Shown here one piece after another: positions 1-44,136 of a stretch of 44,136 nt of DNA. The first letter of the stretch is position 1. Each line of letters starts with the position of its first letter. A program made the position numbers and the translations under genes. The notes under the pieces are model-generated. The model saw only the letters and a program-made list of their open reading frames with translations, was not told the origin of the DNA and did no database searches. The stretch spans positions 1 through 44,136 of the forward strand of contig JACRBX010000090.1 of assembly GCA_016219225.1 (NCBI GenBank). The letters run 5' to 3'. Source of the DNA: Deltaproteobacteria bacterium. GTDB lineage: Bacteria > Desulfobacterota > RBG-13-43-22.

Positions 1-2
1 AG

Positions 3-125
3 ACCACCTATGAGAAAGGGGTCAAGGTTTGCGGAAAAGAAAGGGAAAGACTCGAAGATCGTCTGGAACGTTCAGAAAAACTACCTTGGTATGATATTAC
101 TATCTTCCCTGAAACGGTATATTAG
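3..125 (+). CDS. C-terminal tail of an unidentified protein, possibly a transposase
   Basis: A frame open from the window edge ends in TAG at 123-125 and encodes about 40 residues. It is rich in charged residues and ends with a W-Y-D-I-T-I-F-P pattern after Y-E-K-G-V-K-V. This loosely recalls the Y-x-K-G-x-K-V ... W-N-Y-T-I-x-P tails of ISAzo13-like transposases, but the resemblance is weak and rests on memory of the family. If it is right, an insertion sequence ends just here, which would explain why the helicase gene that follows has no N-terminal half. It could equally be an unrelated gene end or a chance frame. Confidence 0.25.
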   Translation, partial: TTYEKGVKVCGKERERLEDRLERSEKLPWYDITIFPETVY

Positions 126-175
126 AATGTTTATATTCCCTTAGAACCGAAAACTACCGTGCTTTCATTTTTCAA

Positions 176-2767
176 TTGATGCAAATGCTGGAAGACGCGG
201 ATTACCTTAAATCCCAGACTGCCCGCAGCGAGCTAAATGAAGAGGTGCTGATTTACCGGCTCAAGGTCGAGAAGATCCTCTGGAAGCTTGGCGACGGCGA
301 GACCATCAAAGCCGATATTATCAAAAGGCGTTCCTACAAAGACCAGACCCCGCTTCCCAATAAGTTCTTTCAGGAAATTTATCAGCGTGATTTCTCCAAA
401 ATCAAGCGTCTGAGGGCCGAAGATCATACGGGTCAACTGAGCACGGATGACCGTCAAGAAAGAGAAGATCGTTTCCGTGCCGACTGGTATCTCGACGAAG
501 CGAAGACCCGGTTGGATGAGAAGCTCATCCGCAGTAAATCCATCAGCGCTCTCTTTTGCTCACCTACCATGGAATTGGGAATTGATATTGGCGGGTTAAG
601 CGTCGTTCATCTACGCAATGCTCCACCTAATCCCGCAAATTATGTTCAACGCTCCGGACGTGCCGGCCGAAGCGGTCAGGGAGCGTTGGTCTTTACCTAT
701 TGCTCCGGGTATTCGCCCCACGATCGCCACTACTTCCAGTACCAGGCTGATTTGGTGGCCGGGGCCGTGCAGACTCCCCGTCTTGATCTCTGCAACCGGG
801 AATTATTAGAAACCCACCTCAATGCCCTGGCCATCTCGGAAATAGGACTGCCTGGGATAGAGGCGCAAGAAGGGGCCAGGCCGACCATTATGCGCTTGGT
901 CGTAGATGACAACGACCGGATGCCGCTCACAACGGAGGTGAAGTCCGGATTGGATATCCTTCCGGGTAAATTCAATGAGATTAAGTCGGTTTTTAAAAGA
1001 GTGATCAAGGACTTCGCTCCCAAACTTGAGACCAAGGCCTCAAACTGGTATTCGGATCAATGGGTCGAACAAAATCTGGCCAAACTGGCCGAGCATCTCG
1101 ACACGGCCCTTATTCGCTGGCGGCATTTGTATCGTTCGGCCAGAACGATCCTTACCAGAGCTACCCAGAAGATCGAGAGCGGCACGCTCAGTCTGGGCAG
1201 CGACGAATATCGCAAACACAAACGAAATCAGGATCAGGCCACCCGCCAACTGGATCTTCTCCGTAATAATCTTGGCGGCCGGTCCTCGGAGTTGTCCGAA
1301 TTCTACCCCTATCGTTACTTGGCCTCAGAAGGATTCCTGCCCGGTTACAACTTCACCCGCCTGCCGCTGCGGATCTTTTTACCCACCAGCGATTCATCCG
1401 GCGAATTTATCTCACGGCCACGATCTATCGCCTTACGGGAGTTCGGTCCGCGGAACATCATTTACTATAATGGACGTAAATACCGTGTTTCCCAATTGAT
1501 TGTGCAGGATGCCGAGTCCTCCCTGTTCGAGGCCAAGATCAGCAAAAAAGCCGGGTACTTCCTGACTGGAGACCAGAAAGACCTGGAGATCTGTCCCTTC
1601 ACCGGTCTCAACCTGGGGGACAATGCCAACAAGGATCACCTCCACCATCTGCTGGAAATGACCGAATCCCGGGCTGAAGAAGTGGACCGCATTTCCTGCG
1701 AAGAAGAGGAGCGGGTGTCCCGTGGATATGAGATCAGGACTTACTTTTCAGTGGATGGCGGGCATCTGGAGCGTGTTCAAAAGGCAGTAGTCCGATCAAG
1801 TGAAAGTGCCCTGCTAAACCTCCGATATATACCGGCGGCGCGCCTGGTCTATGTAAACTATCAATGGCGCTCGAACCAGTCGGAAGGGTTTCCCATCGGC
1901 CTCTTGTCCGGGGACTGGCGAAGTTTAATGCCCGAGCCGAATAATAATCTAAGGGAAGACTTTCGCCTGGTGAAGCTGTGGACCTCTAATCTGGCCGATG
2001 CCCTTCACATCGAGCCGATTCCGGCACTTGGGCTCAAGGCCGAGGGGGTCATCACCTTACAGCATGCCCTGAAACGGGCCATCGAGAGCGTTTTTCAAGT
2101 GGAGCCCAATGAGATTGGGGTGGTTGCCGTGGGCGATCCGGAAGTACCCAACGTCTTGCTTTACGAGGCCTCGGAAGGCAGCCTCGGCATCCTCTCCCAG
2201 TTTGTGGATGTGGGGGGAGTCGAGATCTTTCACAAAGTCATTGAGCAGGCGATGGCTGTTTGCCGTTATGATGACGATAACTATAAGGGACCGGCCAGTT
2301 ATGATGACCTGTTAAGCTATTACAACCAACGGGACCACAAGATTATCGATCGCCACTTGATCAAGGATGCATTAGGGAAGCTTAGCATCTGCAATGTCGA
2401 AATTCAGACCAACCCCGGGTTTGGAAGTTATGAGGACCAATATCAGACCCTGCTGCGCGGCTTTGACCCGAATTCCTCAACAGAGCGAAGGTTTCTCGAT
2501 TTCCTCTATCAAAATGGTCTGCGTTTGCCGGACGGGGCTCAAAAACGCGTCGAAGGACTTTATGTCCAGCCCGATTTTTACTACGAACCCCGTATTTGGG
2601 TGTTTTGCGATGGAACCCCGCATGATGATCCTGTAGTGCAAGCCGAAGATGAAGCCAAGCGGCAAGCCGTCATTGCCCAAGGGGACGAAGTCTGGGTTTA
2701 TTACTACCGGGACAATCTGGCGGAAAAAGTGGCGGCCAGACCGGACATCTTCAGGAAAGTGCGATGA
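176..2767 (+). pseudogene. 5'-truncated DEAD/DEAH-type helicase with DUF1998-like region and C-terminal nuclease-like domain
   Basis: The 863-residue frame starts inside a superfamily 2 helicase. Motif V-like SPTMELGIDIG (residues 129-139) and motif VI QRSGRAGR (158-165) are present. The Walker A, DEAH and SAT motifs that should precede them are absent from it and from all frames of the first 175 bases, although the same frame stays open back to position 113. Residues about 560-740 resemble the DUF1998/MZB module of YprA/MrfA-type helicases (LYEASEGSLGIL at about 662), but the usual four-cysteine zinc cluster is missing. Residues about 765-863 look like a DUF559/Vsr-type restriction-endonuclease fold: PDFYY with D800, then VFCDG with D812 and H816. 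The stop overlaps the next helicase start (ATGA). DUF1998 helicases occur in DISARM and Druantia; here the type cannot be assigned. Without its first RecA domain it should not be an active helicase, so it is called a remnant unless an undetected frameshift restores it. Confidence 0.72.
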
Positions 2768-5625
2768 CTACATTGTTCCAACCCGGAAAACTGGTTTCCC
2801 TGCGCGGGCGCGACTGGATCGTGCTTCCTACGGAAGACAAGGATCTTCTGATTGTCAAGCCTCTGGGAGGCTTCGAGGATGAAATCGCCGGCATTTATCT
2901 ACCCCTTAATATCGAAGCCGACCGGCCTAAAGATGCCAGATTCTTGGAACCGTCCAAAGAAGACTTGGGAGACATCAGCACGGCCCGTTTGCTATATGAC
3001 TCGGCCCGATTGGCTTTTCGAAACGGCGCTGGACCTTTCCGATCTCTGGCCAAGCTCTCCTTTCGCCCCAGATCCTACCAAATGGTTCCGCTCATTATGG
3101 CCCTGCGGCAGGAGGCGGTGCGCTTATTGGTTGCTGACGATGTCGGCGTGGGCAAAACCATTGAGGCCCTTCTGATCGTCAAAGAATTGCTGGAGCGTCG
3201 CAAGATCAAGCGATTTGCCGTCGTCTGTCTGCCTCACCTTTGCGAACAGTGGCAGGAGGAGATTCGGGCTAAGCTCGACTTGGAAGCCGTTATCATCCGC
3301 TCCAATACTCAGGCGCGGTTGGATCGCCAAATTCAGGGGGATACCAGCGTTTACGACTATTATCCTTACCAGGTCATCAGTATCGATTTTATCAAATCCG
3401 ACGTACGGCGCGATGTCTTTATCGAGCAATGTCCGGAATTGGTGATCGTGGACGAGGCCCATACCTGCACCCGACCCGCCGGGGCGTCAGCCGCCCAACA
3501 ACAACGCTATCACCTGGTAAGCCGCATTGCCAGGAAACCCGACCAACAACTTATTATGCTCACCGCCACCCCCCATAGCGGCAAGCCGGAAGAATTTCAT
3601 TCCCTGTTGGGTTTACTCCGGAAAAATTTCGAGACCATTGACCTCCCCAACTCCAGTCAGGCCCAGCGCCGAGATCTGGCCCGCTTTTTCGTCCAGCGCA
3701 AACGGGCCGATGTCGAGAAATGGATGGGCGAAGATACGCCCTTCCCTGAAAGAGAGGCCTTCGAGTGGCCTTATGATCTATCCCGGGGCTATGCCCGATT
3801 CTTTGACGATATTCTCGATTTCGCCCGCAAGCTGATCGCCCCCGATCCCATCCAAGGGAGACAAAAACGGGTTCAATATTGGACGGCCCTGGCCCTGTTG
3901 CGCGGCGTCATGTCCAGCCCGGCCGCCGGTATCGAGATGTTTAACACCCGTCTTTCTAACCTGGTTTCTGTGGCCGGCGACGACGCTGAAACCTCAACCA
4001 AAGGCGAGGAGGTAAGCGAGGAAAACCCCGTCCGCGACACCGAGTTTGGTTTCGAGGGCGACAACGCACCAACACAGGTTATCGAGCGTAACGACTGGAC
4101 CGGCCACCAGCGTCAAAGGCTCCGGGCTTTTGCCCTTCAATTGGAGAGTTTGGGAACTTTGAAGGATGATCAGAAGCTCGCTTCAGCCGAGCTGATTCTT
4201 GAGGACTGGTTGGCTACCGGTTTCAATCCGGTGGTATTCTGCCGCTATATCGCGACGGCCAATTACGTAGGGGAAAGGCTTGCACCGGGGTTGAAAAAAA
4301 GATTCCCCAGGCTTGATTGCCAGGTCATCACCAGCGAACTGCCGGACGAAATGCGCAAACAACGGATTGAGGAGATGGGTAAATCTCCCTTGCGCGTCCT
4401 TGTGGCCACCGACTGCCTGAGCGAAGGCATCAATCTGCAAGAGCACTTTACCGCAGTGTTGCATTACGACTTGCCCTGGAACCCTAACCGCCTGGAGCAA
4501 CGGGAGGGGCGCGTTGACCGCTTTGGGCAGAGATCGCTGAAGGTAAAGGCCTGTCTGCTTTACGGGGCGGGCAATCCTATTGATGGAATCGTACTGGATG
4601 TCTTGCTGCGCAAGGTGAGGGAGATCAAACGGGCCACCGGCATAAATGTGCCATTCCCTGAAGATTCCCAAAGTATTATTGATACCATTACCCAGGCCCT
4701 GCTTCTCAACCCCGATCGACAGATCGAGAGAAAACGCAACCAGCAGCAAATCGAGTTCGACTTCGGGGATTTTGAGGAAGCCGCCGCGGCCAAGGTCAAA
4801 GTGACCCGCAAGATTGATGAGGCCGCCGAACGGGAGAAGGTATCCCGCAGCATCTTTGCCCAGAATGTTATCAAGGATAAGGAGATTGAGGCTGATTTGC
4901 GGGAAATGGACGAAGCCATCGGCGATCCCAAGGCCGTGGAAGAATTCGTAACTTCGACTCTTAATAATCTGTTCGGGGTGCAGGTCACCCAGGATCGGCG
5001 GGGCTATCGCATCGTCTTGGGCAACCTGCCGCGGCAACTGTGCGACCTTCTGCCACCAGGCGACCCGGTCAAAGTCAGCTTTCAGTCGCCCACGCCGGAA
5101 GGGTATCACTATCTGGGGCGAAATCACCGTTTCGTTGAACAGCTCTGCCAACTTGTGATGGCCAACACCCTGGCCCGGGTGGACAAACGTGCCGCCCGGG
5201 CGGCCGTCATTCGTACCCGACAGGTAGCCGTCAAGACCACGCTATTGCTGTTTCGCTGCCGGAATGTGATCGAGCAGAGCAAAGGTGGGCAGCAGATCGT
5301 GGCCGAGGAAATGTTGCTTGGGGGCTGGCGCGGTACGCCTCAGCAGAGGGAATTCTTAAACCATGGGCAGGCCAAGTCCCTGCTGGCCGAAGCCAGAGCA
5401 TCTTCGGATCTATCGCACCAGGCCAGAGCCGGTTTTCTGGAAAATGAACTCAAGTTGCTCAGTACCCTTAAAGTGGAATTTGATGCCATAGCCGAACAGC
5501 AGTCGAAACGACTGGTTGAAGCCCATGAACGCTTCAGCGCCCTCATGGACCGCCAGCGCTTCCAGGTGGTTTACCCAGTGCTGCCCATGGATCTTTTGGG
5601 CGTCTATATCTTGTTGCCGGAGTAA
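2764..5625 (+). CDS. SNF2/HepA-like DNA helicase/translocase, probable defence-system component
   Basis: This 953-residue superfamily 2 ATPase is complete. Walker A is ADDVGVGKT (about residues 125-133), the DEAH box VDEAHTC lies at about 229-235, motif III is LTATPHSG, and the helicase C domain ends in motif VI, EGRVDRFGQ (581-589). Together with the W-N-P-N-R-L-E-Q-R-E-G-R-V-D-R-x-G-Q pattern this places it with SNF2/RapA-like double-stranded DNA translocases. The N-terminal 100 residues form a family-specific segment, and about 350 residues after the helicase core are not recognised. The start codon overlaps the stop of the preceding DUF1998 gene by 4 bases, implying translational coupling, and the next gene begins 3 bases after the stop. 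SNF2 proteins paired with DUF1998 helicases are seen in DISARM-like defence loci (DrmD with DrmA/DrmB), but no methyltransferase or PLD protein is visible here. The helicase call is firm; the defence role is inferred. Confidence 0.85.
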   Translation: MTTLFQPGKLVSLRGRDWIVLPTEDKDLLIVKPLGGFEDEIAGIYLPLNIEADRPKDARFLEPSKEDLGDISTARLLYDSARLAFRNGAGPFRSLAKLSFRPRSYQMVPLIMALRQEAVRLLVADDVGVGKTIEALLIVKELLERRKIKRFAVVCLPHLCEQWQEEIRAKLDLEAVIIRSNTQARLDRQIQGDTSVYDYYPYQVISIDFIKSDVRRDVFIEQCPELVIVDEAHTCTRPAGASAAQQQRYHLVSRIARKPDQQLIMLTATPHSGKPEEFHSLLGLLRKNFETIDLPNSSQAQRRDLARFFVQRKRADVEKWMGEDTPFPEREAFEWPYDLSRGYARFFDDILDFARKLIAPDPIQGRQKRVQYWTALALLRGVMSSPAAGIEMFNTRLSNLVSVAGDDAETSTKGEEVSEENPVRDTEFGFEGDNAPTQVIERNDWTGHQRQRLRAFALQLESLGTLKDDQKLASAELILEDWLATGFNPVVFCRYIATANYVGERLAPGLKKRFPRLDCQVITSELPDEMRKQRIEEMGKSPLRVLVATDCLSEGINLQEHFTAVLHYDLPWNPNRLEQREGRVDRFGQRSLKVKACLLYGAGNPIDGIVLDVLLRKVREIKRATGINVPFPEDSQSIIDTITQALLLNPDRQIERKRNQQQIEFDFGDFEEAAAAKVKVTRKIDEAAEREKVSRSIFAQNVIKDKEIEADLREMDEAIGDPKAVEEFVTSTLNNLFGVQVTQDRRGYRIVLGNLPRQLCDLLPPGDPVKVSFQSPTPEGYHYLGRNHRFVEQLCQLVMANTLARVDKRAARAAVIRTRQVAVKTTLLLFRCRNVIEQSKGGQQIVAEEMLLGGWRGTPQQREFLNHGQAKSLLAEARASSDLSHQARAGFLENELKLLSTLKVEFDAIAEQQSKRLVEAHERFSALMDRQRFQVVYPVLPMDLLGVYILLPE

Positions 5626-5628
5626 CCC

Positions 5629-6537
5629 ATGCCGCTGCCTGTCAATCTCATCTTCCCGGCCACACAGATCGACGTAGTCTGGTTTCCCGAAGGCCCCGGG
5701 GGTGATAAGTTCACTGAGAAAATCTTTCGAGATCCCCTCCCGCGCATGGTACGGGAGACTTTGGACTACATCCGTCGCAATTATCTGAATGAAACCGTGA
5801 TCAAACAGGCCGGGCGGGCTGAGTCTACCCGGGTGGCCAATTTTCCCTTCGAGGCCGTTGAAGAAGCCCTGGTCAACGCCGTGTATCATCGCAGCTACGA
5901 AGAACGTGAGCCGATAGAGGTCCGTATTTCCCCTGAGGATCTGGTGGTGCTCAGCTATCCGGGGCCGGATCGATCCGTCAAATTGGAACAACTTCGGGTT
6001 GGTAAAGCCGTTCCACGCCGCTATCGAAACCGCCGAATTGGCGAATTCTTAAAGGAGTTGGACCTGACCGAGGGACGGTCCACCGGTATCCCGAAAATAA
6101 TCCGGGCTATGCGGGAAAACGGATCGGCAGCACCTGAGTTTGAGTTCGATGAAGACCACACCTATTTCCTGGTGCGCCTGCTTATTCATCCGGCCATAGC
6201 CCAGATAGAAGCCGAGTCGCAGCTTAAAAAAAGGCCAGAGTCGAGGCCAGAGTCAGGGGGAGAGTCAGGGGTAGAGTCAGGGGGAGAGTCGGATTTAACG
6301 CATTCGATTCTGGGTGCTTTAGGATCGGCCATTCTTGGAAAGAAAGACCTTGCGTTAAGACTTGGTAAATCCAAACCCTCACGGTATTTGAATGACCTGA
6401 TAAATAAAATGCTCCATGTCGGCTTGATTGAATATACCATCCCGGACAAGCCCAACAGCCGCTTGCAAAAATACCGGATCACCCGGAAGGGCCGGGATAG
6501 GCTGGCTTCCGCTCAAAAACAGGGTAGCCGGGGATGA
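5629..6537 (+). CDS. GHKL-ATPase-like protein with winged helix, lacking the usual AlbA_2 domain
   Basis: The 302-residue protein matches the C-terminal part of the Schlafen/AlbA_2-type putative transcriptional regulators (HATPase_c_4 family). Residues about 40-110 carry F-P-x-E-A-V-E-E-A-L-V-N-A-V-Y-H-R-S-Y, the N-box region of a GHKL ATPase, followed by the family's RRYRNRRI and EGRSTGIPKI segments. Family members normally begin with an AlbA_2 DNA/RNA-binding domain of roughly 120-200 residues. Here the ATG lies 3 bases after the helicase stop, so that domain is absent. Residues 202-221 are five four-residue units (RPES/GGES type) encoded by an in-frame 12-bp tandem repeat, a linker seen in this family. 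The C-terminal 80 residues look like a winged helix. It may regulate or assist the two upstream helicases; its function is unknown. Confidence 0.7.
   Translation: MPLPVNLIFPATQIDVVWFPEGPGGDKFTEKIFRDPLPRMVRETLDYIRRNYLNETVIKQAGRAESTRVANFPFEAVEEALVNAVYHRSYEEREPIEVRISPEDLVVLSYPGPDRSVKLEQLRVGKAVPRRYRNRRIGEFLKELDLTEGRSTGIPKIIRAMRENGSAAPEFEFDEDHTYFLVRLLIHPAIAQIEAESQLKKRPESRPESGGESGVESGGESDLTHSILGALGSAILGKKDLALRLGKSKPSRYLNDLINKMLHVGLIEYTIPDKPNSRLQKYRITRKGRDRLASAQKQGSRG
6232..6291 (+). repeat. 12-bp in-frame tandem repeat, five copies
   Basis: Five consecutive 12-base units of the form (A/G)GGNNAGAGTC(A/G) lie inside the GHKL-ATPase gene. Each encodes R-P-E-S, G-G-E-S or G-V-E-S. Because the unit is a multiple of three, gain or loss of copies would lengthen or shorten the linker between the ATPase part and the winged helix without shifting the frame. 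Confidence 0.85.
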
Positions 6538-6742
6538 CAGGGCGTGGGTCAGATCTTGAACCTTGGATAAGGCGGCAGATTAAAGTAAGTCCCCGGGATG
6601 ATCCTTGAATTCTGAAAAAATCAGATAGATTTACATTTTGGCAAAATACTGAATCGGTGAGCAGTTAGAGGATGATCTGTTACCCGATTAAAAAGTATTT
6701 CCATCTGTTAATTCACTAAAATAGTTAAAGAAGGAGAAAGAA

Positions 6743-7717
6743 ATGGACAAAGAGGATAAAGGAATTACCCGGCGGCAATGGATACAGACTTCTTCCAGAC
6801 TGGCCCTGGCCGGACTTCTGCCCGGCGAACTTCTGGCCCAGGCCAAGGAGAAGCCTGCCCCGTCCAAGAAAACCGGAACCCGGTTAATCCTGCTTGGCAA
6901 CGGCGGCGGACCCAGGCCGAATAAGATGCGGGCCCAGTCGGCCTGGGTGGTCATGATCAATGATGTTCCCTATGTGGTGGATTGCGGCGGCGGGGTGAGC
7001 CGTCAAATGGTTTTTGCCAATATCCCTCTGAAGTCCCTCCGATATATTTTCATCACCCATCATCATTCGGACCATAACCTGGAATACGGAAGCCTGATGT
7101 ACAACGCCTGGGTTACCGGCTTTAAAGGTCGGATCGATACTTACGGGCCTCCCCCGATTGAAAAGATCACCAGTCTTTTCTTGGAAATGAATGCCTATGA
7201 TATCAACATCCGCATTCCTGATGAAGGCCGGCCTCCTCTCAAGCCCATGATCTTTGTCCACGAGTTCAGCAAGGGAGGGCTGGTCATGGAAAACGACCAG
7301 GTAAAGGTAACCGCCGCATTGGTGAATCACCCTCCGGTGGTACCGGCCTTTGCCTACCGGTTTGACTCCCCGGACCGATCCATTGTCTTCTCCGGGGATA
7401 CCACTCCCTGCGACAATCTGATTAAATTAGCTCAAGGGGCCGACATCCTGGTCCATGAAGTCATCCACAAGCCTTCGCTGGCCCGTTTGCTGGCCCGTAT
7501 CCCCAATGCCGACCGTCTGCTGGAACATATCGTCGCCTCGCATACTACCCATGTGGATGTGGGTAAGGTGGCCAAAGAGGCCGGGGTAAAGACTCTGGTG
7601 CTTACCCATTTTGTCCCTGTCGATGATCCCACTGAAAAAGAGGAGATGTGGATAGAGGGGGCCCGGACCCACTTCGACGGTAAGATTATTGTCGGCAAAG
7701 ACCTATTGGAGATATGA
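6743..7717 (+). CDS. Tat-exported metallo-beta-lactamase-fold hydrolase
   Basis: This 324-residue member of the metallo-beta-lactamase superfamily is closest in layout to the RNase Z/arylsulfatase-like group. The zinc motif HxHxDH is H106-x-H108-x-D110-H111, and further ligands are offered by the FSGDTTPCD segment and the late S-H-T-T-H and L-T-H-F motifs. The N-terminus has a twin-arginine signal: TRRQWIQ at about residues 9-15, a hydrophobic stretch, then LLAQA as a plausible cleavage site. The folded, metal-loaded enzyme is therefore probably sent to the periplasm. The ATG follows a clear AAGGAG site. It stands alone between the helicase locus and a gene on the other strand. The substrate cannot be read from the sequence. 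Confidence 0.85.
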   Translation: MDKEDKGITRRQWIQTSSRLALAGLLPGELLAQAKEKPAPSKKTGTRLILLGNGGGPRPNKMRAQSAWVVMINDVPYVVDCGGGVSRQMVFANIPLKSLRYIFITHHHSDHNLEYGSLMYNAWVTGFKGRIDTYGPPPIEKITSLFLEMNAYDINIRIPDEGRPPLKPMIFVHEFSKGGLVMENDQVKVTAALVNHPPVVPAFAYRFDSPDRSIVFSGDTTPCDNLIKLAQGADILVHEVIHKPSLARLLARIPNADRLLEHIVASHTTHVDVGKVAKEAGVKTLVLTHFVPVDDPTEKEEMWIEGARTHFDGKIIVGKDLLEI

Positions 7718-7902
7718 AAATCCAGGCAAAGAGAGGGGCGAAGTATTGAGGCGGTTAGCTTCTATGAAATAATTCAAAAGACGGCCCCCATGCGCCGGGA
7801 ACTGAAAAGGGATATCATCCAAAAAGACGACAGGAGCCGTTGGATAATACGCTCGGCCAAGTGACCGATCGATTTTTCGAATCGCCGCTGAAGGAGTGAA
7901 CA

Positions 7903-8511
7903 TCAAGGGACGAAGGAACCGGATCGATCGGCAATCTCCCGGGCCCGGACCTTCAGTGCTTCTTCTGCCAGGACCAGAGCGGCAGGTAAAAAAAACCAGG
8001 CCGGGCGGCGCTTCTCAAGAAAACGGTACAGTTCAAGGGAATCCAGGCCCTGTCTTTCCATCTCATTCCAGAAACCAATGCCCGAAAAACGCCAGAGTTT
8101 ATCCGAATCCTTGAGAATTTTTTCCTCCAGGGATTCAGGATCGTTTCCGGAATCATGACGGCCGATCATGAGAGTGATCTGTTTGATAAAAATTGGATCA
8201 TAGTCCAGGCCTTGTAACAGATGGCCGGCAATGATCGCACCTTCGACTTCATGGATGCGGTTAAGCCTGTCGGCTTCCTCCCCGCCGGCCCGGACCCCGA
8301 AGGCTATTTTGATCTGTTCAGGGGTAAGTTTAGACCAGCCCACATCATGGAGAATGACGGCAGGTTCAACGATCCGCCGGTTCCCTCCTTCGGCGCTCAA
8401 TAACTTAAGGGAATATTGATAAGAAATTTGAGCATGAGGAAGGTCGTTCCGAACAGCCAGGTAGGGTTCGGCTAATCGAAAAAGCTCTGCAGTAAACTCA
8501 GACCATTCCAT
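7903..8511 (-). CDS. HD-domain phosphohydrolase
   Basis: The call is a 202-residue protein beginning at M-E-W-S-E-F. An ATG-less upstream extension of 12 residues is possible but looks less like a start. The HD superfamily signature is complete: H26, then the metal-binding pair H55-D56 in ILHDVGW, then H87, H97 and the R-H-D at 118-120, and D135/D137 preceding K-L-W-R-F. Proteins of this kind are metal-dependent phosphohydrolases acting on nucleotides or unidentified small phosphate esters. It is transcribed away from the sigma-54 activator and no partner gene is adjacent on the same strand. The substrate is not predictable. Confidence 0.8.
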   Translation of the reverse strand: MEWSEFTAELFRLAEPYLAVRNDLPHAQISYQYSLKLLSAEGGNRRIVEPAVILHDVGWSKLTPEQIKIAFGVRAGGEEADRLNRIHEVEGAIIAGHLLQGLDYDPIFIKQITLMIGRHDSGNDPESLEEKILKDSDKLWRFSGIGFWNEMERQGLDSLELYRFLEKRRPAWFFLPAALVLAEEALKVRAREIADRSGSFVP

Positions 8512-8632
8512 GAAAATGACTATACGACAGCCAAGATTCAGGGTCAAGCCGGAAAAGGATAAGATAAAATAATCCGTATGGTTACAGATGGGTCCACCCT
8601 GATAATCTTATAAAAAGTCCCTTCTGTTTGAA

Positions 8633-8661
8633 TTGACGTTTTTTTGAATTTATGCTATGAA
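8633..8661 (+). promoter_or_regulatory. Possible sigma-70 promoter for the sigma-54 activator gene
   Basis: TTGACG (8633-8638) and TATGAA (8656-8661) are separated by 17 bases in an AT-rich gap about 85 bases before the activator's ATG. The match to the -35/-10 consensus is fair, but such matches are common by chance. Confidence 0.4.
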
Positions 8662-8746
8662 AATAAAATAAACTGGGGAATAAGAACCAAAGACAATAGG
8701 GGGATGGTCTGAACAAAAGGTTCCGGACTTATTTAGGAAACCGATA

Positions 8747-10087
8747 ATGCGGAAACTGATGATCATGGGGGGGAGTCCTGCTTTTCAGGAAAGGCTTTCC
8801 CGTTTTTTTAAGGGCCGCTACGAGGTTAAAATAACCGACTCGGGGGAAGAGGGGTTGTCCTTGCTTCGGGTCTTCAAGCCCCCCATGGTTTTATTGGCTG
8901 CTTATTTACCCGATAGGATCGGGCTGGAAATTCTTAAACACCTTCAACAGGAATTACCTCAATCCAAGACCATCCTCTTTTCCACCCATCAGGATATGAA
9001 TACGACCATTCAGGCCATGAAATTGGGGGCCTACGATTATGTCCAGGAAGATGTCGAGCTCGAAGAGCTGGATCGCAAAATACAAAAGGCCCTTCGGGTC
9101 CTGATTTTAAACGAAAAAATTCCTCCCCTGAAAGAACCGGAGTCCTTTTCCTCACCCGGTTTCACTTTAATCGGCCAGAGCAAGGCCATGCGGGACATCT
9201 ATAAATTTATCGGGCTGATCGCCAATACGACCGCCTCGGTCGGCATTCGGGGAGAGACGGGAACGGGGAAGAAACTGATGGCCCAGGTGATCCATCAAAA
9301 CAGCCCCCACCGGGAAGGCCCCTTTGTCACTGTGGATTGCACCACCATCGTCGAGACCCTCTCGGAAAGTACCCTTTACGGTCACGAAAAAGGATCCTTT
9401 ACCGGGGCGATTGAAAGTCATCGCGGCTTGTTTGAAACGGCCGCCGAGGGAACCATCTTCCTGGATGAGATCGCCGATCTTCCCCTTTCGATGCAGGGCA
9501 AACTCTTGCGTTTTCTGCAGGACAAAGAATATCACCGTATCGGCGGGACTTCTCAAAAAAAATCCAATGCCCGGATCATCGTGGCCACCAACCGGGACCT
9601 CTATCAGGCCATCGCCCAGGGAAAATTCAGGAAAGACCTCTATTACCGGCTTAAAGTCCTGACCGCTTATATCCCGCCGCTGCGGGAACGTCGTGAAGAT
9701 ATCCCTTTGTTGATCCAGCACTTCCTGCACAAATTCAATCGCGACCATCATACCGGCGTTTTAAAGATCGAGGACCGGGCGGTTCAATTGTTGATCGATT
9801 ATGATTGGCCGGGAAATGTGCGGGAATTGGAAAATCTCCTGACCCTGGCCTGCATCCTGGGCAAGGAAGAGGTCATTCTGGAAGAAACGGTCAAAGAGAT
9901 TCTCAACCGCAGCCAACGCCTTCCTCATGATCGACCGCCTGTTTCCTCCCTGGGCGAAGCCGAAGAGGAAATTATAAAAAAGGCTTTAAAAACAGCGCAA
10001 GGCAACCTGACCCAGGCCGCCAAATTGTTAAAAATTTCCCGGCCTACTTTGAGGACTAAAATTCAAAAGTTTCAACTTTCGGTTTAA
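8747..10087 (+). CDS. NtrC-family sigma-54 enhancer-binding protein with a degenerate receiver domain
   Basis: The 446-residue protein has three parts. Residues 1-115 have the layout of a CheY-like receiver but lack its key residues: the acidic pair is G8-G9, the phospho-acceptor Asp in the VLL-D position is A51, and the switch Lys is E101. Residues about 135-375 are a complete sigma-54 AAA+ domain, with Walker A GETGTGKK (169-176), the sigma-54 contact loop GSFTGA (216-221) and Walker B GTIFLDE (235-241). The C-terminal 50 residues form a Fis-type helix-turn-helix (ISRPTLRTKIQKF). It should activate RpoN promoters but cannot be switched by Asp phosphorylation, so ligand binding, a partner protein or simple abundance may control it. 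No sensor kinase gene lies nearby. Two dyads and a sigma-54 promoter just downstream suggest that it drives the 10.4-kb catabolic cluster. Confidence 0.93.
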   Translation: MRKLMIMGGSPAFQERLSRFFKGRYEVKITDSGEEGLSLLRVFKPPMVLLAAYLPDRIGLEILKHLQQELPQSKTILFSTHQDMNTTIQAMKLGAYDYVQEDVELEELDRKIQKALRVLILNEKIPPLKEPESFSSPGFTLIGQSKAMRDIYKFIGLIANTTASVGIRGETGTGKKLMAQVIHQNSPHREGPFVTVDCTTIVETLSESTLYGHEKGSFTGAIESHRGLFETAAEGTIFLDEIADLPLSMQGKLLRFLQDKEYHRIGGTSQKKSNARIIVATNRDLYQAIAQGKFRKDLYYRLKVLTAYIPPLRERREDIPLLIQHFLHKFNRDHHTGVLKIEDRAVQLLIDYDWPGNVRELENLLTLACILGKEEVILEETVKEILNRSQRLPHDRPPVSSLGEAEEEIIKKALKTAQGNLTQAAKLLKISRPTLRTKIQKFQLSV

Positions 10088-10094
10088 CGGCAAA

Positions 10095-10135
10095 CCGGCA
10101 AGGAATTTGCCGGACCTGGCAAAGTATTTACCAGG
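10095..10135 (+). promoter_or_regulatory. Tandem dyad operators, probable enhancer sites for the adjacent activator
   Basis: Two dyads share the pattern GGCAA-N5-TT(G/A)CC. The first is CCGGCAA-ggaat-TTGCCGG (10095-10113, perfect). The second is CCTGGCAAA-gta-TTTACCAGG (10115-10135, one mismatch). Their centres (10104 and 10125) are 21 bp apart, two helical turns, so bound dimers would lie on one face of the DNA. They sit 8 bp after the activator stop and roughly 105-127 bp upstream of the predicted sigma-54 start site, the usual distance for enhancer-binding proteins. Confidence 0.6.
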
Positions 10136-10204
10136 ACCATCCGCCGTCGAACAGCCCCCTTCAAATAACACACTGAATTTAATCAGTTTTCTTTTTGCAG
10201 TTTT

Positions 10205-10220
10205 TGGCATTGAACTTGCT
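10205..10220 (+). promoter_or_regulatory. Sigma-54 (RpoN) promoter
   Basis: TGGCAT-N5-TTGCT matches the -24/-12 consensus, with GG at 10206-10207 and GC at 10218-10219 separated by exactly 10 bases. Transcription would start near 10231 and run into the SDR at 10406 and the phosphotransferase genes behind it. The preceding gene encodes a sigma-54 activator, which supports the call. Confidence 0.7.
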
Positions 10221-10253
10221 CTAAAGAAAAACAGAGATTAATCTTCCCTTAAA

Positions 10254-10350
10254 TTCGAAAATACCGTTACGGGTTACGAGTTACGGGTTGCGGGTTCAAA
10301 ACCAACCTTACTTCGACATTCATTATTCATTATTCGATATTCGATATTCG
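10254..10350. repeat. Dispersed repeat, copy 1 (gttacgggtt/attcgat type)
   Basis: This stretch begins TTCGAAAATACCGTT, continues with GTTACGGG-like units, then a CAAAACCAACCTTACTTCGA core, and ends in reiterated ATTCGAT units. A closely similar copy in the same orientation lies at 36984-37087. It forms the leader between the sigma-54 promoter and the SDR, so it would be transcribed. The origin of the family is unknown. Confidence 0.8.
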
Positions 10351-10405
10351 CTTTTAGGGCAAGGTCTACCGGCTTTGTAATGAGAAAAAATAGGAAGGAA
10401 ACCCT

Positions 10406-11158
10406 ATGCGTTTGACTGGTAAAGTTGCACTGGTTACCGGCGCGGCCAAGGGCTTGGGCCGGGCCTTTTGTTTGAGTTTGGCTCGGGAAGGTGCCCGGAT
10501 TATGGCCGTGACCCGTAAGGACCTGGACAACCTGGAGAAAACGGTCAAAATGATCCGCGCTATGGGCGGGGAAGCCGAAATGCTTCAAGCCGATGTGGCT
10601 TTGGAGCCGGATACCAAGGCCATGGCGGAGGAAACGATTAATAAATTCGGCCGCATCGATATCCTGCTCAATAATGCGGCCATTTATGACGGGATCAAAC
10701 GAAAACCTTTTTTTGAGATTGACCTTAAGGAATGGGATTTGGTCATGAACGTGAATGTCAAAGGGGCCTTTTTATCCACCCGGGCCGTTTTCCCGTTCAT
10801 GAAGGATCAGGGATATGGAAAGATCATCAATCTGGCCTCGGAAGTCTTTTTTACCGGTTCCAACGGTTTTGCCCATTACGTGGCCTCCAAGGGGGGTATC
10901 ATCGGTCTGACCCGGGCACTGGCCGTGGAATTAGGACCCCATAATATCTGTATCAATTGCATCGCCCCGGGGTTCACCGATACCGAAGCCAGCCGGGGTA
11001 TCGCCGATGTCACTAAATATGATGTTTCCAAGACCCCGTTAAAGAGATTGGAAAGGCCGGAAGACCTGGTGGGGGCCGCCATTTTCCTGGCTGCTTCGGA
11101 AAGTGATTTTATGACCGGGCAGACGCTGTTGATCGATGGAGGCCGGGCCATGCATTAA
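10406..11158 (+). CDS. Short-chain dehydrogenase/reductase (FabG-like)
   Basis: This 250-residue classical SDR has the cofactor motif TGAAKGLG at residues 11-18, NNAA near 90, the catalytic tyrosine and lysine as Y158-V-A-S-K162, and a C-terminus typical of the family (TGQTLLIDGG). It would interconvert a hydroxyl and a keto group with NAD(P)H, probably on a CoA thioester or a ring alcohol given the neighbours; the substrate is not determined. AGGAAGG precedes the ATG. It is the first gene after the sigma-54 promoter, and 150 bases separate it from the swivelling-His subunit. Confidence 0.9.
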   Translation: MRLTGKVALVTGAAKGLGRAFCLSLAREGARIMAVTRKDLDNLEKTVKMIRAMGGEAEMLQADVALEPDTKAMAEETINKFGRIDILLNNAAIYDGIKRKPFFEIDLKEWDLVMNVNVKGAFLSTRAVFPFMKDQGYGKIINLASEVFFTGSNGFAHYVASKGGIIGLTRALAVELGPHNICINCIAPGFTDTEASRGIADVTKYDVSKTPLKRLERPEDLVGAAIFLAASESDFMTGQTLLIDGGRAMH

Positions 11159-11175
11159 ACTCCAATCCCATTAAG

Positions 11176-11213
11176 CCAAGGGGGTGAGCGGGGACCGTTC
11201 ACCAAGCCCTTGG
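11176..11213 (+). promoter_or_regulatory. Stem-loop between the SDR and the phosphotransferase gene
   Basis: CCAAGGG pairs with CCCTTGG and, inside it, GGTGA pairs with TCACC, giving a long interrupted stem starting 17 bases after the SDR stop. No run of T follows, so a classical terminator is unlikely. It may stabilise the mRNA 3' end or set different expression of the two genes. Confidence 0.45.
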
Positions 11214-11308
11214 CAGAACAGGGTGATCATCCAACTGGTTGAGCAATTCGGGCAAAACCCCGGGTCTCGTAGAGACCCTATAAATAACCACCATAAGGAG
11301 GAGGAACC

Positions 11309-12991
11309 ATGAAAGTGTATGATGTCGTCCCCGGTTTGGAATTTGACCCAGAAAGAGATTTTGCCCAATCGCCCGCCTGGTTTCTGGATGGCACCCATTC
11401 CGTCCCGCCCTGGACCCCCATGTTTGGTTGGTTTTGGATCAACTTCTGCCGCCACGGTATGCAATACGGGGCGGAGAAGTTGAGCCTGCCGACGGTCAAG
11501 GGTTGGGATTGGCGTTTCCATAATGGGGGTGGATACCTGACCTTGCTGCTGGTCCACAGCGAGGAGGAAAAACAAAGGCGGGAAGCGGAATTCCGTAAGG
11601 CCATTCTCCCCTTTATCGAAAATTATGATGGATTATGGGGAGGATTTATTAAGGAGATTTTGGGGCGTTATGAAAAACTGAAGGCCCTGGATCTGGACAA
11701 GGCTTCCAACATCGAACTCCTGGACAATTTTGAAGAGACCATCAACACCTGCCGGCGCATGTGGGAAATCCACATGTATATGATGTATGGAACTTATACG
11801 GCCTATATCCTTTTTGAAAATATGTGTCGGGAAATGGCCGGAATCGACGATACCTCGCCGCTCTTTCATAATCTGGTCTCTGGCTTTGACAATAAGGTCT
11901 TCCAGGTGGATCGACGCCTCTGGGAGTTTTCCAAAAAGGCCCGGGAAGATGGATTGGCCGATCTCTTCCTGGAAACCAAACCCCTTGAAATTCAGGGCCG
12001 TCTTCAGGAATCACTCAAGGGCCGGGATTTTATGAAAGACTTCATGGCCTTCATGAACGAAGATGGCTGGCGTATGCAACGCATGTCCGAAATGAATCTG
12101 CCGACCTGGGTGGAAGACCCGACCCCGGCTTTGGTCAACGTCAAACAGTTTCTCCAAAAAGGGGGCGGCTTTAACCTCGAAGAAGAAAGGGGAAAAATTT
12201 CCCGACAGCGCCAAGAGGCGGAAAAGGTGGTTTTGGCCAAGATTCCCCAGGAGCAACGGGGCTGGTTTGAACGCTTGATGGTCCTGGCCCAGAAGAGCGG
12301 GGTCTTCAGCGAAGAACATGATCATTATCTGGACCTGTATACCCATGCCATGATGCGGCGCAGTGCCTTGGGTCTGGGCCGGCGTTTTGCCCAGAAAGAG
12401 ACCATCAACGATGCCGACGATATCTTTTTTCTCATCCCGGATGAGGTTCGTCGGGCCGGAATCAATCCTGATCAGTTTAATCTGCGCTATATTGTGGACC
12501 GGCGAAAAGCCGAGTGGCAGGAATGGCAAAAAACCCCCAACCCCCCGGCCTTCTTAAAAGAGGGTTTTGATCTGGATATGGCCATGGGGGTCCTGGTCCA
12601 ATCGATGGACCCCATTGCCCTGAAGGTCGTCGTCGGTTCCATGCCCCAGGTCCGTCCGGAACTCAAGGCCGATCTGTACGGGACCTGCGGTTCCCCCGGA
12701 GTGGCCGAAGGCCCGGCCAGGGTTATCTTGAACGAAGATGAACTCCATTTGGTCGAACAAGGAGACATCCTGGTGGCGGCCAGTACCTCACCCAGTTGGA
12801 CCCCGGTCTTTTCTATGATCAAGGGCGTGGTGGTCGACCGCGGGGCCAGTCTCTCCCATGCAGCCATTGTCGGCAGGGAGTATGGGATCCCGGTGGTCAT
12901 GAACGTCTTTGAGGGCACGGCCAAGATCAAGTCGGGTCAGCGGATCAAGGTGGATGCCAATATGGGGGCCGTGTTTATTTTAGACAAATAA
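11309..12991 (+). CDS. Swivelling-His subunit of a split PEP-synthase-like phosphotransferase (phenylphosphate synthase alpha-like)
   Basis: In this 560-residue protein the last 110 residues or so are the PEP-utilizer mobile domain. G-S-P-G-V-A-E-G-P-A-R-V lies near 470, and the phosphorylatable histidine is H517 in SLSHAAIVGREYGIP. The first 450 residues are a mostly helical region beginning with W-F-x-D-x-x-H-x5-T-P-M, which a paralogue at 29105-30811 shares. There is neither an ATP-grasp domain nor a PEP/pyruvate-binding barrel. The ATP-grasp half is the next gene but one feature downstream. Together they have the order of modules found in rifampicin phosphotransferase and the split form of phenylphosphate synthase from Thauera (subunits of about 70 and 40 kDa). 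ATP would phosphorylate H517 and the phosphate would pass to a hydroxyl of an unknown acceptor held by the N-terminal region. A strong AAGGAGGAGG site precedes the ATG. Confidence 0.8.
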   Translation: MKVYDVVPGLEFDPERDFAQSPAWFLDGTHSVPPWTPMFGWFWINFCRHGMQYGAEKLSLPTVKGWDWRFHNGGGYLTLLLVHSEEEKQRREAEFRKAILPFIENYDGLWGGFIKEILGRYEKLKALDLDKASNIELLDNFEETINTCRRMWEIHMYMMYGTYTAYILFENMCREMAGIDDTSPLFHNLVSGFDNKVFQVDRRLWEFSKKAREDGLADLFLETKPLEIQGRLQESLKGRDFMKDFMAFMNEDGWRMQRMSEMNLPTWVEDPTPALVNVKQFLQKGGGFNLEEERGKISRQRQEAEKVVLAKIPQEQRGWFERLMVLAQKSGVFSEEHDHYLDLYTHAMMRRSALGLGRRFAQKETINDADDIFFLIPDEVRRAGINPDQFNLRYIVDRRKAEWQEWQKTPNPPAFLKEGFDLDMAMGVLVQSMDPIALKVVVGSMPQVRPELKADLYGTCGSPGVAEGPARVILNEDELHLVEQGDILVAASTSPSWTPVFSMIKGVVVDRGASLSHAAIVGREYGIPVVMNVFEGTAKIKSGQRIKVDANMGAVFILDK

Positions 12992-13116
12992 CCTAAACCC
13001 AAACAAAAAAAAATTTTACCGCCAAGGCCCTGAGAGCGTCGAGTCGACCCCGGGGCCGGGATAGGGATAGTTTGCCCTTGAGGTCCCAGGCGTCTTTTGG
13101 GTGGGGGAATGATTTC

Positions 13117-14139
13117 ATGGGTACGAAATGGCTATTTTGGTTCGAAGAATTAGACAGCGGCCATAACGATCTGGTGGGGAAAAAGTGTGCCAATCTGGGT
13201 GAGATGACCCGGTTAGGCCTGCGCATCCCGCCGGGATTCGCCATATCCGTAGAAGGGTATGAACGGTTTATGGCCGAAACCGGGGCCGGAGAAGAGATCC
13301 GGTGCTACGTCCGGGAAAATCAAGACCATTTAAAGGAAGTCCAGCAGCAGATCAAGGCCAGCCAGGTTATTCGGGGTATTATTGAGTCCAAGGAAATGCC
13401 GCCGGATATGAAAGAGGAATTATTCCGGTATTACGATCAGCTCAAAGAACGGGCCGGCGGAAAAGAGCTTTCCGTGGCCGTTCGTTCCAGCGGGGCCGTG
13501 AGCATGCCCGGTCAGATGGAGAGTTATCTGAATGTTCGCAGGAAAGAATCCGTACTCTTAAAGGTGGTCCAGGTCTGGGGAAGTGCCTTTACCACCCGGG
13601 CCATAGCCTTTCGGCTGGAGAAAGGGATGGCCATGGAAAAGGCCCCCATCGGTATAGCCGTCCTGAAGATGGTTGAAGCCAAATCGGCCGGAGTGGTCTT
13701 GACGGTCCTGCCGACCATCGGAGACCTTTCCAAAGTGGTGGTAGAAGGCAATTGGGGATTGGGTGAGAGCGTGGTCAGCGGGGAGATCAATCCCGATCAG
13801 TTTATTGTAGATAAACATAACGGGACTGTGGAAATGACGATCAATCGAAAAACCAAGATGGTGGTTTATCATAACCTGGGGACCATAACCGAGGATGTGC
13901 CGGTCGAAATTCAGGATAAAGCCTGTGTCGAGCAGGAAGAATTAAAAGAAATCGTACGGGTCGCCAAAGAGGTGGAGGACCATTTCCAATGCCCCCAGGA
14001 TATGGAATGGGTCTTGGATCGCGACAACTCCATTCCGGAAAATCTTTATTGGGTCCAGGCCCGGCCGGCCAAATACGCCAAGGTCAAAGAAAAGGAAGCC
14101 GAATATCTGGCTGAGTTGATGACCCGCTTGTTTAAATGA
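13117..14139 (+). CDS. ATP-grasp subunit of a split PEP-synthase-like phosphotransferase
   Basis: The protein is 340 residues from the ATG preceded by GGGGGAA; an upstream TTG start would add 15 unlikely residues. It corresponds to the PPDK/PEP-synthase N-terminal domain alone, with V-G-K-K-C-A-N-L-G-E-M near residue 15, VRSSGAVSMPGQMESYLNV (about 128-146), the phosphate-binding EGNWGLGESVVSGE segment, DMEWVLD and the closing YWVQARP. It should bind ATP and donate a phosphoryl group to the histidine of the 560-residue partner encoded 125 bases upstream. The size (about 38 kDa) and the separation from the swivelling domain match the small catalytic subunit of phenylphosphate synthase. That enzyme's usual partners, UbiD-like carboxylases and a CBS-domain subunit, are not in the window, so phenol itself should not be assumed as substrate. 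Confidence 0.85.
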   Translation: MGTKWLFWFEELDSGHNDLVGKKCANLGEMTRLGLRIPPGFAISVEGYERFMAETGAGEEIRCYVRENQDHLKEVQQQIKASQVIRGIIESKEMPPDMKEELFRYYDQLKERAGGKELSVAVRSSGAVSMPGQMESYLNVRRKESVLLKVVQVWGSAFTTRAIAFRLEKGMAMEKAPIGIAVLKMVEAKSAGVVLTVLPTIGDLSKVVVEGNWGLGESVVSGEINPDQFIVDKHNGTVEMTINRKTKMVVYHNLGTITEDVPVEIQDKACVEQEELKEIVRVAKEVEDHFQCPQDMEWVLDRDNSIPENLYWVQARPAKYAKVKEKEAEYLAELMTRLFK

Positions 14140-14281
14140 CGGAGACCGTCCTCGTTACTGGTTGCTGGTTGCTCGAAAAAACGAATAACGAGTAACACCT
14201 GACTTTCAAATAGCTTTGGTTATAATTTGTCTCTCACAATTTTATGAGCGGTTTAAGGACCGCTTCGCTTAAGGAGTACGT

Positions 14282-14941
14282 ATGGCCATCCTGTTTGTTC
14301 AACATTGGGATGTGATTCCCGGACAGTTTGATGAATATGCCTCTTTTGTCACCCATAAGTACAACCCGACCCTGCAAAAATTGGGGATACGGTTAGTGGG
14401 CGGTTATTATGTGGCGGTTGGGGAAGGGCCGAGGATTGTAGCGGTGGCGACGGTGGATGAAACCGAGAATTTACGGCAGACCCTTTCATCCAGGGAGTAC
14501 CGGCTTCTTTCCGCCCAATTGCTCGAATATGTCTGGAAATATTGTAATAAGGTCTACGTCCCTACCGGTCGTATCCTGGAAGGCCCTTATCGTATCCAGA
14601 CCGGGGTTTGGAAATTCACCCATTATTATAATATCCTCCGGGGCAAGGAAGAGGAGCATTTGAAGTTTGTCCGGGAAGAGTGTCTGCCGGGGCTGGAAGA
14701 GTTAAAGGTCCCCTTCACCGGGGGCTGGCGTCTGGTGGTCGGCAGCGGACCCAGGATCCTGGCTGAAGCAACGGGGAGAAGTCTCGTGGATATCGCCAAG
14801 GCCATTGATACCGCCCTCTTCAGAAAATTGGTCAGGACCCTGAAGAATAATTATGCCACGGATTACAGCAGCCGGATTCTGGCCCCTACGGGCCGAATCG
14901 AGGTCCCTTACCTCATGAATGAGATGATGAAGAAGTTTTAG
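14282..14941 (+). CDS. Tandem-duplicated ABM/NIPSNAP-like protein of unknown function
   Basis: This 219-residue soluble protein is built from two related halves (about 1-98 and 109-212). Each half has a G-G-(Y/W)-x-x-x-V-G-x-G-P-R-I-(V/L)-A-x-A-T core and ends with (V/A)-P-T-G-R-I. The pattern and length suggest a ferredoxin-like dimeric alpha/beta barrel (antibiotic-biosynthesis-monooxygenase or NIPSNAP type) in which two protomers are fused. It has no obvious metal or cofactor motif. It directly follows the two phosphotransferase subunits and has its own AAGGAG site, so it may be a third subunit or act on the phosphorylated product. In phenylphosphate synthase the third subunit carries CBS domains instead, so this would be a different kind of partner. 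Confidence 0.65.
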   Translation: MAILFVQHWDVIPGQFDEYASFVTHKYNPTLQKLGIRLVGGYYVAVGEGPRIVAVATVDETENLRQTLSSREYRLLSAQLLEYVWKYCNKVYVPTGRILEGPYRIQTGVWKFTHYYNILRGKEEEHLKFVREECLPGLEELKVPFTGGWRLVVGSGPRILAEATGRSLVDIAKAIDTALFRKLVRTLKNNYATDYSSRILAPTGRIEVPYLMNEMMKKF

Positions 14942-15093
14942 TGCGAAAATAAAAATACAAAAAAGATTTTCATGCTTCGATGAATGGGGCGTCAAGAGAA
15001 GTTCGCTTTTTGACCGAAAAAGGGCGATAGGCAGCGAAAGGCAGGATAGATGCACTTTTGGAGAAGCCGTCGGGAAAGACGGAGAGCGTTTTC

Positions 15094-17034
15094 ATGACAC
15101 CAGGAAGAGAATTGTTTTGGGAGATCGGGGAAGTTTGGATCTTCTATGTTATGGCTGTCTTGGCCGTAGGTCTCCTGCTGGTCGGTGTTGCGGCTTATAT
15201 CAATGTGTGGCTAAAAAGCGCACCGGGAAACAGGACCGCTTTTTCACGACAGGCTTTAAAGGAAACCCTTCTGGATACTTTTTTGGGGCGGGGTGCCTTT
15301 AGGGGGGATCTGTCCGCCGGTCTCATGCACTTGTTTATTTTCTTGGGATTTGTCATTTTGTTTATGGGCACGTCCCTGCTGGCCGTACACGAGTATGTGC
15401 ACCCTTACCTGAAGGGCAAGCCCTATCTTTTCTTTGAAGCCTCCATGGAAGCGGGGGGGCTTATCCTCCTGGCCGGCCTTATCTGGGCCCTGGTCCGTCG
15501 GTACCTTCAACGTATCCCGAGGCTCGAACGCAGGCCGGAAGACGCCCTGGTGCCTCTATGGTTGCTCATGGTGATCTTGTCAGGTTTCTTTTTGGAAGGG
15601 GCGAGATTGGCGGCGCAAAAGCCGTCTTGGGCTCATTGGTCCTTTGTGGGGTCATTGATGGCCGGTTTAATCGCCGCTAAGGCGGCAGGGCCGGCCTACC
15701 CCTATCTGTGGTGGGGTCACGCCGTGTTGAGTCTGGGATTCATCGCCCTCATCCCTTTTACCAAGCTGTTTCACATCATCGGAGGACCGGCGGCCTTTTA
15801 CCTCCATCATTCCGCTGGGGAACCAAGCGAAATATCTTTATCGGTTGAGGATGGCGAGGAAGCAGCGGATATCGGCGAGGTCGTATTTTTTGATGCCTGC
15901 ATGCGCTGCGGTCGCTGCGCCCAGGTCTGTCCCTCGGCCGGTGCCGGTGAGCCTTTCGCGCCCCGCGATTTTGTCCAAGCCCAGCGACGAGCCCTCTGGC
16001 AGGAACATTCTCCGATCGGAGACGTCCGCTTTCTAAACCAGGAGCAGCCTATAGACAGCCAGGCGGCTTGGTACTGTACCACTTGCGCCGCTTGTTTGGA
16101 AGTCTGCCCGGTTTACGGGGCGGCCTTCAAAGTGGTCTCCAAAAAAAGGACCCTGCTGATCGAAGAGGGGAAAGATGTGCCCGACTTGATGAACCAGACC
16201 CTGGAAAGGCTTTTTAATTACGAGAATCCCTGGGTGGCCTCCAAGAGGGACAGGGCGGCCTGGGCCAAAGGCCTGGATGTTCCTGTGCTGACCAGGGGAG
16301 GCGATGAGAAACCCCTTTGCTACTTTGTGGGCTGCACGACGTCTTATGATGCCCGGGCCCAGGAAATAGCCAAGGCCTTCACGAGTATTCTGAAACAGGC
16401 CGGTGTCCCCTTCGGGATCCTGGGCGACAAGGAGCCCTGCTGCGGGGACATCGCCCGGGTAGTCGGAGAAGTAGGTCTGTTTCAGGAGAAGAAGGAAAAC
16501 TGCCAGGAGCTTTTTGACCAGTACGGCATCGAAGAAGTGGTGACCTCCTCTCCCCATTGCTTCCACAACTTTCTCAACGAATATTCGGGGCGGCAATTCG
16601 GCGTAAGACCCTATCCTTTGGTCATAAGGGAACTGATCGCCCAGGGGAAGCTTAAATTAAAAAAGTCTGTCAATCTTACCGTGACCTATCACGATCCCTG
16701 CTATCTCGGACGTCACAATCGCATCTTTGAGGAGCCACGGGGAATTATTCGCTCCATCCCCGGCCTGAAACTGATCGAGATGACCCACCATGGTGCCGAC
16801 AGCCTCTGCTGCGGCGGCGGAGGGGGAAGGATGTGGCAAGGGTCGGAATTGCGGGGTGAGGCCAGAATGAGTGAAATAAGGATTAAAGAAGCCCGGGCAA
16901 CCGGGGCGGAGGTCCTGATCACCGCCTGTCCTTTATGTCTCATCATGCTGGAAGATGCCTTAAAGACCGTCGGCTTGGAAGGGCAACTGAAGGTCATGGA
17001 TCTTAATGAATTGGTGTTGCAGTCATTGGAATAG
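15094..17034 (+). CDS. Membrane-bound FeS ETF:(mena)quinone oxidoreductase (EMO/HdrD-like)
   Basis: The 646 residues start at the ATG behind GGAGAG; a TTG 36 bases earlier is also open. The first 235 residues contain about six membrane segments like the haem b subunit of nitrate reductase (NarI-like). Two 4Fe-4S motifs follow, C269-x2-C272-x2-C275-x3-C279 and C328-x2-C331-x2-C334-x3-C338. Then come two CCG domains, with EPCCGD and LCCGGGGG as their landmark cysteines. Proteins of this build sit beside etfBA in syntrophic and sulfate-reducing bacteria and carry electrons from reduced ETF to menaquinone. The etfA and etfB genes follow here, which makes the assignment strong. It should reoxidise ETF loaded by acyl-CoA dehydrogenases such as the one at 35840-36964. 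Confidence 0.88.
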   Translation: MTPGRELFWEIGEVWIFYVMAVLAVGLLLVGVAAYINVWLKSAPGNRTAFSRQALKETLLDTFLGRGAFRGDLSAGLMHLFIFLGFVILFMGTSLLAVHEYVHPYLKGKPYLFFEASMEAGGLILLAGLIWALVRRYLQRIPRLERRPEDALVPLWLLMVILSGFFLEGARLAAQKPSWAHWSFVGSLMAGLIAAKAAGPAYPYLWWGHAVLSLGFIALIPFTKLFHIIGGPAAFYLHHSAGEPSEISLSVEDGEEAADIGEVVFFDACMRCGRCAQVCPSAGAGEPFAPRDFVQAQRRALWQEHSPIGDVRFLNQEQPIDSQAAWYCTTCAACLEVCPVYGAAFKVVSKKRTLLIEEGKDVPDLMNQTLERLFNYENPWVASKRDRAAWAKGLDVPVLTRGGDEKPLCYFVGCTTSYDARAQEIAKAFTSILKQAGVPFGILGDKEPCCGDIARVVGEVGLFQEKKENCQELFDQYGIEEVVTSSPHCFHNFLNEYSGRQFGVRPYPLVIRELIAQGKLKLKKSVNLTVTYHDPCYLGRHNRIFEEPRGIIRSIPGLKLIEMTHHGADSLCCGGGGGRMWQGSELRGEARMSEIRIKEARATGAEVLITACPLCLIMLEDALKTVGLEGQLKVMDLNELVLQSLE

Positions 17035-17163
17035 GAAGAAAATAGCCGGGGTTGGGATGTACTTTCCATTGATGGAACTTGGTCCCCTGAAGGGATAATA
17101 AAATAGCATGGATAAAAACAATCAGAAACGACAAGTTCGTAAAGAGTACGAATGCGCCCATTT

Positions 17164-17270
17164 TCGTCATTCCCGTGGAAACGGGAATCCAGTTTTTTCA
17201 TTGGCAGGCCGACCTGGATCCCCGTCCCCGATTAAGGCATTCGAGGACAGGCTCTGCGCGGGAATGACGA
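17164..17270. repeat. REP/MITE-like palindromic element (CGTCATTCCCG type)
   Basis: Perfect 12-bp terminal inverted repeats, TCGTCATTCCCG (17164-17175) and CGGGAATGACGA (17259-17270), enclose an inner ATTCCCG-N6-CGGGAAT palindrome. This is the widespread class of short repeats known from many proteobacteria (dRS3-like core). It lies between the membrane oxidoreductase and etfA. Any RNA crossing it could fold into a long hairpin. Confidence 0.85.
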
Positions 17271-17310
17271 CCTGCAATGAATCCATCAGAAATAGAGAGG
17301 TTTTGTTACC

Positions 17311-18297
17311 ATGAATGAGCTTTTACTGTTGGTTGAATCCAAAGAGGGATTGCCGGATAAGACAACCCTGGAACTCATACGGGGGGGAAGCGACCTGGCT
17401 AAGGAGTTGGGTATCGACACATCAGCCGTAGTGGTGGGCCATGAAACCCCATCATTAGCAGAATCGGTGGCCTCCTACGGACTGAAGAAGATTTACAGAC
17501 TGGAGCACCCAATGCTTTCAGGTTTTCAACCTGACGCCTGGGTGGGGGCCCTGGAGTGGCTATGCCGGCAAATCGGCCCCCGGATATTTCTCGCCAGCCA
17601 CTCGTTTGTGGGAAAGGAAGTGGCCCCCAGGCTGGCCTGCCGGTTGAAAACGGAGCTCACCACGGATTGCATAGGCCTCAAGATCGATCCCCAGGACGGC
17701 CTTCTTATTCGCACCAAGCCTATTTACGGGGGTAACGCCATCGCCGCCCTGAAGTGCGCCGGCCTTCCTCAGATGGTCACCGTCAGGAAAAATATCTTTG
17801 AGCCCATGGAACCAGTCGATACCCGGAGTGAATTGGTGGACCTGGTTCCCGATCTCGATGAATCGATCATCAAGGTCAGGTCGTTGAAGATTGTCCCGGA
17901 AGAAGTTGTTGAACTGGACAAGGCCCATGTCGTCATATCCGGGGGAAGAGGGGTCGTGGAGAAAGAGGATTTTGACATGCTTAAAGCCTTGGCCGCGGCC
18001 CTGAACAAATCCTCCGGGAATGTGACCATGGTCGGCTGCAGCCGACCGGTGGTTGATAAATGCTGGCTGTCCTCCGACCACCAGGTCGGTTTGACCGGTT
18101 CGATCATTGCCCCGGATATCTATGTGGCCGTCGGGATATCGGGAGCCATTCAACATCTGGTGGGTATGATAAGGTCCAAGAAGATCATTGCCATCAATAC
18201 GGACCCCGGCTGCAATATGTTTAAAGTCGCCGATTACGGCGTTGTGGAAGATTATAAGGTGCTCATACCGGCTTTGGTAAAGAAATTGGAGGAGTGA
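17311..18297 (+). CDS. etfA: Electron transfer flavoprotein, alpha subunit
   Basis: This 328-residue protein has the FAD-binding C-terminal domain of EtfA: V-G-C-S-R-P-V-V-D, then H-Q-V-G-L-T-G, APDIYVAVGISGAIQHLVGM, and INTDP before VADYGVVED. The N-terminal domain is the usual nucleotide-fold half. With EtfB it forms a heterodimer that takes electrons from acyl-CoA dehydrogenases. Its start is preceded only by a modest GAGAGG site. The etfB start follows the etfA stop by 2 bases. The order oxidoreductase-etfA-etfB is coherent, although a REP element sits between the first two. Confidence 0.95.
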   Translation: MNELLLLVESKEGLPDKTTLELIRGGSDLAKELGIDTSAVVVGHETPSLAESVASYGLKKIYRLEHPMLSGFQPDAWVGALEWLCRQIGPRIFLASHSFVGKEVAPRLACRLKTELTTDCIGLKIDPQDGLLIRTKPIYGGNAIAALKCAGLPQMVTVRKNIFEPMEPVDTRSELVDLVPDLDESIIKVRSLKIVPEEVVELDKAHVVISGGRGVVEKEDFDMLKALAAALNKSSGNVTMVGCSRPVVDKCWLSSDHQVGLTGSIIAPDIYVAVGISGAIQHLVGMIRSKKIIAINTDPGCNMFKVADYGVVEDYKVLIPALVKKLEE

Positions 18298-18299
18298 TC

Positions 18300-19094
18300 A
18301 TGAAAGAAATACGCATCATTGTCTGTGCCAAACAGATTCCCGATCCGGAGGCGCCCTTCTCAAACGTTACGGTCAACGTGGAGAAAAAAGAGGTCATCGT
18401 CGACGCCCCGGATGTGATCAGCCCCTACGATGAAAATGCCCTGGAAGCGGCCATCAGGATAAAAGAAGAGGTGGGGGGAAAGATAACCGTCTTGAGCCTG
18501 GGCCGGAAGGTTTCGGATACGGTCCTGCGAAAGACCCTGGCCGCCGGGGCCGACGCCTTGATCCTTATTGAAGATCCGGCCTTCGAGAGGCTTGACAGTA
18601 ATTCCGTGGCCTACGTGCTTTCCCGGGCGATCCAGAAGATCGGCGAGTATGATCTTATCCTGACCGGGAGACAGGCGGGAGACTGGGACTCCGGGCAAGT
18701 AGGTTTGATCCTCGCTGAAATGCTGGGCATTCCGACCATCAGCCTGGCCCGTTCGATAAAGGTGGACGATGGCCGTGTGCTGGTGGAAAAGACCATCCCC
18801 GTGGGCTATGAGGTGGTCGAGGCAGGACTGCCGGCCCTGGTTACGGTGAGTAATGAGGTGGGGGAGCTGCGCTACGTTTCCAGAACCAGGATGATGGGCC
18901 TCCTGAAACGGCCCATCCCCATACCGAAATGGGGGTCCAAGGACCTGGTCACTGACCTGGAAATCCTTAAGAAGGTGCAACTTATCGAGCTGTCACCGCC
19001 CCCGGACATGAGGCGGGAGTGTGCGTTTATAGAAGGGGCATCGCCTGAAGATAAGGCGGACAAGCTGGCCGCTGTTTTCAAAGAAATCGGATGA
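18300..19094 (+). CDS. etfB: Electron transfer flavoprotein, beta subunit
   Basis: The protein is 264 residues from the ATG placed 7 bases after GGAGG; a GTG two codons earlier overlaps the etfA stop and is a less likely start. EtfB features are present: V-C-A-K-Q-I-P-D-P near the N-terminus, S-P-Y-D-E-N-A-L-E-A-A-I-R, G-R-Q-A-G-D-W-D-S-G-Q-V-G (AMP/adenosine-binding region) and the recognition-loop area P-A-L-V-T-V-S-N-E-V. It is the partner of the gene just upstream and interacts with the dehydrogenases. Confidence 0.95.
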   Translation: MKEIRIIVCAKQIPDPEAPFSNVTVNVEKKEVIVDAPDVISPYDENALEAAIRIKEEVGGKITVLSLGRKVSDTVLRKTLAAGADALILIEDPAFERLDSNSVAYVLSRAIQKIGEYDLILTGRQAGDWDSGQVGLILAEMLGIPTISLARSIKVDDGRVLVEKTIPVGYEVVEAGLPALVTVSNEVGELRYVSRTRMMGLLKRPIPIPKWGSKDLVTDLEILKKVQLIELSPPPDMRRECAFIEGASPEDKADKLAAVFKEIG

Positions 19095-19127
19095 GTGCAG
19101 TGGCGCCCGAATATGAAAGGGTTTTTA

Positions 19128-19318
19128 TTCACCGCAAAGACGCTGAGGACGCTGAGAGAACCATTTTGGTTCAATCCCGTGAGAGGCGGGATTGAACCAA
19201 ACCCATTAGGCCTCCGGCCAAGTAATTACCGCAGGTTAGCGAAAGCTTTTTCCTTTCTGTCCTCTCAACAGAAAGGAAAATTATTTCTCCTTTGCGATCT
19301 TTGCGTCTTTGCGGTGAA
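19128..19318. repeat. Interspersed MITE-like element, copy 1, with two hairpins having complementary loops
   Basis: The element is bounded by perfect 16-bp terminal inverted repeats, TTCACCGCAAAGACGC and its complement. Inside are hairpin A (19166-19200, 14-bp stem, loop TGAGAGG) and hairpin B (19248-19280, 13-bp stem, loop CCTCTCA). The two 7-base loops are exact complements and could kiss. Between them is a GGCCTCCGGCC palindrome. The second copy, inverted, is at 39627-39864. The 272-base gap between etfB and the next gene holds nothing else recognised. Confidence 0.85.
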
Positions 19319-19366
19319 AACAGATTTTTTAAAATTTAATATTATCAAAATGAGGGAGGTAACGAA

Positions 19367-21007
19367 ATGGCTGACAAAGTTTACGATGCGGTAATTATCG
19401 GAGGAGGACATCACGGAACGACCATCGCTCCTTACCTGGCCAAAGCAGGCCTGAAGGTCGGGGTCTTTGAGCGCCTGGATCATTTGGGTGGCGGAGCGGT
19501 CACGGAAGACCTCCCCGCTCCCGGATTTCGCGGGAATTTCTGCGCCCATTTTACCCGCTACTACGGCCACCCAGCCTATAAGGAATTCAATCTTCGAGAG
19601 GAAGGACTGGAATACACCTTCCCGGACACCAACGAAGCCATCATCTTTGATGACGAGACCAGTTACGTGGCTTATGCGGCCTTTACGGTGATCGATCCCA
19701 TGACGGGCGAATCACGGTTTAATGAAGGAAATGTTAGAAAGACTTACGATCAGATCGCCCGGTTTTCCAAAACCGATGCGCAGACCTATCTCGATCTGAC
19801 CGAAAAATATAAAGATAAGTGGCGAGTCGCTTACCATAAGTATCGGTATTCGCCTCCCACTCCCTGGGGAGTACCAGACCCCCTGGAAGCGCTTTTTGAC
19901 GATCCTAAAAGCGGCCTGGATCTCCCCATGCAGTTTATGACCTGTAAGCAATTAGCCCGTTATTTCTTCGAAAGTGATGAGCTGCGCATATTAACTTTGA
20001 GGGGATTTCTCACCTCCTGGGGTTGTTTTCCCGATGATATTCCCGGTATCGCCATTGCCATCGCCACCATCCATCTGACCTTGGGCTGGGAACCGGCCGC
20101 CATTGCCAAGGGCGGCACCCAGGCCATCACCAATGCCCTGGTTTCCGCCGGAAAGAAGCTCGGCATAGAGTATACCCTGAATTCCGAAGTCCAAAAAGTC
20201 CTGATCGAAAACGGCCGGGCCGCGGGCATCAAGCTCATGGACGGCACGGAGGTTTCCGCCAGGCAAATGGTGGTGTCGGACAATGCCTCCCCGCAGCTCT
20301 TTTTAAGGTTGATCGGCGAAGACCGGATCACAGAAGAGATGAAGCGGAAGGCCCGGGTCTACCAGTTCGACCGGGGCGAGCTTTTTTGGGGAACGGTGGG
20401 GGTCCACGAACTGCCGCAGTACAAAGCCGCCAGGGATAACCCCGACGTCAACGCCACCCCCCGCACTTATTTCGCCCCCAAGGATCTCGGGTTCATGGAA
20501 GACAAGTACATGCATGAGATTTTCCTTTTCGGCATGCCCTCCAAGATGTTCATCCTGACGGCCCCCGACAGCATCTGGGACCCCAGCCGGGTGCCTGAGG
20601 GGAAGCATTCCCTGCATGTCGAAGAGTTCACCTGTCCGGCCCGGTTGTTTTCCCGGAAGGAATGGAAACAGATGACCCTGGAATTTGTGGACGTGCTGTT
20701 CGAGCGCTGGGCGGAGTATGCTCCCAATATGACCAAAGACAACCTGATTGTTCACCGCATCACCAACCCGGTCGATATCCAGGACACACACCTGGACATG
20801 AAGGAAGGAGGTTGGTGCGAAGGCAACTGCAGCGGTGTTCAAAATGGTCGTTTCAGGGGGGTCCCCGGGGGATATCGGACCTTTGTCAAGGACCTCTATA
20901 TGTGCTCATCCGGCGTCTATGGCGGGCCGGGCATCGGACGGGGCTCGAGTTATAACTGTTATAAACTCATTGCCGAAGACCATGGGCTGCCGGCCCCAAA
21001 ATATTAG
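19367..21007 (+). CDS. FAD-dependent oxidoreductase, phytoene-desaturase (CrtI)-like family
   Basis: This 546-residue protein has an N-terminal dinucleotide-binding motif, V-I-I-G-G-G-H-H-G, followed by F-E-R-x-D-H-L-G-G-G-A, typical of CrtI/carotenoid-type and related amine-oxidase-like flavoproteins. Near the C-terminus, G-V-Y-G-G-P-G-I-G-R-G fits the second FAD contact. Such enzymes desaturate, isomerise or reduce hydrophobic substrates. In this neighbourhood a ring compound or long-chain acyl compound is possible, but no carotenoid genes are present. GGGAGG precedes the ATG. It is followed by the molybdenum hydroxylase, suggesting paired redox steps. Confidence 0.8.
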   Translation: MADKVYDAVIIGGGHHGTTIAPYLAKAGLKVGVFERLDHLGGGAVTEDLPAPGFRGNFCAHFTRYYGHPAYKEFNLREEGLEYTFPDTNEAIIFDDETSYVAYAAFTVIDPMTGESRFNEGNVRKTYDQIARFSKTDAQTYLDLTEKYKDKWRVAYHKYRYSPPTPWGVPDPLEALFDDPKSGLDLPMQFMTCKQLARYFFESDELRILTLRGFLTSWGCFPDDIPGIAIAIATIHLTLGWEPAAIAKGGTQAITNALVSAGKKLGIEYTLNSEVQKVLIENGRAAGIKLMDGTEVSARQMVVSDNASPQLFLRLIGEDRITEEMKRKARVYQFDRGELFWGTVGVHELPQYKAARDNPDVNATPRTYFAPKDLGFMEDKYMHEIFLFGMPSKMFILTAPDSIWDPSRVPEGKHSLHVEEFTCPARLFSRKEWKQMTLEFVDVLFERWAEYAPNMTKDNLIVHRITNPVDIQDTHLDMKEGGWCEGNCSGVQNGRFRGVPGGYRTFVKDLYMCSSGVYGGPGIGRGSSYNCYKLIAEDHGLPAPKY

Positions 21008-21096
21008 TTCGAAAATAAGGTTTGTTTATGTAGCACAGCCGCCCTCGGATGTTTCCACTAACAACAGGCGTTTGAAAATATGATTTGGGGGGTACC

Positions 21097-23751
21097 ATGC
21101 AGGAGATAAGTTTCCGACTTAACGGGGTCCGAAGGAAGGTAATTACCGATCCTCAAAAGAAACTCTTAGAGGTGATTCGGAAGGACCTGAAGCTGGTTGG
21201 AACCAAAGAGGGTTGCTCGGAGGGATATTGCGGCACCTGCACGGTGCTGTTGGACGGAAAGGCCACGCTGGCCTGCCGGGTGCCCGTATCCAAGGTGCAG
21301 GGACGGTCGGTGACCACCATCGAAGGTCTGGGCACGATTGACCGACCCCATCCCCTGCAACTGGCCTTTGCCAGGGCCGGGGCCATTCAATGCGGGTTCT
21401 GCACACCGGGCCTGATCCTCCGTTCCAAGGCCCTCCTCGATGAAAACCCGAGACCCGAACGGCCGGAAATTGAAAAGGCCCTCCAACCCCATCTTTGCCG
21501 CTGTACCGGTTATCAGAAAATCTTCGAGGCCGTCGAATTGGCGGCCTCGGTCCTGAGAGGGGAAACAGGTCCCATTTCTCTCAAAACAGAAGGAGGACTC
21601 ATCGGAAAACCGGTGGTCCGGATCGATGCCTTAGAGAAGGCTACCGGTACGGCCCTCTACGCTGATGATATCGCTGTTGACGGCTGCTGCTTCATGAAGG
21701 TCTTGAGGAGCCCTCATCCTCAGGCCCGAATTCTAAAAATAGACAAGAGGGAGGCCGGGCAGGCCGCCGGGGTGGTGGCGGTCCTGACGGCCGAGGATGT
21801 GGGCGGGACCAATATCCTGAAGATGGCCGGGGACGATCAGCCGCTGCTCTGTAAGGACAAGGTCCGGTTTATAGGGGACCCCGTGGCCGCCGTGGTGGCC
21901 CTATCCGAGGGGGAGGCCTTACAGGCCCTTGATTTAATCCAGGTGGTCTACGAGCCGCTGGAACCGGTGCTGACCCCCTGGGAGGCGCTGCGGGAGGGGG
22001 CCCCGAAGGTGCATGACGACCGGGGTAACCTGTTTTTTCAACAGCCGATTATTTTTGGTGAGGCCGGAAAGGGTTTCGCGGAGGCCGATTTTACCGTCGA
22101 GGCGAAATATACGACCCAGACGGTTGATCATGCCTACCTCGAGCCGGATACGGGAATCGCTTTTATCCATGAAAACGGCCAACTGGTGATTATCTCGGGA
22201 AGCCAGAATATCCACGCCCATCGGAAAACAATCGCCGGGGCCATCGGACTTTCCATCGACCAGGTGCGGGTGATCCAACCGTCCATGGGAGGCGCCTTCG
22301 GCGGGCATCTGGACGTCTCGGTCGGCGGTCTTCTGGGCCTGGCCGCCTGGAAACTGAAGAGGCCGGTGAAGCTGGTCTATACCAGGAAGGAGACCTTCCA
22401 GGCCACGACCAAGCGGCATCCCTTTTACCTGGACCTGAAAATCGGGGCCGCGAAGGACGGCACTTTTACCGGCCTGCAAGGTGAGGTGTTAGTCGATGGC
22501 GGGGCCTACAAGTCTTTTTCCAACAGCGTCACCACCCGGGGTCTGGCCCATGCCAGCGGGCCCTACCGGTTTCCCCAGGCCCATCTTCTGGGAAAAGCGG
22601 TTTACACCAACACGGCCGTCCGGGGGGCCATGCGGGGGTTCGGTGTACCCCAAACGATTTTCGCCCTCGAATCGGCCATTGATGAACTGGCCTTGAAAAT
22701 GGAAATCGACCCGCTGGAACTGCGTCTCAAGAATGCCTTTGTCCCGGGCGATGTAACCATCTGCGGGCAGACTCTGGTGGGCGCCTTTGGGTTCCGGGAA
22801 TGTTTGGAAACCCTGCGGCCTCTTTACCTTCAGGCCCTGAGAGAGGCGAAAAATAATGGAGACGACGGGGTGAAACGCGGAGTCGGACTGGCCGGCATCT
22901 GGTTCGGGCCAGGCCGCAGCGCCCCCGATCAATCCGAAGCCTGGGCCGAGCTGTTGCCGGATGACCGGCTGCAGATTTGGATCGGTGCCGCCGACATGGG
23001 CCAGGGAGCAGAAACGCTTTTCTGGCAGATCGCGGCCGAGACCATGGGCTTTCCCCTTGAACGGGTCCTGATTTGCACCACCGATACCCGATTCACACCC
23101 GACGGTAATTTTTCCGCGGGCAGTCGTCAGACCTATGTCTCGGGCCGGGCGGTCCAAATGGCGGTCGAGGAATTGAAAAAAACCATGGGGGGTAACGGGG
23201 CCCACAGTTATGAACAAATGAAAGCCAAGGGTTTGCCCATCCTCTTTAAGGCGGTCAACCGGCCGGAAACGACCAAGTTGGATCCCCAAAATGGTCATGG
23301 CGTACCCTGGGAGACATACTCCTTCGGAGTCCAGATGGCGGAAGTGGCCGTGGAGGTGAAGACCGGCAAGGTAAAGGTGTTGAAGGTGACGGCGGTGAAT
23401 GATCTGGGCACGGTAATCAACCGGCAGATTGTGGAGGGGCAGATCGAGGGGGCGATCGTGATGGGCCTGGGCTATGCCTTGACCGAGGAGTTTGTTTACA
23501 ACGACACCGATAGTTTTGCCAAATTCCGGATCCCCCGGGCCAAGGACACCCCCCGGATGAAGGTGATCACCCTGAACATCCCCAGGGAGAAAGGCCCTTT
23601 CGGGGCCTCGGGCGCGGCGGAATATGCCGATGCGCCCACGGCCCCGGCCATTATGAATGCTATTGCCAATGCCTGCGGGGCCCGTATCCGGGACCTGCCG
23701 GCAACGCCTGAAAAGGTCAAAGAGGCATTGGGGGATATTGGACGCAGATGA
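21097..23751 (+). CDS. Mop-type molybdenum aldehyde oxidoreductase (2x[2Fe-2S] plus Moco, no FAD domain)
   Basis: The protein is 884 residues from the ATG after GGGGGG. The plant-type [2Fe-2S] cluster uses C40, C45, C48 and C60. The second cluster uses C99, C102, C134 and C136. The molybdopterin domains follow, with G-G-A-F-G-G, R-G-A-M-R-G-F-G, A-D-M-G-Q-G-A-E and GPFGASGAAE, whose E842 is the expected catalytic glutamate. Fusion of FeS and Mo parts without the FAD domain of xanthine dehydrogenase is the architecture of Desulfovibrio gigas Mop (907 residues), whose first cluster, from memory of that protein, has the same cysteine numbering. It would oxidise an aldehyde to an acid or hydroxylate a carbon next to a hetero-atom, passing electrons to a ferredoxin- or flavodoxin-like carrier. 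Its last codons run into a repeat-like sequence (23740). Confidence 0.9.
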   Translation: MQEISFRLNGVRRKVITDPQKKLLEVIRKDLKLVGTKEGCSEGYCGTCTVLLDGKATLACRVPVSKVQGRSVTTIEGLGTIDRPHPLQLAFARAGAIQCGFCTPGLILRSKALLDENPRPERPEIEKALQPHLCRCTGYQKIFEAVELAASVLRGETGPISLKTEGGLIGKPVVRIDALEKATGTALYADDIAVDGCCFMKVLRSPHPQARILKIDKREAGQAAGVVAVLTAEDVGGTNILKMAGDDQPLLCKDKVRFIGDPVAAVVALSEGEALQALDLIQVVYEPLEPVLTPWEALREGAPKVHDDRGNLFFQQPIIFGEAGKGFAEADFTVEAKYTTQTVDHAYLEPDTGIAFIHENGQLVIISGSQNIHAHRKTIAGAIGLSIDQVRVIQPSMGGAFGGHLDVSVGGLLGLAAWKLKRPVKLVYTRKETFQATTKRHPFYLDLKIGAAKDGTFTGLQGEVLVDGGAYKSFSNSVTTRGLAHASGPYRFPQAHLLGKAVYTNTAVRGAMRGFGVPQTIFALESAIDELALKMEIDPLELRLKNAFVPGDVTICGQTLVGAFGFRECLETLRPLYLQALREAKNNGDDGVKRGVGLAGIWFGPGRSAPDQSEAWAELLPDDRLQIWIGAADMGQGAETLFWQIAAETMGFPLERVLICTTDTRFTPDGNFSAGSRQTYVSGRAVQMAVEELKKTMGGNGAHSYEQMKAKGLPILFKAVNRPETTKLDPQNGHGVPWETYSFGVQMAEVAVEVKTGKVKVLKVTAVNDLGTVINRQIVEGQIEGAIVMGLGYALTEEFVYNDTDSFAKFRIPRAKDTPRMKVITLNIPREKGPFGASGAAEYADAPTAPAIMNAIANACGARIRDLPATPEKVKEALGDIGRR

Positions 23752-23922
23752 ACTCGGATCGGCAGAGGGCAGATCGTGCAGATTGCCGGGATTAACACAA
23801 AAATAAGTTCGGAGTAGGGAGTTCGGAGTAATCCACCTCGTGGTGCCCGCTTCAGGCGGCATGAAGGTTTTATATAAAGAGCGGATTGAATGGTTATCGG
23901 CGGGTATCGGCGTCCTCATCAA

Positions 23923-23965
23923 ACCGGGAAGGGCGAAAGGATCATGACCCCTCGCCCTTCCCGGT
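23923..23965. terminator. Bidirectional terminator-like hairpin between convergent operons
   Basis: ACCGGGAAGGGCGA (23923-23936) and TCGCCCTTCCCGGT (23952-23965) form a perfect 14-bp stem with a 15-base loop. It lies 21 bases past the stop of the minus-strand binding-protein gene and 170 bases past the plus-strand molybdenum enzyme. Only short T/A stretches flank it, so termination strength is uncertain. The rest of the 235-base gap contains a short AGTTCGGAGTA direct repeat near 23805-23830. Confidence 0.7.
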
Positions 23966-23986
23966 CCAGGAATCGCTTCCCTCTGC

Positions 23987-25219
23987 CTATCTCTTGTTCC
24001 AGGGTGACGCCATGAGGAATTTGGCTGTGGCAACATCAGGCGGAGAGACGAGCTCATTCTTGCCGTTCTGCCATTGACGCAACCCATATTTGACGATCCC
24101 GGTCCCATTGGATCTGAATTTCACCGGCCCGCGGACGGTTACCATATTGGTGGCCCCTATGGCCGCCCTGAGTTTCTCTCTGTCCAGGCTCCCTGCTCTT
24201 TCTATGGAATCGGCCAGAATCTGCACCGCCGCATAGGCTGCGCCCACCGGGAGGCCTATATTTTTCTCCTGGGGAAAAGCGGCGTGGTAGTCCTGGACCA
24301 ATTTTTTGTTGTTGGGATAGGGCATATTTTCCTGCCAGTTGCCGTCAGAGAGGATGTAGTTTGCGTCCGCCCCCAGGGCATCCCAGTAGGTGGTCAGGTC
24401 CGGCCCTCTTATCAGGGTAGTCACTTTAGGAGCATAGTCGAGCTGTTTCATCTGGCGGACCAGAACCATGCTCTGCGGCGGTGTGGGAACAGAGTACAGG
24501 GCATCTGCTCCGGCTGCTTTAGCCGCCAGGACAAGGGAAGAGAAATCATTGGCGGCGGAGGCAAACTTTTGATCGACCACAACAGCGTAACCCTTTGCCT
24601 TGGCCAGCTCACGCAGATATTTTCCGGACTCCAACCCCCAGTCACTCTGTTCTTCAAAGTAGGCTATCTTAGTAGGCCTCTCATTCTTGGGGATCGAATC
24701 CAAGAGGTCGAAGAAGGCCTTCACCTGATCGCTGCTCATGGAAAAAGGGGCAAAGATGTACTTGAATCCCCTCTTGAATGGGCCTTCAACAGCGATGGTC
24801 ACGCCGATCCAGGGCACCTTATTTTTTTCGCCCGCAGACAATCCGGCCACATTGAGCAGCGATGAATACCCGCCCATGTAAGCCACGACTTTATCAACAG
24901 AATAAAGCTTGTCGAGTCTCGCCGTCGTTTTTACCGGGTCAGATTCATCATCCAGCACGATCAACTCTATGGGCAGTTTTTTCCCCAGCTCTTTCACCAT
25001 AACCCCGCCATTAGTATTGATGTGCTTCACGGCGATCTCATATCCCGCTTTCAAATCCTTTCCCCCCGAAGCCATCCGGCCGGTCAAAGGCACTACCGTG
25101 CCGATCCTGATGCTCTGAGGGGCAGGCTGGGCGAAACTGGCCGTGTAAGTGAAAAGGACCGCCGACAACAGCAAAACGGCAATCAACAATGACTTTCCAA
25201 TCGACCTCTTTTTTTTCAT
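23987..25219 (-). CDS. LIV-type ABC transporter substrate-binding protein (Sec-exported)
   Basis: This 410-residue periplasmic binding protein of the LivK/type I fold starts with a Sec signal (K-K-K-R, hydrophobic core, A-S-F-A cleavage before Q-P-A-P-Q). R-I-G-T-V-V-P-L-T-G-R-M then marks the first strand and the substrate loop. A-G-Y-E-I-A-V-K-H-I-N and the late G-A-A-Y-A-A-V-Q-I-L-A-D segment are family features. There is no lipobox cysteine. It is the last gene of a transporter set livG-F-H-M-K read leftward. Family members carry branched amino acids, amides or aromatic acids; the catabolic setting favours an aromatic or alicyclic acid. Confidence 0.9.
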   Translation of the reverse strand: MKKKRSIGKSLLIAVLLLSAVLFTYTASFAQPAPQSIRIGTVVPLTGRMASGGKDLKAGYEIAVKHINTNGGVMVKELGKKLPIELIVLDDESDPVKTTARLDKLYSVDKVVAYMGGYSSLLNVAGLSAGEKNKVPWIGVTIAVEGPFKRGFKYIFAPFSMSSDQVKAFFDLLDSIPKNERPTKIAYFEEQSDWGLESGKYLRELAKAKGYAVVVDQKFASAANDFSSLVLAAKAAGADALYSVPTPPQSMVLVRQMKQLDYAPKVTTLIRGPDLTTYWDALGADANYILSDGNWQENMPYPNNKKLVQDYHAAFPQEKNIGLPVGAAYAAVQILADSIERAGSLDREKLRAAIGATNMVTVRGPVKFRSNGTGIVKYGLRQWQNGKNELVSPPDVATAKFLMASPWNKR

Positions 25220-25272
25220 CTTCTCCTCCTTTTTTTAATACCTGCTTTTTTAGCATTGCCATGTGACTTGAC

Positions 25273-26199
25273 TCAGCACTTTTTAGAGCTTTGTCTGCCT
25301 TTTGTCGCCATCCCCACAAGACCTCCAGGCAGAAAAAGCACGATAAGGATAAATACGACCCCAAAGATGAGCACATTGATCTGGCCCAGGTTGATGGCAA
25401 AGATCTCCTTCAAGATGACATAGCCGACAGCACCGATGATCGGTCCGGCAATGGTGCCTGCTCCCCCGATGAAAACGATCAGCACCGGGTCGAAGGACCA
25501 GACGAGGTCAAAGGGGACATAGTAATAGTAGCTCACATAATAATAGGCAAACAGCCCTCCGGCCAATCCGGTGATAAAGGTGCTGAGGGCCATGGCGATC
25601 ACCTTGAATTTGACCACGTTGATACCCGTCGCTGCAGCTGCTTCTTCATCCTCGCGGACGCAGAGCATGGCCAGCCCCAATTTGGAATGATTAATCCCGT
25701 ATACGCCGGCGATAGTCAGTATGACCACTACGAAGGCAGCGTAAAACCGGGTTACCGGGTTGTATCCCGACATCAGATCGGCGGGCAAGAAGTCCACCCC
25801 GGGCAGTACATTCTGAACGGTAATCGAGGCAATCATGGCTACCCCGAGGGTGCCGATGGAAAAGTAATGGGCCCTCAATCGCAAGGTCGGCAGGCCGATC
25901 AGGCAGGCCAAAATGAGGGCCGACAGTGCTCCGCACAGCAAGGCTATAGGGAAGGGCCAGCCTGCTACCCAGACGGCGCGACAGCACAGCGAGCCCATGC
26001 CGAAAAAGGCGGCTTGGCCCAGGTTGATCTGACCGCAATACCCCCCGAGAATGTTCCAGCTATGGGAGAGTATGGTATATAAGCATAGCAGGAAGAGGAT
26101 GTTCAAAATATATTCGCCTTTTATAAAAATCGGTACCAGGCCAATGGCTCCGATAAAGCCGGCAAGAATCATTAGGGATTTGTTATTTAGGCTTGCCAT
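25273..26199 (-). CDS. LIV-type ABC transporter permease, LivM-like (set 1)
   Basis: This 308-residue integral membrane protein has about nine hydrophobic segments. The LivM signature G-G-Y-C-G-Q-I-N-L-G-Q-A-A-F-F-G-M-G lies near residue 52, and the EAA-like cytoplasmic loop includes R-E-D-E-E-A-A-A-A-T-G-I-N. F-I-G-G-A-G-T-I-A-G-P-I-I-G-A in the last third is also typical. The start overlaps the stop of the LivH-like gene (TGATG), indicating translational coupling. Confidence 0.92.
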   Translation of the reverse strand: MASLNNKSLMILAGFIGAIGLVPIFIKGEYILNILFLLCLYTILSHSWNILGGYCGQINLGQAAFFGMGSLCCRAVWVAGWPFPIALLCGALSALILACLIGLPTLRLRAHYFSIGTLGVAMIASITVQNVLPGVDFLPADLMSGYNPVTRFYAAFVVVILTIAGVYGINHSKLGLAMLCVREDEEAAAATGINVVKFKVIAMALSTFITGLAGGLFAYYYVSYYYYVPFDLVWSFDPVLIVFIGGAGTIAGPIIGAVGYVILKEIFAINLGQINVLIFGVVFILIVLFLPGGLVGMATKGRQSSKKC

Positions 26200-27071
26200 C
26201 AGGACTTTCTCCCCATCAACCCCTGGGGCCGGAGCAGAAGAAAAAATACAAAAAGCACCAGACCGATGACCTCACGGTAGGCGGCTCCAAGAAAAAGAAC
26301 GCCAATAGCCTCGGCAATACCGAGGGATAAACCGCCCAGCAGGACCCCGTAAACGCTTCCAACTCCGGCAAGGATGATCACCACCAGGGCCTTATTGGTC
26401 AACTCAAAAGAGACCGCCGGGTTGAAGGAGGATAAAGAGACCATGACGCCCGGCACGGCAGCCAGAGCCACACCGATTCCGAAGGAGACCAGATAGGTGA
26501 GTTCGACGTTGATACCCATCATGGCAGCGGCCTCGTGGTCCTGGGATGCGGCCCGAATGCCTTTGCCGAAATAAGTCCTGGCCAGAAAGAGGTCGAGGAG
26601 AATGGTGACCAGCACGGCAAAACTGACAGCGCCGATACCGATATAGGGTATGCGCAGGCCGAAAACCTGTAAGACCAGTCCGGCATAATCCGGGGTTACG
26701 GCCCTTTCATCGGCTGTCCAGAGAAGGGTGGCCAGGTTGGAGAGGATCAGGAGAAGTCCGAAAGATATCAAAAGGGAATTTTTGGTCTTCTGACCTTCGG
26801 AAAACCCTTTAAGGGGATTAAATAGGATTTTGTAAAGGACGAGACCCAGAATAAAAAAGGCCGGGGCTATGATCACTACCGACAGGAAGGGATCTATCTT
26901 CAACAGATGGACGAGCCAGAAACAGGTATAAGCGGCCCCCATGATGAGGGCGCCATGGGCTACGTTCAAATAACTCATGACCCCGAAAACGAGTGACAGC
27001 CCCAGACCGACCGATCCGTAAAGGGCCCCGTTAATCAGGCCGTATAAAAGAATTTGAAGGGTAATGACCAT
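26199..27071 (-). CDS. LIV-type ABC transporter permease, LivH-like (set 1)
   Basis: This 290-residue membrane protein has the LivH signatures L-I-N-G-A-L-Y-G-S-V-G-L-G-L-S-L-V-F-G at its N-terminus, the coupling loop R-A-A-S-Q-D-H-E-A-A-A-M-M-G-I-N, and V-I-I-L-A-G-V-G-S-V-Y-G-x-L-L-G-G near the end. It pairs with the LivM-like protein to form the transmembrane channel, driven by the two ATPases encoded upstream. Its ATG follows the livF-like stop by 5 bases. Confidence 0.92.
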   Translation of the reverse strand: MVITLQILLYGLINGALYGSVGLGLSLVFGVMSYLNVAHGALIMGAAYTCFWLVHLLKIDPFLSVVIIAPAFFILGLVLYKILFNPLKGFSEGQKTKNSLLISFGLLLILSNLATLLWTADERAVTPDYAGLVLQVFGLRIPYIGIGAVSFAVLVTILLDLFLARTYFGKGIRAASQDHEAAAMMGINVELTYLVSFGIGVALAAVPGVMVSLSSFNPAVSFELTNKALVVIILAGVGSVYGVLLGGLSLGIAEAIGVLFLGAAYREVIGLVLFVFFLLLRPQGLMGRKS

Positions 27072-27076
27072 ATCCT

Positions 27077-27787
27077 TTAGCTCAGAGCCAGATAGGCATT
27101 TTTTACCTGTTCATCGTTTAGAAGTTCCTGGGCCGTTCCCTGGCCGACAATGCGCCCATTTTCTATTACATATCCTTTGTGGGCTACGTCCAGGGCCATT
27201 CGCACATTTTGTTCAACCAGGAGTATGGTCATGTTCAGTGTCCGGTTTATTTCCTGGAGGGTTTTATAGATGCTCTGCACAATGATGGGCGCCAGCCCCA
27301 GGGAAACCTCGTCCACGAGCAGGAGTTTAGGCCGGGACATCAGCCCTCGGGCAATGGCCAACATCTGTTGTTCTCCCCCGCTCAAGGTACGGGCTGTCTG
27401 CCCGGTCCTGTCCTTGAGTCTCGGAAAGGTCTGAAAGACCCACTCCAGGGTTTCCTCTTTAGCCTTTCGCGCACTTTTAATATAGGCGCCCATTTCAAGG
27501 TTCTCAAGCACCGTCATCTCTGGAAAGAGTCGGCGGCCTTCCGGCACAAGGGAAATCCCCAGCCTTACCCTGTCCTGGGGCGGCATCTTTTGGATCTGCT
27601 CGCCTTCTATCGTGATCGTCCCTTTTTCCGGTTTCAAAAAACCGGATATAGCTCGAAGCACGCTGCTTTTCCCTGAGCCGTTGGACCCGATAAGGGCGAC
27701 GATCTCTTCCTTTTCCACGGTCAGCGAAATATCCCATAAGGCCTGGAAATCCAGATAATAACCATCAACCTGCTCTATCCTAAGCAC
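27077..27787 (-). CDS. LIV-type ABC transporter ATPase, LivF-like (set 1)
   Basis: This 236-residue ABC ATPase has Walker A GSNGSGKSS, Q-loop region L-V-P-E-G-R-R-L-F-P (a LivF hallmark), signature LSGGEQQ, Walker B L-L-L-V-D-E and the switch histidine region. It forms a heterodimer with the LivG-like ATPase, whose gene overlaps its start by 8 bases. Confidence 0.94.
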   Translation of the reverse strand: MLRIEQVDGYYLDFQALWDISLTVEKEEIVALIGSNGSGKSSVLRAISGFLKPEKGTITIEGEQIQKMPPQDRVRLGISLVPEGRRLFPEMTVLENLEMGAYIKSARKAKEETLEWVFQTFPRLKDRTGQTARTLSGGEQQMLAIARGLMSRPKLLLVDEVSLGLAPIIVQSIYKTLQEINRTLNMTILLVEQNVRMALDVAHKGYVIENGRIVGQGTAQELLNDEQVKNAYLALS

Positions 27788-28559
27788 AGAAATTTTCTCC
27801 CAAATAGGCTGCGCAAACCTTTTTATCTTCTATGGCCTCCCGGGGCAAGCCTTCAAATATTTTGCCGCCCGAGCTAATGACGATTACCCTGTCTGAAACA
27901 CCGAGAATTACTTTTATCACATGCTCAACAATCATCAGGGTAATACCGCGGGTCTTGATGGTTGCGATAAGGCGAAGGGCCTCTTCTACCTCGGTATGAT
28001 TCAACCCGGCAAAAACCTCGTCCAACAGAAGGAGGTTAGGCCTTGTCGCCAGGGCCCGGGCTATTTCGAGCCTTTTCCGGTCGATAAGGGTGAGCCGGCC
28101 GGCCGGAACCTTTATTTTATTCCCCAATCCAACCAGGTCCAGTATCTCTGCCGCCTCTTTTAGCGCCTCTTTGAGCCTCCTGGCCGGCTCACTGCCGTAG
28201 GCCCTTCCGGCGGCCACATTTTCCAGCGTGGTCAACTGGAGAAAGGGTCTGACAATCTGAAACGTCCTGGCTATACCTTTTTGGCAAACGCTGGAAGCAT
28301 CCCGGTTCGTTATATCTTCACCCAAAAAGGTCAGGGTGCCCCTGTCCGGTTTGAGAAAACCGGATATCATGTTGAACAACGTGGTCTTTCCCGAGCCGTT
28401 CGGCCCGATGATGCCCAACGTCTCCCCGCCCTTAAGCGTAAAGGAGATATCGGCAATCACAGTGAGACCGCCAAAGGATTTGGCCAACTTCCGCGCTTCT
28501 AAAAGGGACATGCCCGCGCCATCCTTCATGGGATAAATAGGTACCTTACCGGTTTCCAT
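27780..28559 (-). CDS. LIV-type ABC transporter ATPase, LivG-like (set 1)
   Basis: This 259-residue ABC ATPase has Walker A GPNGSGKTT, F-Q-I-V-R-P-F at the Q-loop, Walker B L-L-L-D-E-V-F-A-G-L-N and the switch histidine in I-V-E-H. The classical LSGGQ signature is replaced by a P-A-G-R-L-T-L-I-D-R-K-R segment, as in the other LivG-like copy. Two starts are possible: the ATG used here, 3 bases after the preceding stop, or an internal ATG 16 codons later (MSLLEARK), which is closer to the usual family start. Confidence 0.92.
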   Translation of the reverse strand: METGKVPIYPMKDGAGMSLLEARKLAKSFGGLTVIADISFTLKGGETLGIIGPNGSGKTTLFNMISGFLKPDRGTLTFLGEDITNRDASSVCQKGIARTFQIVRPFLQLTTLENVAAGRAYGSEPARRLKEALKEAAEILDLVGLGNKIKVPAGRLTLIDRKRLEIARALATRPNLLLLDEVFAGLNHTEVEEALRLIATIKTRGITLMIVEHVIKVILGVSDRVIVISSGGKIFEGLPREAIEDKKVCAAYLGENFCA

Positions 28560-28562
28560 AAT

Positions 28563-29087
28563 CTAACCAATTTTTTTAAAAGAGGCCAGGTACCGTTGCG
28601 CCAATACCTGGTAAAAGGCCAGACCTTCTCTGATTTGCACTATCTGTTCCGGACTCAATGCTTGAACAATTTTGGCGGGAGAACCTATGACCAGACTTCC
28701 CTTAGGAATTTCCTTATTAAAGGGGACAAAGCACCCCGCGCCGATAATGCAGCGGGAATGAATAGTGACCCCATCGGCAATGATCGCCCCCATCCCTACC
28801 AGGACCTGGCTGTGAATTTCACAGCCATGGAGGATACTGCCATGACCGATATGCGTTTCCCGGTGGAGTCGGGTGGTCTTTCCCGGAAAAGTATGGATGA
28901 TTACGTTTTCTTGGACGTTGGAACCTTCGCCGATCCGAATGATGCCTATATCACCCCTAAGAACAGCACCCGTCCCGAGGTAACAACCGGCTTCAATTTG
29001 GACATCCCCTATCAATACGGCCTCCGGATGCACAAAGGTTTTAAGATCGACCCGAGGCCGTTTTCCTTCAAATTCATAAAAAGCCAT
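28563..29087 (-). CDS. Gamma-carbonic-anhydrase/PaaY-like hexapeptide-repeat protein
   Basis: This 174-residue left-handed beta-helix protein has the hexapeptide periodicity from residue 20 to 140 and a C-terminal helix. The three zinc-binding histidines expected for the family are H65, H82 and H87, with the spacing 17 and 5 seen in PaaY and gamma-carbonic anhydrases. It should be a trimer with metal at subunit interfaces. PaaY is a thioesterase that rescues CoA from dead-end aromatic intermediates, which fits an aromatic/alicyclic CoA pathway; carbonic anhydrase activity is the alternative. It sits between the swivelling-His subunit and the first transporter set, with short gaps on both sides. 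Confidence 0.88.
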   Translation of the reverse strand: MAFYEFEGKRPRVDLKTFVHPEAVLIGDVQIEAGCYLGTGAVLRGDIGIIRIGEGSNVQENVIIHTFPGKTTRLHRETHIGHGSILHGCEIHSQVLVGMGAIIADGVTIHSRCIIGAGCFVPFNKEIPKGSLVIGSPAKIVQALSPEQIVQIREGLAFYQVLAQRYLASFKKIG

Positions 29088-29104
29088 AATAATCCAGTCC
29101 GGGG

Positions 29105-30811
29105 TTAACGCTCTTTCGCCCTTTCCAAGACCTCCACGATTCCTATGTTTCCGTCAATCCTGATTAAATCTCCATCGTTGATCGACCGGGTGGCATTCCA
29201 GGTCCCGACCACGGCTGGAATGTTATATTCCCGGGCGGCAATAGCCGCATGGGTTAACATCCCCCCGGTATCGGTGACGACACCGGCAATTTTAACGAAA
29301 AGAGGGGTCCAGGCTGTGCCGGTGTAGGGACAAACGAGGATTTCTCCGGCCTTGACCTTTTGAAAATCTTTATAGTCCAGGACCACCCGGGCCCGTCCTT
29401 CGGCTATGCCGGAAGCCCCGGGGAACCCTTCCAATCGTTTTTCGATTTCTCTTTCCCCCTTGGGATGGAGGATATCATCGATAATTCCGAATACCTTGAT
29501 GCCGATCGGATCGGTCATTTTTTCAGGAACATTGCCAATGGTCAGGGGTGCGTCCGAATCAACGGCCATCCTGGTATCTTCTTTTCTCTCCCGGACCAAA
29601 TTAGGGATCAAGGCGCTGTAATGATATTGGGCAATTTCCTCATTACAGACCAGGGCCTCCATCACTTCGACCAATTCATGGTAGGTTAAATAACAGACGT
29701 CCTCAATCTGCTCAACGAGCCTCCGGCGAAAGAGCCGCTTTCCGCAGGCCGTAATGGCATAATGCAACGCCGCCGTAGATCCCTGGTCGATATAAAATCC
29801 ATGGTCTTCCTGAAAGGCATAAACCCCTTGAGCGGCTTTCAATAATCGTTGGAATTGCCGTTTTTCTTCCTCCCCTTCCAATCCTTCGTCAAAAGTTTTG
29901 ATGGCCTTATCCCTTTGATTATAAATTTCCTGTTTGGAAGCATAAAAATCCCACCCTGTTTCCATGCGTGGGTAATAGCCTTTTATAGTGTCCAGCACCG
30001 GAACCGGGTCTTCTTTCCAGGTGGGTGTAGTCACATCCAGATGGGCGGCCACCACTCGATTGCCGAAGATGGATAAAAAGCGTTGAAATTTTTCAAGCCA
30101 GGGTTTGGCATCCCCGGTTTTATTTAACTGTTCCATTAAATCTTCCGCGTTGGTCCCGAGCAGGAGGTCCTTGATCCCGCACCTTTCGGCGAATTGAGCC
30201 AGGCTCCAGAGCTCTTCGTCGGTTTGGGTGGCGATGCTTTCAAACCCCCTCAACATGATGACAAAATTTTTTTCTTCCAGGCCATGTTTTTTACAGAAAT
30301 CCTCAAAGGCGAAATAGACGGCATCTGCCGGGTACATCAGGATGAAGTGGATCTCCCAATTTCTTCTATTCAGCTTTTCCGCTCTTTTCAAATGTTCCAG
30401 GAGATGCGGTAAGATCAATTTATCCGTATCCACCCCATTGAGGGTATCCAGGTTGGAGATGACTTCTTTGATATGTTTTTGATAGTATTCATCCCAGTGA
30501 TCGATGCACCTATCGATCAGTGCCCCGAAAGCCGGACCCCTTTGGGCAATTTCTTCCGGGTCGTCTATCAGTGCGAAGCCGATGTAGACTTTCCCCTTAT
30601 AGATCTTGACATGGCCTCCTTTGGAGGGCGGCAACTGGGTGGTGGCCGCGGCCACATGGTACCCCCAGGCATGGTGGGCCTGGATAGTGGTCATACCCAT
30701 GGGGGTAATGGCATAGGGTTGATGTAAATCATCACGAAACCAGAAGATGGACTTGTCAAAATCGGTGTTGGGTCTCAATGTCCTTAAAGATGAGATGCTT
30801 CGGTCTAACAT
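29105..30811 (-). CDS. Second swivelling-His subunit of a split PEP-synthase-like phosphotransferase
   Basis: This 568-residue paralogue of the protein at 11309-12991 has the same plan. It begins with W-F-x-D-x-x-H-x5-T-P-M, has a long helical middle and ends in a PEP-utilizer mobile domain, with G-A-S-G-I-A-E-G-R-A-R-V and phospho-histidine H521 in MLTHAAIAAREYNIP. It lacks an ATP-grasp domain, and no ATP-grasp gene is adjacent: the nearest on this strand is cut by the window edge at 43558-44136. A GGGAGG site precedes the ATG, and the LivM-like gene of the second transporter set ends 74 bases upstream. Its place between transporter genes suggests that it acts on the imported substrate. The acceptor is unknown. 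Confidence 0.8.
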   Translation of the reverse strand: MLDRSISSLRTLRPNTDFDKSIFWFRDDLHQPYAITPMGMTTIQAHHAWGYHVAAATTQLPPSKGGHVKIYKGKVYIGFALIDDPEEIAQRGPAFGALIDRCIDHWDEYYQKHIKEVISNLDTLNGVDTDKLILPHLLEHLKRAEKLNRRNWEIHFILMYPADAVYFAFEDFCKKHGLEEKNFVIMLRGFESIATQTDEELWSLAQFAERCGIKDLLLGTNAEDLMEQLNKTGDAKPWLEKFQRFLSIFGNRVVAAHLDVTTPTWKEDPVPVLDTIKGYYPRMETGWDFYASKQEIYNQRDKAIKTFDEGLEGEEEKRQFQRLLKAAQGVYAFQEDHGFYIDQGSTAALHYAITACGKRLFRRRLVEQIEDVCYLTYHELVEVMEALVCNEEIAQYHYSALIPNLVRERKEDTRMAVDSDAPLTIGNVPEKMTDPIGIKVFGIIDDILHPKGEREIEKRLEGFPGASGIAEGRARVVLDYKDFQKVKAGEILVCPYTGTAWTPLFVKIAGVVTDTGGMLTHAAIAAREYNIPAVVGTWNATRSINDGDLIRIDGNIGIVEVLERAKER

Positions 30812-30885
30812 GGTTCTTTACCTCCCTTTCTTTCCTGTATCGGCAATGGCCCAGGCAATTCTTCCTGCGCCGGGAAAGCCCTCGG

Positions 30886-31824
30886 TTATTTTCTCCGTAA
30901 GGGAAACAATTCAAAACCAATTTTTTTCTGAAAAGTTCCGATTATCCCTTCGGGTGCTGAGAGGATGACCGTGATGGTGATCGCGCCCAGAATAATCATA
31001 TTGTAGCCCACATATTCCGAAAGAAATTGTTGAAGGAGCACGTAAATGGCGGCCCCCAGCAGGGGACCTTCAATCGTACCAATTCCTCCGATAATCACAA
31101 TAAATAAAAGTTTTACCGTCCAGCCGATGCCGAAGGCTTCAAAGGGCTGTATGAAAATAGCATTCAAATATAAGATTCCGGCCGCCATTCCTGAAACAAA
31201 GGCACTGAGTAAGAAACAGGTAAATTTGCAAAGGAAGATATTGACCCCCATGGCCTCGGAAGCCACATCATCATCCCTGATAGCCATCAGTCCCAGCCCC
31301 AATTTGGACCGGAGCAAGAGGTAAATAAGAGAGATCGCGCCGATAGCCATGATCAAGGCGGCATAATAAACAACAGACATCGAAAGTCTGTAGGCCGGGT
31401 GGATAAACATTCCCATTCCATAGCGGACGTACCCCCAATTGCTGAAGCAGATACCCAACGCCTCGGCGATGACCCAGGTTCCTATGGCAAAATAAACCCC
31501 TTTCATCCTAAAAATGGGCAGAGAAATAAACAAGGCCAGGACAGCAGAAACAAGCCCCCCTAAAAATACACTTATAACAATAGGAACCCCATAAAAAACC
31601 GATAATACGGCCAGGGTGTACCCGCCGATTCCGACAAACATTTGTTGTCCCAGGGAAATCATTCCCGAATAGCCGGCCAGGAGATTCCACATGGAAGCTA
31701 ACGTGGCATGAACCAGGATCAACAACAAGACGTTGACGATATAGCGTGAAGACCAGAGAGGCAAGGTAACCAGCAGGGATAGAAAAACGAACACCAAAAT
31801 GGTTCGTATATGGTTTGAGTTCAT
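30886..31824 (-). CDS. LIV-type ABC transporter permease, LivM-like (set 2)
   Basis: This 312-residue membrane permease has the LivM landmarks A-G-Y-S-G-M-I-S-L-G-Q-Q-M-F-V-G-I-G near residue 50, the loop A-I-R-D-D-D-V-A-S-E-A-M-G-V-N and I-I-G-G-I-G-T-I-E-G-P-L-L-G. It is clearly diverged from the set 1 copy, so the two transporters are not a recent duplication. It follows the LivH-like gene by 8 bases. Confidence 0.92.
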   Translation of the reverse strand: MNSNHIRTILVFVFLSLLVTLPLWSSRYIVNVLLLILVHATLASMWNLLAGYSGMISLGQQMFVGIGGYTLAVLSVFYGVPIVISVFLGGLVSAVLALFISLPIFRMKGVYFAIGTWVIAEALGICFSNWGYVRYGMGMFIHPAYRLSMSVVYYAALIMAIGAISLIYLLLRSKLGLGLMAIRDDDVASEAMGVNIFLCKFTCFLLSAFVSGMAAGILYLNAIFIQPFEAFGIGWTVKLLFIVIIGGIGTIEGPLLGAAIYVLLQQFLSEYVGYNMIILGAITITVILSAPEGIIGTFQKKIGFELFPLRRK

Positions 31825-31832
31825 AATAAGAT

Positions 31833-32696
31833 CTACCGCCTTCCCAATATTCCCTGGGGCCGGATAGTCAGGATAATGAGCAAGATAATATAGCCGCTTA
31901 ATAATTGGAGGCCCGGTCCGAGCACACGCCCCCCGACCAACTGGGAAATCCCCAGGATCATTCCTCCGATAAAAGTTCCGGGAAGACTGCCTAAGCCCCC
32001 GATAATCACCACGGCAAAGGCAATGATCAAATATTGGGTCCCCGAATGGGGGTAAAAAGTAAAAGTCATACCGACTAACAACCCGGAAACGGCTGCGGTG
32101 ACGGCCGCAATACCCATGGCCAGGGCATAAATCCTTTTAGGATTAACCCCCATTAATTTAACCGCCGTTAAATTATCAGAGGCGGCCCGTATAGCCCGCC
32201 CCAGATAAGTGCGGGTCATAAACAGATACAGGAGAAGGAGGACCAATAAACCCAGACTAAAATCCACCAGGTAAATGACCGGTATGTAAAAGAGGTCGAA
32301 GACGTTGAAACTTTTAATGACCAGATCCGTTCTCAAGGAACGGGCGTCGGGCCTGAAAACAAGCAACAGGGCATTTTGAAGGATAATGGAGAGACCAAAA
32401 GAAATCATTAAAAAGGGCTCCATTCCTTTTTGGATCACCCGGTTAAATAAAAGAGACTGTATCAAATAACCAAAAATAAACATGGCCGGAAGAATGAAGA
32501 CAAGCGTCCAGATAGGGGAACCGGTCAAAATCTTCAGAGAAAGGAGGCTGAAATAACTGGAAAGGATCATCAATTCTCCATGGGCCAGATTCACCTGTCG
32601 CATAATCCCGAAGATCAGGGAAAGCCCTATGCCGATCACCGCATACAACCCCCCCAGCAAAATCCCGTTTATTATAGGCTCAAAGAAGGCCGTCAT
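31833..32696 (-). CDS. LIV-type ABC transporter permease, LivH-like (set 2)
   Basis: The call is 287 residues from the ATG at M-T-A-F-F-E-P; an upstream in-frame start would add 18 non-homologous residues. LivH landmarks are present: I-N-G-I-L-L-G-G-L-Y-A-V-I-G-I-G-L-S-L at the N-terminus, the coupling loop R-A-A-S-D-N-L-T-A-V-K-L-M-G-V-N, and V-I-I-G-G-L-G-S-L-P-G-T-F-I-G-G. The 138-base gap between it and the LivF-like gene contains an inverted-repeat structure, unlike the tight spacing elsewhere in the set. Confidence 0.92.
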   Translation of the reverse strand: MTAFFEPIINGILLGGLYAVIGIGLSLIFGIMRQVNLAHGELMILSSYFSLLSLKILTGSPIWTLVFILPAMFIFGYLIQSLLFNRVIQKGMEPFLMISFGLSIILQNALLLVFRPDARSLRTDLVIKSFNVFDLFYIPVIYLVDFSLGLLVLLLLYLFMTRTYLGRAIRAASDNLTAVKLMGVNPKRIYALAMGIAAVTAAVSGLLVGMTFTFYPHSGTQYLIIAFAVVIIGGLGSLPGTFIGGMILGISQLVGGRVLGPGLQLLSGYIILLIILTIRPQGILGRR

Positions 32697-32737
32697 AGGC
32701 AAAAATCCCTTTCTGAATTTTGCGATGTGAGCACTAT

Positions 32738-32828
32738 GTTTGAGGAGCATCCCGCCAATGGCGGGATTTGAAGAAAGAGGCCCCTGCCTTTTGGCCTTAA
32801 GTTTGTCTCAGACGAACGTTCCTCAAAC
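32738..32828 (-). promoter_or_regulatory. Inverted-repeat structure between livF-like and livH-like genes
   Basis: GTTTGAGGA (32738-32746) and TCCTCAAAC (32820-32828) are complementary. Inside lies a tight hairpin, ATCCCGCC-aat-GGCGGGAT (32749-32767). A transcript crossing the gap could fold into a large stem-loop, possibly lowering expression of the downstream permeases or protecting mRNA ends. No T-run marks a terminator. Confidence 0.5.
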
Positions 32829-32834
32829 ACTTGG

Positions 32835-33551
32835 TCAGGCTTTAAGGCCGAAATAGGCCCTCTTCACATCTTCCTCCGACAATTCCGCAGGAACGCCCTC
32901 CAGGGCAATCTTTCCCTCCTGAAGGATATAAGCATAGTTGGCCACCTTGAGGCTTCTTTTAATATCCTGCTCCACCATAACAACGGTCATCCCCTCTCGG
33001 TTGATCTCTTGCACAGTCCTGAAAAGGACTTTAACCACAATCGGACTTAATCCTAATGAGATCTCATCAAAAAGGATTAACCGGGGTTGGGACATCAAGG
33101 CCCGGCCGATGGCCAGCATCTGTTGTTCTCCGCCGCTCAGATCGGTTCCCATCTGGGCACTTCGTTCTTTTAATCTCGGAAAAAGGGTAAAAATCTTATC
33201 CAGGGTTATCTTTCGAGCCTTCCGTGCCCGGCGGGGGAAAGAACCCATGAGCAAATTTTCCTGAACCGTCAAATTTGAAAATATCTTACGGCCTTCCGGT
33301 ACCAGGGCCAGTCCCAATTCCAAAATGTGATGGGTTTCCAAATGATCTATCTGGATTCCATTAAAATGGATACTCCCCTCTCTGCCTTTTAGGAGACCGG
33401 CCATGGTTTTTAGCAAAGTGGATTTGCCCGCCCCGTTGGCCCCTAAAATGGAGACGATTTGGCCTTTTTCAACCTTCAGGGAAATAGAGGTCAGGGCTTT
33501 AAATTCCCCATAGAAGACCTCCAGATTCTGAATTTCAAGGGAGGAATTCAT
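32835..33551 (-). CDS. LIV-type ABC transporter ATPase, LivF-like (set 2)
   Basis: This 238-residue ABC ATPase has Walker A GANGAGKST, the L-V-P-E-G-R-K-I-F hallmark of LivF, signature LSGGEQQ, Walker B L-I-L-F-D-E and V-E-Q-D at the switch. The start overlaps the end of the LivG-like gene by 4 bases. It pairs with that protein to power the set 2 permeases. Confidence 0.94.
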   Translation of the reverse strand: MNSSLEIQNLEVFYGEFKALTSISLKVEKGQIVSILGANGAGKSTLLKTMAGLLKGREGSIHFNGIQIDHLETHHILELGLALVPEGRKIFSNLTVQENLLMGSFPRRARKARKITLDKIFTLFPRLKERSAQMGTDLSGGEQQMLAIGRALMSQPRLILFDEISLGLSPIVVKVLFRTVQEINREGMTVVMVEQDIKRSLKVANYAYILQEGKIALEGVPAELSEEDVKRAYFGLKA

Positions 33552-34306
33552 AACTCTTCGGCCCCTAAATAAATATCCTGAACCTTCTTGGATTGGAAAG
33601 CCTCCTGAGGGGTTCCACAGAATAATTTTTCTCCGAAATTCAGGACCAGCAGACGATCCGGACCTTTTTGCATGGCCATCATAATGTGTTCGACCCAGAT
33701 GACGGTCATGCCTTTCTTACGCAAGGAATGGATGATCCCCAAGACTTCTTCCACTTCCGCTTCGCCCAGCCCCCCGGCAATCTCATCCACTAAAATTAAA
33801 GAAGGCTCACTGGCCAAGGCCCTGGCCAATTCAAGACGTTTGCGGTCCAGGAGGGGCAAGGAGCCGGCAATACTATTTTTTTTAACTATAAGACCGGTCA
33901 TCTCCAGAATATCTTCACAAGTCTTTTTGGATTGGGAACAGTTCCTTCGGGCCCCATATACTGCCCCAACCAATAAATTTTCCAAGATACTCATAGTGAG
34001 GAAAGGGCGGGGGATTTGATAAGTACGGGCAATGCCCAGACGACATTTCTTGTAAGCGGGGGTAAAGGTCACATTTTCCCTGTTAAAGAAGATGGTTCCC
34101 TTGTCGGGTTTGATTTGGCCGGAAATAAGATTAAAGAGGGTCGTTTTTCCGGCCCCGTTAGGGCCGATGATGCCCAGGATCTCGCCGGAGTTAACCTCAA
34201 AACTGAGATTAAAAATAGGCATCAGTTTACCGAAGGCTTTACGCAGGTTCTCCACAACAAGCAGGCGATTATCTTCCATTTGGGAAAAAACCTCCATCCC
34301 TTCCAT
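33548..34306 (-). CDS. LIV-type ABC transporter ATPase, LivG-like (set 2)
   Basis: This 252-residue ABC ATPase has Walker A GPNGAGKTT, Y-Q-I-P-R-P-F at the Q-loop, Walker B L-I-L-V-D-E-I-A-G-G-L and V-E-H at the switch histidine. The start is uncertain: an ATG nine codons downstream (MEDNRLL) stands 11 bases after GGAGG and begins where homologous ATPases begin. It follows the binding-protein gene by 48 bases. Confidence 0.92.
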   Translation of the reverse strand: MEGMEVFSQMEDNRLLVVENLRKAFGKLMPIFNLSFEVNSGEILGIIGPNGAGKTTLFNLISGQIKPDKGTIFFNRENVTFTPAYKKCRLGIARTYQIPRPFLTMSILENLLVGAVYGARRNCSQSKKTCEDILEMTGLIVKKNSIAGSLPLLDRKRLELARALASEPSLILVDEIAGGLGEAEVEEVLGIIHSLRKKGMTVIWVEHIMMAMQKGPDRLLVLNFGEKLFCGTPQEAFQSKKVQDIYLGAEEL

Positions 34307-34354
34307 GATCCTGGTTTATTTAATGGGCCACTTTGGGTGGCCCGTCATAAGGTT

Positions 34355-35644
34355 TTATTTGGGGATCGGGAAGAGTAGCTTGCCGGTGGTCGGGATCTTT
34401 TTATATTCCTTGTTGTAAACGATTTGAAGTTCCCAGGGCCACTTGGTTCCCTTGACCCATTGACCGCCCACTAAAGGCGTAGATGAATAATTTTTATCAT
34501 TAAACTTGATAGGTCCGACCACCGTATCCAGTTTGGTTTGGGCCAGGGCTTCCCGGATTTTGGTTTTATCCAGAGAACCGGCCCTTTTCAAAGCATCGGC
34601 TGCTATTTCAAAGGCGGCATAGTCGAATCCCAGGGGCTGGGTGGCCTGTCTCTTGGTATCTTTGGTCCATTCGTCAGCCAGGGCTTTACAGGTTTTTCCG
34701 GACAAAGAGGATTTGAAGGGATGCCAGGGGGTCCACCAAACTTCCGTAGTCAATCCCTGGGGGAGGTTTCCGCCGATAGCTTCCATGGCCGCCGGGAAAA
34801 GGCAGGCCTTTCCAATGGTGGCCATCTTGGGTATAAATCCCTGTTGATGGCATTGTCTCCAGGCCGTGGCCCAATCAGGCGGAATGGGTACTCCGGTCAG
34901 GATATCCACTTTCTCCTTTTTCCAGGTGCTGATAAAGCTGCTGAAATCCTGCATGCCATAAGGAAAGCGGCCCACATCGATGACTTTGTGACCCATACTC
35001 TGGAGCTTTTTGGAAAACTCCTGGGCCCAAACGGTCCCGTCGGGATCATTGGGCCAGAGACCGCCCACCACCTTGTTGGTTCTCCCGGCATTTTCATTCC
35101 ACATCCCGGTATAGACGTTGATAATTTGGTCCAGAGACCAAAAATAATGGAAGGTCCATTTATAAGGTCCTCCGGTCAACCAGGGTTCGATAGGGGCCAC
35201 GGAAGAAATACAAGGAACCTGGTATCTTTCACAGATGGCCCCCACGGGGTTGACCGTATCCGGGGTGTGCAGGACGACCATCAAATCAACTTTGTCCTGA
35301 AGAATCAATTTGGAAGCCACCTCGGCCGCTTTGGTTGGGTTGCTTTCGGTATCCATGGGTTTGACTTTAATCGGGAGTTTTTTATTCAGCTCTTTAATAA
35401 AAATGCCCCCACCCTTGTTGATTTCCTCTACGAGTTTCTTGTCGGCCCAGGCCGATGTTTCCCCAAAGGCGGCAATAGGACCGGTGGCCGGAGTCGGGTG
35501 GCCGATTAAAATGTGGTCCCTGGACTCGGCCCGGGCGGTTAATGGCGCCAAGGAACCCCCGGCAACCACCAGACCGGCAGCGCCTACTGTTTTTAAAAAG
35601 TCCCTCCGTGAAACCCCTTTCCCCAATATTTCTTTGTGGCTCAT
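34355..35644 (-). CDS. LIV-type ABC transporter substrate-binding protein (Tat-exported)
   Basis: This 429-residue type I periplasmic binding protein carries a textbook twin-arginine signal (S-R-R-D-F-L-K at about 12-18, then a G/A/V-rich core and T-A-R-A cleavage site). Mature features include I-L-I-G-H-P-T-P-A-T-G-P near the start, L-V-E-E-I-N-K-G-G-G and the terminal Y-K-K-I-P region. Binding proteins usually travel unfolded by Sec; Tat export implies folding, or ligand or cofactor binding, in the cytoplasm. It is the first gene of transporter set 2. A GGGGAGGGGG stretch serves as ribosome-binding site. Confidence 0.92.
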   Translation of the reverse strand: MSHKEILGKGVSRRDFLKTVGAAGLVVAGGSLAPLTARAESRDHILIGHPTPATGPIAAFGETSAWADKKLVEEINKGGGIFIKELNKKLPIKVKPMDTESNPTKAAEVASKLILQDKVDLMVVLHTPDTVNPVGAICERYQVPCISSVAPIEPWLTGGPYKWTFHYFWSLDQIINVYTGMWNENAGRTNKVVGGLWPNDPDGTVWAQEFSKKLQSMGHKVIDVGRFPYGMQDFSSFISTWKKEKVDILTGVPIPPDWATAWRQCHQQGFIPKMATIGKACLFPAAMEAIGGNLPQGLTTEVWWTPWHPFKSSLSGKTCKALADEWTKDTKRQATQPLGFDYAAFEIAADALKRAGSLDKTKIREALAQTKLDTVVGPIKFNDKNYSSTPLVGGQWVKGTKWPWELQIVYNKEYKKIPTTGKLLFPIPK

Positions 35645-35685
35645 AATCCCCCTCCCCTTTTAAATGTTAACTGCTTAATAAATTA

Positions 35686-35762
35686 GGACGCTGATTTTCG
35701 CCGATACCCGCAGATAACTATTCTATATTCAAAATCTTGACAATCTGCGTCGATCTGCGTCC
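35686..35762. repeat. Short dispersed repeat with GGACGC(T/A)GAT ends
   Basis: GGACGCTGAT at the left and ATCTGCGTCC at the right form near-perfect terminal inverted repeats around an AT-rich centre containing further CGCAGAT/ATCTGCG pieces. The same 10-base end, GGACGCAGAT, occurs at 23740-23749. It fills most of the gap between the acyl-CoA dehydrogenase and the Tat-type binding-protein gene. The family is not named here. Confidence 0.55.
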
Positions 35763-35839
35763 AAAAAGGAAGTTCCTATACCATCCAGTTAATAATTTTT
35801 GCTCAAAATGTTGGTCAAATGGCCAATTACCCGGCAGTT

Positions 35840-36964
35840 TTATTTAAGCAAAAATCGAGAAATTAAAAGCTTCTGAATCTCTTCAGTCCCCTCTTCAAAA
35901 TGAAAAGAGCGGACGTCCCGGAAGTGCCTTTCCATGGGATAGGCCTTGGTGTAGCCGATCCCCCCATGGATACGCAGAGCCATTTCAGAAACGCGAATGG
36001 CCACCTGCTCGGCAAACAATTTGGCCATGGCCGCCTCTTTAACGATATCCTGACCGGCATCAAATTTCCAGGCCGCTTCGTAGGCTAACAGGCGGGCGGC
36101 CTGAATTTCGGTTCCCATCTGGGCAATGTTATTCTGAATGGCCTGGCGCTGGGCAATCCGTTTGCCGAAGGTAGTTCTCTTTTTGGCGTAATCAACCGCC
36201 AGATCAAGCATCCGTTGGGCCAGGCCAACACAGCAAAAGGCAATCGACACCCGGCTTAAATGAAGCATCCCAAAGGCTACGTCCAGGCCTTTCCCTTTCT
36301 CCCCGAGGACCTGGGAGGCGGGCACACGGCAATTTTCGTACCCCCCGTTAAAATGGCGTGGTCCAATGCATCCCATCATCTTGGGCATGGGTTTAAGGAT
36401 CACTCCTTCCGTGGGAACATCCACCAAAAACGAGGTAACGCCTTCGTCCGTGGCCGCAAAGGCGTAAATCAATTTGGTATAATCCGGGAAAAGGGTGATG
36501 AGCCATTTGTGGCCATTTAAAAGGTAATGATCCCCATCCCGGACCGCTTTGGAATTGATATCCTTTCCGGTTCCGGCTTCGGGTTCGGTCAGGCTGTTGG
36601 CGGCCCAAATTTCACCGGTCGCCAATTTGGGCAGATAGTTCTTCTTTTGCTCCTCCGTGCCGAAATAGAGCAGGGGGCGCCAAAAAAGCCCGTTCATGGT
36701 ATGGGCGATCAAGCGGACGGTGGCATAGGCTTTGGAGAGCTCTTCCAAAACAGTGAACCATTCCACGGCCGTCCATCCCTGGCCTCCATATTCCATGGGG
36801 ATGGTCAGACCGAAAAACCGTCCCTTTCTTAAGGCTTCGACTAATTCTTCAGGGATCCGTTCCTCTTCTTCTAAAGGTCCCGACAAGGGATCCAAAACCT
36901 TTTCCACCCATTCTCTGGCCTCTTGCTTATATTTTAAGATTTGATCTGAAAGGCTGAAATCCAT
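35840..36964 (-). CDS. Acyl-CoA dehydrogenase
   Basis: This 374-residue flavoprotein has the complete acyl-CoA dehydrogenase layout: an N-terminal helical domain, S-L-T-E-P-E-A-G-T before the beta domain, and the C-terminal R-x-x-F-G-K-x-I-x-x-x-Q-x-I-Q and I-H-G-G-I-G-Y segments. The catalytic base is probably E358 in F-E-E-G-T-E-E-I-Q. It oxidises an acyl-CoA to the 2,3-enoyl-CoA and reduces ETF, which is encoded at 17311-19094. The linked acyl-CoA ligase and BadH-like SDR suggest a ring acyl-CoA such as cyclohexanecarboxyl-CoA (AliB-like), but straight-chain substrates cannot be excluded. Confidence 0.93.
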   Translation of the reverse strand: MDFSLSDQILKYKQEAREWVEKVLDPLSGPLEEEERIPEELVEALRKGRFFGLTIPMEYGGQGWTAVEWFTVLEELSKAYATVRLIAHTMNGLFWRPLLYFGTEEQKKNYLPKLATGEIWAANSLTEPEAGTGKDINSKAVRDGDHYLLNGHKWLITLFPDYTKLIYAFAATDEGVTSFLVDVPTEGVILKPMPKMMGCIGPRHFNGGYENCRVPASQVLGEKGKGLDVAFGMLHLSRVSIAFCCVGLAQRMLDLAVDYAKKRTTFGKRIAQRQAIQNNIAQMGTEIQAARLLAYEAAWKFDAGQDIVKEAAMAKLFAEQVAIRVSEMALRIHGGIGYTKAYPMERHFRDVRSFHFEEGTEEIQKLLISRFLLK

Positions 36965-36983
36965 GGTATACTCCTTCCGTTAG

Positions 36984-37087
36984 TTCGAAAATACCGTTGC
37001 AGGTTACGAGTTACGGGTCCCGGAATACGGGTTCAAAACCAACCTTACTTCGATATTCATGATTCGACATTCGATATTCGATATTCG
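36984..37087. repeat. Dispersed repeat, copy 2 (gttacgggtt/attcgat type)
   Basis: This copy shares with 10254-10350 the TTCGAAAATACCGTT start, the GGTTACGAGTTACGGGT run, the CAAAACCAACCTTACTTCGA core and the ATTCGAT tail, with scattered substitutions. It lies between the SDR stop and the acyl-CoA dehydrogenase start, directly before the latter's ribosome-binding site. Confidence 0.8.
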
Positions 37088-37130
37088 ATTTTTCATGCTT
37101 TGTGGTACCTCTATGGGCCTGAGGGCTTAA

Positions 37131-37892
37131 TTACCCGATCATGGTCAAACCACCATCGACACTCAGTACCTGTCCTGTTAAGTATCTGGCGTCATCGCTT
37201 ACAAAAAAGGCCACCACATCGGCCACATCTTCCGGTTCTCCGAGGCGTTTCAAAGGGATCATTTTGGCCACGGCCTCCATGATTTTCTTTCCTTTTTCCC
37301 CTTCATGCAACCCCGTTAAAAGGTCCGTCTGGACTGGGCCGGGGCTGACGCAATTAACTCGTATGTTATATCGGGCCAACTCCCTGGCCAGGGCCTTGGA
37401 ACTGGCCATAATCGCCGCCTTGGTACCACAATAAATGACCTCCCCGGAGTTTCCTATCCTTCCGGCATCTGAGCCGAGACTGACGATATTGCCGCTATTT
37501 TGTTGAATCATATAAGGCAGACAAACATGGGTAGTCATTAAGAAGCTCCGGTAATTGACATTAATCATTTTATCCCAGAGGGTCTGGTCCGTATCCACAA
37601 AAAACCTGGAGACATCCATGCCGGCGTTATTGATAAGGATATCGATGGACCCGAATTGCTGATGAATCTTGGCTACCGCTTCTTTGACCCTCTCATAGTC
37701 GGTTACATCGCAATCCAGGGCCAAAGCACCGACCCCTAAGCCCGTCAGCTCCTCGGCTGTCTTCTGGGCCGCCTCTTTTTGAATATCCAATAAACCGATA
37801 TGGGATCCTTCCCGGGCCAGACGTAAGGCGATAGCGCGCCCTATGCCCCTGGCGCCACCGGTAACGATGGCTGTTTTTCCTTTTAACTTCAT
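37131..37892 (-). CDS. Short-chain dehydrogenase, BadH-like
   Basis: In this 253-residue classical SDR, T-G-G-A-R-G-I-G (11-18) binds NAD(P), N-N-A-G lies at 88-91, and the catalytic S141, Y154 and K158 are in place. The segments S-D-A-G-R-I-G-N-S-G-E, G-P-V-Q-T-D-L-L and the C-terminal GQVLSVDGGLTMIG are strikingly like BadH, the 2-hydroxycyclohexanecarboxyl-CoA dehydrogenase of Rhodopseudomonas. It would oxidise a ring 2-hydroxyacyl-CoA to the keto form. It is flanked at once by the ligase (3-base gap) and, past a repeat, by the acyl-CoA dehydrogenase. The substrate is inferred from recalled similarity and context. Confidence 0.88.
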   Translation of the reverse strand: MKLKGKTAIVTGGARGIGRAIALRLAREGSHIGLLDIQKEAAQKTAEELTGLGVGALALDCDVTDYERVKEAVAKIHQQFGSIDILINNAGMDVSRFFVDTDQTLWDKMINVNYRSFLMTTHVCLPYMIQQNSGNIVSLGSDAGRIGNSGEVIYCGTKAAIMASSKALARELARYNIRVNCVSPGPVQTDLLTGLHEGEKGKKIMEAVAKMIPLKRLGEPEDVADVVAFFVSDDARYLTGQVLSVDGGLTMIG

Positions 37893-37895
37893 TTT

Positions 37896-39572
37896 TCACT
37901 CCTTCAGCGTGGGATTTAATGCATTTCTTACTATATCCTCGATGCGTTGCTTCAAGACCTTTTTATCCGCTTTTCCGGCGGCGGTCAGGGGAATGAGTGA
38001 TACCAACTCTACCCTGGCCGGCAAATGGGCTTTAGGGGCTCCCATCTTTTCCAGATAACGACGGATTTCTTCCAGGGTGATTTCTGATCCGGCAAGGGGT
38101 TTGATAAAGGCACATACCTGTTCTCCAAGATCCGGATCAGGCATGCCGATCACTGCGACGTATTCGACACCGGGATAAGATGAGACCAGATCCTCCACAT
38201 CCCTGGCGGCAATATTTTCGCCACCGCGAATGATGATGTCTTTTATCCGGCCGGTGATCCGGATAATCCCTTGACCGTCAATGACCGCCAGGTCGCCGGT
38301 TCGGAAAAACCCGTCTAAGGAAAAGGCCTTCTGGTTAGCCTGGGGATTTTTGAAGTATCCGGTAAATACCCCAGGGCCTTTAGCCGCTAATTCACCTTCC
38401 ACACCAGGAGGAGTCTGATTTCCATCGGGATCCAGGGTAATAAACAGGTCATAAGGGCAGACGGGCCGTCCGATCGTATTGAAGCGGATTTCTATGGGAT
38501 CATCAGGACGTGATTGAGAACAGGGACCTTCCACCATTCCAAAGGCATTGATATACCGGGCACCCATTTTGCTTTCTACGCTTCGGACCAATTCGGGCGG
38601 GCTATTAGCCGCCCCGACATAAATTTTTTTTAGGGAACTTAAGTCATAATTCTCAAGCCCTTCATAATTAACAATGCGGCTGATCAGGGTAGGCACCAAC
38701 CCGGTACAGGTCACCTTTTCTTCCTGGACCAATCGGCAAAAATCCTGGGGATGGGTCGAATCCATCAGGACCACTGTCGCCCCGTGAAAGAGCGGACCGG
38801 TTACACAGACCAGCAGGGCCAGGTTATGTCCAACGGTCGAGGTGACCAGGCAGGTATCGGTGACGTTGACATCCCAAGCCCGGGAGGTGTATTCCACGTT
38901 ACAAATATAATCGTTATGGGTCCGTGGGGCACCCTTGGGAAGACCGGTAGTTCCTCCCGAGGGCAAGATCTGGCAAACATTTCCCGGATCGGGCCGGGCA
39001 CCCTCCAGGGTGCGTTCTATTTCCGAGGAAGATACCTGTCTGGTTACCAGGTCATCAAACCAGAGTTTTCCATCCTTTTTTACCGGCCTGGCGGGACTCA
39101 CTAAAATAATTTGCTGCAAACACCGGTTTTGACTTTGAACCTGCTCAATGAGTGGGAAGAATTCTGATTTGCGATAGTGATCGGGTACGATCCATCCCCT
39201 GGGCTGGGTGAGTTCGGCCAGATGAGAGACTTCCCTGGCGGTGTGGTTTATGGTCAGCAAGACCATAATCAGTCCGGCTTTTTGCAGGGCGAAATAGGAA
39301 ATAACGAATTCAGGCCAGTTAGGCAGTTGGAGAAGGACCCGGTCCCCTGGGTTAAATCCCAATCGAAGCAAGCTGCAAGCCAAGGTGTCGGCCTGGGACC
39401 GGAGTTCCTTGTAGGTATATCTTTTTCCCTGTCCAACCAGGGCCTCTTTGGCCGGATAAAGATCGCTGGCCTTGTCGAGCATATCTCCCAGGGTTAGGCC
39501 CAACCACCAGCGCTTTTTTTCATACCCTTCGGCTGCTTTTGAATCATAAGGGGTAAAACCATCCAGATTCAT
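37896..39572 (-). CDS. AMP-forming acyl/aryl-CoA ligase
   Basis: This 558-residue member of the ANL adenylate-forming family has its P-loop at L-P-S-G-G-T-T-G-L-P-K-G, A5-like Y-I-N-A-F-G-M-V-E-G, the hinge R-I-K-D-I-I-I-R-G-G-E-N-I and the catalytic lysine K534 in T-A-A-G-K-A-D-K-K. Overall it resembles dihydroxybenzoate-AMP ligases and cyclohexanecarboxylate-CoA ligase (AliA-like). It would activate an aromatic or alicyclic carboxylate with ATP and CoA. It leads the ligase-SDR-dehydrogenase group; a MITE copy lies just upstream of its start. Confidence 0.9.
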   Translation of the reverse strand: MNLDGFTPYDSKAAEGYEKKRWWLGLTLGDMLDKASDLYPAKEALVGQGKRYTYKELRSQADTLACSLLRLGFNPGDRVLLQLPNWPEFVISYFALQKAGLIMVLLTINHTAREVSHLAELTQPRGWIVPDHYRKSEFFPLIEQVQSQNRCLQQIILVSPARPVKKDGKLWFDDLVTRQVSSSEIERTLEGARPDPGNVCQILPSGGTTGLPKGAPRTHNDYICNVEYTSRAWDVNVTDTCLVTSTVGHNLALLVCVTGPLFHGATVVLMDSTHPQDFCRLVQEEKVTCTGLVPTLISRIVNYEGLENYDLSSLKKIYVGAANSPPELVRSVESKMGARYINAFGMVEGPCSQSRPDDPIEIRFNTIGRPVCPYDLFITLDPDGNQTPPGVEGELAAKGPGVFTGYFKNPQANQKAFSLDGFFRTGDLAVIDGQGIIRITGRIKDIIIRGGENIAARDVEDLVSSYPGVEYVAVIGMPDPDLGEQVCAFIKPLAGSEITLEEIRRYLEKMGAPKAHLPARVELVSLIPLTAAGKADKKVLKQRIEDIVRNALNPTLKE

Positions 39573-39626
39573 ACCAAGGCCTTTATAAAATAGTTTTGTA
39601 TCAGTTTAGCTTTTTGAAAAACTATT

Positions 39627-39864
39627 TTCACCGCAGAGTCGCCAAGAACGCAAAGGGGAAATAATTTTTCTTTTCTGTTGAGAGGACAGAAAGGAAAAGC
39701 TTTCGCTACCCTTCGGCCGGCTTCCAAACGGAAGCCTTTGTTTTAGGTCGACGAAGTCGACCGCATAATTATGGCCGGAGGCCAGAGTTGTTTTGTACAA
39801 TCCCGCCTCTCACGGGATTGTACAATAATGATTCTCTCTGCGTACTTCGCGGCTTTGCGGTGAA
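39627..39864. repeat. Interspersed MITE-like element, copy 2 (inverted relative to copy 1)
   Basis: This element has imperfect terminal inverted repeats of about 25 bp starting TTCACCGC. Hairpin B' (39666-39698) has loop TGAGAGG, and hairpin A' (39793-39825, perfect 13-bp stem) has loop CCTCTCA. The loops are again exact complements. Compared with copy 1 the stem A flank differs on both sides in a compensating way. An extra middle segment adds two hairpins, GGCTTCC-aaa-CGGAAGCC-like and GGTCGAC-gaa-GTCGACC. The 378-base gap between the ligase and the OYE-type gene holds no other recognised feature. Confidence 0.85.
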
Positions 39865-39950
39865 CAACGCGTTCTTTTCAAACACCTAAAGTGTTACAAA
39901 TAGTTGTGTTCACCTATCTTCTTGCGAAGAAAATTGAAGGGCCCACGAAT

Positions 39951-41081
39951 TTACGGTTTTGGTATTTGGAGGCTCCCGTCTTTCTTTTTCCACTGAACGC
40001 AAGTAACTTCCTCGTAGGCCCCTTCGGCCTCCCGGCACTTGTTGCAGTAAACGCACTTGACGATATCCTTTTCCCGTCCTTCCTGGGACTTTTTGGGCCA
40101 AAAAGGATCACAGAGGATGGGACGGGCTATGGCCACCATGTCCGCCTCGGAATTTTCAATGATCTTCTGGGCAATTTGGGCCGTTGGAATCCTTCCCGCG
40201 GTAATAATCGTGGGATAAAAACCGGCCTGATTTAAGGTTTTCTTGATGTCAGCGGCTAAATAGACATTGACTTTTTCGGGCATCCAAAGCGGGGGCATAG
40301 ATCGATTTCCACTGTAACCGGTATAGGGATCCAACGACTCCCCTTCTTTGGAGATGGCATCTTCAAACTTTCCCCCGGCCGAGATACTGATATAGTCAAG
40401 ACCGAGCTCAGCCAGGCGTAAGGCAATAGGGCGTGAATGGCTGAGGGTGTTTCCACCCAGGGTGAATTCATCCCCGTTTATCCGGGCGCCAAGGACAAAA
40501 TCATCACCAATAGCCTGACGCACGGCCTGGACAACTTCTATGGCCAGACGCATCCGGTTTTCCAGTTTTCCCCCGTAATCGTCCTTCCGGTGGTTATGGC
40601 GCGACAGGAAAGAAGACATGGTGTAGGCATGGGCAAAGTGGAGCTCAACAGCATCAAATCCGGCCTGGCGGGCCCGGTAAGCGGCCTGGGCGAACAGCCG
40701 GGGGATTTCCTGAACCTCCTCGAGGGGCAAGTCTTCCACCTTTTGACGATATCCGCTTCGCGAGATTTTCAGGAAGTGAATAATCTGGGGGGCGATCTTG
40801 GCCTCGGTTTCCTGATGAACCTGGTTGGTCAATTCCTTCAGTCCTGATATAAATTCATCGTCACTTAAGCGTAATAACTGGCCGCTTTTTTGTTTTTTAA
40901 CGGAGACGGCTTCGGTGACAACAATACCCGCACCCCCCCGGGCATAGAGCAGGTATCTATTGATTAATTCTTCCGTGACCTTTCCCTCTTCGGTGGCCAA
41001 CCGGGTGACCACCGGCGGCATCATGATTCGATTGGACAGTTTAAGCTTATTATTCAAGTAATAAGGCTCGAAAAGCTCCAT
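39951..41081 (-). CDS. OYE-family FMN/FeS enoate reductase, single-domain
   Basis: This 376-residue TIM-barrel protein of the old yellow enzyme/2,4-dienoyl-CoA reductase family has L-S-N-R-I-M-M-P-P near residue 20, the H-F-A-H-A-Y-x-x-S-S-F-L-S-R-H-N-H-R-x-D-x-Y-G-G block and the phosphate-binding I-I-T-A-G-R-I segment. The 4Fe-4S motif C343-x2-C346-x2-C349-x11-C361 is complete. The NAD(P)H- and FAD-binding C-terminal half of full 2,4-dienoyl-CoA reductases is absent, so electrons must come from another protein. It could reduce a ring or side-chain double bond of an enoyl or dienoyl intermediate. Confidence 0.88.
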   Translation of the reverse strand: MELFEPYYLNNKLKLSNRIMMPPVVTRLATEEGKVTEELINRYLLYARGGAGIVVTEAVSVKKQKSGQLLRLSDDEFISGLKELTNQVHQETEAKIAPQIIHFLKISRSGYRQKVEDLPLEEVQEIPRLFAQAAYRARQAGFDAVELHFAHAYTMSSFLSRHNHRKDDYGGKLENRMRLAIEVVQAVRQAIGDDFVLGARINGDEFTLGGNTLSHSRPIALRLAELGLDYISISAGGKFEDAISKEGESLDPYTGYSGNRSMPPLWMPEKVNVYLAADIKKTLNQAGFYPTIITAGRIPTAQIAQKIIENSEADMVAIARPILCDPFWPKKSQEGREKDIVKCVYCNKCREAEGAYEEVTCVQWKKKDGSLQIPKP

Positions 41082-41124
41082 AGCAGACTTCCTTTATTAA
41101 ATTGTTAACCGGCTTATGAAGAAA

Positions 41125-41754
41125 TTACCTTGTCAATCGAACCAAGGCGGCAATAAAATCATAGAGGTCCTGTTGTCGTTGACCCGCCCGGATTCCAAGC
41201 TTCGCCCAGATCTTGGCCGCCACATCCTGAAGCCGGGCGGATGGAAAATCTTTGAGCTTTCGGAGATCCAGCCCATCTCCTTCTATGGCTTTCCTGAGGG
41301 TCAAAATTGTCTCCGAAAGGACATCCTCTGTTTTTTCCAGATGAAAAAAATGATCCGTTTTACTGCCTTCCCGAAGGGATTTGCTTTTCGTCAAGGAAAA
41401 GGTTTCTTCAAAATGAATCCTTATAAGCTGCAAGGGCTTTCGGTTGATTTCAATCAGTTCCGGATAGCCGTCAGGTTTGTTTAAAGAGAGTCTCCCCCGG
41501 TCTTCGGGTCGGCTGATGACATAATAACGATTAATTCCGGAACAGGCCGGATCCACCCGGATCACCTCTTTCCAGCCGTCTTCCCATTCCAGAAGGAGGT
41601 ATTTCTCCTTTTCAGGGAAAGGGCTGGGGCGGCTAAAAATGGGGTGATTCAGAAGTTCTTTCTGAAAAGACAGGGGCAGGGAGTCAAAGACAACAGTGGT
41701 CTTTGAACCATCCTCGAATTCAACCGTTACCATTTTGGGCCTGGGTTGCGACAC
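41125..41754 (-). CDS. Conserved-looking protein of unknown function
   Basis: This 209-residue soluble protein starts at GTG; an ATG seven codons later is the alternative. No family is recognised. The first 110 residues look beta-rich with acidic stretches (V-T-V-E-F-E-D-G-S, L-L-L-E-W-E-D-G-W), and the last 70 are helical and basic. It has a single cysteine and no signal peptide or membrane segment. It lies 5 bases after the HAD gene, whose stop falls inside its ribosome-binding region, so the two are probably co-translated. Confidence 0.65.
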   Translation of the reverse strand: MSQPRPKMVTVEFEDGSKTTVVFDSLPLSFQKELLNHPIFSRPSPFPEKEKYLLLEWEDGWKEVIRVDPACSGINRYYVISRPEDRGRLSLNKPDGYPELIEINRKPLQLIRIHFEETFSLTKSKSLREGSKTDHFFHLEKTEDVLSETILTLRKAIEGDGLDLRKLKDFPSARLQDVAAKIWAKLGIRAGQRQQDLYDFIAALVRLTR

Positions 41755-41759
41755 CGGAT

Positions 41760-42491
41760 TTATTCCTTCTTTTTGAGGATTGTTTTGAGTTCTAAAAAGG
41801 ATTGGATGACCAGATCGGCTTTGGACTCCCCTAAATCGATAAAACCGATATATTGAATGGTCTTAAAACCCCGATCATGAGCCGGATTAATATCGGTTTC
41901 CGGTTTGTCCCCGATCATAACGGCCTCCTGGGGTTCGATCCCCCGCTCCCTTAATTCCCGGGCCAGGACATCATAAATCCTGCCGTCTTTTTTAGTATGG
42001 CCTTTATATTTCAAATCAGTGGTATCGTTTTCCAGATTGAATTTACCCTGGGGGGTAATCAATTCTTTAAAGTATTTAACCAGTCCCCTTTTTTTTAAAA
42101 AACGGGAAACCATATCCGTTCCTACGGGACCGAGGGTCTTTTTCATTTCAGAGACCACCTGAAGCTCTATCCCCTGGGCCTGCAGGTAAGAAAGGGCCTC
42201 TTCCAAGCCCCCTCCAACCTGCAAGTACTCTTGTTCTTTCTGGCTGAAAAGTTCGAGGGCTTGAGGATCATTATCCAGAACGAAACTATAGATTTCATCC
42301 CGATGCCCTTCTTTAATTCGGCCGTAATCTCCGTATTTCTCCTTGAGGATTCTATATTTTTGGATTTTGTCGGGGATTAATTCCGGCTTGCCCAGCCCCT
42401 TGTAAATATCGCCAAAGACATGGGGATTCCTTAACCCTCCCGGCTCCATGATACACTGGCCATAATCAAATCCGCACCATTTCACTTCCAT
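41760..42491 (-). CDS. HAD-superfamily hydrolase with an altered nucleophile motif
   Basis: The 243-residue protein has the HAD core. Motif I is G-F-D9-Y-G11-Q: the nucleophile D9 is kept, but the acid/base Asp two positions later is glycine. Motif II is the serine/threonine of V-V-S-E. A lysine follows in the L-K-Y-K-G-H-T-K-K region, and motif IV is M-I-G-D-K-P-E-T-D. A helical cap occupies about 15-110. Loss of the second Asp is known from phosphonatases and dehalogenases, which do not need it, so hydrolysis of an ordinary phosphate monoester is uncertain. It could nonetheless act on products of the neighbouring phosphotransferase. It lies between the amidohydrolase and the unknown protein. 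Confidence 0.78.
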   Translation of the reverse strand: MEVKWCGFDYGQCIMEPGGLRNPHVFGDIYKGLGKPELIPDKIQKYRILKEKYGDYGRIKEGHRDEIYSFVLDNDPQALELFSQKEQEYLQVGGGLEEALSYLQAQGIELQVVSEMKKTLGPVGTDMVSRFLKKRGLVKYFKELITPQGKFNLENDTTDLKYKGHTKKDGRIYDVLARELRERGIEPQEAVMIGDKPETDINPAHDRGFKTIQYIGFIDLGESKADLVIQSFLELKTILKKKE

Positions 42492-42514
42492 AGGAATCGA
42501 TCTTTCTTTTTCTC

Positions 42515-43543
42515 TTATTTCATGGGCGGTAATTTAAAGAGTCTTTCCAAATTTTTGCCCAGGATCAGATCAATCTCATCTTGTGTGAGCCCGGCCTGCT
42601 CTCCCACCTCTTTGACCGCCTTGATGGCCCCCTCCGGATCACCGACCCGATGGGCATAATCGGTTCCAATACACATGTGGTCCGGACCGACCCATTCCAG
42701 GCAGCACTTCATGGCTGGATGATAGAATGAAGTGGTATCCGGATAGACCCTGTTTTTATAGGTAATATCAGGCGATTCATCCAATACAACCCCCCATTCC
42801 TTTCCGTAGCCTTTATAGGAATCCTGTAATCTTCGAACAAAATAAGGGACCATGCCGCCCAAATGGCCGTGAACAATGGTTAACTTGGGGTATTTCTTCA
42901 TAACGCCCTGGAAGATTAGGCTCAGGACGGCCATGCTGGTATCCAGGGTGTAACCCCAAAGCTGATAAGGCAGCCGCATTTTGTTCATCACGTCTTTGGT
43001 CATAGGAACGGCTGGATGCATCAGCATGGGAAGTTCATATTTGTTGGCCATGTCATAAATGCCATGATATTTTTCCAGAAAAATAGGTTCAAAATTAAAA
43101 TTGGAAAACATCTGAATCCCGACACAACCCATCTGATGGCACCTTTCCAATTCTTTACAGGCTTCATCCGGATCCTGATAGGGAAGAGAAGCCAGGAAAT
43201 AGAACCGTCCCGGATAATCTTCAGTGGCCTTTTTAAGGGCATCGTTACACTTTTGAGCCCAATAAATACCGATATCTCTCTCCAGGGTTTCCGGCCCCGG
43301 GATGGTGACGCTGAGAAGCTGGGTATCTAAACCGCCCTTATCGAGGTCTTTAATTCTTTCATCCAGATCATAGTGACCGGCTCGGTCGATATGGGCCACA
43401 CAAACACCCTCATACCACATCCGGTAATGGGTCCCGCCGTCGTGAACGCCGTTAGGGGAGTTCTTGGCCCCCCGGCTGCAGAGATATTCGAGATATTCCT
43501 TGGGATACCAATGATTGTGGGCATCAACAGTCCTTTGTGCCAT
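42515..43543 (-). CDS. Amidohydrolase of the ACMSD/aromatic decarboxylase family
   Basis: This 342-residue metal-dependent TIM-barrel protein of the amidohydrolase-2 group has the N-terminal metal motif D7-A-H9-N-H11-W, H-P-A-V-P in mid-protein, the H-G-H-L-G-G histidine and the catalytic T-D-Y-A-H-R aspartate near 293. Members include 2-amino-3-carboxymuconate semialdehyde decarboxylase and gamma-resorcylate and 5-carboxyvanillate decarboxylases; others are ring-opening hydrolases. An aromatic or ring substrate is likely. AAGGAGGAAG precedes the ATG, 14 bases after the ATP-grasp gene, so the two are probably co-expressed. Confidence 0.88.
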   Translation of the reverse strand: MAQRTVDAHNHWYPKEYLEYLCSRGAKNSPNGVHDGGTHYRMWYEGVCVAHIDRAGHYDLDERIKDLDKGGLDTQLLSVTIPGPETLERDIGIYWAQKCNDALKKATEDYPGRFYFLASLPYQDPDEACKELERCHQMGCVGIQMFSNFNFEPIFLEKYHGIYDMANKYELPMLMHPAVPMTKDVMNKMRLPYQLWGYTLDTSMAVLSLIFQGVMKKYPKLTIVHGHLGGMVPYFVRRLQDSYKGYGKEWGVVLDESPDITYKNRVYPDTTSFYHPAMKCCLEWVGPDHMCIGTDYAHRVGDPEGAIKAVKEVGEQAGLTQDEIDLILGKNLERLFKLPPMK

Positions 43544-43557
43544 GGGTTTCTTCCTCC

Positions 43558-44136
43558 TTATTCTTCTTTAAGATTTTTTATATTTCTGCTTTGCAGGATA
43601 AATAAATTTCCCTTTTCGTAAGCCCATTCGATGTCCTGAGGGACACCAAACAATCCTTCTATCGTAATCCCGATTTGACCCAATTCCTGCACCTGGTCAT
43701 CCGAGAGAGTAGGTCTGTCCATTAGGTCGGGATTCACAGTGATCTCTTTCCTTCCAACCCCTTTTTCTTCGTCAAAGCAAACCATAACCGTCTTTTTGGC
43801 GATCTTCTTTTGTTTTATCTTAAGGGTTGCTTTATCCAATGAGAAAAAATCGTTCATGGATTTGCCGGAAACAACCGATTCGCCCAACCCCCAATTGGCT
43901 TCAATGACCATCTCTTTTTGGCTGCTGGTTATCGGGTTGGCGGTAAATAAAATGCCGGCCACCTCGGGATTAATCATTTTCTGAACGATCGGGGCGATCA
44001 ACCCCAGATGATGGTCAATTTTTTTATGATAACGGTTAAAAGTCGCCCTCGAAGTCCACAAGGAAGCCCAACACAGTTTTATGTGCTTCAGGATCTCCTC
44101 CCTTTCTTTCAAGTAATGGAAGGTATCCATCATTCC
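43558..44136 (-). CDS. ATP-grasp subunit of a split PEP-synthase-like phosphotransferase (partial, N-terminus beyond window)
   Basis: About 192 C-terminal residues of a PPDK/PEP-synthase N-terminal domain are visible. They enter at G-M-M-D-T-F and continue through C-W-A-S-L-W-T-S-R-A, A-G-I-L-F-T-A-N-P, E-A-N-W-G-L-G-E-S-V-V-S-G, P-Q-D-I-E-W and the closing L-F-I-L-Q-S-R. The protein ends about where the ATP-grasp domain ends, as does the copy at 13117-14139, so this too is a separate ATP-binding subunit and not a full PEP synthase. Its swivelling partner is either beyond the window or the orphan subunit at 29105-30811. The true start is not in the window. Confidence 0.85.
   Translation of the reverse strand, partial: GMMDTFHYLKEREEILKHIKLCWASLWTSRATFNRYHKKIDHHLGLIAPIVQKMINPEVAGILFTANPITSSQKEMVIEANWGLGESVVSGKSMNDFFSLDKATLKIKQKKIAKKTVMVCFDEEKGVGRKEITVNPDLMDRPTLSDDQVQELGQIGITIEGLFGVPQDIEWAYEKGNLFILQSRNIKNLKEE

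Follow-up and report, generated by a model that had tools for sequence, protein, structure and literature searches.

Introduction

The known two-component small-molecule dikinases, namely phenylphosphate synthase (PpsAB), CreHI and hydroxyphenylethanone dikinase (HpeHI), are described by the swivel motif T/SxxGGxxxH, which has been noted in the characterised members and not established as required by mutation. A nucleotide loop of the PEP-synthase type has also been reported for them, and in the HpeHI-type kinases the trees of the two subunits are congruent (PMC9618137). The Cre kinase of Corynebacterium glutamicum is encoded in an operon with the order creJ-I-H-G-F-E-D-C (PMC7764795). The operon of a Rhodococcus plasmid (pRB98, L165) agrees with it and reads P450-ATPgrasp-PEPutilizer-SDR-Fdx-FdR-HD-ALDH. 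Here, we compare these systems with a gene cluster of an uncultured deltaproteobacterium, encoded on a stretch of 44,136 nucleotides from one contig (the window).

Results

Three open reading frames were confirmed on the plus strand, HIS1 (11309..12991, 560 aa), GRASP (13072..14139, 355 aa as listed) and ABM (14282..14941, 219 aa), and their order is repeated across dozens of contigs with 58-93% identity, far above chance. HIS1 contains the PEP-utilizers mobile domain (PF00391; residues 483-553, 3.7e-22), and the Pfam search revealed no second domain. The best Foldseek match of its AF2 model (pLDDT 89.1) is the rifampin phosphotransferase RPH-Lm (5fbu; TMq 0.67, 17% identity), which is the sole full-length structural match and is also returned by a sequence search of the PDB. 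The model predicts an RPH-type helical substrate domain (about residues 1-450) and a swivelling phospho-His domain (about residues 455-558); the former is the large N-terminal region that the original prediction had left unassigned, as acceptor-type. The predicted phospho-acceptor is the swivel histidine His517 (codon 12857-12859, plus strand), which is invariant in 51 relatives. GRASP is a lone ATP-grasp subunit (PPDK_N, PF01326, 6.7e-84) and is the gene following HIS1 in 45/47 loci; because of homology and an ATG at 13117, its real start is probably at this position, giving 340 aa. The predicted split ATP-grasp/swivelling-His phosphotransferase is supported, as a split enzyme of the RPH type. 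The only long open reading frame, of 837 aa in another locus (L049), was considered as a HIS1-ATP-grasp fusion and rejected; read from its sequence, it consists of the HIS1 substrate domain and an AFOR-like tail and is perhaps an assembly chimera.

Closer inspection of the swivel domain revealed the motif VDRG[AG]SL[SA]H (VDRGASLSH in the window), which deviates from T/SxxGGxxxH. The canonical motif is present in PpsA, in CreH and in HIS2, which forms, with a truncated GRASP2, a second split pair on the HIS1 contig that the first reading of the sequence had missed. HIS1 shares no more than 24-29% identity with PpsA and CreH and is separated in the tree from the PpsA proteins of UbiD clusters (SH-aLRT 100); it is a distinct clade among the known two-component small-molecule dikinases. 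Judged by sequence, HIS1 and GRASP are a predicted dikinase of the PpsAB/CreHI/HpeHI kind that varies in the swivel motif and the nucleotide loop, and we file the pair as a variant because T/SxxGGxxxH is absent from HIS1. This two-part enzyme very probably phosphorylates a small alcohol or phenol.

GRASP is 36% identical to Rhodococcus CreI and to Azoarcus PpsB. Its nucleotide loop, VRSSGAVSMPGQMESYLNV, is of the short PPDK type, whereas Azoarcus PpsB and Rhodococcus CreI carry a long loop, and the PEP-synthase-type loop of the characterised members is absent. Since this PPDK-type loop is common to GRASP and ABM-linked PpsB proteins, and since the genome encodes a membrane H+-pyrophosphatase, it is possible that pyrophosphate is formed; this reading is weakened by the PPDK "GED" segment, which reads GES in GRASP, as in PEP synthase. 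The GRASP partners of HIS1 are not monophyletic in a midpoint-rooted tree with long branches. Because they do not form one clade, partner exchange is tentatively considered likely, and the congruence of subunit trees known from HpeHI-type kinases was not found here.

The third protein has no Pfam match at 0.001, and NIPSNAP alone appears at 0.033. Its predicted structure (pLDDT 91.4) is a tandem dimeric alpha+beta barrel, as also indicated by Foldseek, and its two halves align with each other in hhalign with a probability of 100% (E 4e-41, 30% identity). Model and alignment of the halves agree with the tandem ABM/NIPSNAP-like protein that had been proposed, and ABM is, as modelled, a true tandem duplication of this fold. 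Foldseek places it next to anthrone-oxidase-like proteins, coproheme decarboxylase and chlorite dismutase, at an identity of 8-14% that is uninformative on function; PDB sequences gave weak, meaningless matches only. ABM was not found in viral contigs, and the literature searched does not mention it as a kinase partner.

The 219-residue ABM gene does accompany the kinase pair elsewhere. It occupies the third slot after HIS1 and GRASP in 26/42 loci and, because it is missing from the other 16/42, ABM is not essential in every HIS1 locus. Among 395 genomes of the phylum, it is present in 22/27 with HIS1 and in 20/368 without (Fisher 5e-20, kinship not corrected for). One clade has a REC protein instead of ABM, and the two never occur together. 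ABM is not peculiar to the HIS1 pair: it also lies beside ordinary PpsAB-UbiD pairs, and in one such cluster of the same genome its gene is directly upstream of PpsA. Because of this second association, ABM is a general partner of two-component dikinases in this phylum. PpsC-like CBS proteins are encoded in 4/26 long HIS1 loci, one of them 37% identical to Azoarcus PpsC. The window contains no CBS-domain gamma subunit, and ABM is in the slot, as predicted. We infer that ABM may be an accessory subunit of the kinase and take the position that the CBS gamma subunit has in phenylphosphate synthase.

The neighbouring genes have an oxidative character. Upstream on the plus strand, SDR1 (10406..11158) encodes a CreG-like short-chain dehydrogenase, proposed to convert an alcohol to an aldehyde, with homologues in 22/26 long HIS1 loci. 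It is preceded by a sigma-54 activator of the REC-AAA-Fis type (8747..10087, plus strand; Pfam), the presumed operon regulator, and the same gene precedes the cluster in L001, L003 and L005. A candidate -24/-12 promoter, TGGCATTGAACTTGCT (10205..10220, plus strand), lies between the two genes; the sigma-54 pattern alone is at chance level window-wide, and only its conserved position is used: in 5/5 loci checked, TGGYAYN5TTGCT precedes SDR1 by 71-202 bp. An HD-domain hydrolase (PF01966; 7903..8547, minus strand) resembles CreD, its metal-ligand set is kept in 27 homologues, and it is proposed to catalyze a final dephosphorylation. Downstream, all on the plus strand, follow a membrane 4Fe-4S protein resembling HdrD (15058..17034; CCG, Fer4 and Nitrate_red_gam in Pfam), which is probably an ETF:menaquinone oxidoreductase, and the electron transfer flavoprotein subunits EtfA (17311..18297) and EtfB (18294..19094), both assigned by Pfam. 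CrtO (19367..21007) is a flavoenzyme of the phytoene-desaturase superfamily, akin to CtmAB and delta-24 steroid desaturase, for which an O2-independent C-H oxidation is proposed. It reads GFRGNFCAH, with Cys at the expected position of the flavin-linked His, and CrtO2 of related loci reads GF[LI]HNTHA, which fits the published covalent-flavin motif G-F-L/R-x-N/S-T/L-H-A (PMC11061730). The last gene (21085..23751) encodes a molybdenum aldehyde oxidoreductase-like protein (MoAOR; Pfam, NCBIfam), a candidate for the step from aldehyde to acid.

HIS1 loci are widespread in uncultured Thermodesulfobacteriota, with a few in Chloroflexi, Actinomycetes and Proteobacteria. Of 26 long loci, 23 encode limonene-dehydrogenase-like flavoenzymes and 22 an aldehyde oxidoreductase from one of three families (MoAOR, AFOR or ALDH). 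ETF (9 loci) and the second flavosubunit CrtO2 (14 loci) are mutually exclusive (chance 7e-5). Homologues of the CreHI kinase, CreG and CreD occur together in HIS1 loci. Identity to the Rhodococcus Cre proteins is 45% for SDR1 of the window (up to 57% in other loci), 31% for the HD protein (38-41% in other loci) and, besides the value given above for GRASP, up to 48% to CreI in other loci; HIS1 is 27% identical to its counterpart. CreC-type ALDH homologues (35-39% identity) occur in six other HIS1 loci, in the place taken by MoAOR in the window. Among 72,556 plasmids, the HD protein of one locus (L021) has matches in just two Rhodococcus records, both with Cre-type operons. Homologues of the Rhodococcus P450, Fdx or FdR were found in no HIS1 locus, and because of this the operon is only Cre-like and not a Cre pathway.

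Discussion

Our data suggest by analogy that HIS1 and GRASP are a dikinase with ABM as a subunit, encoded in an oxygen-independent, Cre-type operon for an alkylphenol-like substrate, a reading we regard as moderately probable. GRASP would bind ATP and hand the beta-phosphate to His517, the swivel domain would rotate to the substrate domain of HIS1, and the hydroxyl of a hydrophobic, probably phenolic substrate would receive the phosphate. The CtmAB-like CrtO could then oxidize an alkyl carbon of the phosphorylated substrate, with ETF and the membrane-bound FeS protein carrying the electrons away. SDR1 and the molybdenum enzyme may carry the alcohol to the aldehyde and the acid, and the HD hydrolase may strip off the phosphate at the end. 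Domains, fold, the conserved histidine, adjacency, the clade and the Cre homology of SDR1, the HD protein and, in other loci, ALDH were computed; the chemistry of the dikinase, the class of its substrate, the sequence of the steps and what ABM and CrtO do are our interpretation. An anaerobic catabolic setting, as originally suggested, agrees with the ETF in the operon and with a benzoyl-CoA pathway marker encoded by the same genome, the 6-oxocyclohexene-carbonyl-CoA hydrolase. The substrate had been described as hydroxylated and unknown; we retain the first attribute and narrow the second by the homology of the neighbouring genes to the Cre alkylphenol operon. That the pathway combines a PPi-forming, phosphate-dependent dikinase, a CtmAB-like oxidation of the phosphorylated substrate and ABM as a new kinase subunit is, going by sequence, a doubtful proposal as a whole.

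Several observations count against a Cre-type reading. In the window, the HD gene lies upstream on the opposite strand, and a MoAOR, not a CreC-type ALDH, is encoded for the aldehyde step. The SDR1 identity is weak evidence because the SDR family is huge, and an unrelated Pseudoalteromonas SDR scores equally. CtmAB-type enzymes are known to act on allylic and not on phenolic-phosphate substrates, and CrtO of the window has Cys for the flavin-linked His. The low identity of HIS1 to PpsA and CreH, its divergent swivel motif, the UbiD homologues near HIS1 in some long loci and the loci without ABM count in the same direction.

The known allylic chemistry of CtmAB and delta-24 desaturase (PMC4109377, PMC11061730) would fit a different route, in which an alcohol, perhaps a tertiary one, of a substrate resembling a terpenoid or steroid is phosphorylated, elimination of the phosphate leaves an alkene and the allylic methyl is hydroxylated by the flavoenzyme, in the manner of the anaerobic oxidation of the cholesterol side chain. 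SDR and aldehyde oxidoreductase would be logical later steps, and 25-hydroxysteroid kinase with a putative lyase is a precedent (PMC8449060). However, that kinase bears little resemblance to the phosphotransferases known so far and follows a sequential, ADP-forming mechanism (PMC8449060), so that it is an enzyme of a different kind and was rejected as the same enzyme; no lyase candidate was found, ABM also partners PpsAB, whose product is carboxylated and not eliminated, and a CreD-type phosphohydrolase favors hydrolytic removal of the phosphate. We therefore consider elimination unlikely. ABM might itself catalyze a step of the pathway, for instance as a lyase or an oxygen-independent oxidoreductase; this is compatible with the favored reading of the kinase pair and is suggested by the enzymes among its fold neighbours. 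Their low identity says nothing on function, though, ABM tracks the kinase pair over the differing chemistries of UbiD and HIS1 clusters, and the REC protein replaces it in one clade; a catalytic ABM is conceivable, but we do not favor it.

The original prediction noted a likeness to split phenylphosphate synthase and the lack of a UbiD carboxylase. The two-component architecture is indeed identical and ABM is common to PpsAB clusters, but the identity as phenylphosphate synthase did not stand: HIS1 is a separate clade, and in the window neither an adjacent UbiD nor a CBS gamma subunit accompanies the pair. UbiD is indeed absent from the window, whereas the genome encodes four UbiD proteins, which one could imagine to be served from a distance. 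Two of them already lie beside their own PpsAB pairs, both on contig C329; only 2/26 long loci have a UbiD homologue near HIS1, whose conserved neighbour genes are of an oxidative kind. It is thus improbable that HIS1 and GRASP supply a UbiD-type carboxylase encoded elsewhere. Least credible, to a degree that we hardly entertain it, is a drug-inactivating phosphotransferase of the rifampin type or an ordinary PEP/pyruvate dikinase. RPH is the nearest solved structure, and NCBIfam names the kinase genes "phosphoenolpyruvate synthase" and "rifamycin-inactivating phosphotransferase", but every score is far under the curated cut-off, Pfam found no PEP/pyruvate TIM-barrel domain in the pair and the catabolic operon context is constant. 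The kinase genes of HIS1 loci match existing family models solely as weak PEP-synthase relatives.

Joined, GRASP and HIS1 have the domain set and module order of RPH, as predicted and in agreement with the fold, but RPH is a single chain with an antibiotic as substrate. HpeHI is likewise an RPH-type two-component dikinase with a phospho-His mechanism, here deduced from sequence; it differs in its biotin carboxylase context, its canonical swivel motif and its loop type. PpsABC shares the split into His-swivel and ATP-grasp subunits and, in this phylum, the adjacent ABM gene; HIS1 is about 50 residues shorter and, in the window, stands without UbiD and CBS gamma. Because ABM, REC and CBS proteins occur as alternative third partners, ABM offers a testable alternative for the accessory role of that gamma subunit. 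CtmAB and delta-24 steroid desaturase have two flavosubunits of the phytoene-desaturase superfamily, as do related loci with the covalent-flavin His motif in CrtO2; the window has a CrtO-type subunit alone, partnered by ETF. ORM2 and BzS1, the published benzene-activation clusters, gave no kinase match in text searches and were rejected as the same system. The Cre operon shares the two-component kinase, the CreG-like SDR, the CreD-like HD protein and, in some loci, a CreC-like ALDH. In HIS1 loci, by contrast, a flavoenzyme accompanied by ETF or by a second flavosubunit stands where the Cre operon has P450, ferredoxin and reductase; HIS1 is distant and has 560 aa compared to 610 aa, an ABM or REC partner is added and three alternative enzyme families serve the aldehyde step. 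If our reading is true, the locus encodes an anaerobic equivalent of the Cre pathway, which depends on a P450: phosphate would serve as the protecting group, and flavins would take over the C-H oxidation in the absence of oxygen.

Results

The window is an entire contig (44,136 bases) of a genome of 5.9 Mb, 353 contigs, and 99% completeness. An ORF check bore out three consecutive genes on its forward strand, encoding the swivelling-His protein HIS1 (11309 to 12991), the ATP-grasp protein GRASP (13072 to 14139), and the 219-residue ABM (14282 to 14941). Since homology to relatives starts there, the true start of GRASP is probably the ATG at 13117. According to Pfam, HIS1 (560 aa) has a swivelling PEP-utilizer domain (residues 483 to 553) as its single domain, GRASP is a PPDK_N ATP-grasp domain standing alone, and ABM had no match at 0.001; all NCBIfam scores of HIS1 and GRASP were far under the curated cut-offs. 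The AlphaFold2 model of HIS1 (pLDDT 89) matched the rifampin phosphotransferase (RPH) RPH-Lm (5fbu) over its full length (TMq 0.67, 17% identity), which bears out the likeness to this enzyme in the original prediction, and the remaining matches (TMq ≤0.19) indicated the swivel domain. Because only RPH-Lm is matched end to end, the "large unassigned region" at the N terminus is, judged from the model, a substrate domain of RPH type. In its own model (pLDDT 91), ABM has two dimeric alpha+beta barrel units in succession, and the two halves are homologous to each other (hhalign E 4e-41), confirming the predicted tandem nature; the folds closest to that of ABM belong to putative monooxygenases, anthrone-oxidase-like proteins, and coproheme decarboxylases (8 to 14% identity).

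A scan of genome contigs gave 55 loci with HIS1 relatives (58 to 94% identity), all from MAGs, chiefly of Thermodesulfobacteriota, with a few from Chloroflexi, Actinomycetes, and Proteobacteria. Across 51 aligned members, His517 is unchanged and lies in a family-specific motif, DRG[AG]SL[SA]H, whereas PpsA proteins and HIS2, a second swivelling-His protein of the window, have the canonical TDxGGxxxH. An 837-aa ORF of a Chloroflexi MAG (L049:10001-12511) combines the HIS1 substrate domain (residues 3 to 433) with an AFOR-like tail and has lost the swivel domain; it is perhaps an assembly chimera or a deletion. Neighborhood counts of HIS1 loci come from related contigs and are not independent. 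Of the 47 loci, the window among them, that have room for a gene after HIS1, 45 have GRASP there, and the slot after GRASP (n = 42) holds ABM in 26, a single-domain response-regulator protein in 7, neither in 9, and both in none. Co-occurrence of ABM with the kinase pair thus extends beyond the window. All seven response-regulator loci form one clade in the tree, and therefore the alternation reflects few events. Among 395 genomes of the phylum, HIS1 occurs in 27 and ABM in 42, with 22 shared (Fisher 5e-20, kinship ignored). Some HIS1 loci have other tandem-ABM paralogues, 24 to 30% identical to ABM, between the genes for AFOR and the short-chain dehydrogenase SDR1 (L015:6471-7788, L008:536-1784, and L052:7147-7764).

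The contig carries a second split dikinase on the reverse strand, comprising HIS2 (29105 to 30811; 568 aa, 29% identity to HIS1, motif TDTGGMLTH) and an ATP-grasp gene truncated by the contig end (43558 to 44136). Among and around them are genes for a HAD phosphatase, an amidohydrolase, an old-yellow-enzyme-like protein, an AMP ligase, an SDR, an acyl-CoA dehydrogenase, and two Liv-type ABC transporters. The genome has about 10 more single-chain ATP-grasp plus swivel proteins, mostly of 830 to 880 aa (contigs C10, C173, C213, C220, C234, C275, C299, and C353), an unusual richness in RPH/PEP-synthase-like enzymes.

Discussion

The original prediction likened HIS1 and GRASP to the split form of phenylphosphate synthase (PpsAB). 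The split architecture stands. In a tree of 65 proteins (quick search, long branches), the branch parting HIS1 from PpsA has an SH-aLRT of 100, and, as far as sequence comparison goes, HIS1 is not a phenylphosphate synthase. Its ATP-grasp partners do not form a single clade, and therefore HIS1 has probably exchanged partners; for the characterized kinases, congruent subunit trees are reported (PMC9618137). In the window GRASP and most ABM-linked partners, the nucleotide loop is short and PPDK-like (SGAVSMPGQMESYLN; compare SGARKSMPGMMETVLN in a PPDK-like protein of the same genome), in contrast to the long PEP-synthase-form loop of Azoarcus PpsB and Rhodococcus CreI. This matters because the characterized phenolic kinases are all reported as PEP-synthase type (PMC12167813). 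The short loop, found in GRASP (13072 to 14139) and in PpsB proteins of the phylum (L146 to L149, L153, and L154), tracks ABM, with 38 of 41 ABM-linked pairs compared to 5 of 18 without ABM (kinship ignored). The kinase chemistry of HIS1 and GRASP would follow by analogy from the established mechanism of PpsAB, the two-component dikinase HpeHI, and RPH (PMC12167813; for RPH, also PMC4844700).

ABM is also found beside PpsAB. At 11 of 16 places away from HIS1, the next gene downstream of it is of PpsA type, and PpsB and UbiD often accompany the two. Contig C329 of the window's genome has two PpsAB pairs, each adjoining UbiD. In one pair, PpsA is immediately preceded by an ABM homologue (37% identical); in the other, PpsB is followed by a response-regulator gene. 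The phenol cluster of Desulfatiglans anilini does not include the CBS gamma homologue, which is encoded elsewhere and shows no induction. Locus tag 02053 of that cluster, unnamed in the text, is flanked by ppsA and the gene for the small subunit of 4-hydroxybenzoyl-CoA reductase (PMC6114531); judged by gene position, an ABM gene would be expected at this spot. Since ABM is common to clusters with different downstream chemistries, we infer that the data point to a kinase-linked role as a general partner of two-component kinases. UPF0261 proteins (PF06792/PF23189) are repeatedly found beside PpsAB-UbiD and HIS1 clusters (L080:12643-13905, L081:16673-17908, and L013:1559-2860).

The 26 long HIS1 loci encode flavoenzymes of the CtmAB/delta-24-desaturase kind (23 loci), SDR1 (22 loci; 10406 to 11158, forward, in the window), an aldehyde oxidoreductase (22 loci) from any one of three unlike families (AFOR, molybdenum, or ALDH), and an HD hydrolase (17 loci; 7903 to 8547, reverse). 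The flavoenzyme is accompanied by ETF in 9 loci and by a further flavosubunit, CrtO2, in 14; no locus has both. Between CrtO2 and the flavoenzyme CrtO (19367 to 21007, forward, in the window), 13 loci have a 127-aa protein with no Pfam match (L011:6929-7309 and relatives), perhaps a small flavoenzyme subunit. In many loci, an ARMT1-like damage-control phosphatase is encoded downstream of the kinase (L031:5959-6894, L027, L012, L015, and others) and may carry out the dephosphorylation in loci that lack HD. A sigma-54 activator gene lies upstream of the window operon, and in the window as well as in four relatives a -24/-12 element precedes SDR1. Aromatic catabolism in the host is plausible, since its genome encodes a benzoyl-CoA pathway hydrolase scoring above its cut-off.

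A Rhodococcus plasmid operon encodes a P450, ATP-grasp, PEP-utilizer, SDR, ferredoxin, reductase, HD, and ALDH; it matches the gene order of Corynebacterium glutamicum creJIHGFEDC (PMC7764795), and from gene order and annotation we take it to be the alkylphenol operon Cre. SDR1, HD, ALDH, GRASP, and HIS1 each have a counterpart there. HD is the most telling of these, because the sole matches of the HD protein of a HIS1 locus in 7.3 billion bases of plasmids were two records, both from Rhodococcus. Homologues of the P450, ferredoxin, and reductase were sought across the HIS1 loci and found in none. The simplest reading is that the HIS1 operon may encode a Cre-type route in which the oxygen-dependent step has been replaced.
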